Origin: Legionella shakespearei DSM 23087
Lineage (GTDB): Bacteria; Pseudomonadota; Gammaproteobacteria; Legionellales; Legionellaceae
Length of the DNA stretch: 42,452 nucleotides
Assembly (NCBI RefSeq): GCF_000373765.1
Contig: NZ_KB892399.1
Coordinates: 1 to 42,452 of the forward strand
Reading direction: 5' to 3'
Below are positions 1-42,452 of the stretch, piece after piece (positions within the stretch are counted from its first letter, which is position 1; every line of letters starts with the position of its first letter). The notes below the pieces were generated by a model. That model searched no databases and was not told the DNA's origin. It worked only from the letters and a program-made list of their open reading frames with translations. The translations under genes were made by a program, and so were the position numbers.

Positions 1-1
1 C

Positions 2-226
<225 letters not shown>

Positions 227-280
227 GCAAATTTAAATCATTGAAAATATGTTCTGAAACATAGTTGATCTCCCTATATT

Positions 281-337
281 GGCACCATGCCGCTTTCGGG
301 AGATCCTTCGCGCAAAAAGACGCGCTCAGGACGACGT
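281..337 (+). repeat. Dispersed repeat, GGAGATCC...ACGACGT family, copy 1
   Basis: The stretch from 299 to 337 (GGAGATCCTTCGCGC ... CAGGACGACGT) recurs almost exactly at 22620-22658 and, in reverse, at 22558-22597, with a shortened relative at 28097-28126. The preceding GGCACCAT at 281-288 is also shared with the reverse copy. It lies between the transposase remnant and the leucine dehydrogenase gene. The rest of 227-470 is AT-rich; I see no other feature there. Confidence 0.8.
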
Positions 338-470
338 AGATCGGAGACGAGGATCAGAGGATTTTTTTACAAGCTGCGTCAAATAGAATCGTATACGAAG
401 TTTATGATTGATTTCATGAAAAAATAGGTCTATAACTTGTGCCAAATAATTGTGAGAGGAGCCCAAATAA

Positions 471-1544
471 ATGATGTCTGTTGATAATATAACGAACAAT
501 AACCAAACGATAGCAGAAGATGATTTCCTCGAATACGCATTAGCTCATGGTTTTGGTGATTTACATTTTAAAGTGGATCCTGAAACCGGGATGAAAGCTA
601 TGATTGCCATTCACAGTACCAAACTTGGTCCTGCTTTGGGTGGATGCCGTTTCATTGAGTATCCAAGTACTGCTGCTGCATTAAACGATGCCATGCGTCT
701 TGCCAGAGGGATGAGTTTTAAAGCTGCTTCAGTTAATCTGCCTTTAGGCGGTGGAAAATCAGTCATCATGAAACCCAAGGGTTCATTTGACAGAAATGCT
801 TACATGCACCAGTTTGGTAAATTTATTAATGAATTAAATGGCCGATACATCACTGCTTTAGACAGTGGCACCGTATTAAGCGATATGGATATTATTGCAG
901 AACATACAGATTATGTTGCCAGTCTGTCCAAATATAATGGCGATCCATCACCATCTACTGCCAAAGGCGTGTTACGCGGCATACAGGCTGCTGTTGCATT
1001 CAAACTGGGCAAAGACAGTCTCAAAGGCCTTCATGTAGCAATTCAGGGCTTGGGGCATGTAGGTTTTCTGCTGGCACAACATTTACATGAATTAGGCGCA
1101 ACACTTACCGTTGCTGATATTTCTCCAGCAGCAGTAGAACAAGCTGTTCGCGAGTTCGGAGCAAAAGCAGTACCTACAGAATCCATTCATAAAGTGCCTT
1201 GTGATGTTTTTGCCCCCTGCGCTTTAGGTGCAATTATCAATGACATCAGCATTCCCCAACTGCAGACGACCATCATTGCTGGTGCCGCCAATAATCAGCT
1301 GGCACACAGTTATCATGGTAAAAAACTGCATGAAAAAGGAATTTTGTTTGCTGCTGACTATGTGATCAATGCTGGCGGATTAATTTTTGCAGCGTCTAAA
1401 TATCTGCACACTCCAGAAGAACAAGTAAGCAAGCAAATTGATGGAATCCATACGTCACTGACTGAGATCTTTACTCGCTCAGCCAAAGACAATCTGCCTG
1501 CAAGTGAAATTGCTGATACTTTAGCTCAAGAAAAACTGGCTTAA
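471..1544 (+). CDS. ldh: Leucine dehydrogenase (Glu/Leu/Phe/Val dehydrogenase family)
   Basis: NAD-dependent oxidative deamination of leucine and other branched-chain amino acids to the 2-oxo acids, in the cytosol. The 357-residue length fits leucine dehydrogenases (about 350-370). Visible motifs are the substrate-binding GGCR (57-60), the PLGGGKSV segment with the expected catalytic Lys96, and a C-terminal Rossmann domain with GLGHVG near residue 193. The family assignment is firm; preference for Leu over Val or Phe is inferred. AGAGGA at 455-460 is a good ribosome binding site. ATG codons at 471 and 474 are both possible starts. It is the first gene of a five-gene run (spacing 14 bp to the next), which suggests co-expression with tyrosine catabolism. 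Confidence 0.9.
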   Translation: MMSVDNITNNNQTIAEDDFLEYALAHGFGDLHFKVDPETGMKAMIAIHSTKLGPALGGCRFIEYPSTAAALNDAMRLARGMSFKAASVNLPLGGGKSVIMKPKGSFDRNAYMHQFGKFINELNGRYITALDSGTVLSDMDIIAEHTDYVASLSKYNGDPSPSTAKGVLRGIQAAVAFKLGKDSLKGLHVAIQGLGHVGFLLAQHLHELGATLTVADISPAAVEQAVREFGAKAVPTESIHKVPCDVFAPCALGAIINDISIPQLQTTIIAGAANNQLAHSYHGKKLHEKGILFAADYVINAGGLIFAASKYLHTPEEQVSKQIDGIHTSLTEIFTRSAKDNLPASEIADTLAQEKLA

Positions 1545-1558
1545 TTCAGGGGTGTAAA

Positions 1559-2218
1559 ATGAAACATGTAGCACTTACACCTGAATTGTATGACTATATG
1601 CTGGATAAATCTCTGCGCGAACACCCCTCATTACAGGGGTTGCGCAAAGAAACATCCACTATGGAACTGGCTAATATGCAGGTTGCGCCTGAACAGGCGC
1701 AATTCATGCAATTTCTTTTACGTTTGACAGGTGCTAAAAAAGTCTTGGAACTGGGTACTTTTACCGGTTACAGTGCGTTGGCTATGGCTCTGGCTTTGCC
1801 AGAAGACGGCCAGCTTATTACCTGTGATATCAGCGAAGAGTGGACTAAAAGGGCTCATCCATTCTGGAGAGAAGCAAAACAGGATCAAAAAATCAATTTA
1901 CGTATCGGTCCTGCCCTTGAAACCCTCTATACTTTAATTAATGATGGTTGGGAAAAACAATTTGATTTTATTTTTATCGATGCGGATAAAACCAACTATG
2001 TTAACTATTATGAACTGGCATTAAAACTGATTAAACCTCGAGGATTGATCGCTGTAGATAATGTCTTTTGGGACGGCCATGTAGCTGATCCTGATGACAA
2101 TACTGCCCAAACCCGGGAAATAAAAAAACTGAACGAATTAATCAAAAATGATAAGCGAGTTCATGTGAGCCTGTTACCTATATCTGATGGCTTATTCCTG
2201 GTTCAACCAGTTGAGTAA
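1559..2218 (+). CDS. SAM-dependent O-methyltransferase (class I, caffeoyl-CoA OMT-like)
   Basis: The 219-residue protein has the usual class I methyltransferase layout of the family that includes catechol and caffeoyl-CoA O-methyltransferases. It shows a SAM-binding ELGTFTG loop (64-70), an acidic ITCDIS strand (87-92) and the metal/catalytic region FIDADKTNY (139-147). Such enzymes methylate hydroxyl groups of catechol-like small molecules and need a divalent cation. The true substrate is unknown. Its place between leucine dehydrogenase and 4-hydroxyphenylpyruvate dioxygenase makes an aromatic intermediate or pigment precursor plausible, but this is inference. Translation starts at the ATG at 1559; the upstream GGGGTG is a weak ribosome binding site. 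Confidence 0.85.
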   Translation: MKHVALTPELYDYMLDKSLREHPSLQGLRKETSTMELANMQVAPEQAQFMQFLLRLTGAKKVLELGTFTGYSALAMALALPEDGQLITCDISEEWTKRAHPFWREAKQDQKINLRIGPALETLYTLINDGWEKQFDFIFIDADKTNYVNYYELALKLIKPRGLIAVDNVFWDGHVADPDDNTAQTREIKKLNELIKNDKRVHVSLLPISDGLFLVQPVE

Positions 2219-2267
2219 TGTTCAGGGACAACAGTCTGAATGGAATGAATATAAGGAGAATCTGACA

Positions 2268-3320
2268 ATGAATACAACAAAAAGTAACCCCTGCGGATTA
2301 GATGGCTTTGCCTTTTTGGAATTTTCAGGTCCAGATAAAAATAAATTGCACCAGCAATTTATCGAAATGGGTTTTCAGGCAGTAGCGATTCATCAAAGTC
2401 AGGATATCACCCTGTTTCAACAAGGCAATATACAGTTTATTGTCAATGCAGCGCCTGATTGCCAGGCTGCCGCACATGCCAAAACACATGGCGCAGGCGC
2501 CTGTGCTATGGGTTTTAAAGTGCGTGATGCACAAGCAGCCTTCCAATACGCTATAACGCATGGCGGTACAGCCTTTGAAGATGCTCCAGCAACCCATCAT
2601 GGTTTACCGGCTATTCAGGCTATTGGTGGCAGTGTGATTTATTTTGTTGATGATACGCACCAACCCTTTACCGACTTATGGAACTGGAATAAAACATCTG
2701 CCGCAACTGGTAACGGCCTTGTAAACATTGACCATCTGACCCATAACGTTTTTCGTGGCAACATGGATAAATGGGCTGAGTTTTATGCGTCCATTTTCAA
2801 TTTTGAAGAAATTCGCTTTTTTAATATTAAAGGCAAAATGACCGGGCTTATCAGTAGAGCATTAGGAAGTCCCTGCGGCAAAATCAAGATTCCTTTAAAT
2901 GAATCCAAAGATGATGTATCGCAAATTGAAGAATTTTTGCAGGAATATAAAGGTGAAGGGATACAGCATATCGCATTAACTACAGAAGACATCTATGAAA
3001 CGGTTCATAGCCTGAGAGAACAGGGAGTAAAATTCCTTGACGTTCCAGATACTTATTATGAAATGCTTGGTGATCGCCTGCCCTGGCATCAAGAGCCTGT
3101 ACACCTGTTAAATGCTGAAAAAATTCTGATAGACGGTGAAGCAGATCCTAAAGACGGCCTGTTGTTGCAGATTTTCACAGAAAATATTTTCGGCCCCGTA
3201 TTTTTTGAAATCATTCAGCGCAAAGGCAACCAGGGCTTTGGTGAAGGTAACTTCCAGGCCTTGTTTGAAGCAATAGAGCGGGATCAAGTCCGACGTGGCA
3301 CCTTAAAAGAATGCTGCTAA
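2268..3320 (+). CDS. hpd: 4-hydroxyphenylpyruvate dioxygenase (legiolysin)
   Basis: Converts 4-hydroxyphenylpyruvate and O2 to homogentisate and CO2, using Fe(II). In Legionella the enzyme is known as legiolysin (lly); homogentisate oxidation gives the brown pigment, and the gene gives colour, haemolysis and fluorescence phenotypes. The protein is 350 residues with two vicinal-oxygen-chelate domains. The expected iron ligands are visible: His156 in DHLTHN, His234 in GIQHIAL and Glu314 in VFFEIIQR, followed by the conserved GEGNFQALFEAIE C-terminus. The start at 2268 is preferred because AAGGAG lies at 2253-2258; an in-frame ATG at 2187 lies inside the preceding gene and adds 27 unrelated residues. 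The FAH-family gene starts 9 bp after the stop. Confidence 0.95.
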   Translation: MNTTKSNPCGLDGFAFLEFSGPDKNKLHQQFIEMGFQAVAIHQSQDITLFQQGNIQFIVNAAPDCQAAAHAKTHGAGACAMGFKVRDAQAAFQYAITHGGTAFEDAPATHHGLPAIQAIGGSVIYFVDDTHQPFTDLWNWNKTSAATGNGLVNIDHLTHNVFRGNMDKWAEFYASIFNFEEIRFFNIKGKMTGLISRALGSPCGKIKIPLNESKDDVSQIEEFLQEYKGEGIQHIALTTEDIYETVHSLREQGVKFLDVPDTYYEMLGDRLPWHQEPVHLLNAEKILIDGEADPKDGLLLQIFTENIFGPVFFEIIQRKGNQGFGEGNFQALFEAIERDQVRRGTLKECC

Positions 3321-3329
3321 GGAGTCATT

Positions 3330-4328
3330 ATGAAACTTGCCAGTTTAAAATCAGCACTGTCTCGCGATGGTGAACTCTGTGTGGTCAATCAGGCATTGAC
3401 CACTGCCATTCGCGTGCCGCAAATTGCCCCAACGCTGCAATATGCACTGGATCACTGGAGCCAGGTTGAAGCCAAACTTAAAGTGGTCTACCAACAGCTA
3501 AATGAAGGTGTTGTGGAAAACAGCTTTGCTTTTGATGAAGAGCAATGCACCTCCCCTCTTCCCCGGGCTTTTCAATGGGCTGATGGCAGTGCCTATGTCA
3601 ATCATGTGGAACTGGTGCGCAAGGCACGCGGTGCAGAAATGCCCGCTGATTTCTGGACTAACCCATTAATGTATCAGGGTGGTTCGGATGCCTTTATTGG
3701 CCCCAGAGATCCGGTTTTCGCCGCAAGTGAAACCTTTGGCATTGATTTTGAAGCCGAAGTTGCTGTCATTACGGATGATGTGCCCATGGGTATTAACAAG
3801 AAGGATGCCGAACAGCACATTAAATTATTGATGCTGGTCAATGACGTATCCTTACGAAATTTAATCCCTGGTGAACTGGCTAAAGGCTTTGGCTTTTTTC
3901 AATCCAAACCTGCGAGCAGTTTTTCTCCGGTTGCTATTACTCCAGACGAGTTAGGCGCCGATTGGGAAGCTGGACGGGTTCATTTACCGTTGGTAAGCCA
4001 TCTGAATAATGAATTGTTCGGTCAGCCTGATGCTGGCGTGGATATGACCTTTTCTTTCCCTGAACTGATTGAACATGCCGCAAAAACCAGAATTTTAAGT
4101 GCGGGAACAATCGTAGGTTCAGGCACTGTGTCCAATCTGGATCGCAGTAAAGGTTCTTCCTGTATTGCAGAAAAAAGGATGCTGGAAATTATCGAGCAGG
4201 GAGAAGCCAAAACACCGTTTATGAGTTTTGGCGATACCATACGCATTGAAATGTTCGATAAACAGGGTAACAGTATTTTTGGTGCTATAGATCAGCAAGT
4301 ACAATGCTACCCTGCGGATAAAGCATGA
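3330..4328 (+). CDS. Fumarylacetoacetate hydrolase family protein
   Basis: A member of the FAH fold family, 332 residues, in the place where the last enzyme of tyrosine catabolism (fumarylacetoacetate to fumarate plus acetoacetate) is expected. The C-terminal FAH domain shows the acidic metal-binding segment DFEAEVAVI (139-147), the VNDVSLRNL strand (170-178) and the LSAGTIVGSGTV segment near residue 255. A GGAG at 3321-3324, directly after the hpd stop, serves the ATG at 3330. The last codons overlap the next gene by 4 bp (ATGA), which implies translational coupling. Family membership is clear. Use of fumarylacetoacetate is inferred from the operon, as FAH-family proteins also act on other oxo acids. 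Confidence 0.88.
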   Translation: MKLASLKSALSRDGELCVVNQALTTAIRVPQIAPTLQYALDHWSQVEAKLKVVYQQLNEGVVENSFAFDEEQCTSPLPRAFQWADGSAYVNHVELVRKARGAEMPADFWTNPLMYQGGSDAFIGPRDPVFAASETFGIDFEAEVAVITDDVPMGINKKDAEQHIKLLMLVNDVSLRNLIPGELAKGFGFFQSKPASSFSPVAITPDELGADWEAGRVHLPLVSHLNNELFGQPDAGVDMTFSFPELIEHAAKTRILSAGTIVGSGTVSNLDRSKGSSCIAEKRMLEIIEQGEAKTPFMSFGDTIRIEMFDKQGNSIFGAIDQQVQCYPADKA

Positions 4329-4960
4329 AATTATACGATTATTTCAGATCTACAGCGTGTTACAGGGTTCGCATTGCGCTGAACCTGAAAAACATTGCTT
4401 ATGAAAAAATCGAGATTCATCTGGTAAATAATGGTGGGGAACAGCACAGCCCTGAGTATCAGCACATTAATCCTCAGGGGCTGGTCCCCAGCCTGGATGT
4501 GAATGGCCATATTATCAGCCAGTCACTGGCCATTATTGATTATCTGGATGAGGCCTTTCCGCAAATTCCTTTGCTGCCGGCAGATCCTTTGATTAAAGCT
4601 AATTTGAGGGCTCTGGCGTTGATTGTTGCCTGCGATATGCACCCTCTTAATAATTTAAGAGTATTAAATCGTTTAAAAGAGCAATTCAAAGCCAGCCAGG
4701 AACAGGTCACGGAATGGTATCACCATTGGCTTAAAGCTGGTTTTGATGCTTTTGAAACACAGTTAAGCCAGTTGGAACGCAGCAAGCCAGTGAGTTTTGG
4801 TGCAGAAGTTAGTCTGGCAGACATTTGCCTGATACCTCAGGTCTATAACGCCAAACGCTTTAATTTTGATTTGACTGCTTATCCACTGATTCATCAAATC
4901 AATGATTATTGCCTGACCTTACCCGCCTTTGAAAAAGCAGCTCCAGAGGCGTCAAGCTAA
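4325..4960 (+). CDS. maiA: Maleylacetoacetate isomerase (zeta-class GST)
   Basis: Glutathione-dependent cis-trans isomerisation of maleylacetoacetate to fumarylacetoacetate. The 211-residue protein has an N-terminal thioredoxin-like domain opening with the zeta-class active-site segment RSTACYRVRIAL (9-20). The glutathione-binding LVPSLDVNGHIISQSLAIIDYL follows near residues 55-76, then an all-helical C-terminal domain. It overlaps the FAH-family gene by 4 bp and closes the run hpd, FAH, maiA. Homogentisate 1,2-dioxygenase, the step between hpd and maiA, is missing from the window and must be encoded elsewhere if the route is complete. Confidence 0.92.
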   Translation: MKLYDYFRSTACYRVRIALNLKNIAYEKIEIHLVNNGGEQHSPEYQHINPQGLVPSLDVNGHIISQSLAIIDYLDEAFPQIPLLPADPLIKANLRALALIVACDMHPLNNLRVLNRLKEQFKASQEQVTEWYHHWLKAGFDAFETQLSQLERSKPVSFGAEVSLADICLIPQVYNAKRFNFDLTAYPLIHQINDYCLTLPAFEKAAPEASS

Positions 4961-4963
4961 AGG

Positions 4964-5033
4964 GTAGCCCGGTCTGCTTGCAGCCGGGATCACATGTGCA
5001 ATCCCGATCCCGGCTGCAAGCAGACCGGGCTAC
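4964..5033. repeat. Perfect 27-bp palindrome, GTAGCCCGG family
   Basis: Positions 4964-4990 are an exact inverted copy of 5007-5033, separated by 16 bp, so the transcript could fold into a 27-bp hairpin. It lies between the stop of maiA and the convergent DUF559 gene and could act as a two-way transcription end, although no clear U-run follows. Single or diverged copies of the same arm occur at 22489-22515, 35003-35021 and 42422-42452. Confidence 0.9.
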
Positions 5034-5054
5034 AGGTTCCGAGAGTCTTGTATC

Positions 5055-5405
5055 TCAGAGGTCTTCCAAACTCATGAAAATGCTCTCAAGCACATTTTCG
5101 ATGTTTAACAATACTTCATCATTCCAAAAGCGTAATACGATATATCCCAGAGAATTTAAATAGGAAGTTCTTTCTTCATCGTATTCTTTATTTAAAATAT
5201 GTTGTCCGCCATCCAGTTCAACAATCAACTTTCTTTGAGTGCAAATGAAATCGATTATGTAATTTCCTATAGGAACCTGGCGCTTGAATTTATAGCCTTG
5301 TAAACGGTGAGCTCTGAGATAAAACCATAAATGTTGTTCAGCATCTGTAGTGTTTTGACGTAATAATTTAGCCCGCTGTCTCATTTGTTCATCAGTTTTA
5401 ACCAC
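5055..5405 (-). CDS. DUF559 endonuclease-domain protein (Vsr-like fold)
   Basis: The protein carries the DUF559 signature: RAKLLRQNTTDAEQHLW, then FKRQVPIGNYIIDF, then LIVELDGGQH and VLRFWNDEVL. The Asp of IIDF, the E-x-D of VELDG and the final W-N-DEV are the expected residues of a PD-(D/E)XK-type nuclease fold related to very-short-patch-repair nuclease. Its biochemical activity has rarely been shown. The start is uncertain. GTG at 5405 has a purine-rich GGGAGAGGG about 8 bp upstream, supplied by the flanking repeat; ATG codons at 5384, 5462 and 5543 are also in frame. The longer starts would translate repeat DNA, so I prefer 5405 or 5384. Its 5' end joins a large inverted-repeat element. 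Confidence 0.8.
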   Translation of the reverse strand: MVKTDEQMRQRAKLLRQNTTDAEQHLWFYLRAHRLQGYKFKRQVPIGNYIIDFICTQRKLIVELDGGQHILNKEYDEERTSYLNSLGYIVLRFWNDEVLLNIENVLESIFMSLEDL

Positions 5406-5409
5406 TATT

Positions 5410-6103
5410 ATAACCCTCTCCCCCCGCCCTCTCCCGCGAATAGGCTTCAGTTTATTATTCATTGTCCTTTCGCGGGCGAGGGAGCTTTGGCTCAATGCTA
5501 CATTAAAATTAGCTCTATTACCCAACCAAATTATTTTTCTCATGACAATGACAAGAATCGGTATGGATACCTCCCCCGCGAACAGGGTTCAGTTACTATT
5601 CATGTTCCTTTCGCGGGCGAGGGAGCTTTGGCTCAATGCCATATTAAAATTAGCTCTATTACCCAACCAAATTATTTTTCTCATGACAATGACAAGAATC
5701 GGTATGGATACCTCCTCCGCAAACAGGATTCAGTTACTATTCATGTTCCTTTCGCGGATGAGGGAGCTTTGGCTCAATGCCACATTAAATTAGCTTTATT
5801 ACCCAACCAAATTATTTTTCTCATAACAATTACAAGAATCGGTATGGATACCTCCCCCGCGAACAGGGTTCAGTTACTATTCATGTTCCTTTCGCGGGCG
5901 AGGGAGCTTTGGCTCAATGCCATATTCTAATTAGGTCTATTGCCTGAACATATTATATTCATTATTTTTCATAAAATGAATGTCCGTTTACCATCAGTGA
6001 ACCGTTCCAACAAGCGGCACAATCTAAAGCCCCCTCGCCCGCGAAAGGAACAGGAATAATGCGCTGAAGCCTAATCGCGGGAGAGGGCGGGGGGAGAGGG
6101 TAA
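5410..6103. repeat. 0.7-kb element with about 75-bp terminal inverted repeats
   Basis: Positions 5410-5485 (CCCTCTCCCC ... TTCGCGGGCGAGG) are matched in reverse by 6029-6103, with only a few differences. The two arms enclose the tandem array at 5449-5940 and about 90 bp of unrelated AT-rich DNA. The left arm runs into the 5' end of the DUF559 gene; the right arm ends just after the stop of the secreted-protein gene. The structure resembles a miniature inverted-repeat element. No transposase gene is inside. Confidence 0.8.
5449..5940. repeat. Tandem array, four units of 140-142 bp
   Basis: The segment AGTTACTATTCATGTTCC recurs at 5591, 5732 and 5872, with a diverged copy at 5449, giving periods of 142, 141 and 140 bp. 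Each unit contains a hairpin with CCCGCGAA/TTCGCGGG arms and a roughly 95-bp segment ending in ACAAGAATCGGTATGGATACC. Units are highly alike throughout, so there are no variable spacers. Open frames run through the array on both strands but only reflect the repeat. Confidence 0.9.
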
Positions 6104-6115
6104 TTTTTCCTTCTT

Positions 6116-6676
6116 TCAAAACCAAACCTTATCAAAATCCACCGTAACCACTCCATTCGGAGTCTTCTCCAACATACTCCAAACTGTCTTGCAGCGCTGC
6201 AAATAACCTATTAACAGATTGTTATTGGAACACCGATAACGAACCGGCATCGCATCATACACTTCATTAGTCTGCACCGCCTGACACTGCTCCCCATTAG
6301 CTAATTCCACCGCCCAGGGAAACGTTCTGGACATGTCTAAGGTCGCATGCTGCTCATTATTCAAAGGAGCACTTACATTAATCTGTACACTATCCCCTAC
6401 CCACGGTGACTGAGGACATAGGGCTTCCATCCGTTTGCCTCCTGTTTTAACAAAACAGGGATCATAAAATCTACCTTCCGCCTGACAACGCCAGGCATCT
6501 TCACGCGTAATCAATTGCGACTGGCTATAACATACTCCATCTACAACCCTGGTCACTACCGGCTTCACCTGTTCCACCACATCACCAAAAGGCCTATATA
6601 ATTTTAAGACGGTATCACCAGCCATTGCATGAACAGCACAACACCACAACAACACCAATAAAACTCTTTGTTTCAT
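6116..6676 (-). CDS. Secreted/periplasmic protein of unknown function
   Basis: I do not recognise a family. The 186-residue product begins with a clear Sec signal peptide: basic MKQR, a hydrophobic LLVLLWCCAVHAM core, and a likely cleavage after AMA near residue 19. The mature part has several Cys residues (in VCYSQ, WRCQAE, DPCFVK, EALCPQ, EQCQAV, YRCSNN and QRCKTV), which suggests disulphide bonds in the periplasm or outside the cell. It is transcribed away from asnS, with about 80 bp between the two starts to hold divergent promoters. Its stop lies a few bases from the right arm of the inverted-repeat element, so its last residues could have been altered by that insertion. Confidence 0.75.
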   Translation of the reverse strand: MKQRVLLVLLWCCAVHAMAGDTVLKLYRPFGDVVEQVKPVVTRVVDGVCYSQSQLITREDAWRCQAEGRFYDPCFVKTGGKRMEALCPQSPWVGDSVQINVSAPLNNEQHATLDMSRTFPWAVELANGEQCQAVQTNEVYDAMPVRYRCSNNNLLIGYLQRCKTVWSMLEKTPNGVVTVDFDKVWF

Positions 6677-6758
6677 GTATCACTCCTGCTGATTTTCGTA
6701 TGTCCTGATTTAGTGTATTATCGCATTTTAAGTATCGTTACCGATTTTGGAGTACATA

Positions 6759-8162
6759 ATGACAGAAGTCTTTAGCATAAAACAATGTCTGGATGGGGAA
6801 ATCAGTGTTGATGAAACCGTCACAGTCAGAGGATGGGTTAAAACTCGCCGTGATTCAAAAGCAGGATTATCATTCATCAGCCTGCATGATGGTTCCTGCT
6901 TTTCCCCTATTCAAATTGTAGCTACAGACGCCTTGTCTAATTACCATGATGAAGTAGTAAAACTGAATGCCGGATGCTCCCTGATTGCTACGGGTAAACT
7001 GGTTACGTCTCAAGGTAAAGGACAATCTTTTGAAATTCAGGCGGAGCAGATTGAAGTGGTTGGCTGGGTAGAAAATCCGGACACGTACCCCATACAAGCC
7101 AAACGCCATACCCTCGAGTTTTTAAGGGATGTTGCCCACTTGCGCCCCCGCACTAATACCATCAGTGCAGTAACTCGCATACGTCATTGTCTGGCTCAGG
7201 CCATACACCGCTTTTATGATGAGCAAGGTTTTTTCTGGATACATACCCCTATCATTACTGCCAGCGACTGCGAAGGTGCTGGAGAAATGTTCCGTATCTC
7301 CACTCTGGATTTACTGAATCTGCCTAAAACAGATCAGGGTCAAATCGACTTCACTAAAGACTTTTTCGGTAAAGAAACGTTTTTAACCGTATCAGGTCAA
7401 CTCAACATTGAAGCCTATTGCATGGCTATGTCCAAGGTATATACCTTCGGCCCAACCTTCCGTGCAGAAAACTCCAACACCAGCCGTCATTTGGCAGAAT
7501 TCTGGATGGTTGAACCTGAAATTGCTTTCGCCACTCTGAATGACATTTGTGATTTAAGCCAAAGAATGCTGCGCTATTTATGCAGAACCGTATTAAACGA
7601 ACGGGCAGATGACATGGACTTCTTCAATCAGTTCGTATCTCCTGGTTGTGTTGAGCGCATGGAACTTATGGCCGATGCCGATTTTGAAATAATGACCTAT
7701 ACCGATGCCATTAAAACGCTTGAATCCTGTGGTCACAAGTTTGAATTCCCGGTCAGTTGGGGATTGGATTTACAATCAGAGCATGAACGTTATCTGGCTG
7801 AAGTACTCTGCAAAAAACCGGTAATCCTGACCAACTATCCTCAGGAAATCAAAGGCTTTTATATGAGGCTGAATGATGATGAAAAAACGGTTGCCGCTAT
7901 GGACGTTTTAGCACCAGGAATAGGTGAAATCATCGGCGGAAGCCAGCGTGAAGAACGCCTGCACATTCTGGATAAGCGTATGGATGAATGTAATCTCAAT
8001 AAAGAACACTACCAATGGTACAGAGACCTGCGCCGTTACGGTACAGTTCCTCATGCTGGTTTTGGTTTGGGATTTGAGCGCTTAATCAGTTATGTCACCG
8101 GAGTCAGCAACGTACGTGACGTGATACCATTCCCCAGAACACCGGGGCATGCTGATTATTAA
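6759..8162 (+). CDS. asnS: Asparaginyl-tRNA synthetase
   Basis: Charges tRNA-Asn with asparagine using ATP, in the cytosol. The 467-residue length matches E. coli AsnS (466). An N-terminal OB-fold anticodon-binding domain (roughly 1-100) includes [20 protein letters not shown]. It is followed by a class II catalytic core with motif 2 [16 protein letters not shown] and motif 3 [13 protein letters not shown] near the C-terminus. The [16 protein letters not shown] ending is typical of AsnRS rather than AspRS. The ATG at 6759 has GGAG at 6749-6752. An in-frame TTG at 6747 is less likely because it overlaps that ribosome binding site. Confidence 0.96.
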
Positions 8163-8165
8163 AAT

Positions 8166-8258
8166 GTAGCCCGTATTAGGCAATAGCCGTAATACGGGAG
8201 CGTCATACTCATGAACCCAGTATTTCCCGTATTACGGCTATCGCCTAATACGGGCTAC
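8166..8258. repeat. 34-bp inverted repeat after asnS
   Basis: Positions 8166-8199 pair with 8225-8258 with one mismatch (GTAGCCCGTATTAGGC ... arms). Each arm is itself partly self-complementary (CCCGTATTA/TAATACGGG). It occupies nearly the whole gap between the convergent asnS and the minus-strand gene ending at 8278, and may end transcription from both sides. It shares the outer GTAGCCCG bases with the 4964-5033 family but differs inside. Confidence 0.88.
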
Positions 8259-8277
8259 GAATCGGGCGTAAATGCCG

Positions 8278-8679
8278 TTACAACGATGCAACAGCAGGAC
8301 GATTTTCCTCACATTGACACTCTGCAATGGTTATTCCTGCTTCAGTAGATGCTGCCCTCGACAAAGGTTTATTTCTCGGAGTAAATAATCTTGGTGAAGT
8401 CAGTTCGGCACTTGGTATTGGAGCACCTGCATCTTTCTCATCATATTCTTTCTGATTAAAATCCAGACCAGGGATAAAACCTCTGGGAGATGTTGCTGTC
8501 TCAGGTTTAATCAAATCATCACCAACATCCCCTTCTAACGCCGAAGTTCTTGATAATGGATGAGAGCTTGATCTTTTTCTGCGTGAAAATAACATCATAA
8601 AGGAACTGCTGTTAGGCAGTGATGATGATTGTTCTTCAGTATCATTTTTCGCAATGGTTGAATCTTTCTTGGTTAACAT
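8278..8679 (-). CDS. Small Ser-rich, probably disordered protein
   Basis: Unrecognised. The 133 residues are rich in Ser, Glu, Asp and Pro, with a short basic-hydrophobic stretch MMLFSRRKRSSSHPLSR near residues 28-44 and no signal peptide or clear membrane segment. AAGGAG lies about 9 bp upstream of the ATG at 8679. It follows lolD by 24 bp on the same strand, so it probably shares the lolCD transcript, although nothing suggests a role in lipoprotein sorting. In Legionella such small disordered proteins are sometimes secreted effectors; that is only a possibility here. Confidence 0.6.
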   Translation of the reverse strand: MLTKKDSTIAKNDTEEQSSSLPNSSSFMMLFSRRKRSSSHPLSRTSALEGDVGDDLIKPETATSPRGFIPGLDFNQKEYDEKDAGAPIPSAELTSPRLFTPRNKPLSRAASTEAGITIAECQCEENRPAVASL

Positions 8680-8703
8680 CCTTATTACTCCTTGTTTTTA
8701 ATA

Positions 8704-9387
8704 CTAATCCTGTAGAGATAAAGTACCCTCATGCAACACAAACACTTTATCCATGCGTTGTGCAATTTGTGGATCATGAGTCACTATAACCAAAGCCGTA
8801 TTCATCTGTCTATTTAAATCGAGCATCAAATCAAAAACTTTGGATGCTGTGGTTTGATCCAGATTACCTGTAGGCTCATCAGCCAAAACGCAATGGGGCT
8901 GATGCACTAAAGCCCGCGCTATGGCTACTCTCTGGCGTTCTCCGCCAGATAATTGCGCCGGCTTATGTTCCTTTCTGTGTTGCAAACCGACATGTTCTAA
9001 CATGTCAGAAGCCTGTTGCTCGGCATTTTTTACCGCCATACCCGATAATAATAAAGGCATAGCCACATTTTCAACCGCTGTAAATTCTGGTAGCAAATGG
9101 TGAAACTGATACACAAATCCTAACCGTTGATTCCGTAATTGGCAACGTTGTTTTTCACTGATTTTTTGCCAATCCACATCACTGATGGTGACTTCCCCAC
9201 TGGTGGGTTTATCAAGGCCACCCATCAAATGCAATAAGGTACTTTTACCAGAACCGGATGGACCAATAATGGCAATCCTGTCCCCTTTGGCTATGGTTAA
9301 ATCAATTCCTTTTAATACTTCTACATTTGCAGAACCATCATTGTAGGATTTACATAATTTCTGACTGTTTAAAATGACATTACTCAT
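8704..9387 (-). CDS. lolD: Lipoprotein-releasing system ATP-binding protein LolD
   Basis: ATPase of the LolCDE complex, which extracts outer-membrane lipoproteins from the inner membrane and passes them to LolA. The 227 residues carry the ABC set: Walker [10 protein letters not shown] (42-50), Q-loop [17 protein letters not shown] (91-107), signature LSGGERQR (146-153), Walker [13 protein letters not shown] (166-177) and the switch His in VTHD. The short FQFHHLL-like region after the Q-loop is characteristic of LolD rather than MacB. Its start overlaps the lolC stop by 8 bp, indicating coupled translation. Confidence 0.94.
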
Positions 9388-10624
9388 AATGCAAAGCCTC
9401 CGCTATTACCGTTTTTGAGGCGCGCCAGGCGGGATAAATTGTCGCAGCAAAACTCATTAATAAAGCCATGGCACAAATCTGCCACAGATCACTGAATAAA
9501 ATTTCAGAGGGTAAATAATCCACAAAATAAATACTGGAAGATAAAACCTGCACATGAAACAGGGATTGCAGGTAATTCACTATAGCTGTGGCATTGCTGG
9601 CCAAAATAAGACCAGCGCCCAAACCAAGAGTAGTGCCGACAATTCCAACCATCATTCCTTGTACTATGAATACCCATAAAATAGTAGATGGTGTGGCACC
9701 TATAGTTCTTAGAATAGCTATTTCAGCCTGTTTGTCATTCACTACCATGACTAATGAAGACACCAGATTAAAGGCGGCGACAGCAATAATCAGCAGTAAA
9801 ATCATGAACATCATGGTTTTTTCCAGTTTCACCGCTTCGAAAAATGCACCAAATTGTTGTGTCCAGTTACCTACCTGATACTCTTCACCTAAAACATTGG
9901 ATATGCGTTCAGATAATTCAGGAGCCAGATAAACATTATTAATTTTCATTTTAACGCCGGTCACATCATCACCCAGCTGCAATAGCTTCTGTGCATCAGC
10001 GATGTTGATAAAGGCCAGTTTGGTATCAAAGTTAAAACCGGTTCCTGCAGAAAAAACACCAACCACATTGAAGCGTTTAAACCGAGGAATCATGCCCGCC
10101 GGCGTCACCGTTGCCTGAGGAATCATGATGGTCACTTTATCACCTAACATTACCCCAAGGCTGTCTGCCAGACCTTTGCCCAGGATAATCCCGAAATGCT
10201 TCAAATCGTTCATGGATCCTGCCAGCAATTTATCATTAAGATGAGTAACGGCCTCCTCTTTTTCAGGCAATACTCCTGTCAGGACTATAGGCAAAACCTG
10301 TCCCTCATGAGTCAACAAACCCTGGCCACCGACATAAGGGGCAATCGCTTTAATCTCGGGAATGCCTTGCAGTTTTTTTTCCAAATCAGGCCAATCTTTT
10401 AACTTTTCATTGAGCCCCGTCACTGTGATTTCAGGAGCCATACCAAAAAAGCGATTATGGATTTCATGATCAAAGCCATTCATCACTGACAGGACAGTAA
10501 CCAATACCATAACGCCCATGCCAATACCCAGCATAGAGCTTAAAGAGATAAAAGAAACAAAATGGTTCTTTTTCCGTGAACGGGTGTACCGCAACCCTAT
10601 AAAGAGTGCTAATGGTTTATACAT
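9380..10624 (-). CDS. lolC: Lipoprotein-releasing system permease LolC/LolE
   Basis: Membrane subunit of the lipoprotein-releasing ABC transporter. At 414 residues it has the LolC/E layout: one membrane helix near residues 25-50 ([25 protein letters not shown]), a large periplasmic domain, then three helices in the C-terminal 150 residues ([21 protein letters not shown], a [19 protein letters not shown] region and the last one before YPAWRASK). The [13 protein letters not shown] coupling segment near residue 300 is diagnostic. Only one permease gene is present, as in species with a single LolC/E-type protein. It is the first gene of a lolC-lolD-small-gene transcript and is divergent from the effector gene at 10779. 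Confidence 0.92.
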
Positions 10625-10720
10625 AGTCAGTATATTTTAAGTGAAAGTTCTATTGTAGAGAAAAACTGGGGCTGAGGATATAGCTAGAACATCACTCACA
10701 AATGCTCACGGTTTTAAAAC

Positions 10721-10753
10721 CTTAATAATCCCTTAATTAAAATAACTTATAAT
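10721..10753 (+). promoter_or_regulatory. Candidate PmrA box and -10 element
   Basis: CTTAAT at 10721-10726 and CTTAAT at 10732-10737 are separated by 5 bp, the arrangement of the PmrA response-regulator site. A perfect TATAAT follows at 10748-10753, 25 bp before the start codon. In Legionella and Coxiella PmrA sites in this position control many Dot/Icm effector genes. The match is seen in the sequence; the regulation is inferred. Confidence 0.7.
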
Positions 10754-10778
10754 CTTCTAATATATCATAGGAGTAATC

Positions 10779-13700
10779 ATGCCTTTTCCAAAACTGTCAG
10801 CCGTATTAAATAACTGCCCTTTACACGCTTTAACACCAGAAATAAAAGAAGAACTGTTAAAGTTCAGAGAGCATGCTGACTACGATAACAAGCACAATGC
10901 TGATTATTTGCTGTTGAAGGATAAATTTGCCGCTTTTTACGGCTTTAATCCCGCGGAATTCAGCTGGAAGCAGTTTGCTGATGTTTTGGGATCTTATAAT
11001 GCATTTGATACGCAAATTATTATGGGACCAGTTTTACGTTTGTTTATGAAAGACAAGATGATTAGCAATGATTTCATCGCTATCATCGCACAGGCTAATG
11101 AAGTCTCTCCCGAAGAGCTTATTAAAAATTATACCGACCTCAATCCAAAAACAGCTCGTTATGAGAGTTTGGCACCCGATGAATTATTTACCGATGTAGG
11201 GCAATATTTAGGTTTAAGCCTGCAATACACTCCCCAGGATGGCCCCAGCAGATTAATCGTAGCGCAAGATCCTGTAGCTCAGGTCAACATATTTCATAAC
11301 GGTGGAGCCGAGGGCGCCCAGACGGGTGGACATTGGGAAAGAACGGCCAAAGGAGAAGGCAGTGTTGATTGCCAAAATCGGGATGACACACAATTAAATC
11401 ACTTCTTGCCTCTATTAGGACAGGATTCAGCAGTTAACCCTTATGGTTTTGACTTATTAAAAAAACACGTTCAGCTGACAGCTCGCTCTCTTAAAGAGAA
11501 AAAGAATTTATATAAAGAATTCGCAGAATTAATTACCACTGCAAATCAGATCAGCCAATATCTGTTTAATATTGTTTCTGTTCCCCGCGAGCTTGCGATA
11601 AAACTGCTTGGTAGTGACTTAACAGCAGACGCAGCCCTATTTATTTCCGAATATAAATTTGAAGAAATTCATCCCAATCAGATTTATGAGCAATGGATTA
11701 AAGCAGACGCTTCCCAAAAACCAAAACTTGGAGAGTATGAGCAGTTGATCATGAATCGCCTGTTGATGCCAGTAATAGCAGCCAGTTCAGACGCCAATAC
11801 GCCCGAGAATAAAAGTGGTTTAACTCAGGCACAAACTGATTTTATCAGCCGCGAACACAAAGACAGCCGCCTTTTTGAAACCTGGTATGACAACGAAGAC
11901 GTATTACGTCTTGTATGGGCGATGCATCAAGACCTCCCTGAGTCCCAGAGAAATCAATTTATGGATCCCTATGTGTTTTTTGACACATATAATAGACACG
12001 ATATTGATGAAGAAATCGCACTGTGCGTCAGGCAATTAGTGGAGGCACCTGACAGACGTTATTACCCCTTTATCATAAAACCGGAAATTGGCAGTGCTCA
12101 TTACTATGCCGGAATCATTCGTAAAGACATAGTGAAGGGTGAACCCAGACTGACTACATTCTTATTTAACCCTACCGGCTCTCCCGAACAGGTGGTAAAA
12201 AAATTAAAACTGCCCAGCCATGTCCTGATAGGTGGTGAATCTTTAGTATTATCCCCTCATGAAGTGCAAACCAGGGATAAGGATAATGGAAGACTGGTTT
12301 CTTGCGGCCCTCTTTGTGTTGAATTTATTGGCTATGCGCTGCAAAATCCAGGCTGGATAGACAGTCTTGATGAGCGATTTGTATTACCTCCGAAACTGCA
12401 ACAAATCAAAGACAGTAACCTCGAAGAATATCAGGCACACATAACAGCATTGCGCGAACAGCATTATCAGGCTTTGGCAAAAGTTCCTGATGGGCAATTA
12501 TCAACAATTTTAGATGATCATTTAACATTCAGCACGTTCATTTCAGATGAATTAAAAGCAAAAGCTCGACGTAGACAAATTATAGATTTAAAGGATGATC
12601 CTTTTGATGAGGTTGATCCTGCTGATTATGAAGAAGATGGTGAAGATATTTTCAGCTTCAGCTCTGATGGAGAAAACGATCCTCCTCCTGAGCCTTCAGA
12701 TGATGAGGTAGATGAGCCACAAGTGGTTACAGACGTTTTACCTCAAACGGATATTCTTCTGGCAGAACAGGAAGAGCAGGCTCTTGAAGAAGCAGAACAT
12801 GCTACACGTTCCAGCTCCGATGAAGAAAACGTTCCTGTTCTCCCTGCTGAACCTTCAGATGATGGAATAGATGAGCAACAAGGGGTTATAGACGTTTTAC
12901 CTCAAACGGATATTCTTCAGGCAGAACAGGAAGAGCAAGCTCTTGAGGAAGCAGAGCACGTTGCACATTCCAGCTCCGATGAAGAAAATGCTCCTGTTCT
13001 CCTTGAACCTTCGGATGATGGGGTAGATGAGCCACAAACGGATGTTGACGTTTTACCTCAAACTGATGTCCTGCTGGCAGAACCAAACGAGGAAGTGGTT
13101 GAAGAAGTAGAGCATGTTGCAAGTTCCAGCTCTGATGTAGAGGACAATTCTACTCCCAGAGAACCTTCTAATCTGACAGCCACTGAAGAAAAAAAACACG
13201 ATGATGGTCATGAAGGTCTGGATAACTTACCAGGACCTGCAGCAATAAATCATCCGGCAACGAGCACACTTACAGAGGTCATAGAAACAGAACTTCTCGC
13301 AGAAGAAGAACAACCCACTGCATTCGCTGACAATGTGGTTACCCCGCCAGTTCTCGCAGAGTCTGATAAAGAAAGCTCAGAAGAAGAGCAACCTAATGCA
13401 TTATCTGACAATGTAGATGCCCAGCCAGTTCTTGCGGAGTCTGACGAAGAAAGCTCAGAAGAAGAGCAACCCGCCGCATTGGTTGACAATGTGGTTACCC
13501 AGCCAGTTCTTGCAGAGTCTGATAAAGAAAGCTCGGAAGAAGAGCAACCTGTTGCATTTGCTGAAGAGAAACCTTTTGTAGCAGAGAGAGCTAAGCCTGC
13601 TCTCTTGCAAGCAGAACAAAATTTTGAGAAGCAATTTAAGTTTGGTGCACTTGATAAAAAAATTGCGAATCTGTTGGCACGCTTGTCTGAAGCAAAGCTC

Positions 13701-14078
13701 AATAATGATACTGCTCAATATCATAACTTGAGAGAAGCTTATTTCGCGGCAAAAAATCTGAGAAGAGATTTAACAGCGGCAGGCGTAGTGTATTTCAATA
13801 ATCCTACTAAGGAACAATATCGCGAATTTAAAACATCATGTGATGGGTATTTAAAAACAGCTCATAAAACGCTGGATAAACACCGCGGTTGGTCAGAATT
13901 TCTCGTGAATCTTGCCATAGGCATATTTACTGCGGGATTAGGATTGTTGATCAAAGGGGGAATTAATCTCGCAAATAACCATTCGTTCTTCCATGTCCAT
14001 AAAACGGCTTCCGCCAAACTATTAGATGACATCGAAGAAAGTGTTAAAGACGCAAGCAAAATCACACCAAGCGCTTAA
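10779..14078 (+). CDS. Large candidate Dot/Icm effector with OTU-like and CE-clan-like cysteine-protease regions
   Basis: The 1099-residue protein has no signal peptide. Residues 8-195 open with NNCPLHALTP (Cys13) and end with an NIFHNGG...GGHWER strand (His185), the Cys-early/His-late order of OTU deubiquitinases. Residues about 425-525 show His441 (SAHYYAG), Asn464 (LFNPTG), Gln497 and Cys509 (SCGPLCVEF), the His-acid-Gln-Cys order and spacing of Ulp1/CE-clan proteases. Residues 638-790 hold three acidic repeats of 52-53 residues (EPSDD...DVLPQTD...SSSDEEN). Residues 842-930 hold 26-residue repeats (EEEQP...PVLAESD). A helical region (945-1035) and a hydrophobic GIFTAGLGLLIKGGINL segment near 1048-1064 close the protein. 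AGGAG lies about 5 bp before the ATG. Length, acidic low-complexity linker and upstream PmrA-like site favour a translocated effector. Catalytic activity is inferred from motifs alone. Confidence 0.8.
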   Translation: MPFPKLSAVLNNCPLHALTPEIKEELLKFREHADYDNKHNADYLLLKDKFAAFYGFNPAEFSWKQFADVLGSYNAFDTQIIMGPVLRLFMKDKMISNDFIAIIAQANEVSPEELIKNYTDLNPKTARYESLAPDELFTDVGQYLGLSLQYTPQDGPSRLIVAQDPVAQVNIFHNGGAEGAQTGGHWERTAKGEGSVDCQNRDDTQLNHFLPLLGQDSAVNPYGFDLLKKHVQLTARSLKEKKNLYKEFAELITTANQISQYLFNIVSVPRELAIKLLGSDLTADAALFISEYKFEEIHPNQIYEQWIKADASQKPKLGEYEQLIMNRLLMPVIAASSDANTPENKSGLTQAQTDFISREHKDSRLFETWYDNEDVLRLVWAMHQDLPESQRNQFMDPYVFFDTYNRHDIDEEIALCVRQLVEAPDRRYYPFIIKPEIGSAHYYAGIIRKDIVKGEPRLTTFLFNPTGSPEQVVKKLKLPSHVLIGGESLVLSPHEVQTRDKDNGRLVSCGPLCVEFIGYALQNPGWIDSLDERFVLPPKLQQIKDSNLEEYQAHITALREQHYQALAKVPDGQLSTILDDHLTFSTFISDELKAKARRRQIIDLKDDPFDEVDPADYEEDGEDIFSFSSDGENDPPPEPSDDEVDEPQVVTDVLPQTDILLAEQEEQALEEAEHATRSSSDEENVPVLPAEPSDDGIDEQQGVIDVLPQTDILQAEQEEQALEEAEHVAHSSSDEENAPVLLEPSDDGVDEPQTDVDVLPQTDVLLAEPNEEVVEEVEHVASSSSDVEDNSTPREPSNLTATEEKKHDDGHEGLDNLPGPAAINHPATSTLTEVIETELLAEEEQPTAFADNVVTPPVLAESDKESSEEEQPNALSDNVDAQPVLAESDEESSEEEQPAALVDNVVTQPVLAESDKESSEEEQPVAFAEEKPFVAERAKPALLQAEQNFEKQFKFGALDKKIANLLARLSEAKLNNDTAQYHNLREAYFAAKNLRRDLTAAGVVYFNNPTKEQYREFKTSCDGYLKTAHKTLDKHRGWSEFLVNLAIGIFTAGLGLLIKGGINLANNHSFFHVHKTASAKLLDDIEESVKDASKITPSA

Positions 14079-14107
14079 GCTTACTGTAGCCCGGGGGCAG
14101 CATGACC

Positions 14108-15238
14108 TCAAGTCACTAATGGAGGATACTCAATGTCTTCCGTTGTTTGTTTTCTGAACTTTTTTCCGCCTAGAAGAAGCGAAAACAGGGCAATGGCTAT
14201 GATAAATCCATGGGCGCCTGCTTTTAATTGACAGCGTTTTGATTGCAGGACGTCCTCACCCACCCTGAAATCCTTTCTCCAGCCTTTGAAGCGTCTGCTT
14301 TTGATTGCATCCCAAATTCCATGAGTGAGCATGGCTACTCCCAACATTTGCGGAGAAGACAATGGCGCTTGCATCACTTTTCTTTGAACAAAAAGATCAG
14401 CTAAATCATGTTGCGCTAATAAAAACAAACCACTGGTTGCACGAGGGTTGCATTCGATGATGTATAAACCGCTACTCGTGCGGATAAAATCAAAAGCAAT
14501 TTGCCCGGTAAAATTATATTTTCTGATAAAAGCCTCGCAGAAATGGCGAATATCCTCATCTTCAACCGGTTCAAAATAAATAGAAGCCGAATCATAAAGC
14601 CGATGTTTGGGCAAATAAGCCGTATGAGCGAGCAACTTCCCCTTAGAAGCAATACTGTAGCTGCAGTATTCTTTGCCTGGCAGATACTCCTGCATCAACC
14701 AGCCACCAGAATGAGATTTTTTCAATTGCTCAAACTGTATGGAGCTTATATTTTTATAACAAGCCGTACCGAATCGTGAATAAATCTGCTTGATCACTTT
14801 ATTCCGAGTTTCCGCAAAAGAGGTATCCGTAGTCAATAATCTGGTTTTAGGTATCTGTATTGGTAAACCCTCCACCAACTGCAATACCTCTTTTTTATTG
14901 TGCGCTGCAACCAACAACTCAAAATCATCACAAAATACTTCTGTCCCTTGAGGTAAATCATCCTTTATCTGCGCCACATAAAAAATTTCTTCGCACAAGG
15001 GAATAATTAAATCAATTTGATATGTAACACAAATCTCAATCAACTCTTCCTTAAATACTAAAGGTTCAAAGCGCGGTGAAGGTAAAAGACGGTACCCCCT
15101 GCTTCGTTTCGCAAAACGAACCAAAGGATATTTACAACTGTCCGCACAATAAACCTCATAACCACTGGCGCTCAGATTATTTAATAAAGTTAAGCCCACA
15201 GGAGTTCTTATACCGGTTAACAGGATTCGTTTGACCAT
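14108..15238 (-). CDS. ATP-grasp ligase-family protein
   Basis: A 376-residue carboxylate-amine/thiol ligase-type enzyme. The N-terminus is a Rossmann-like pre-ATP-grasp domain (RILLTGIRTPVGL, 4-16). The ATP-grasp fold follows, with a LMQEYLPGKEYCSYS strand (181-195), metal-binding Asp250 in IAFDFIR and the ECNPRATSG loop (262-270) where Glu262 and Asn264 bind Mg-ATP. The last 60 residues include a hydrophobic stretch, GFIIAIALFSLLLGG, near 344-358, which could anchor the protein to the membrane. ATP-grasp enzymes join an acid to an amine or other nucleophile via an acyl-phosphate. The substrate here is unknown. It is the last gene of the eight-gene run, 5 bp after the diiron-enzyme gene. Confidence 0.82.
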   Translation of the reverse strand: MVKRILLTGIRTPVGLTLLNNLSASGYEVYCADSCKYPLVRFAKRSRGYRLLPSPRFEPLVFKEELIEICVTYQIDLIIPLCEEIFYVAQIKDDLPQGTEVFCDDFELLVAAHNKKEVLQLVEGLPIQIPKTRLLTTDTSFAETRNKVIKQIYSRFGTACYKNISSIQFEQLKKSHSGGWLMQEYLPGKEYCSYSIASKGKLLAHTAYLPKHRLYDSASIYFEPVEDEDIRHFCEAFIRKYNFTGQIAFDFIRTSSGLYIIECNPRATSGLFLLAQHDLADLFVQRKVMQAPLSSPQMLGVAMLTHGIWDAIKSRRFKGWRKDFRVGEDVLQSKRCQLKAGAHGFIIAIALFSLLLGGKKFRKQTTEDIEYPPLVT

Positions 15239-15243
15239 AATCG

Positions 15244-15864
15244 TTATACCAAAGTAGCCACATGAATATCGAGCCAGAATTTCCTGGCTTTTTCGCCGCC
15301 TCTAATCACTTGCTCCACGTCATTACCCTGAGCTTCGTCACTTAATTCCTTTAAACGCTGCCCATGATCTTCATCAGCAACCAGATGAGTCATGATGAAT
15401 CTGGATTGTCCTGGCTGCAAAGCAAGTCTTGCAAAATGAGGCATGAGATAAGGCTTGATATGGCTGGCTATGTTTTCCAGGACATACATGGCACCCACAT
15501 ATTCAAACTGGTCATCAGGTGTAATACCCATCCAGTACTCATGAAAAGCCACAGGCTCAGGGGGTGAATCATCACTAGGCTCAGTTCCCATGTTTTGCAG
15601 ATCAGCCTGTGCTAATCGATAATGGTATTGTTCCTCTTCAGCAAGCTCGCTAAACACTTGTTTCAATTTGGGATGAAGGGCTTTTTCGGCGGCAAATTTC
15701 AATCGGTCACCACTTTTTAAAGTGTAATGAAACATCATATTCAAGAAACGCCGGTATTCGTCCATCCCTGAATCAACAAAATGGACACTTAAATCCTGCG
15801 CCATAGAGTGACACATTGCATCAAGTTTTTGAGTTGCCTGGCTGTGCTTTTTTTCATCTGTCAT
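15244..15864 (-). CDS. Haem-oxygenase-like diiron enzyme (HDO/CADD-TenA-like fold)
   Basis: The 206-residue protein is predicted all-helical. It carries the metal-site pattern of haem-oxygenase-like diiron oxidases and oxygenases: an acidic-His segment LAEEEQYHYRL (74-84, with His81), Glu130 in YVLENIASH, and the HLVADEDHGQRL helix (160-171) giving His160, Asp164 and His167. The H-xxx-D-xx-H spacing is the same as in Chlamydia CADD. Known members of this superfamily carry out varied O2 chemistry, including alkene formation from fatty acids (UndA), N-oxygenation (SznF) and C-C cleavage (BesC). The reaction here cannot be read from sequence. Its start overlaps the CapA-like stop by 4 bp. Confidence 0.78.
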   Translation of the reverse strand: MTDEKKHSQATQKLDAMCHSMAQDLSVHFVDSGMDEYRRFLNMMFHYTLKSGDRLKFAAEKALHPKLKQVFSELAEEEQYHYRLAQADLQNMGTEPSDDSPPEPVAFHEYWMGITPDDQFEYVGAMYVLENIASHIKPYLMPHFARLALQPGQSRFIMTHLVADEDHGQRLKELSDEAQGNDVEQVIRGGEKARKFWLDIHVATLV

Positions 15865-17111
15865 AATGTGGCCTTATCGTTAATGATGGGAAATAAATGG
15901 TGACAATGAGCTAATATCTGCGATTTTTTATTAAGATGCTTTTGAGGAAGTTCGGATAACAACATGACTCCTCTTTGCAGCATGCCGCCTTTTTCGGGAC
16001 GTCCGGTAAATACTGGAACTGGCATTGCCTTATCTACTGACCAACACTTCCCTGTATGGGTCAGGGATAACTGTAAAATAACGCCTGTTTTGCAGGCCAA
16101 GGTGGGCATAATCGATAAAAAATTACCTAAGGACCAGGCAATCATCCCCAGCTTTGCCGCCCCTTCTCTTTCAACTTGTAAAGGACAGGCCGGATCAAAA
16201 TGATTGATGGACACATAATCAATGGGTTGTAACACATGGGGTGAATGGCCAATGATGACATCAACGCCCAGTTCTATTAACGTCAGGGCATGGTCACGCT
16301 GCAATTGATCAGGCCAATATTCATATTCATAACCCCAATGAGGGTAAAAAATAATGAAATCACAATGCGCTTTTAAATGGTGCAACGTCTTTTTAATCCG
16401 CTCCCAATCCGGTGATTGATGGCTGTTACCAAAATGCTGGACAGGAATACTTTGTGGTGGCGCAGCCCCTGCTTTCAAATGATTGATACCAAAAGAGGCT
16501 GAAAAAACACCTATTGTTATCCCGTCTAACGATACGATTTGATAATCTTCATCAACCCCAGCTCCACCAATACAATGAAAACGAGCATCTTTTGCCAAAA
16601 TCGCCTGGCGAGTGGCCTCCAAACCCTCTACTCCCTGATCAAGAGCATGATTGTTACATAATGAAAACAGGTGTTGGCTTGATGCAGGCAGTCCTTGCCA
16701 ATTATCAAGGTACTCAACAGGTGCATTATAATGAAAGGTTTCATACACCAGTCGCGGAACCGGTTTATTGGGTGCAATAGGTGTTTCCATATTGTTAATG
16801 GTTAAAGAAGCCTTACTCAATACATCTTTTACTCCTGGTGAAAGGGCATTTTGCCATCCTTCACGAATCCACATGATGTCACCCACTGCAGCAATATTGA
16901 CATGACGCTCTGGGCAGCCCGTGTTGGCCGCAAGATAATTTACCGTCCATTGCCGCATGGCCTGATAATGCTGAAAGTCAGTTAGTGTAAGCGGATCACA
17001 TCTGTGCTTAAAACTCTTCCGAATGTACGCCCAGTTTAAATCCCAACGCCATAAAGGCCAGCGCTGGTATTCATAACGAATGTGCTGATACCACTTCATG
17101 TCTGGCGTCAT
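15861..17111 (-). CDS. CapA-family metallophosphoesterase-like protein
   Basis: A 416-residue member of the CapA/PgsA-like family (linked to capsule and poly-gamma-glutamate export). Family motifs are present: NIAAVGDIMW, INNMETP, CNNHALDQG, the YPHWGYEYEYWP segment and GHSPHVLQP, which together supply Asp, Asn and His ligands of a dinuclear metal site. No signal peptide is seen, unlike capsular CapA, so it may act in the cytosol on a pathway intermediate. The ATG at 17111 forms an ATGA overlap with the desaturase stop, so I prefer it; a longer frame from 17150 would overlap the desaturase by 40 bp. It lacks capsule genes around it and belongs to the biosynthetic operon. Confidence 0.82.
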   Translation of the reverse strand: MTPDMKWYQHIRYEYQRWPLWRWDLNWAYIRKSFKHRCDPLTLTDFQHYQAMRQWTVNYLAANTGCPERHVNIAAVGDIMWIREGWQNALSPGVKDVLSKASLTINNMETPIAPNKPVPRLVYETFHYNAPVEYLDNWQGLPASSQHLFSLCNNHALDQGVEGLEATRQAILAKDARFHCIGGAGVDEDYQIVSLDGITIGVFSASFGINHLKAGAAPPQSIPVQHFGNSHQSPDWERIKKTLHHLKAHCDFIIFYPHWGYEYEYWPDQLQRDHALTLIELGVDVIIGHSPHVLQPIDYVSINHFDPACPLQVEREGAAKLGMIAWSLGNFLSIMPTLACKTGVILQLSLTHTGKCWSVDKAMPVPVFTGRPEKGGMLQRGVMLLSELPQKHLNKKSQILAHCHHLFPIINDKATL

Positions 17112-18013
17112 AATAATACTTCCGGACCACGTCTGAATGCAGACCACCATATTTTTGCATAACCCGAATAAACCGGTGCTTTTTCCTTCGCTAACAAAGG
17201 CTCCAGTTCCTGATGGATTTGTTTTAAATTGTAACCGGGCACTCCGGGAAATAAATGGTGTTCAATATGATAATTCAACCCATTCCAGATATAAGTCGTG
17301 AAACGATTTGATTTCACAGTAGTTGCCGTATGCAAGGGATCGCCCTTCCACTGGTTGCAAAAATGATCCGCAACTGATTTAAGACCATTCCATGGAGAGG
17401 TAAGTAAAATGGGTAACAACCAGCACTGCACCATGTGTTGCTGCCAGTTCAACTGGCAACCCAGCCACCAGATGAAGCCTAAAACTGAAACAAGCACGGC
17501 AAGTTGCAGGCAATGCCTCAGGATTTGCTGGCGGTTATACTGTTGCAAAGGATAGAGTAAATTAAAATGGATTATGGCTAATGGTGCACCAATGAGAAAG
17601 ACCCCATAATACATGAAGTTCAGCTTCAGAGAGGCTTCACCGGTATTGTACGCATCAGGATCTTTCTCCGTCCTGTTATAGCGATGATGCAATACATGGC
17701 CATGACGTGCCGGCGCATAAAGCACCAGGAAAATAAAGGATAAAAAATGCCCGAAAAACGCATTCAACTTGCGACTGTTAAATAAATTGTAATGCCAGGC
17801 CTCATGAATGAGCTGGATTAGCCCATTGATAAAAAAACCTAACAGCAAGCCAACAATGAGTTTACCCGGCCAGGAAAGCTGTAAAATCAATGCGGCTCCC
17901 GCTGCCCAAATACTAAAAAGGGTGATTATTTTCACTACTACATAAGCTGTTCGCTTTTGCCTGGCTCGTTCAATCAAAGCAGGCGATATCCCCCAAAACC
18001 GATCTTTATCCAT
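17108..18013 (-). CDS. Membrane fatty acid desaturase / hydroxylase family protein
   Basis: A 301-residue integral membrane diiron enzyme with the three histidine boxes of fatty acid desaturases: HEAWH (70-74), HVLHH (106-110) and HIEHH (249-253), plus His217 in ADHFC. Hydrophobic helices lie around 28-48, 50-68, 85-102, 133-155 and 168-187. The NYHIEHHLFPGVPGYN ending is shared with acyl-lipid desaturases and related hydroxylases. It inserts a double bond or hydroxyl group into a lipid or acyl substrate; the position is unknown. The gap from the preceding methyltransferase gene is 11 bp. Confidence 0.85.
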   Translation of the reverse strand: MDKDRFWGISPALIERARQKRTAYVVVKIITLFSIWAAGAALILQLSWPGKLIVGLLLGFFINGLIQLIHEAWHYNLFNSRKLNAFFGHFLSFIFLVLYAPARHGHVLHHRYNRTEKDPDAYNTGEASLKLNFMYYGVFLIGAPLAIIHFNLLYPLQQYNRQQILRHCLQLAVLVSVLGFIWWLGCQLNWQQHMVQCWLLPILLTSPWNGLKSVADHFCNQWKGDPLHTATTVKSNRFTTYIWNGLNYHIEHHLFPGVPGYNLKQIHQELEPLLAKEKAPVYSGYAKIWWSAFRRGPEVLL

Positions 18014-18024
18014 AATGCAGACCT

Positions 18025-18654
18025 CTAGAAATAAACGTAACGTGGCACTCTTTTTTGATAGTGCAGATAGGACATACCAAAACGCTTGTGTAAGAATTGC
18101 TCTTCAATCAGCACCAATTGATGAATAAGAATAGAAATCAACAAAAGCGATAATAAAACAGGTATGGTACAAGCCCAACTTGAAACTACCCAGAGAAAGA
18201 GAGTAGAAAAGACATAAACCGGGTTTCTTGAATAGCGAAAAATTCCATGCTCCACCAGAGTGCTCTGCTGTTGCGATGTCTCACTTTCCTGACCGATACG
18301 AAAGGCACGTCCCATAGCAAATTGACAATAAAGCATGCCCAGAAGACAGATTGCAGCAAGAGTCAGCCCCCAAAGAGGTGACATATTTATAATGGGTTGG
18401 TTCATTGGCAGACTACGAAAAGAAGCTGAAGTCAGAAACAAAGTCATTAGCGCAAACCAGACAATTACCGGTAAAGCCAGCCATTGCGACATTTGCTGAT
18501 GCCGATTAGGTTGTTTTGTCTGATAGCAGATAAGCGGACTTTTGCCGTAACGAAGCCTGTAAAGCATTGACGAGCCGAATTGCCCAAAAAGCAAATGCAG
18601 GCTGATAAAAAGCAGATAAACATACGGATGCTGTAAAACTGAAAAATCACTCAT
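18025..18654 (-). CDS. Membrane methyltransferase, ICMT/PEMT-like
   Basis: A 209-residue polytopic protein with about five hydrophobic helices. Its C-terminal half carries the signature of isoprenylcysteine carboxyl and phospholipid methyltransferases: LVEHGIFRYSRNPVYV (usual form RHPxY; here R-N-P-x-Y), then a hydrophobic helix and LIEEQFLHKRFGMSYLHYQKRVPRYV, where the EE and YxxYxxxVPR residues bind SAM. Such enzymes methylate carboxyl or amino groups of membrane-embedded lipids. The start overlaps the acyltransferase stop by 4 bp (ATGA). Substrate is unknown. Confidence 0.82.
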   Translation of the reverse strand: MSDFSVLQHPYVYLLFISLHLLFGQFGSSMLYRLRYGKSPLICYQTKQPNRHQQMSQWLALPVIVWFALMTLFLTSASFRSLPMNQPIINMSPLWGLTLAAICLLGMLYCQFAMGRAFRIGQESETSQQQSTLVEHGIFRYSRNPVYVFSTLFLWVVSSWACTIPVLLSLLLISILIHQLVLIEEQFLHKRFGMSYLHYQKRVPRYVYF

Positions 18655-19952
18655 GTTACCACCCTGTCGATAATAGAATCCCTGGTTAAAAAATCAATAA
18701 TGTATTGGCTAAATTGTTGTTGCACCTCTGGTGGCCAAATACCCTCAAAACAACTGAGATTGATGTGCATGTTATCCTGATATATAAAGCCATTCACTCC
18801 CCAAACCGGGGTATGTGATCTGACATCGAGCAAATTAAAAGGTTGTGGTGGCGTGATAAGATGACTCACTTCCCCCATGAAGGTAATGACCAGACTACTG
18901 GAGCGATGGTTACCTAATAATTCTTGTGGTGCTGCGTGATGCATGCTGGACTGGCTGGCTATTTTGCTTGCCAACAGGCATTCCAGGGCATTGGCAATAT
19001 AGAGTTCGGAACGCAGTTGCTGTTTGAATTTAGCTTCTATTACCTGAATCATTCTTTGTGGATTGGCGTAAAACAGGGAGCGCATTTCCTGTAAATCAAA
19101 TTCCACAATTATTGCAGAACAGGCGTTGCCAATACTGGTAAATGATAAATTAAATGGTTGGCGAACATCCACTGGAACGCGAAGCCTGATGTTTTTGCTC
19201 ACATCCTGATCTTCCAGGCGGATGATTGCGGCTAAAATGGCTGCGTAAAATAAAGACGATGGTTTCAGTTCGGCTAACAGTCCCTTATTCACTTTAAAAG
19301 ATAAGAGCGTTGGTAAACCAATATGTTGTGCTTCATGTTTTAAAGGTGAAGCTCTTCTGGCCAATTGCCGGTTTTCACTTTTGGCTAATTTTAAGAATTG
19401 GCCTGGTTGTTTTAATATGCGCTTGATTATCATCCCATCCGTTAATTCAGGCTGGCTGATTGGTGTTGGATTTAATGGAGCAGAATGAAGCGCATGCTCC
19501 AGGATTTGCCAAAATCGTTTAATCAGTAAAATGACGGAATGCCCATCCCCTGCCCCGTGATGAAATTCAAGAGTGAGAAGAGAAGCCTCCTGACCATGAT
19601 CACTAACCGCACCATAGCTTAATCTGACAGGTAAATCGGCCAGCGAATTGTCACGGTTAGCGAGTATCTTTCTGATCCGCTCATTGGTAGAAAAAAGCTC
19701 CCTGTCATACGGCAGTTTGATTCGTGCCTGAATCGTAGCAAAGGATTGCTCATGCCACTGTTGTGCATCCTTAACCCAAAGGCTTCTCAGTCTTGGTGTT
19801 TCAAGAATAAGTTGCCTGAAACTCTGCACAAGCACTGTTTCATCTATGGGTTTATCAATGACCAGAAACAAACGATTCCAGATGGGAGCTATAGACCCAT
19901 CCAATTTCATTAATAATCTGTCGACAAAATTTGCTGTATAAGAATATGCCAT
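18651..19952 (-). CDS. Condensation-fold acyltransferase
   Basis: The 433-residue protein resembles the chloramphenicol-acetyltransferase-like fold of NRPS condensation domains, Pap acyltransferases and wax ester synthases. The HHGAGDG sequence (131-137 counted from this start) matches the HHxxxDG active site, with the second His as general base. No adenylation or carrier domain is attached, so it is a free-standing acyltransferase, presumably forming an ester or amide between an acyl thioester and an alcohol or amine. An in-frame ATG at 19964 also exists, but it abuts the AAGGA directly. The ATG at 19952 has more usual spacing. Either choice overlaps the upstream gene by 43-55 bp. Confidence 0.78.
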   Translation of the reverse strand: MAYSYTANFVDRLLMKLDGSIAPIWNRLFLVIDKPIDETVLVQSFRQLILETPRLRSLWVKDAQQWHEQSFATIQARIKLPYDRELFSTNERIRKILANRDNSLADLPVRLSYGAVSDHGQEASLLTLEFHHGAGDGHSVILLIKRFWQILEHALHSAPLNPTPISQPELTDGMIIKRILKQPGQFLKLAKSENRQLARRASPLKHEAQHIGLPTLLSFKVNKGLLAELKPSSLFYAAILAAIIRLEDQDVSKNIRLRVPVDVRQPFNLSFTSIGNACSAIIVEFDLQEMRSLFYANPQRMIQVIEAKFKQQLRSELYIANALECLLASKIASQSSMHHAAPQELLGNHRSSSLVITFMGEVSHLITPPQPFNLLDVRSHTPVWGVNGFIYQDNMHINLSCFEGIWPPEVQQQFSQYIIDFLTRDSIIDRVVT

Positions 19953-20956
19953 TGGGCCAACCATTCCTTCGTTGATTTACATGCGATCTTCATATCACTT
20001 AACCAATCCCCTAACTGGCTTTGATACGGTTTAATACGTTGAAATATCAGTTCATCATCCTGATAAATATGCGGCCTGATGCCGCAGGGGAAATAACCTT
20101 GTCGCATTAACAAGGGCGCTATATCTGCCATTAATGCATAGTCACTCATAGGAACATGAATCAAATCTGTTTTGCATAGAGCAAAGGGAATGTCTCGGAC
20201 TTTTTCGCTGGAATCCGGGTGAAAAATAATGCGTCTTCGTTGCAACTGAATGCATGGATTGTCTTCTATTAAATGCAACCCGAAGGAGCAGGATGGCGTA
20301 TGGGATGAACCACAAGGTTTCAATTGTACCGGTAATCCCAGCCTTGTATAGGCGTCCTGAATCCAGTTAAAAAACTCATGAGGAACATAGGCTGTTTTTA
20401 CCGGATAAATAAAGGGATTTAAAACGGTGGTCATAATTAAACTGTGCATTTGCCTGCTGTCTGTTTGTATCCCTTGTAATCGTTCATTTTCAACATAATT
20501 CATGATCACACCACATGCCTGAGCGCGCATGTATTTTTTGGCATAACGTTGCGCCAAAGGATGCCATGTAGTGCACTGCTGATGGATAAAACTGTATTTT
20601 TGTGCCAGGGACAGGAATGCATTTTGCCACTCCTGGTGAGTATCGGATACAGTTGCGGCCAGATTGGTGTATGGAAGACGGAACGAAACACCGGATTCAG
20701 CGTAATCGCCATCCTGTTCTTTCACCCAAAAACCACTGTGACTGACTAAACGACGATCCGAGGTAAATTCTCCATATGAAATCAATTTTCCACTTTGCAA
20801 TAATGCTGCAAATTCACCCTTGAGATACAAATTCTGATAAGAGTAGCTCTGGCCATAAACTGCGGTAAGCAATTCAATAAACTTTGCTTCATCCTGAGGG
20901 CGCAAGCGTCTGATGTAGGGTTTTAAAGTGTGCTGACATTCTGATGCAATGCTCAT
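19910..20956 (-). CDS. GNAT-like acyltransferase domain protein
   Basis: A 348-residue protein whose first half looks like a GNAT fold. It begins YIRRLRPQDEAKFIELLTAVYG (residue 14 onward), continues with a strand pair GKLISYGEFTSDRRLVSHSGFWV, then the ESGVSFRLPYTNLAATVSDTHQEW region and an RAQACGVIMNY segment near 140-155, consistent with a degenerate acetyl-CoA site. The C-terminal half is unassigned and may hold a second, related domain. It could acylate an amine or transfer an acyl group to a pathway intermediate. The assignment is moderate because the acetyl-CoA loop (Q/RxxGxG/A) is not clear. It lies 11 bp after the P450 gene. Confidence 0.6.
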   Translation of the reverse strand: MSIASECQHTLKPYIRRLRPQDEAKFIELLTAVYGQSYSYQNLYLKGEFAALLQSGKLISYGEFTSDRRLVSHSGFWVKEQDGDYAESGVSFRLPYTNLAATVSDTHQEWQNAFLSLAQKYSFIHQQCTTWHPLAQRYAKKYMRAQACGVIMNYVENERLQGIQTDSRQMHSLIMTTVLNPFIYPVKTAYVPHEFFNWIQDAYTRLGLPVQLKPCGSSHTPSCSFGLHLIEDNPCIQLQRRRIIFHPDSSEKVRDIPFALCKTDLIHVPMSDYALMADIAPLLMRQGYFPCGIRPHIYQDDELIFQRIKPYQSQLGDWLSDMKIACKSTKEWLAQWHILIQQILSTDY

Positions 20957-20967
20957 AAATACAACTC

Positions 20968-22293
20968 CTAAATCAGATTGGTGATTGACATAAAGACAGG
21001 AGATTGGGTCTGTAAGGACACCACATGTTTGGGTTGCGGTTCTTCACCGGGCAATAAATCCAAATCAAAATTTTGTAGCAGGTTAACCAGCATGGCTTTT
21101 AATTCCAGCATGGCCAGATTAAGGCCAATACAAATTCTGGGACCATTTAAAAAAGGCAAGAATGAGAATTTGTGGGGTAGTTTTTCGACGAATCGTTCGG
21201 GATCAAAACTATGGGGCTCTGACCAATAATCAGGGTTGCGGTGGATGCCGGCTATATTAAGAATGACAGTGGCCTTAGCAGGTATGGTATAACCCATCAC
21301 TTCATCCGTTTGAAGACAAACCCTGGGTACTGCCGGAAATGGTGGGTAAAGCCTTAAAACTTCTTTTATCAGGTGATCAAGTAAAGGCATTTTCATTAAA
21401 TGTTCCATAGTAACCAGGCCATCATGACATACCTGATTAATCTCTTCCCTGATCTGTTGCCGTATTGAAGGAAACTTTGAAAGTGTAATCAAAGTCCACA
21501 TCAGGGCTGTAGCAGTGGTCTCATGGCCGGCAAAAAGGATTAAGGCAGCTTCTGATATCAACTCTTTTGAAGAGAATAAAGCGTGGTTTTGCTGGTTTAA
21601 ATGCTGTTGCATTCTGGTGATGAAATTATCAGTGTCTAACCCCTGGCAGTTGGACATGATATTCATCAGTGTGCTGTTAAATTCTTTTTGTCTGCGATTA
21701 AATTTGGAACTTAATTTGGGAATAAAAGGTAATGCCCACAATTTACGCTGATTCACCAGCAAATTGGTGAAGTAATCAATATGGTGTGCCAGTTGCTCAA
21801 TTTGCCCTTGCCCGATGTTGGAACCGAACATCAGTTTGGTAATGACTTCCAAAGTCATTGAGGTACAGAACTGATTCATATTAATGCGCTTTTGTGCCTG
21901 TATTACATTAATGTAGTTTTGGGCAGTCTGATTAATGTCGTCAAACATGTTCTGAATCGACTGATGATGGAATAAGCCCGCCATCAGTTTGCGGTGTTCG
22001 TTCCAATAGTCCAGATCATTAGTGGTAAGAATATTCTTGCCAATAACGTGTTCAATCATGTTATAAAAATTATCTTTTGGGTAGTTGGCGATATTATCTT
22101 TAAGGATATGTTCTGCAATGTGCGGATCATTAACAAAAATAATTTTTTGCCAACCCAGTTTGTATTGGCAAACTGGTTCATCGGAAAGACTGCATAAAAA
22201 ATTGAAACTGTCAGAATTTAAGATTTTGAATAAATCTAAAAGCCTTAAACGACACTGGGGAATTATTTTTGCTTCTTCTTTTACAAAGTTCAT
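20968..22293 (-). CDS. Cytochrome P450
   Basis: Haem-thiolate monooxygenase of 441 residues. All core motifs are present: I-helix AGHETTATALMW (O2 activation), K-helix ExxR in EVLRLYPPFPAVPR, the FDPERF meander, and the haem-binding loop FLNGPRICIG with the Cys ligand at 388 of this start. It is closer to the long-chain/CYP4- or CYP102-like class than to camphor-type P450s by its motif text, which is inference. The ATG at 22293 gives MNFVKEEAK; ATGs at 22299 and 22329 are alternatives and none has a strong ribosome binding site. It is the first gene of the eight-gene operon. No ferredoxin or reductase gene is nearby, so electron partners must come from elsewhere. Confidence 0.92.
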   Translation of the reverse strand: MNFVKEEAKIIPQCRLRLLDLFKILNSDSFNFLCSLSDEPVCQYKLGWQKIIFVNDPHIAEHILKDNIANYPKDNFYNMIEHVIGKNILTTNDLDYWNEHRKLMAGLFHHQSIQNMFDDINQTAQNYINVIQAQKRINMNQFCTSMTLEVITKLMFGSNIGQGQIEQLAHHIDYFTNLLVNQRKLWALPFIPKLSSKFNRRQKEFNSTLMNIMSNCQGLDTDNFITRMQQHLNQQNHALFSSKELISEAALILFAGHETTATALMWTLITLSKFPSIRQQIREEINQVCHDGLVTMEHLMKMPLLDHLIKEVLRLYPPFPAVPRVCLQTDEVMGYTIPAKATVILNIAGIHRNPDYWSEPHSFDPERFVEKLPHKFSFLPFLNGPRICIGLNLAMLELKAMLVNLLQNFDLDLLPGEEPQPKHVVSLQTQSPVFMSITNLI

Positions 22294-22349
22294 ATGCATC
22301 CGACCACCAGAACAAATTAGAAACACCATAGATTAATTTCATTCAGGAT

Positions 22350-22439
22350 ATTACCGTATGTTGTACGATAATATCCATCAAATAGGAACAAATGATACAA
22401 GCGCTGCAGAGTGAAAAATACCGTATAAATTACCGTAAT
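22350..22439 (-). promoter_or_regulatory. Repeated ACGGTA boxes upstream of the P450 operon
   Basis: On the minus strand the motif A-T/T-ACGGTA-A/T-T appears three times: 22350-22359, 22418-22426 and 22429-22438. The two distal copies start 11 bp apart, one helical turn, as for a dimeric or cooperatively bound regulator. The proximal copy lies about 60 bp before the start codon. No known regulator is recognised. Confidence 0.4.
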
Positions 22440-22488
22440 GTGTCGCAGAACATCGTGTCAAGAAATACCACCGAGTAAATACAAGACG

Positions 22489-22658
22489 GTAGCCCGGTCT
22501 GCTCGCAGCCGGGATGGATTATGTAAGACTTTGATTTCGTTTCACTACATCAAGTCCACGTCGTCCTGAGCGCGTCTTTTTTGCGCGAAGGATCTCCTGA
22601 AAGTATGGTGCCAGTATTTGGAGATCCTTCGCGCAAAAAGACGTGCTCAGGACGACGT
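22489..22658. repeat. Repeat cluster: GTAGCCCGG half-site and GGAGATCC palindrome
   Basis: Positions 22489-22515 are one arm of the palindrome seen at 4964-5033. Positions 22558-22597 and 22620-22658 form a nearly perfect 39-40-bp inverted repeat of the family found at 299-337 and 28077-28126. Together they fill the 22330-22738 intergenic region between the P450 operon promoter and tRNA-Leu. I see no protein gene there. Confidence 0.85.
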
Positions 22659-22738
22659 GTTAATTGATTTCTTTTTGAAATTAGAGATAAGCTTTATAAA
22701 TAAGGATGGAATATATGTAAATCTGGTAAGATTATATT

Positions 22739-22826
22739 TGGTGCCCAGGGCCGGAATCGAACCGGCACGGACTTTTGGTCCGAGGGATTTTAAGTCCCTT
22801 GCGTCTACCTGTTTCGCCACCTGGGC
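22739..22826 (-). tRNA. tRNA-Leu (UAA)
   Basis: Read on the minus strand, the 88 bases begin GCCCAGG and end CCTGGGC-A-CCA, giving a full 7-bp acceptor stem with encoded CCA. The anticodon loop CTTAAAA gives UAA. A long variable arm, GGACCAAAAGTCC-like, is present, as expected for a class II tRNA, and the T arm contains GGTTCGATTCC. It is the last of three tRNA genes after pgsA, the same order as glyW-cysT-leuZ in E. coli. Confidence 0.97.
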
Positions 22827-22838
22827 AATTGACGATTT

Positions 22839-22912
22839 TGGAGGCTGAGGCCGGAATCGAACCGGCGTACACGGCTTTGCAGGCCGCTGCATGACCACTC
22901 TGCCACACAGCC
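22839..22912 (-). tRNA. tRNA-Cys (GCA)
   Basis: The 74-base minus-strand gene begins GGCTGTG and ends CTCAGCC-T-CCA, so the discriminator base is U, as required for Cys. The anticodon loop CTGCAAA gives GCA. The T arm GCCGGTTCGATTCCGGC is perfect. One T-T mismatch lies in the sixth acceptor pair. Confidence 0.97.
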
Positions 22913-22938
22913 CCATTTTTGTATCTCTTTAATGCTCT

Positions 22939-22966
22939 AAAAAAAAAGCGACTTTGTCGTCGCTTT
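22939..22966 (-). terminator. Rho-independent terminator-like hairpin between tRNA-Gly and tRNA-Cys
   Basis: On the minus strand, AAAGCGAC and GTCGCTTT form an 8-bp stem around a 6-base loop (GACAAA), followed by a run of Ts (22944 down to 22939). It lies just after tRNA-Gly and before tRNA-Cys. Confidence 0.75.
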
Positions 22967-22970
22967 AATT

Positions 22971-23046
<76 letters not shown>

Positions 23047-23098
23047 GTCTCTACGGGGTGTGATTCTACCGAAATTAAACTTGGTGTCAACACCAATT

Positions 23099-23662
23099 TT
23101 AATTTTTTTTCATTAACTCGGGCCACGCGATGCCCAAGTAAATAACCATAGACCAAATCGTTAAAATTGCGGACACATACAGGAGAATAAATCCGCTGAG
23201 CCCCCACCATGAATCAACCGGATTGAAAGCAAGCAATAAAACCAAAGCGATCATTTGGAACGTTGTTTTGACTTTACCAATATATCCCACTGTAACACTT
23301 GCACGCCGTCCGATCTCGGCCATCCACTCCCGTAAACCGGAAATAACAATTTCACGGCCTACGATGACTATAGCGGGAATAGTAATATAATTAATGTCTT
23401 TGGCGCCGACCAATAATAACAAACTGGTTGAAACTAATAATTTATCGGCAACCGGATCAAGAAAAGCGCCAAAAGGAGACATCATTTTCAGTTTTCGAGC
23501 CAAATAACCATCCAGCCAGTCGGTGAACGATGCCGCAGCAAAGATTATTGCTGCGGTTAAATGAGCCCATTTAAAGGGCAAATAGAAAATCATGATAAAT
23601 ACAGGAATAAGAACAATGCGCAGCAAAGTTAATAAATTGGGTAAACTGGTTAAGGTACTCAA
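23099..23662 (-). CDS. pgsA: CDP-diacylglycerol-glycerol-3-phosphate 3-phosphatidyltransferase
   Basis: Makes phosphatidylglycerol phosphate from CDP-diacylglycerol and sn-glycerol 3-phosphate at the inner membrane. The CDP-alcohol phosphotransferase motif is complete: DGYLARKLKMMSPFGAFLD...D, matching DGxxARx8Gx3Dx3D. The N-terminal SLPNLLTLLRIVLIPVFI is typical of PgsA. I choose the TTG at 23662, with GGGAG about 9 bp upstream, giving 187 residues as in E. coli PgsA (182). The frame stays open to an ATG at 23842, but that would overlap the HAD gene by 164 bp and add 60 unrelated residues. The tRNA-Gly/Cys/Leu set follows, an arrangement shared with E. coli. Confidence 0.93.
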   Translation of the reverse strand: MSTLTSLPNLLTLLRIVLIPVFIMIFYLPFKWAHLTAAIIFAAASFTDWLDGYLARKLKMMSPFGAFLDPVADKLLVSTSLLLLVGAKDINYITIPAIVIVGREIVISGLREWMAEIGRRASVTVGYIGKVKTTFQMIALVLLLAFNPVDSWWGLSGFILLYVSAILTIWSMVIYLGIAWPELMKKN

Positions 23663-23678
23663 AGCCTGATACTCCCTT

Positions 23679-24338
23679 TTACATATTGGGCAACTGTATG
23701 AAGTCCGCCAATTTCTGATAATCATCAAATACTGCCAAAGCACCTGCTGCCATGAGAGAAGCTTCTTGCTGATGATAAAAATCCACGCCAATGGCGTTAA
23801 CATTGATTTGTGCCGCCATTTCCATATCGGTTGACGAATCACCTATCATCAAGGTGGATGAGGCACTACAACCAAATTCATCCATAATTTCTTCCAGCAT
23901 TTGCGGACAGGGTTTGGCTGGAACCTGGCCTGCAGAGCGGGTAACCTTGAACAATTCATCCAGCCCCGTGGTTTGGAGAGCCCGCAACAAAGACTGATGG
24001 CCCTTATTAGAGGCAATGGCCAGATCTATTCCTGCATCGTGTAATTTATGGATAAATTCCAACACCCCAGGCAGCAAACAGACTTCTGAGGGGCGTGAAA
24101 TCATTGCATGCTGAACGGCTTGCAATAATTGCTCATGCTGAGTCATGGATAGTTGTGGCAAGAGTTTTTTAATAGCCTGAACTAAACCCAGTTCCACGTA
24201 TTTTCTGGCTTGGTTAGGATCTATTTCACCAAAACCGAGCAGACTGGCCTCATTTGCCACGGTGTGCAATATTAAACCCAAAGTGTCTGCAATTGTTCCT
24301 TCCCAGTCAAAAACCACTAATTGATATGGATTACTCAT
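23679..24338 (-). CDS. HAD-superfamily phosphatase (Gph-like) with a DxE motif I
   Basis: A 219-residue HAD subfamily IA hydrolase with a helical cap, similar in layout to phosphoglycolate phosphatase. Motif I is FDWEGTIADT (Asp11 nucleophile; Glu13 replaces the usual second Asp). Motif II is IASNKG, motif III includes Lys in PAKPCPQM, and motif IV is LMIGDSSTDMEMA. The usual acid/base Asp at +2 is needed by most HAD phosphatases, so the Glu may alter activity or substrate. The start overlaps the rluC stop by 8 bp; pgsA starts 16 bp after the stop. The order rluC, HAD, pgsA, tRNA-Gly suggests one transcript. Confidence 0.88.
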   Translation of the reverse strand: MSNPYQLVVFDWEGTIADTLGLILHTVANEASLLGFGEIDPNQARKYVELGLVQAIKKLLPQLSMTQHEQLLQAVQHAMISRPSEVCLLPGVLEFIHKLHDAGIDLAIASNKGHQSLLRALQTTGLDELFKVTRSAGQVPAKPCPQMLEEIMDEFGCSASSTLMIGDSSTDMEMAAQINVNAIGVDFYHQQEASLMAAGALAVFDDYQKLADFIQLPNM

Positions 24339-25284
24339 TGCTCACTATGCTCCTTGCACGCAAATTTTTCAGTGTTTCAGCGAATCGGTTATCCAGATTT
24401 GCCTGAAACAGCTGTTTTACGCCATTCAGATTAAATTGAATGGCTCTCGCGTGTAAATAAAGACGACTGTGGTGATTATCTATCCCTTCCACTTCTCCTG
24501 CAAGAGATCCGTACTTTTCATCACCAACTATAACATGCCCCAAATGTGCGCTGTGCACGCGAATCTGATGCGTACGGCCTGTTTTAGGGCATGCTTCAAC
24601 CCAGCATGCCTGCTTGTAATTCTCCAGAAGTTTAAAGTCAGTTTCAGAGGCTTTTCCTTCTTCCTTTACGGTAACAACTCTCTCACCGGATTTCAAAGTG
24701 TTTTTTTCCAGAGCAGCGGTCACTGTAACTTTCTTTTTACCTTCCCAGGGATGAGTTAATAAAGCCCAGTAAGTTTTTTGAATTTCACGAGCTTCCAGCA
24801 AAGCCTGAATGGCTCTGAGTGCACTTCTCTTTTTGGCCAGCATCAGACAGCCTGAGGTTTCTTTATCCAGGCGATGCACTAATTCCAGATACGATAAATC
24901 GGTTCGGGTCTTTCTTAATGCTTCAATAACCCCCAGACTCAATCCGCTGCCACCATGCACTGCAATACCTGCCGGTTTATTAATTACCAAAAGGGATGGA
25001 TCTTCAAAAATGATACATTCATTAAGCCGTTTTGCCAAAGCATCACCAACAAAAACTTCTTTAGCTTCTGAGGTTCGGACAGGAGGAATTCGTACCATGT
25101 CTCCAGCATGCAAACGCGAACTGACCTGAGCTCTTTTTTTATTGACGCGAACTTCGCCACCTCGAATAATTCTGTATATATGACTCTTGGGGACACCCTT
25201 TAAAATACGAATTAAATAATTATCTAAACGTTGCCCCTCTTCTTCATCACTGATTTCTTTATAACTTACTTCACTCATTGTCAA
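24331..25284 (-). CDS. rluC: 23S rRNA pseudouridine synthase RluC
   Basis: Changes U955, U2504 and U2580 (E. coli numbering) of 23S rRNA to pseudouridine. The 317 residues comprise an S4 RNA-binding domain (about 18-75, DNYLIRILKGVPKSHIYRIIRGGEVRVN) and a catalytic domain with the HRLDKETSG loop, Asp140 being the nucleophile. The later RTHQIRVH motif is also present. E. coli rluC (319 residues) is likewise divergent from rne, which supports RluC over the similar RluD. ATG codons at 25284 and 25278 are both possible starts. Confidence 0.93.
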   Translation of the reverse strand: MTMSEVSYKEISDEEEGQRLDNYLIRILKGVPKSHIYRIIRGGEVRVNKKRAQVSSRLHAGDMVRIPPVRTSEAKEVFVGDALAKRLNECIIFEDPSLLVINKPAGIAVHGGSGLSLGVIEALRKTRTDLSYLELVHRLDKETSGCLMLAKKRSALRAIQALLEAREIQKTYWALLTHPWEGKKKVTVTAALEKNTLKSGERVVTVKEEGKASETDFKLLENYKQACWVEACPKTGRTHQIRVHSAHLGHVIVGDEKYGSLAGEVEGIDNHHSRLYLHARAIQFNLNGVKQLFQANLDNRFAETLKNLRARSIVSNE

Positions 25285-26053
25285 TAAACCTGTTTGCTGA
25301 GCGTGAATTTTTTGATATAATTATATATCGCATGGGAATACTCCCTAGCGACCGAATTATAACGCATAAACAGAGAAAAAGTTTAAAAGTCGATTAATTA
25401 TCGACAAAGATTTGTCGTTAACTCACTAAAGTACCTGTAAATTCCCTGATTTTTTATCAAACATAGAATAAAAAGTCACCAGAATGAAGTTATTTTAATT
25501 GATTTGCTGACAAATAAATAATGAAGTTCCTTTTCAATCATGTGAAAAGAAACTTTTAAAGAAAAACAAGATGCGCTTCCATTTAAGTCGAAGATATAAG
25601 GAAGCGACCCAATACCAGAGCTAAATTGATAACTATTTCGACAGATACCTGCGCATGCCAGACATGCTTTATACCGATTACGAATTATTTACGGGCTTTC
25701 GCACGCCTCATAAAAAGGCTTTTACTTTCCCCCCACTTAATACGTAAACAGTACATTTCACAGTGTGCACCTCAAATTATTCAGGTAACATGCGTACGGT
25801 CTGTCCACAAGGTCATGGGTCAGCTTAAAGATCATATCCCTAATCGTTCAAAGAGAGTGTTTACCAGCACCAGACTTGGACTATCAGGATAGGCGTTATC
25901 TGCATTTCGCCAGAAAGAGTACCTGATGTTGATTGCATTTCACGAGCAAATCAACACGCTGGTCTCAATCAAAAAGAGATGAAGATAACCCCTGTATATT
26001 GAGCCTTACACTATCTCGGCTTTCATGTCGGCGCCCTAATTATGGGGTCACAG
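25285..26053. promoter_or_regulatory. rluC-rne divergent region with long rne leader
   Basis: This 769-bp gap separates the divergent rluC and rne starts. A TATAAT for the rluC side lies on the minus strand at 25361-25356, and a palindrome GTCGAT-TAATT-ATCGAC sits upstream of it at 25389-25405. The rest is AT-rich with several weak hairpins and no convincing gene; a short open frame at 25626-25892 has no coding character. In E. coli the rne leader (about 360 nt) controls its own decay by RNase E. A similar role here is inferred from position and length only. Confidence 0.5.
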
Positions 26054-28069
26054 ATGGAAAAAATGTTAATTAATGCAATGCAGACTGAAGAAGTTCGTGT
26101 TGCACTTATTAAAAACAATCATTTATTTGACCTGGATATTGAATGTCCAGGAGAAATCAAGAAAAAAGGTAATATATACAAAGCAGTAGTAACACGGCGC
26201 GAACCAAGCCTTGACGCCGTTTTCGTGGAATACGGTTCAAAACGTCAAGGGTTTCTCCCTCTTAAAGAAATTGCTCCTGAATATCTGAGTAAAAATCCCG
26301 AAGATTTTGGTGATGACAAGCCACCAATTACTACACTAATACGCGAAGGCCAGGAACTGTTAATTCAGGTTGACAAGGAAGAGCGTGGAAATAAAGGCGC
26401 GGCATTAACCACTTTTATCACTCTGGCGGGTTGTTATCTCGTTCTGATGCCAAACAATCCTCGTTCTGGCGGCATATCACGACGCATAGAAGGTGATGAA
26501 CGCGATGAATTACGTGAAACCTTAAATGCCCTGACCCTGCCTGAAGACATGGGTTTGATCATACGTACTGCAGGGGTTGGCAAAAGTCAGGAAGAGTTAC
26601 AAGATGACCTGAACATGCTGTGCAACCAATGGCAATCCATTCAAAATGCCTATAATGAAGAACTGGCTCCTTGCCTGATTCATCAGGAAGGTGATGTCAT
26701 TATTCGCTCAATACGTGATAATCTGCGTAAATCCATCAGTGAAATTATTATTGATGATCAAATTTCCTATATTAAAGCGAAGCAATATATAGAGCGCGTA
26801 AAACCTGAATTTTTGCCTAATTTGAAGCTGTACAATAACAGCGTACCCCTATTTAATTTCTATCAAATTGAAAGTCAGATTGAGACAGCGTATCAACGTC
26901 AGGTAATGCTGCCATCTGGTGGTGCTTTGGTTATCGACAGGACTGAGGCTCTGGTATCTATAGACATTAACTCAGCTAAAGCAACTGGCGGTTCTGATAT
27001 TGAAGCAACAGCCTTAAATACCAATCTTGAAGCTGCAGACGAAATTGCACGCCAGTTAAGATTGCGTGATTTAGGTGGCCTGGTGGTGATCGACTTTATC
27101 GATATGAGCTCCAGCAAGAACCAGCGTGATGTTGAAAATCGTTTAAAAGAGGCATTACAAGCAGATAGAGCGCGTATTCAGGTAGGCCGTATATCTCGCT
27201 TTGGCCTTCTGGAAATGTCTCGTCAGCGCCTGAGGCTTTCTTTAGGTGAAACCGCACAGGAAATTTGCCCACGTTGCGAAGGACGCGGTACGGTTCGCAA
27301 TATTCAATCTCATGGTTTGTCTATTACTCGCCTTATCGAAGAAGAAGCTTTAAAAGAGAAGACCGCTGAAATTCAAGTACAGCTACCAGCCGAGATGGCT
27401 ACTTTTATCATGAATGAAAAGCGGGATTTTATAAAAAACATTGAAAAAAGACATGGCGTCAGCGTAGTGATTATTGCGAATCCTTACTTGCAATCACCAC
27501 AGTATTCAATTACTCGCTTAAAAGAAGACAACGTAGGTAAATCGAAAAAGCCAAGTTATACCCTGATTCAGCAACCTGAGTTGCAGGTTACCAACAGCGA
27601 TAATGAAGCCATACCCCATGATGAACCCGCAGTTAAATCATTTGCTGAACATAAAACAATAAAGCATCCTCAAAACAGCTTTATCAAACGCTTATGGACC
27701 AGTCTCTTTGGTGGGCATTCTGATTCTTCCACAGCAACTTCAGAGCCAGTACGCAAGCACCATAATCGTAACCAAAACCAGTCCAAATCAGGCGGCAGAG
27801 GCCAACAGAGTGGTGACAGACGTCCAAATAACCAAAACCGCAGACGTCGCCCAGGTGGTGGAAATAATCAACAACAACGAAGCAATACGGGTAATGCTGC
27901 TGCGAATGCGAACGGAAACAGCAACCAGAATCCGAATCAGAACCAACAGCGAAGAAGATCTAACCCTAACCAGCAAAATCAGGGTGGACAGCACAAAGCA
28001 AATGCGGGTAAAAATGAAGGCAACAAAAGAAGAGAACCTGCATTAGCTAAAGAACAAGCTGAAAAGTAA
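26054..28069 (+). CDS. rne: Ribonuclease E
   Basis: Single-strand-specific endoribonuclease for mRNA decay, rRNA and tRNA processing. The 671-residue protein starts MEKMLINAMQ, aligned to E. coli MKRMLINATQ; an in-frame ATG at 26042 adds four residues. The S1 domain spans about 37-125. The DNase I-like catalytic domain has Asp304 (VSIDINS) and Asp347 (VVIDFIDM), equal to E. coli Asp303 and Asp346. The Zn-link CPRCEGRG (405-412) joins protomers. The C-terminal tail (from about 500) is only about 170 residues, much shorter than in E. coli. It is rich in Asn, Gln and Arg (NQNRRRRPGG-like), which suggests RNA binding without a full degradosome scaffold. Confidence 0.95.
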   Translation: MEKMLINAMQTEEVRVALIKNNHLFDLDIECPGEIKKKGNIYKAVVTRREPSLDAVFVEYGSKRQGFLPLKEIAPEYLSKNPEDFGDDKPPITTLIREGQELLIQVDKEERGNKGAALTTFITLAGCYLVLMPNNPRSGGISRRIEGDERDELRETLNALTLPEDMGLIIRTAGVGKSQEELQDDLNMLCNQWQSIQNAYNEELAPCLIHQEGDVIIRSIRDNLRKSISEIIIDDQISYIKAKQYIERVKPEFLPNLKLYNNSVPLFNFYQIESQIETAYQRQVMLPSGGALVIDRTEALVSIDINSAKATGGSDIEATALNTNLEAADEIARQLRLRDLGGLVVIDFIDMSSSKNQRDVENRLKEALQADRARIQVGRISRFGLLEMSRQRLRLSLGETAQEICPRCEGRGTVRNIQSHGLSITRLIEEEALKEKTAEIQVQLPAEMATFIMNEKRDFIKNIEKRHGVSVVIIANPYLQSPQYSITRLKEDNVGKSKKPSYTLIQQPELQVTNSDNEAIPHDEPAVKSFAEHKTIKHPQNSFIKRLWTSLFGGHSDSSTATSEPVRKHHNRNQNQSKSGGRGQQSGDRRPNNQNRRRRPGGGNNQQQRSNTGNAAANANGNSNQNPNQNQQRRRSNPNQQNQGGQHKANAGKNEGNKRREPALAKEQAEK

Positions 28070-28076
28070 AACCTAA

Positions 28077-28126
28077 GAAGGATCTCCCAGTATTCAGGAG
28101 ATCCTTCGCTACGCTCAGGACGACGT
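28077..28126. repeat. GGAGATCC-family hairpin after rne
   Basis: GAAGGATCTCC (28077-28087) pairs with GGAGATCCTTC (28097-28107) around a 9-base loop. It is followed by CTACGCTCAGGACGACGT, which matches the end of the dispersed repeat at 299-337 with the middle shortened. It may end rne transcription, although no U-run is seen on the plus strand. Confidence 0.75.
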
Positions 28127-28149
28127 GCAGTGCGGTCGTGGATGATCTC

Positions 28150-28470
28150 TTATTTCATTAAATTACCAAGACGGTGTTCAATATTTAAAGCGTGATTGTA
28201 GACATCTGCAAAATTGGCAGCTGTGGGGATGCTGGATTCGCCAGTCCAAAAACTACGCCCAGCCTGAACCATACGGATAAGATTGACGCCCAGGGACGCG
28301 GTATTAAGCGAGTCAGGAGCTACAGCTTCCCACAAATGCAAAGCAATATCGGGAATATATTCTACTGCACGCGCTTGCTCATTTTGTACCAGATCTAGTG
28401 TTACTACAGTTGCAACCAGAAAATTCCATGCCCTATAGGCATTTTTTTTAGTTATATAATCAGTGAACAT
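28150..28470 (-). CDS. Unknown 106-residue protein
   Basis: Unrecognised. The protein is probably helical, with an Ala/Leu-rich pattern (YRAWNFLVATVVTLDLVQNEQ, then LGVNLIRMVQAGRSFWTG) and no signal peptide or convincing membrane helix. AGGAG lies about 10 bp before the ATG at 28470. It follows the membrane-protein gene at 28484-28729 by 13 bp, so the pair is probably co-transcribed and may work together. Its downstream end meets the rne-distal hairpin. Confidence 0.65.
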   Translation of the reverse strand: MFTDYITKKNAYRAWNFLVATVVTLDLVQNEQARAVEYIPDIALHLWEAVAPDSLNTASLGVNLIRMVQAGRSFWTGESSIPTAANFADVYNHALNIEHRLGNLMK

Positions 28471-28483
28471 ACCTATATTACTC

Positions 28484-28729
28484 CTAAGCTAATTTAATCT
28501 GTTGCTGTTCTGAAACTTCCTGCTCATTGGGAAGCAAAATTCCTACAGCGCTGGCGGCTAATAAAACGCCCATAATCTCGCTGGGTACAGCGAAACCTAA
28601 CAATCCCACAGCCATACTTATATTATGTTTGAATGCTGCTGTGGCGGCTAACATTAAGGTTCCACCAATTACAACACGCGTGCCCTGCTCTAACATTGGA
28701 TGGGCTTTAAAAAATGTGTCTAGTGACAT
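28484..28729 (-). CDS. Small membrane protein of unknown function
   Basis: Eighty-one residues from the ATG at 28729, chosen because GAGGAG lies about 6 bp upstream; a frame from 28759 adds ten residues. Two hydrophobic helices are visible: VVIGGTLMLAATAAF and MAVGLLGFAVPSEIMGVLLAASAVGILL. A charged, Gln-rich tail (EQEVSEQQQIKLA) follows, so it is likely an inner-membrane hairpin with a cytosolic tail. No family is recognised. It is paired with the 106-residue gene downstream. Confidence 0.65.
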   Translation of the reverse strand: MSLDTFFKAHPMLEQGTRVVIGGTLMLAATAAFKHNISMAVGLLGFAVPSEIMGVLLAASAVGILLPNEQEVSEQQQIKLA

Positions 28730-28759
28730 GTACGCTCCTCTAAATGCATTCGCTCTCAT

Positions 28760-29158
28760 TAGTAGAGTGAATTTTTTATAATTTAAATATATTGCGAATT
28801 GCAGAATTCCCAGTTCTGCAGGCGCAGCATAACATCAATTTGTTTATAATTGAATCTTTTTGGCGCATTTAAGAAAATCGGCCATAGCCGTGAGGTTTAG
28901 GTGTAGCACTGTATAGTGACATAAAAATAACTCCTGCCCCTTGTCCAATTGAAAAAAAAGTAACCAAAGAGAAAAGAAATCGTTATATTCCTCCTTGTAC
29001 GGCGCCAAAGTACTACAATTAATAACTAACATGAAGTTTTTGGTCTATGTTGACTTGTTCAGGTCAGGATGCAATTTCCCATCACAGATGCTTTCAAGGA
29101 AGTGCTGTCAACAAACCTCCAGGGTAAGGATGGTTGACTCTAACGGAGAGCTTGTATC
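28760..29158. other. Intergenic region before the RTX gene
   Basis: About 400 bp of AT-rich DNA between two divergent genes. It must hold the promoters of both. ACGGAGAG at 29142-29149 is the ribosome binding site of the RTX gene. I see no repeat, RNA gene or credible small gene; a 62-codon frame at 28844-29032 on the minus strand lacks coding features. Confidence 0.5.
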
Positions 29159-31531
29159 ATGTCTATTATTTTAGGTGGGAATCAGGCAGACACAATCAAC
29201 GGCACCTCAGGTTCGGACATTATTATATCAGGAAATGGCAATGATGTGATTAATTCCGGTGCCGGTAATGATGTGGTGACTGCTGGTAATGGCAATGATG
29301 TTGTGAACGGCGGGGCTGGTGATGATATTGTTGATGGCGGCAATGGCAATGACATCCTGGATGGAGGTAGTGGTAACGACATTGTCTACGGTGGTAACGG
29401 TAATGACATATTTAATTATGACATCATTGATAACCTTGGTTTTGTTGATCTTTATGTGGGTGGCAACGGCTCTGATACTTTAGTTATGCGTTTAGACCTT
29501 GCCCGATATAACAGTTCCATGTTTAATCTGGAAACACTGACCCAAATGATTAACAACTTCAATAACCACGCTTCACCAATTTTTACCTTCGCGGGCATTA
29601 ACATTGATCTGGCCATTTTAGGTATCGAGAATATTCAGTTGCAGACCTATGGACAAGCAATCACTTTGCTGGCTCAGAATGATAATTATACGCTTAATGA
29701 AGACGGTTCTATATCAGGCACTCTGCTAACGAATGACACAGCTCCGGCAGGTGTTTCTGTGTCATTGGTAGGTAATGCACCAGAGGGCTTGACACTCAAT
29801 GCTAATGGTACTTTTAGCTACAATCCGGCTCTGAACTTTAATGGTCAGGTGAGTTTCAATTATAAATTGACTTACAATGGCGTGGAAAGTAATGTGGCTG
29901 CTGTTAACTTTACGGTGAATCCTGTCAACGATGCACCTACAGGCAGTTTGGTGATCAACGGCGTGCTGGAGCAAGGACAAACACTGACAGCAAGTAATAC
30001 TCTTGCAGATGTTGATGGTCTTGGGGCTATAACTTATCAATGGCAGGCTGATGGTGTAAGTATTACAGGGGCTACAGGAGAAACGCTCTTGCTTACTCAG
30101 GCATTAATTGGCAAAAGCATTTCGGTTGTTGCCTCTTATGTTGATGGTCACGGTACTGCCGAAGGCGTGACTTCAGATGCAACTGCTGCGGTGACAGCCA
30201 CACCTTCAGTTACCTACAATCCGTCAACCATACAGGATGGTGCTGTAGTTACTCTTAATGGGGTCAATGATGTTCTGGATACCCGTGGTCTCCCGGCAGT
30301 GAGTTATGTGACAAGCACTGGTGTGTTATCGGAAGTGGCTAACAGTGCAAACGATATGGTTGTGACCGGCGCCGAACATTATATTCTGAAAGGAGGAGAT
30401 AATATTCGTATTGATAGTGACGGACATTATGATGTCTATGCTACCGGAAATGCCGTTATAACCCTGGTTGAAGGACATTCAACAACTTTGTCGTTTACGA
30501 GAGATCTGGCATCCCCCATTTTACAAATGGAATTTAATAATCAGGGACCTAATCTGGATAATGTTGCTACATTGGATTTTAACAATAAAGCATTTAGTTT
30601 CAATGCTACTGCCATAGAATATGGACTAATTGCGTCTCTTATTTCCCCTGGTGTTATTTCCGCTTTGGCTCCTTATAATTACATCACTACTGATTTAAGC
30701 GGCGTGAGTGGGGTAACGGCAAAAGTGACGGGGTTATTAACATTACCATCAAACTATTTCAGTCAATACGATCAGTCAAATCCATTCATCGTAAACGTCA
30801 ATATTGGGGCTGATTTATTGAATGCTAATCAAGTGGCGAATCCTGATACAGCTGATTTTTCCGCTATAAATCAGGGGTTAAAGCTTTCCTCTGGTCCTGT
30901 TATTTCGCTCAGTCCTGATGGAGGTGAATCCTATATTACTCCAGTTACTCAGCAAGGTGCTTTTGCCATAGGCTACAATCTTATCAATTTCGAAAAAGTC
31001 ATATTGACTGATCATGATGATGTAATAGTGAATCAATTAGGGAATGCAGTAAAAAACTTCATCAATGATACAGTGAATTACGTGGATATGGGCAATGGGT
31101 TTGATACGATTGATTTTAGTACTGCTATTACAACAAGCCCAAATGCGGTAAGCATTCGTTATGATGGCAATTTAAATGAATTGAAGATTACAAATGCTGC
31201 AGCAGAATCAAAAACCATGACTGTTTTAAACGTAGAAAAGATCATTGGCACAAACAGTAATGATACCTTCATAAGCGGTCAGCAAGATGAGATATTCAAA
31301 GGAAATAATGGGGCGGACAATTTTGTTTTTCTGCAAAACAATGGTCATGATGTCATTGAAGATTTTACTGCTGGAGATAAAATTAACCTTCACGACTTTG
31401 GAACTTCCTTTGCTGAGCTGGCAATGTCTCAAGAGGGTGCAAATGTTCAAATTCAATTGGGTACGGATAATACTCTGACTTTGAACAATATGACTCTTGA
31501 GAATTTGCATGCAAGTGATTTTATATTCTAA
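29159..31531 (+). CDS. RTX-repeat protein, probable type I secretion substrate
   Basis: A 790-residue secreted protein. Residues 5-85 hold about seven GGxGNDxxx nonapeptides (GAGNDVVTA, GNGNDVVNG and similar), which bind Ca2+ as a beta-roll. A VCBS/tandem-95-like domain follows (about 178-257, NDNYTLNEDGSISGTLL...FTVNPVNDAPTG), then an Ig-like domain (about 258-345, LEQGQTLTASNTLADVDG). The middle (345-690) is unassigned and beta-rich. The C-terminus has another RTX-like part (GTNSNDTFISG, GNNGADNFVF), then HDVIEDFTAGDKINL and a DFIF ending, typical of the type I secretion target region. No Sec signal is present. Repeats at the N-terminus are unusual. Adhesion or surface-coat function is a guess. 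Confidence 0.88.
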   Translation: MSIILGGNQADTINGTSGSDIIISGNGNDVINSGAGNDVVTAGNGNDVVNGGAGDDIVDGGNGNDILDGGSGNDIVYGGNGNDIFNYDIIDNLGFVDLYVGGNGSDTLVMRLDLARYNSSMFNLETLTQMINNFNNHASPIFTFAGINIDLAILGIENIQLQTYGQAITLLAQNDNYTLNEDGSISGTLLTNDTAPAGVSVSLVGNAPEGLTLNANGTFSYNPALNFNGQVSFNYKLTYNGVESNVAAVNFTVNPVNDAPTGSLVINGVLEQGQTLTASNTLADVDGLGAITYQWQADGVSITGATGETLLLTQALIGKSISVVASYVDGHGTAEGVTSDATAAVTATPSVTYNPSTIQDGAVVTLNGVNDVLDTRGLPAVSYVTSTGVLSEVANSANDMVVTGAEHYILKGGDNIRIDSDGHYDVYATGNAVITLVEGHSTTLSFTRDLASPILQMEFNNQGPNLDNVATLDFNNKAFSFNATAIEYGLIASLISPGVISALAPYNYITTDLSGVSGVTAKVTGLLTLPSNYFSQYDQSNPFIVNVNIGADLLNANQVANPDTADFSAINQGLKLSSGPVISLSPDGGESYITPVTQQGAFAIGYNLINFEKVILTDHDDVIVNQLGNAVKNFINDTVNYVDMGNGFDTIDFSTAITTSPNAVSIRYDGNLNELKITNAAAESKTMTVLNVEKIIGTNSNDTFISGQQDEIFKGNNGADNFVFLQNNGHDVIEDFTAGDKINLHDFGTSFAELAMSQEGANVQIQLGTDNTLTLNNMTLENLHASDFIF

Positions 31532-31543
31532 GTCACCAGAGAA

Positions 31544-31619
31544 TCCCACGGCTTGTCCGCGGGATCCAGAAATCTCACTCCGAGCTTAGATCCCTGGATC
31601 CCGCGGACAAGCCGCGGGA
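31544..31619. repeat. 25-bp inverted repeat between RTX gene and T1SS adaptor
   Basis: Positions 31544-31568 pair with 31595-31619 with one or two mismatches (TCCCACGGCTTGTCCGCGGG ... arms). The palindrome sits between convergent genes and is likely to stop transcription from both. It is much richer in GC than its surroundings. No second copy lies in the window. Confidence 0.85.
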
Positions 31620-31679
31620 CGGCGGAGTCCTTTGCCCCCTGCCAGGGAGCAAGAGACAAGATCTCCCTAACCTATTACT

Positions 31680-33017
31680 TTATTTCTCATGAAATGCACG
31701 ATTAAAATTATCTACTAATGGCGCGATAAGATAAGAAAATGCAGTTTCATGATCAACAATAATAACCGCCTCAGCGGGCATACCAGGGTAAAGTTTTACG
31801 TGATTCATCTTGTTCAATACCGCGAAAGCTTCAGGTGTAAATTGAATGCGGACGTTATAATACAGGCGTTGGGTTGTCTGTTCTTCCTGAATATCGGCCG
31901 ATACTTCAGAAACCACGCCGTCAAATGTCGGGACTATCCTTTGTTTGTATGCAGTTAATCTGATTTTGGCAGCCAAACCTGGTTTTACGACATCAATATC
32001 AATGGGGCTTACCTGCACTTGTAAAATGAGTTGGTAATCAGAAGGAACAATATCACAAATATCCTCACCGGGTTTGATTACTCCGCCTATAGTATTTGCT
32101 TTTAAATTCAATACTATGCCTGCTTTAGGTGAACGGATTGTTGTTCGCCTCAATACATCAGTACTGGCTTTTACTTTTTCTCGCAAGTCATTGAGTTTTT
32201 CTTGTACATCATTTAATTTTTCAAGCAGGGCTTTTCGTCTATCAGCAGTTAAAGAGTAAATCTGGTATTCTGTTTCACCTATGCCCTGCTCCGTCTTGGC
32301 AATCATACCCAGGTATTCGTCTTTATCTCCCAGCAACTTGGCTGCATTTCTTTGCAATTTATACAATCTGGGTTTGTCTATTAATTTTCGATCACTCAAG
32401 TATTTAACCGCTTCTAATTCCTGATTCATTAAATCAAGTTGCGCTATGTTTGACTTTACCTGGGCCTGATAACTTTCAATTTGCTTTTTATATTGGGCAA
32501 TTCTTTGATTTAATACATTTTTTTGTCCTTCATAAGAGTTATTGTTGGCAACGAACAGCCGTTGTTCTGATTCCATTACCTTTTTTACAGCAGGCTGGTT
32601 TTCGGCATTGACCAATTCATCCGGGAAATCAATGGTTGGGTCATTATTTAATTCTGCAAAAATCCTGCTTTCGGTGGCCAGGTATTCCCATAGCTGTCCC
32701 TGATACAAATCCAATGAGGCTCTTATCTGAGTGTCCTCAAGTTGCAGCAGTACTTCTCCTGCCTCCACTTTCTGGCCTTCTTCAATGTTAATCTGTTTAA
32801 CAATACCCCCTTCAAGATGCTGTACTACTTTTCGTTCACCAAGAATAATAAAGCGCCCATTCGCAATGGCACCCGTATCCAGATGAAAAAGCAAGGACCA
32901 CAATAAAAAACCACCTAAAAAGACGGACAATATAATCCAGCCCCATTTTACAGGCTGGTCAATTTCAGGATGCTCGCTGACATCCGGCATATCTTTTTTG
33001 AGCTTTTTCCATCCCAT
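31680..33017 (-). CDS. Type I secretion membrane fusion protein (HlyD/PrtE family)
   Basis: Periplasmic adaptor that links the inner-membrane ABC exporter to a TolC-type outer-membrane channel. The 445 residues have a short cytosolic N-terminus, one membrane helix (about 26-47, WGWIILSVFLGGFLLWSLLF), a split biotinyl-lipoyl domain (LEGGIVKQINIEEGQKVEAGEVLLQLEDTQ near 69-98), a long coiled-coil (about 145-290) and the C-terminal beta-barrel typical of the family. It starts 14 bp after the ABC gene stop. The TolC partner is not in the window. Confidence 0.93.
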   Translation of the reverse strand: MGWKKLKKDMPDVSEHPEIDQPVKWGWIILSVFLGGFLLWSLLFHLDTGAIANGRFIILGERKVVQHLEGGIVKQINIEEGQKVEAGEVLLQLEDTQIRASLDLYQGQLWEYLATESRIFAELNNDPTIDFPDELVNAENQPAVKKVMESEQRLFVANNNSYEGQKNVLNQRIAQYKKQIESYQAQVKSNIAQLDLMNQELEAVKYLSDRKLIDKPRLYKLQRNAAKLLGDKDEYLGMIAKTEQGIGETEYQIYSLTADRRKALLEKLNDVQEKLNDLREKVKASTDVLRRTTIRSPKAGIVLNLKANTIGGVIKPGEDICDIVPSDYQLILQVQVSPIDIDVVKPGLAAKIRLTAYKQRIVPTFDGVVSEVSADIQEEQTTQRLYYNVRIQFTPEAFAVLNKMNHVKLYPGMPAEAVIIVDHETAFSYLIAPLVDNFNRAFHEK

Positions 33018-33031
33018 ATTTCAGCCCTGTC

Positions 33032-34714
33032 TTAGGTGGCTTTACGCTGTAATGCTTCTAAAATCTGATCCCTCGGACCTGCTGACTGAATTTTTCCCTG
33101 CTGCAGTACGACAATAGTATCAACAAACTGTATTACATTGAATCGGTGGGCAACGATTAAAACGGTCACTCCCCGTTTTTTTAATTTTTGTAATGTCCGT
33201 GCCAGTGCTTCCTCTCCCTCACCATCAAGGTTGGAATTAGGTTCATCCAATACTACTAATGAAGGATTACCGTATAAGGCACGTGCCAAGGCAATTCTTT
33301 GTCTTTGTCCGCCGGAAATCTGTGGGCTGCCCGGTTTGATTATGGTGTTATAGCCTTCGGGTAAATGTAAGATCATGTCATGACACTCAGCCAGGCTTGC
33401 GGCTTCAATTACTGCTTCATCATCAACGGCTCCCATTCTGGCAATATTTTCCTTAACCGACCCCAAAAACAGTTCTATATCCTGAGGTAAATATCCTAAA
33501 TAGTGCCCAACATCGTCTCTGTTCCAATGATAGATATCTGCCTCATCCAACCTCACAAGCCCACCACTAGGTTTGGTCACGCCGCAAATTAAACGCATGA
33601 GTGTGCTTTTTCCAGCAGCTGATGAACCAATAAAAGCAACCATTTCACCTGCTTTAATTCGTAAGCTGATGTTTTGAATGATAAATTTGTTCTCGGATTT
33701 GCTGGTTGTCAAATAGAGATTTTCCAAAGTTAAATGACCTTTAGGCTTAGGCAGCATCAGGTCGGTATTTCTGTCAGCAGAAAAATTAAAATGTTCTTGT
33801 AAGCGATATAAAATGAGTTTTACCTGCTGGAATTGACGCCATACGCCCATAGCCTGTTCCACTGGTGCCAAAGCTCGTGACATAAGGATTGAGGACGCAA
33901 TCATCATACCCGAAGTAATACTGTTATCTAAAACAAGATAGCTGCCTATGCCCAGAATGAGGATTTGAAAGGCTAACCTCAAAAACTTGCTGATGCCAAG
34001 AAACATCCCTGACAATTGACCGTTTTTTTCATGCAGACTCATCATGTCCTTGTTTTGATTTTGCCATTGTGAGATGAGCGATTTAAGCATTCCCATGGCC
34101 TGAATCACTTCTGCATGTTTTAAATTATTGGTAGTTGTGTAGATATTGGCGGTCGCCATCTCGGATGAGGCATTCTGCATTTTGCGGGTCATCCTCTCAT
34201 TTAACCAGGCAGTCAAAAAGATTAGAACCGCTCCAATGGTTGCGATAATTCCCAACAGCGGTGAGATAGCACCAATAACAAGAAGGTATATCGGTGTCCA
34301 GGGGGCATCAAAAAAGGTAAATAAGCTGTTTGAACCAATAAACTGTTTTAGCGTCTGAATATCCCTTAAAACCATCATAGGATAGCTGTTTCCTTTCAGG
34401 ACTTGATCGGGACTGAACAGCAGCGCGGCTGTACTGAGTATTTCGTCATACCAGGAGCTCAACTTCATCGCAACATGTGATCTGACTATATCTATCACGG
34501 ACAAAATTAAAATGGCAAAGAAGGCAATAAGGGTCAGGAATATTAATGTCTGATAACTATGTGATACCAATACTCTGTCAAAAAGCTGCATCATATAAAT
34601 CGGGATGGTCAACATGAGTACATTAATAAAGAAACTGAAGATCCCCATATGAATAAATGACCGTTTACTCCGTTCATAGATCATGCCTAAAATAGAATCT
34701 TTTGATAGGGTCAT
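33032..34714 (-). CDS. Type I secretion ABC permease/ATPase (PrtD/HasD family)
   Basis: Exports the RTX protein directly from the cytosol. At 560 residues it lacks the extra N-terminal peptidase-like domain of HlyB-type exporters, as in PrtD/HasD. Six membrane helices fill residues 20-300. The ATPase domain shows Walker A GSSAAGKST (363-371), signature SGGQRQRIALARAL, Walker B LVVLDEPNSNLD and the switch His in VAHRF. It is the first gene of a two-gene operon that converges on the RTX gene, which makes that protein the likely cargo. Confidence 0.94.
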   Translation of the reverse strand: MTLSKDSILGMIYERSKRSFIHMGIFSFFINVLMLTIPIYMMQLFDRVLVSHSYQTLIFLTLIAFFAILILSVIDIVRSHVAMKLSSWYDEILSTAALLFSPDQVLKGNSYPMMVLRDIQTLKQFIGSNSLFTFFDAPWTPIYLLVIGAISPLLGIIATIGAVLIFLTAWLNERMTRKMQNASSEMATANIYTTTNNLKHAEVIQAMGMLKSLISQWQNQNKDMMSLHEKNGQLSGMFLGISKFLRLAFQILILGIGSYLVLDNSITSGMMIASSILMSRALAPVEQAMGVWRQFQQVKLILYRLQEHFNFSADRNTDLMLPKPKGHLTLENLYLTTSKSENKFIIQNISLRIKAGEMVAFIGSSAAGKSTLMRLICGVTKPSGGLVRLDEADIYHWNRDDVGHYLGYLPQDIELFLGSVKENIARMGAVDDEAVIEAASLAECHDMILHLPEGYNTIIKPGSPQISGGQRQRIALARALYGNPSLVVLDEPNSNLDGEGEEALARTLQKLKKRGVTVLIVAHRFNVIQFVDTIVVLQQGKIQSAGPRDQILEALQRKAT

Positions 34715-34817
34715 TGAAGTGTCTTAGGTCCACGCATATGGATAAATATAGCACACAAAGAGTTAATTGTTCGGACTTTGCAAGTAAAGCCTGGGCTCTG
34801 GCACAGAGCAACAAAAA

Positions 34818-34910
34818 TTCCGCTTCCTGACGGTCGCGGCTCGGTTTCCGGTGCACGATGAAGTATCTACGAACGCACGAAAACCGAGCCGCGACCGTCA
34901 GGAAGCGGAA
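34818..34910. repeat. Perfect 30-bp inverted repeat
   Basis: Positions 34818-34847 (TTCCGCTTCCTGACGGTCGC ...) are the exact reverse complement of 34881-34910, separated by 33 bp. The arms are GC-rich against an AT-rich background. Confidence 0.92.
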
Positions 34911-34997
34911 CAGTGATACTGACAGGGACTGTGTTTCTGCCCTGAAGTCAATCCCAGATGGTGCTCTCAGAGTTGAGCTATGTAACGAGCATCAGTT

Positions 34998-35021
34998 CCC
35001 GGTTGCAAGCAACCGGGCTAC
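34998..35021. repeat. GTAGCCCGG-family hairpin after the YlfA-like gene
   Basis: CCCGGTTGC and GCAACCGGG form a 9-bp stem around AA, followed by CTAC, a short version of the palindrome at 4964-5033. It lies 17 bp beyond the stop of the minus-strand coiled-coil gene and may serve as its transcription end. Confidence 0.75.
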
Positions 35022-35037
35022 ATCAAATTGATGAAAA

Positions 35038-36318
35038 CTACTGAACGGTAACCATACTTGGCGCTTCAGGGATCACATTCACAGGGTTCAGTGGCTTTTT
35101 GCTGTACATACCATGTTGATGTAACCCTTTGACATTGACCCGAGGTTTCATGTTTTCCAAACCAGGATTATCTGCTTCCATTTTCTCCAAACGAAGAACC
35201 TGGGCTTCCTGTCTGGCCAGTAACTCACGATACTCTTCATTGGTACGCCTTAATTCATCTTTAACCGCTGCAAGCTCTTCTTCCGTTTTAGAAATGCGTT
35301 CCGCTACCTGATCAAAAGATGCATTTTCCTCATTAAGGAAAGTCTTGAGTCTCTGTTCATAAGATTCACGATGTTGCTTGTCTTCGAGAACGGTTCCTGT
35401 CAAAGTTTGTAACGCACCTTGCAAGGTACTTCCAACTTTCCTGGCTTTCTCAAGTTCAGCAGTCATTTTCTCACGCACACCATGTAATTCAGCAACTTTA
35501 TCGCTTAATTGTTCCTGGCTTTTGGCGTAAGCTTTCTTGATTTTTTCTAATTCATTTTGATTGTCTTTCAGCAGTTCACTTTGCTCATCAACAGAAGCCT
35601 GTAGTTTTTGGGATGTTTGTTCCAAATCATCTTTATTCTGGCGTAATATTTTTTCTGTTTCAATAAAGAGTTCCACCTGAGTACTCAATGACTCCACCTG
35701 ATCACCTAAATTGTTAATATTTTCCTGAAGACGGAAATTTTCCAACTTAAATTTTTCTATTTCTTGCGCAAGCGCCTGACGAATCTTGTCTAAAGCATCA
35801 ATGGTAATTTGTAATATGTCAGCCAGGCTGAAAATACCCTCTTTTAAACGTTCCGCTATATTCACATTACAGTTATGGTGATCATCAAGGACAATACCAC
35901 TTGCTGTATAGGCAACACCGGTAACGCCTCCAATAACCAATAAGACGCCGATATGGGCAAAAAGTCCCACAGCCACGGTTGGGCCCGTCAATAAAATACC
36001 ACCAGCAATTTTCTGCCATAAGGGTAATTCTCCCCATGCTGTGGCTGCCTGGGTAATAAGGCTGGGGTTGTCAGCAATAGTATCGACAATAAGACCCAGT
36101 TTGTCTTTTACTTTGATAAGCTGTTTCTGGCTGTCAGTAATTTTTTCAAGACTGGCCAAATCTAAATTTTCAGGATGTTCAGTAAGAGCAGAATCTTCAA
36201 TCACTTCATGACGTTCAGAATCTTGCAGGGGATGAGTTACCGTATCATTTCCGTTAGAAGTAGTTGGTTTCGCGTCCTTTTTTATCAAAACCTCAAGCTC
36301 TGTTTCATTGATAGCCAT
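35038..36318 (-). CDS. Coiled-coil membrane effector, LegC7/YlfA-like
   Basis: The 426-residue protein has an acidic N-terminus, two hydrophobic segments (about 98-145, LPLWQKIAGGILLTGPTVAV and HIGVLLVIGGVTGVAYTASG) and a coiled-coil from about 155 to 390. A short Pro-rich tail closes it. This is the build of the Legionella LegC/Ylf effectors, SNARE-like proteins that act on host vesicle traffic. Length and gene order (this gene, rapA, ankH) match lpg2298 (YlfA, 425 residues), lpg2299 and lpg2300 of L. pneumophila as I recall them. AAGGAG lies 6 bp before the ATG. A generic coiled-coil effector remains possible. Confidence 0.72.
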   Translation of the reverse strand: MAINETELEVLIKKDAKPTTSNGNDTVTHPLQDSERHEVIEDSALTEHPENLDLASLEKITDSQKQLIKVKDKLGLIVDTIADNPSLITQAATAWGELPLWQKIAGGILLTGPTVAVGLFAHIGVLLVIGGVTGVAYTASGIVLDDHHNCNVNIAERLKEGIFSLADILQITIDALDKIRQALAQEIEKFKLENFRLQENINNLGDQVESLSTQVELFIETEKILRQNKDDLEQTSQKLQASVDEQSELLKDNQNELEKIKKAYAKSQEQLSDKVAELHGVREKMTAELEKARKVGSTLQGALQTLTGTVLEDKQHRESYEQRLKTFLNEENASFDQVAERISKTEEELAAVKDELRRTNEEYRELLARQEAQVLRLEKMEADNPGLENMKPRVNVKGLHQHGMYSKKPLNPVNVIPEAPSMVTVQ

Positions 36319-36597
36319 AATAACTCCTTACGATTAAAAACCTTCCTTAGAACACCATTTTTAATCAAAATTTGCGAATAAGACAAGCAATAAATTATTT
36401 TTTTCTATTTAATTTATATAGTTGCCGCAAAAAAGAGCACACAAGGCATTTTATGGATCTTTTGCCGCATCCTCAGCGGAGGCGAGTAGTTACAACTAAT
36501 GTCTCTTTGTATAAAAAATTGATACAATCACCGCAAATTATAAAAGCCAAATAAACCTCAACTATTTAACTTTATCTTCAAAGAGGACGCTTGCCCC

Positions 36598-39456
36598 ATG
36601 ACATTTACCATTGGCCAACGCTGGATAAGCAACACAGAATCACAACTCGGTTTGGGTATCATTACTGAATTAAACGGCAGACAAGTCAGCATCAGCTTTC
36701 CTGCAGCAGAAGAAGAACGTATTTATGCCATAGAAAATGCCCCCTTAAGCAGAATCATTTACAAGGTTGGCGAAGAAATTCTCACTAATGAAGAAAAGAA
36801 GTTACAGGTAACCGCTGTGCACGAATATCATGGACTCATCGTGTACACAGGTATTGATGAAGAAGAGCAGGAACAGCAGATTACCGAGTTAACAGTGAAT
36901 TGCTTTATCAAATTAAGTTCACCACAACAACGTCTTTTTAGCGGGCTATTAGATAAGCTGGATGCCTTCAAATTAAGAATCGATACCCTAAACCACATCA
37001 GCAGACTGCAGCAATCCAAAGTCAGGGGATTATTGGGCGCACGCACCAGCCATTTGCCACATCAGGTGTACATTGCCAGCGAAGTGGCCCAACGCCATGC
37101 GCCGCGGGTTCTTCTTGCAGATGAAGTAGGTTTAGGCAAGACTATTGAAGCGGGAATGATTCTGCATTATCAGTTACATACCGGCCGCGCCCGACGGGTG
37201 CTGGTGGTGGTGCCAGAAGCCCTGATACACCAATGGCTGGTAGAAATGATCCGCCGCTTTAATCTTTATTTCTCCATCCTCGATCAAGGCCGTTATGAAT
37301 TACTCCAAAGTGAAGAGTGGGATGAAGAAAATGAAATAGAGCAGGCTGAGAATCAGGCAAATCCCTTTGAAACTGAAGAACTGGTTTTGTGCAGCCTGAA
37401 TTTTCTGATGAGCAATGAAGAGGCCCGGAAGCAAGCACAGGAAGCGGACTGGGATTTGCTTGTGGTTGACGAAGCGCATCATCTGCATTGGCATGAAGAG
37501 GAACAAAGCCCGGAATATCAATGCATTGAACAATTATCTGCAAAGAGTAAAGGTTTGCTTTTATTGACGGCTACTCCAGAGCAGGCGGGTATAGAAAGCC
37601 ATTTTGCCCGTCTGCGCCTTTTGGATCCTTCCCGCTTTTATAATTTTGCCGAGTTTAAAAAAGAAGAAGACAGATATCAGGACATTAATAATGTAGTACA
37701 GAAATTAATTAAACACCGCGAAGATACTGCTTCAGATGAGCTTAATGAAGCATTAAAAACCGAATTAAAGCCTTATTTGGGAGCCAGTACCTCTGACAGT
37801 ATTAATGACAGCATTGCCCAATTGCTTGACAGGCATGGAACCGGACGCGTCCTGTTCCGTAATACACGTGCCGCTATAAAAGGCTTTCCAGAACGACATG
37901 TGCACCCCTACCCATTGCCACAGCCATCGTTATACTCTTCCTTAAACGAACACTCAGATTCTATTATTTTGTATCCTGAACATGATTTGGGAACAGACCA
38001 ATGGCTGGCCCATGATCCAAGAGTTGCCTGGCTTAGCGAAACACTGGACAGCCTGCACCCTGAAAAAATTCTGGTAATTTGTGCCAAAGCACACACTGCA
38101 ATAGCGCTGGAACGGCATTTCAAATTAAAAGAAGGCATTCGTTGTTCCGCCTTTCATGAGCGTTTATCCATCATAGAACGGGATCGCGCAGCAGCGTATT
38201 TCGCTGAGGAAGAAGATGGCGCACAAGTCTTGTTTTGCTCTGAAATTGGCAGCGAGGGGAGAAATTTTCAATTTTCCCACCATCTTGTTTTATTCGATTT
38301 GCCACTGAATCCCGATTTACTGGAACAACGCATTGGCCGCCTGGACAGAATAGGCCAAAAACACACCGTAGAAATTCATGTTCCTTATCTTATGGATACA
38401 GCTCAGGAACTGCTCTTTCGCTGGTATCATGAGGGAATTAATTTATTTGAAACCAGTTGTTCGGTTGGTTTTTCCATTTTTGAAACCTTTGAAAGCCAAT
38501 TGCTGGATATTTTGAAGACCAATCCCAAAGGGGAAGAAACCATTAATCAGTTGATTGCTGAAACCAGACATTATACGGAGCAATTGAATCTGGCTCTGCA
38601 TCAGGGACGTGACAGGTTACTGGAATTAAACTCATGTAATGCGCCTGTGGCCAATGAACTGATTGCTGAGATAGAAGCGGAAGAAAGCAGTCTGGAACTG
38701 GAAAATTACATGGCTAAAGTATTTCATGAGTTTGGGATTGATCATGAATATCATTCTGAATTTGCTGAAATTTTGCGCCCGACCGAGCATATGAAAACAA
38801 GTCATTTTCCTGGGCTAAAAGAAGATGGAAACAGCGTTACTTATTCTCGCAGCAAAGCGCTCGTTCGTGAAGATATGGAGTTTCTTAGCTGGGAACACCC
38901 TATGGTGAATGACGCGATGGAAATGATCCTGAATTCAGAAACCGGGAATGCGACCGTCACTACCATTTCGGTCAAGAGTATAGCCCCTGGTACCTTATTT
39001 CTGGAGACTTTTTACACTGTAAATTGCGCGGCACCAAAATACCTGCAGCTGGATCGATTTTTGCCCTTTACTCCCATCCGTATTTTAATGGATGTCTCTT
39101 TGAAAAATCTGAGCAAAGTACTTGATTACAATCAGCTTAATGCCATGTGTGAGCCAGTGAAACGCCATTTGGGCTATCCTGTTATCAAACAGGTTTCAGG
39201 AGATATAGAAAAAATCCTGCAACAAAGCAATGTGATTGCAGAGCAGCAAATGAAAGATGTCATTGAACAGGCAAAAGTAACAATGATGACCAGCTTAGAC
39301 CAGGAAATTACACGTCTTGAAGCCTTACAAAAAATTAACCCTGCTATTCGCGATGAAGAAATTGACTTCTTCAAACAGCAAAAAACAGATAGCGAGCATT
39401 TTATGAATTCAGCGACCTTGCAGTTGCAGGCATTGAGGGTGGTGATTAATAAATAA
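36598..39456 (+). CDS. rapA: RNA polymerase-associated ATPase RapA (HepA)
   Basis: SWI2/SNF2-type translocase that helps RNA polymerase recycle after transcription. The 952-residue length fits E. coli RapA (968). N-terminal Tudor-like domains (about 1-107) begin IGQRWISNTESQLGLGIITE. The first helicase lobe has DEVGLGKT (175-182) and DEAHH (291-295). The second lobe has the HHLVLFDLPLNPDLLEQRIGRLDRIGQ box. A long C-terminal region follows with the RapA-typical spacer. It is divergent from the YlfA-like gene; AGAGGACG lies 8-15 bp before the ATG. Confidence 0.94.
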   Translation: MTFTIGQRWISNTESQLGLGIITELNGRQVSISFPAAEEERIYAIENAPLSRIIYKVGEEILTNEEKKLQVTAVHEYHGLIVYTGIDEEEQEQQITELTVNCFIKLSSPQQRLFSGLLDKLDAFKLRIDTLNHISRLQQSKVRGLLGARTSHLPHQVYIASEVAQRHAPRVLLADEVGLGKTIEAGMILHYQLHTGRARRVLVVVPEALIHQWLVEMIRRFNLYFSILDQGRYELLQSEEWDEENEIEQAENQANPFETEELVLCSLNFLMSNEEARKQAQEADWDLLVVDEAHHLHWHEEEQSPEYQCIEQLSAKSKGLLLLTATPEQAGIESHFARLRLLDPSRFYNFAEFKKEEDRYQDINNVVQKLIKHREDTASDELNEALKTELKPYLGASTSDSINDSIAQLLDRHGTGRVLFRNTRAAIKGFPERHVHPYPLPQPSLYSSLNEHSDSIILYPEHDLGTDQWLAHDPRVAWLSETLDSLHPEKILVICAKAHTAIALERHFKLKEGIRCSAFHERLSIIERDRAAAYFAEEEDGAQVLFCSEIGSEGRNFQFSHHLVLFDLPLNPDLLEQRIGRLDRIGQKHTVEIHVPYLMDTAQELLFRWYHEGINLFETSCSVGFSIFETFESQLLDILKTNPKGEETINQLIAETRHYTEQLNLALHQGRDRLLELNSCNAPVANELIAEIEAEESSLELENYMAKVFHEFGIDHEYHSEFAEILRPTEHMKTSHFPGLKEDGNSVTYSRSKALVREDMEFLSWEHPMVNDAMEMILNSETGNATVTTISVKSIAPGTLFLETFYTVNCAAPKYLQLDRFLPFTPIRILMDVSLKNLSKVLDYNQLNAMCEPVKRHLGYPVIKQVSGDIEKILQQSNVIAEQQMKDVIEQAKVTMMTSLDQEITRLEALQKINPAIRDEEIDFFKQQKTDSEHFMNSATLQLQALRVVINK

Positions 39457-39472
39457 CAGGATTAAAAAAACT

Positions 39473-39799
39473 GTAGCCTTGATGCAGCGACAGCGCTGAG
39501 TGATCCTCTCATAATTTTAACCTGTAAAAAGATGCAAATAAGCAGGATGATCAGCGCAAGTAGCCCCTCCACCTCCGGGGGAGGGTGCCCGACAGGGTGG
39601 GTGGGGGGATCAAAAAGAGAACTCATTTAAGGTAGAAAGCTCTAAAACAAAATGGTCTATTTGATAGAAACTCCTTTTTTGATCCTCCCATCCGCCCTGT
39701 CGGGCACCTTCCCCCGGAGAGGGGAAGGCGATCCTGCATAGTTCTGAGTGATACTCAATATGAGAGGATCACTCAGAGCGACAGCGTAATCAAGGCTAC
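39473..39799. repeat. Nested double palindrome between rapA and ankH
   Basis: An outer 40-bp inverted repeat (39473-39512 with 39760-39799; GTAGCCTTGAT ... GATCCTCTCAT) encloses an inner inverted repeat of about 50 bp (39564-39617 with 39674-39724; CTCCGGGGG, TGCCCGACAGGG). The two types differ in sequence and base content, so the inner element appears to have inserted between the outer arms. It fills the 39457-39814 gap between convergent genes. Confidence 0.88.
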
Positions 39800-39814
39800 G
39801 CCTGTTTTATTTTA

Positions 39815-41218
39815 TTACAGCCCCGTTGCAACCGGGTTCACACCAATATTGGGATTTATCCCGCAATCATCCAGAACCTTTAATAAATTATTCCCCTTAC
39901 GAGTAAGACGCTTGACGCAATACTCATCAAGATAACTTTTTAAAATATAATAATACTCAGGAAGCATCAGGATGCTTAATATCTTTTCCGCCCTTTCCAT
40001 ATGATTTCTATTACCATGATCACAAGCCTGAAACAAAACACCTCCCAACATAGCGGCAATACTGGCTTTGCGCTGTGGATTAGCTAAATAAAAACGTTGT
40101 ATGCACTCATCCAGTGCCCTGTCCTTGTCCCATTCAACCCATTCATCGTACAAATTCAAGGCAATGTCCGGGTTAAACTGTTCGGCTGTAGTCAACTCCT
40201 GTACCGCATAAGCCACAGGAACCACCGCCTGCACATTAGCCCAGGAGCAATTGCCGCTTATTTGGGAACTGACGGGAATTTGTGCTATAGGCAACAATCC
40301 TAATTGCTGATTGATCACATGATGGAAATAACGCCTGTTTTGCTTTTTATATAAAAAATCCTGAACAAAATTAATGTTCAAGGCTTCGGGTCGGGTCAAT
40401 CTGTAGATATTTACAGATCCCTCCTGCAAGCTGTTTTCCCCTCTGTCGATTTTCACCCACCATTGATGAAAACGGACGAAACACAAAGCATGGCCGCGGC
40501 TTGCCGCAGGAAGAATCAGCATGGGCGATTTCAGGATTTGAGCGATACGCTTCAAATGCTGGTCAGTAAGCCTTGGTTGATGCTGGAACTGCAACAACTC
40601 CCCTGCCTCGCTAAACGCATCCATAATGATATGGAATAAAGGGAAATAATCCCTTAAATGACGCGTGGAATAACTGCTGATAAAACGACGCAAGGCATCT
40701 TTTACAACAGCTACGGTAAATTCAAGAATAAAGCCTTCATAGTCCAATTCAATAAATTCATTATTGGCATTAACTATGTCAACGTCACCCTGCAATTCAA
40801 AACGATGTCCCAAAAGTTTGGCATTAATAAAATCCAGGGCGAAATCAAGTTTGGCACCATGATGGTAAAGTAATTGCTTTAATGCATCCTGCCCCCGTAA
40901 AACAGGATACACCAAAACAGACAGCCCGTTGCGCGTGAATGCATTAGGATCAGCACCATAAGCCAACAACAAGCGGGTCATTTCGAGATCATTATTGTCT
41001 ACAGCCCAATGCAATGGGGTTCGACCAGTCACATCAGGCTTGTTCACATCCACTTTACGGGCAATTAATTGTTCTGCAATCTTGACCTGGCGAGTAATGG
41101 CACACTCAATCAACGGAGTAAAGCCATACTCATCAATGTCATCCAAAGAATCACCTTCACGAAGATAGGCATCAAATTCAGGCATTCTATGGCTGATTAT
41201 ATCGTTCGCAATAGTCAT
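39815..41218 (-). CDS. ankH: Ankyrin-repeat effector AnkH/LegA3
   Basis: The 467-residue protein has three to four ankyrin repeats (about 28-125; YGFTPLIECAITRQVKIAEQ, then GRTPLHWAVDNNDLEMTRLL, then NGLSVLVYPVLRGQ). The C-terminal domain carries His243 (RGHALCF), Asp258 (WVKIDRG), Gln319 and Cys324 (ISGNCSWAN), the order of a CE-type cysteine protease. This fits Legionella AnkH (LegA3, lpg2300), a core Dot/Icm effector reported to bind host LARP7 and to have a protease-like domain. Its neighbour rapA agrees with that locus. The start codon follows directly on the Smr-gene stop, so both are co-translated. Function is from the known family; protease activity is not shown by sequence. Confidence 0.85.
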   Translation of the reverse strand: MTIANDIISHRMPEFDAYLREGDSLDDIDEYGFTPLIECAITRQVKIAEQLIARKVDVNKPDVTGRTPLHWAVDNNDLEMTRLLLAYGADPNAFTRNGLSVLVYPVLRGQDALKQLLYHHGAKLDFALDFINAKLLGHRFELQGDVDIVNANNEFIELDYEGFILEFTVAVVKDALRRFISSYSTRHLRDYFPLFHIIMDAFSEAGELLQFQHQPRLTDQHLKRIAQILKSPMLILPAASRGHALCFVRFHQWWVKIDRGENSLQEGSVNIYRLTRPEALNINFVQDFLYKKQNRRYFHHVINQQLGLLPIAQIPVSSQISGNCSWANVQAVVPVAYAVQELTTAEQFNPDIALNLYDEWVEWDKDRALDECIQRFYLANPQRKASIAAMLGGVLFQACDHGNRNHMERAEKILSILMLPEYYYILKSYLDEYCVKRLTRKGNNLLKVLDDCGINPNIGVNPVATGL

Positions 41219-41992
41219 TTAAGGTCCCTTGGGCGTTGGTGCTGTAGTAAATTTGGGCATATTACCTAAACGTAATTGCTTTTCTTTGTCCTGCTCTCTT
41301 TTTTCATTATCAAATTCCCGGCGTGCCTCGGTATTTAAAGGCGGTTCCGGATTCAAATTCGGATCAATACCATCAAAACGCTGGCTGTCCAGCTCAGGAT
41401 GTTGCAAAATATTATTCTGTAGCTCTCCTTCGGGACTACTCTGCACTTCCACATCAGAATGTTCCCTGGCCTTCACTGCCGCGAATTGCCTTTCCCCCTG
41501 CTGCTCTGCAAGTCGCCTTCTCCGCTCCATAGCCCTGGTCTCAGCCACAAGAAAAGTCGTTTCTTTAGCTCCGGGTGGCAACCGCTCCGGTAAATCAATG
41601 CTGGTTTCTTTTTTTAATAGTACGTAGACCGCATCACGTCCTTCATCTTTGGCTTGGGCACTGTGAAAGGCCTGAACTTCCTTGAATTGCGGTAACCAGT
41701 GATTGATTAAATTTTTCAATAAGGGCGGCGCATTTTTTGCGCTTTCTTGCCCATGAACGATGAGCACACACTGTTTGTTGTTTTGCACCTGCATCTGAAT
41801 GAACTGAATCAAAGCTTCCCGCGCCTCTTCAATCTTGATACCGCGTAGCTCAAGTCTGGACTCCCAGGGGAGATATCCATTTTTTAATTCATTAAACTTT
41901 TTCGCAGGCATGCCTGGTACAGCATAAGACAGTACACTGTGAGCAAAGACAGTATCTTCAATATCATCAGTTAAATAATAATTCCTGACCAT
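41219..41992 (-). CDS. Smr-domain protein with charged C-terminal tail
   Basis: A 257-residue protein. The Smr (MutS2 C-terminal) domain runs from about 45 to 130: LELRGIKIEEAREALIQFI, then CVLIVHGQES, then VQAFHSAQAKDEGRDAVYVLLKK. Smr domains nick DNA or RNA. The usual LDLHG is LELRG here, so its His is replaced by Arg, while the HGQ motif is kept. The remaining 125 residues are highly charged (RAMERRRRLAEQQGERQF and a DNEKREQDKEKQLR end) and probably disordered. The ATG at 41992 matches the DDIxxF start of small Smr proteins; the frame continues to 42115, but those residues look non-coding. Confidence 0.85.
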   Translation of the reverse strand: MVRNYYLTDDIEDTVFAHSVLSYAVPGMPAKKFNELKNGYLPWESRLELRGIKIEEAREALIQFIQMQVQNNKQCVLIVHGQESAKNAPPLLKNLINHWLPQFKEVQAFHSAQAKDEGRDAVYVLLKKETSIDLPERLPPGAKETTFLVAETRAMERRRRLAEQQGERQFAAVKAREHSDVEVQSSPEGELQNNILQHPELDSQRFDGIDPNLNPEPPLNTEARREFDNEKREQDKEKQLRLGNMPKFTTAPTPKGP

Positions 41993-42121
41993 GGTGTTCT
42001 TAAAGCAAAACGTTATTATTAAAGTATAACTTAGGTTGAGGAAAGTAGAGCATTTTTTCTGATATTGATTGGCATTACGCCCACCAATCGCTTGTTTGCC
42101 GATGCGCTCCAGCAAAAGACT

Positions 42122-42403
42122 TCATGCCGCCTGCTTTTTCATCGACAACAACCTCATTTCCGCTGCCATGCGGATTTCGAGTTTTAAAAATTCATAATCA
42201 TCCAGAAATGCTTCCAGATACACCCTTTTATCTTGTGACTTATTCGCCCGATACAAATGGCGCACCAACTGCAATGAATCTTTTTTCATGTCCTGGCCAA
42301 GTGTGTACTTATGCTCCCTGCCAAATTCTTTCGTATACTCAAACACCCGAAGAGCCAACTGCCAGGCATCACGAAATACGGGTAAATCGGTGTACAACGA
42401 CAT
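42122..42403 (-). CDS. Four-helix-bundle protein (S23 / Avd-like)
   Basis: The 93-residue product, MSLYTDLPVFRDAWQLALRV through YTLGQDMKKDSLQLVRHLYR, NKSQDK and FLDDYEFLKLEIRMAAEMR, has the four-helix pattern of proteins encoded in 23S rRNA intervening sequences and of Avd, the accessory protein of diversity-generating retroelements. Avd binds the reverse transcriptase and template RNA. No reverse transcriptase or template repeat is found to the left, and the window ends 50 bp upstream. GAGGAG lies just before two adjacent ATGs (42406 and 42403); the second has better spacing. Which subfamily it belongs to cannot be settled here. Confidence 0.78.
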   Translation of the reverse strand: MSLYTDLPVFRDAWQLALRVFEYTKEFGREHKYTLGQDMKKDSLQLVRHLYRANKSQDKRVYLEAFLDDYEFLKLEIRMAAEMRLLSMKKQAA

Positions 42404-42421
42404 CATGCCTCCTCGAACACA

Positions 42422-42452
42422 ACCCCGGTCTGCTTCACGCAGCCCGGGGATT
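42422..42452. repeat. GTAGCCCGG-family half-copy at the window end
   Basis: AACCCCGGTCTGCTTCACGC followed by AGCCCGGGG is a diverged arm of the palindrome at 4964-5033. It is cut by the window end, so a second arm may follow. Confidence 0.65.

What the first reader, a model, noticed from the sequence alone, without database searches (positions are those of the whole stretch)
14108..22293. Eight-gene biosynthetic operon without NRPS or PKS megasynthase
Seen: P450, GNAT-like, condensation-fold acyltransferase, ICMT-like methyltransferase, desaturase, CapA-like phosphoesterase, haem-oxygenase-like diiron enzyme and ATP-grasp ligase lie on one strand, joined by ATGA overlaps or gaps of 5-11 bp, with one larger overlap. 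Known: each family modifies or joins small molecules, and three of them (P450, desaturase, diiron enzyme) activate O2. Inference: the operon makes a modified acyl-amide or lipid-like metabolite from free intermediates, as no carrier protein or adenylation domain is present. I know of no described pathway with this set.
Basis: partly seen in the sequence, partly recalled or inferred. Interest (0 to 1): 0.88.

Follow-up and report, generated by a model that had tools for sequence, protein, structure and literature searches.

The report
Six-gene metabolite cassette shared across phyla
A Legionella operon carries a six-gene set of enzymes that is found in the same order in soil-dwelling predatory myxobacteria, and it probably builds an unknown fatty, amino-acid-derived small molecule without the usual giant assembly-line enzymes.

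Summary
Eight open genes lie on the minus strand (22329 to 14108), joined by overlaps or short gaps. The family calls are right, though 'GNAT' holds by fold only. They are not eight equal partners. Six (GNAT-fold, condensation-type, ICMT/PEMT methyltransferase, desaturase, CapA, haem-oxygenase-like diiron) form a fixed cassette: same order and strand in 16 of 21 loci found among named genomes, 20 of them Myxococcota; four more are cut by contig ends and one lacks the last two genes. In 195 Myxococcota genomes the condensation and desaturase genes occur together in 26 and apart in 1. The P450 accompanies the cassette only in Legionella; the ATP-grasp is linked only in this genome. The cassette is rare in Legionella (4 of 45 genomes) and absent from this site in the six relatives examined. 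Catalytic residues are invariant in the rows aligned. I infer an acylated, methylated, O2-modified amino-acid lipid; the product is untested. Six searches of the held papers showed no description of this set, in listings that were partly capped.

The parts
20968..22329 (-). Cytochrome P450, Legionella partner of the cassette (in-frame alternative start at 22293)
   Evidence: Pfam p450 E 3.9e-88; FLNGPRICIG, EVLR and AGHET present; best solved match LUTEIN DEFICIENT 5 (CYP97A3, name recalled) E 5.2e-42; next to the cassette in 4 of 4 Legionella carriers; no match in the 20 myxobacterial loci as far as their flanks are held
19910..20956 (-). GNAT-fold protein, core gene 1 (residues 13-180 GNAT; residues after about 187 a further alpha/beta half, barely tested)
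18651..19964 (-). Free-standing condensation-type enzyme, core gene 2 (start probably at 19952 or later)
   Evidence: Condensation Pfam in 12 of 16 aligned members at E 0.1 or better; HHxxxD invariant in 16 of 16; PDB profile hits to NRPS C domains (E 5e-5) and weakly PapA5 (E 0.008)
18025..18654 (-). ICMT/PEMT-type membrane methyltransferase, core gene 3
   Evidence: PEMT E 5.6e-11; R143 N144 P145 and E184 E185 invariant in 11 of 11
17108..18013 (-). Membrane fatty-acid-desaturase-family diiron oxygenase, core gene 4
   Evidence: FA_desaturase E 9.3e-39; His boxes invariant in 11 of 11; best NCBIfam model GntB Arg hydroxylase E 7.4e-16, 58 bits against a cut-off of 380
15861..17150 (-). CapA/PGA_cap calcineurin-like enzyme, core gene 5 (start probably 17111)
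   Evidence: PGA_cap E 2e-42; PDB profile hit to epimerase MslH E 3.2e-10; D91, E122, H168, D171, H305 invariant in 10 of 10
15244..15864 (-). [quoted passage not shown]
14108..15238 (-). ATP-grasp ligase, linked to the cassette only in this genome
   Evidence: ATP-grasp_3 E 1.9e-8; PRK06849-like, below that model's cut-off; 34-35% relatives elsewhere in G006, G021, G022, not next to their cassettes
22739..23046 (-). tRNA-Leu, tRNA-Cys, tRNA-Gly: the conserved edge of the site
   Evidence: ARAGORN; same trio next to pgsA in six relatives whose site lacks the cassette

Best explanation
It is a horizontally acquired, self-contained six-gene biosynthetic cassette, extended in Legionella by a P450 and, in this genome, an ATP-grasp ligase. 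Shown: the cassette is one conserved unit with intact active sites. Inferred: two acyl transfers build the scaffold. The GNAT-fold protein puts a fatty acyl chain (from primary-metabolism acyl-ACP or acyl-CoA) on an amine, probably of an amino acid, and the condensation-type enzyme makes a second ester or amide bond. The membrane methyltransferase then caps a carboxylate or amine. The membrane desaturase-family enzyme hydroxylates or desaturates the product. The CapA/MslH-type enzyme does acid/base chemistry next to the carboxylate (epimerisation or a hydrolysis). The HDO finishes with an O2-dependent oxidation at the amino-acid end. In Legionella the P450 adds a further oxidation. The product would be a methylated, oxidised lipoamino acid or aminolipid, made without carrier-bound assembly lines. 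Rough separate odds: conserved unit 0.95; small-molecule or lipid biosynthesis 0.85; acylated amino-acid-derived lipid 0.4.
For: All six genes in one order and strand in 16 of 21 loci, 4 more cut by contig ends. Condensation and desaturase genes both present in 26, condensation only in 1, desaturase only in 0, neither in 168 of 195 Myxococcota genomes; 20 of 20 loci read from the 26 carry the neighbouring core genes. A 31-nt GNAT/condensation overlap in 14 of 20 loci that hold both genes (starts picked by script). Pairwise distances of the six proteins correlate at 0.95-0.98 over 16 cassettes. Metal or catalytic residues invariant in the aligned rows of five families. Characterised relatives of several parts act on amino acids: MslH on a C-terminal Trp (passages of PMC10406935), the GntB model (weak), HDOs (passages of PMC13185094, and PMC13108848). 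Two acyltransferase-type folds plus two membrane enzymes point to a lipid-like product (inference).
Confidence: 0.45

Rival explanations
1. It is a membrane-lipid pathway rather than a secreted metabolite pathway: an aminolipid system that works like ornithine-lipid synthesis (N-acylation, O-acylation, headgroup hydroxylation, N-methylation), built from unrelated enzymes.
For: Division of labour matches OlsB/OlsA/OlsE/OlsG (passages of PMC11631085; PMC12493201). Two core enzymes are membrane proteins by family. No shared transporter or regulator was seen in the flanks sampled.
Against: No OlsB-type (PF13444) or PlsC-type hit in the eight proteins or the 14 GNAT-fold proteins. Patchy distribution (4 of 45 Legionella, 26 of 195 Myxococcota) is unlike a housekeeping lipid. 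CapA and HDO have no counterpart there.
Confidence: 0.25
2. It is a short-peptide pathway of the mangotoxin type: the ATP-grasp ligase joins amino acids and the HDO oxidises the peptide.
For: HDO and ATP-grasp adjacent here; such pairs are a recognised class, with at least 25 unique clusters reported (passages of PMC13185094). CapA relative MslH acts on a peptide C-terminus.
Against: The ATP-grasp is not part of the core: not linked in the other 3 Legionella cassettes, and a relative was found in only 1 of 7 Myxococcota genomes searched. The desaturase, methyltransferase and condensation enzyme are left unexplained.
Confidence: 0.12
3. It makes a hydrocarbon or terminal-alkene lipid: the HDO decarboxylates a fatty acid as UndA does, and the desaturase and P450 modify the chain.
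Against: UndA ranks below CADD and HrmI by fold. Condensation, GNAT-fold, methyltransferase and CapA enzymes have no role in such a pathway.
Confidence: 0.07
4. The genes are neighbours by accident in a variable island next to tRNA genes, without a shared pathway.
For: The site next to tRNA-Leu holds other ORFs in two relatives read for this, and no cassette gene in six.
Against: Same six genes, order and strand in Myxococcota and at other chromosomal places in G006 and G021.
Confidence: 0.03

Closest known systems
Mangotoxin operon mboABCDEF (HDO plus ATP-grasp ligases)
   Same: NRPS/PKS-free operon with an HDO; this genome's version also has an ATP-grasp ligase (passages)
   Different: The passages name an HDO, its redox partner and two ATP-grasp ligases, none of the other core families; ATP-grasp is not core here
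Ornithine-lipid and other aminolipid pathways (OlsBA, OlsE, OlsG)
   Same: Logic of two acyl transfers, hydroxylation and methylation on an amino acid (passages)
   Different: No OlsB- or OlsA-type Pfam family found
N-acyl histidines of Legionella pneumophila
   Same: An ATP-grasp enzyme is said to join fatty acid and amino acid in Legionella (passage of PMC11631085)
   Different: The primary paper is not held, so its genes were not compared; ATP-grasp is not core here; another review says no such ATP-grasp enzyme had been identified for aromatic acyl amino acids (passage of PMC8762209)
MslH lasso-peptide Trp epimerase (CapA/PGA_cap fold)
   Same: D11, E44, H88, D91, H295 have identical counterparts here (MslH numbers counted by hand from the printed alignment)
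   Different: His261 falls on Tyr/Phe in a weak stretch; no lasso peptide genes; profile E-value 3.2e-10
Free-standing NRPS condensation domains and PapA5
   Same: HHxxxD motif; profile matches to part of the domain
   Different: No carrier or adenylation domain nearby; Pfam score sub-threshold for the window protein

Membership tests
[quoted passage not shown]
   E78 H81 E130 H160 D164 H167 invariant in 10 of 10; the set is described in PMC13108848 (passages); which residues bind is my reading of the alignment
[quoted passage not shown]
   needs enzyme
Condensation-domain superfamily | HHxxxD(G) catalytic motif | tested here: met
   HHxxxD in 16 of 16; the next residue is Gly in 10, Ala in 6
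NRPS/PKS biosynthetic gene cluster | Adenylation, ketosynthase or carrier domains in the cluster | tested here: not met
   None in the eight proteins, nor in ten other window ORFs scanned or ten flank ORFs of L006; window ORFs from 29159 on were not scanned
GNAT acyltransferase | GNAT fold | tested here: met
GNAT acyltransferase | [QR]xxGx[GA] acyl-CoA loop after beta 4 (motif recalled) | tested here: not met
   9 of 14 have no match; 5 of 14 match only at residues 142, 146 or 328, which I judge not to be the expected place (strands)
MslH-type CapA epimerase | His88/Asp91 and His295/Asp11 catalytic pairs | tested here: met
   H168/D171 and H305/D91, 10 of 10; the H305 match lies in a weak second stretch (i-Evalue 0.037)
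MslH-type CapA epimerase | His261 metal-site residue | tested here: inconclusive
   Aligned position is Tyr or Phe in 10 of 10, but beside a gap in a weak stretch (i-Evalue 0.037)
Membrane fatty-acid desaturase family | Three His boxes | tested here: met
   HEAWH, HVLHH, HIEHH; their His invariant in 11 of 11
ICMT/PEMT methyltransferase | R-[HN]-P and EE motif region (recalled) | tested here: met
   R143 N144 P145 E184 E185 in 11 of 11
Ornithine-lipid (OlsBA) pathway | OlsB N-acyltransferase (PF13444) | tested here: not met
   No such hit in the eight proteins or the 14 GNAT-fold proteins
Mangotoxin-type HDO/ATP-grasp operon | HDO next to an ATP-grasp ligase as a conserved pair | tested here: not met
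   Adjacent in the window but unlinked in 3 of 3 other Legionella cassettes

The most novel reading that the evidence does not exclude
The six genes define an undescribed class of biosynthetic pathway: a carrier-free cassette in which a GNAT-fold protein and a lone condensation enzyme build an acylated amino-acid lipid that is then worked on by two different diiron oxygenases (plus a P450 in Legionella) and a CapA-type enzyme. It has been passed between predatory myxobacteria and amoeba-dwelling Legionella, or to both from a third party, two kinds of bacteria that meet the same prey and hosts.
Probability: 0.3. Interest if true: 0.75.

Novelty: new variant of a known kind. Interest (0 to 1): 0.6.

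Why it matters
Cluster-finding tools that look for assembly-line domains may pass over this set (inference; none was run). A compact six-gene unit kept in order across two phyla is a tractable orphan pathway, because each enzyme family is known but I saw no description of the combination in the paper listings. If it makes an acylated amino-acid lipid, it adds another route to such molecules and gives uncharacterised HDO, CapA and desaturase branches a shared substrate to test. It may also show a chemical trait common to myxobacteria and a few Legionella.

Tried and rejected
Eight genes as one unit: rejected, because ATP-grasp and P450 do not travel with the core outside Legionella. Plasmid or viral carriage: a viral-contig scan with the condensation alignment found no relative, and plasmids gave six desaturase-family matches of 25-35% identity. 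A wider spread in Proteobacteria: CapA profile in 1 of 369 class genomes at E 1e-60 and desaturase profile in 1 of 398 phylum genomes at E 1e-30, both being this genome; the other three Legionella carriers were evidently not drawn. Weak condensation hits in 11 further order genomes lie in open frames of 1,320-7,171 residues and were dropped as probable NRPS domains. RiPP reading: the core has no room for a precursor gene. Promoter-like sites 19 against 21.9 expected, terminator-like 12 against 7.8, uninformative. Flanking ORFs in five myxobacterial loci: 8 of 10 without a Pfam hit, many probably shadow frames, no shared neighbour seen. The protein search with the GNAT alignment gave only 8 hits under a candidate cap. 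Paper searches aimed at the cluster or its enzymes: searches returned no paper, two, longer lists of which 20, 15 and 10 were shown; only listings were seen except for the papers named here. antiSMASH-type tools were not run.

Row choices: one search used 16 cassettes, leaving out L003, L004, L028, L026 and L015 and every locus without all six genes; one search used 18 rows, leaving out L003, L004, L028, L018, L021, L024, L026 and L015 but keeping L020, which has four genes. Alignments A2 to A6 used 14, 10, 11, 10 and 11 rows picked from the loci to limit near-duplicates. In the counts, G631 has its two genes on different contigs, and G599 (condensation only) matches at 7836-9029, the coordinates of L021, whose contig ends at 9029, so its missing desaturase may be an assembly gap.

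Full report
What was claimed.

The core. A scan of the collection of 84,980 named species genomes with an alignment of condensation relatives gave 21 loci: Legionella santicrucis and 20 Myxococcota. In 16 of 21, all six genes GNAT-fold, condensation, methyltransferase, desaturase, CapA, HDO lie in this order on one strand. Four more (L018, L021, L024, L026) show the same order as far as the contig reaches. One (L020) has the first four genes and then an ORF on the other strand that looks MarR-like by eye, so CapA and HDO are missing there. A 31-nt GNAT/condensation overlap is found in 14 of the 20 loci that hold both genes, L006 included (start codons picked by script); in the window it is 55 or 43 nt. 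Distances between cassettes correlate for all pairs of the six proteins (Spearman 0.95-0.98, 16 cassettes); relatedness of the hosts contributes to this.

Co-occurrence. In 195 Myxococcota genomes, the desaturase profile (E 1e-60) hits 26, once each. The condensation profile (E 1e-40) hits the same 26 and one more, G599, whose match runs to position 409 of 435 and probably meets a contig end. So both 26, condensation only 1, desaturase only 0, neither 168. Of the 26, loci were read for 20, and 20 of 20 carry parts of the condensation, methyltransferase, CapA and HDO genes beside the desaturase (the GNAT-fold gene lies beyond those flanks).

Legionella. Four of 45 genus genomes carry the cassette: G000 (this one), G006, G021 and G022. 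The condensation gene of G021 is interrupted by a stop. In all four a P450 sits directly upstream, and it is the only match at E 1e-30 in G006, G021 and G022. No P450 match appeared in the 20 myxobacterial loci as far as their flanks are held, some of them short. The ATP-grasp gene is next to the cassette only here. Its 34-35% relatives in the other three lie elsewhere, and one of seven Myxococcota genomes has a relative at E 1e-5.

Acquisition. In six relatives (G003, G018, G044, G014, G033, G008) the matching site, between the MacB-like transporter genes and the tRNA-Leu/Cys/Gly-pgsA block, holds no cassette gene; five of the six keep part of the gene at 10779. In G006 pgsA lies at 0.68 Mb and the cassette at 3.45 Mb of a 4.04-Mb contig. 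The cassettes of G000 and G006 are 47% identical over 1,828 columns, whereas their pgsA proteins are 80% identical. The Legionella cassettes (three rows) group together at SH-aLRT 100, apart from the Myxococcota (quick tree, long branches, drawn with a midpoint root). The simplest reading is separate acquisitions from an unsampled source; an old cassette lost many times and diverging fast is not excluded. Proteins 56-90% identical to the condensation enzyme exist in the protein collection, without context here.

Mechanism. Two acyl-transfer folds, two membrane enzymes and several amino-acid-type relatives point to an acylated, methylated and oxidised amino-acid lipid. Only the unit and its intact active sites are shown; every step of the pathway is inferred. 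Rivals are an aminolipid membrane pathway, a mangotoxin-like peptide pathway, a hydrocarbon pathway and chance neighbours; the last is contradicted for the core.

Comparison with what is known. The Legionella secondary metabolism paper PMC5126622 (passages only) does not use the word desaturase in its main text, and the passages deal mainly with NRPS, PKS, siderophore and isonitrile clusters; its cluster table is in a supplement that I could not read. Mangotoxin (PMC13185094, passages) is the nearest operon in type. Aminolipid papers (PMC11631085, PMC12493201, passages) describe similar logic with other enzymes. Ten paper searches were run, six of them aimed at the cluster or its enzymes; none of the listings showed this gene set. 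The library is limited, three of those lists were longer than what was shown, and this is not proof that the set is undescribed.

Verdict. What is really there is a six-gene orphan cassette shared by Myxococcota and a few Legionella, joined in Legionella by a P450.

Noticed in passing
window 22557-22659 (also 299-312 and 28097-28110): A palindromic repeat between tRNA-Leu and the operon; its 14-base core occurs 550 times (285 + 265) in the genome with up to one mismatch against 0 for the reversed control, many of the listed places being inverted pairs about 39 nt apart. A very abundant REP- or MITE-like element.
   Followed up: partly
window 10779-14078 (+): A 1,099-residue protein without Pfam hit and with acidic repeats in its middle; three of six relatives keep its first third (52-54%) and five of six its end (38-48%). 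It looks like a secreted or effector-type protein; not studied.
   Followed up: no
L111 (G021:C1), about 9623-10866: The condensation gene of this Legionella cassette is interrupted, while its other core genes are detected nearly end to end, which suggests loss of the pathway there.
   Followed up: no
L020, 1808-6158: A Myxococcales MAG contig with only the first four core genes, followed by an ORF on the other strand that looks MarR-like by eye: a possible shorter version of the pathway.
   Followed up: partly
L011 (Archangium violaceum Cb vi76): Its cassette falls among Corallococcus cassettes on the tree, a hint of transfer among myxobacteria or of a mislabelled genome.
   Followed up: no
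window 471-4960 (+): An ordinary amino-acid catabolism block: Glu/Leu-type dehydrogenase, O-methyltransferase, HPPD, fumarylacetoacetase and a glutathione transferase-like protein.
   Followed up: no
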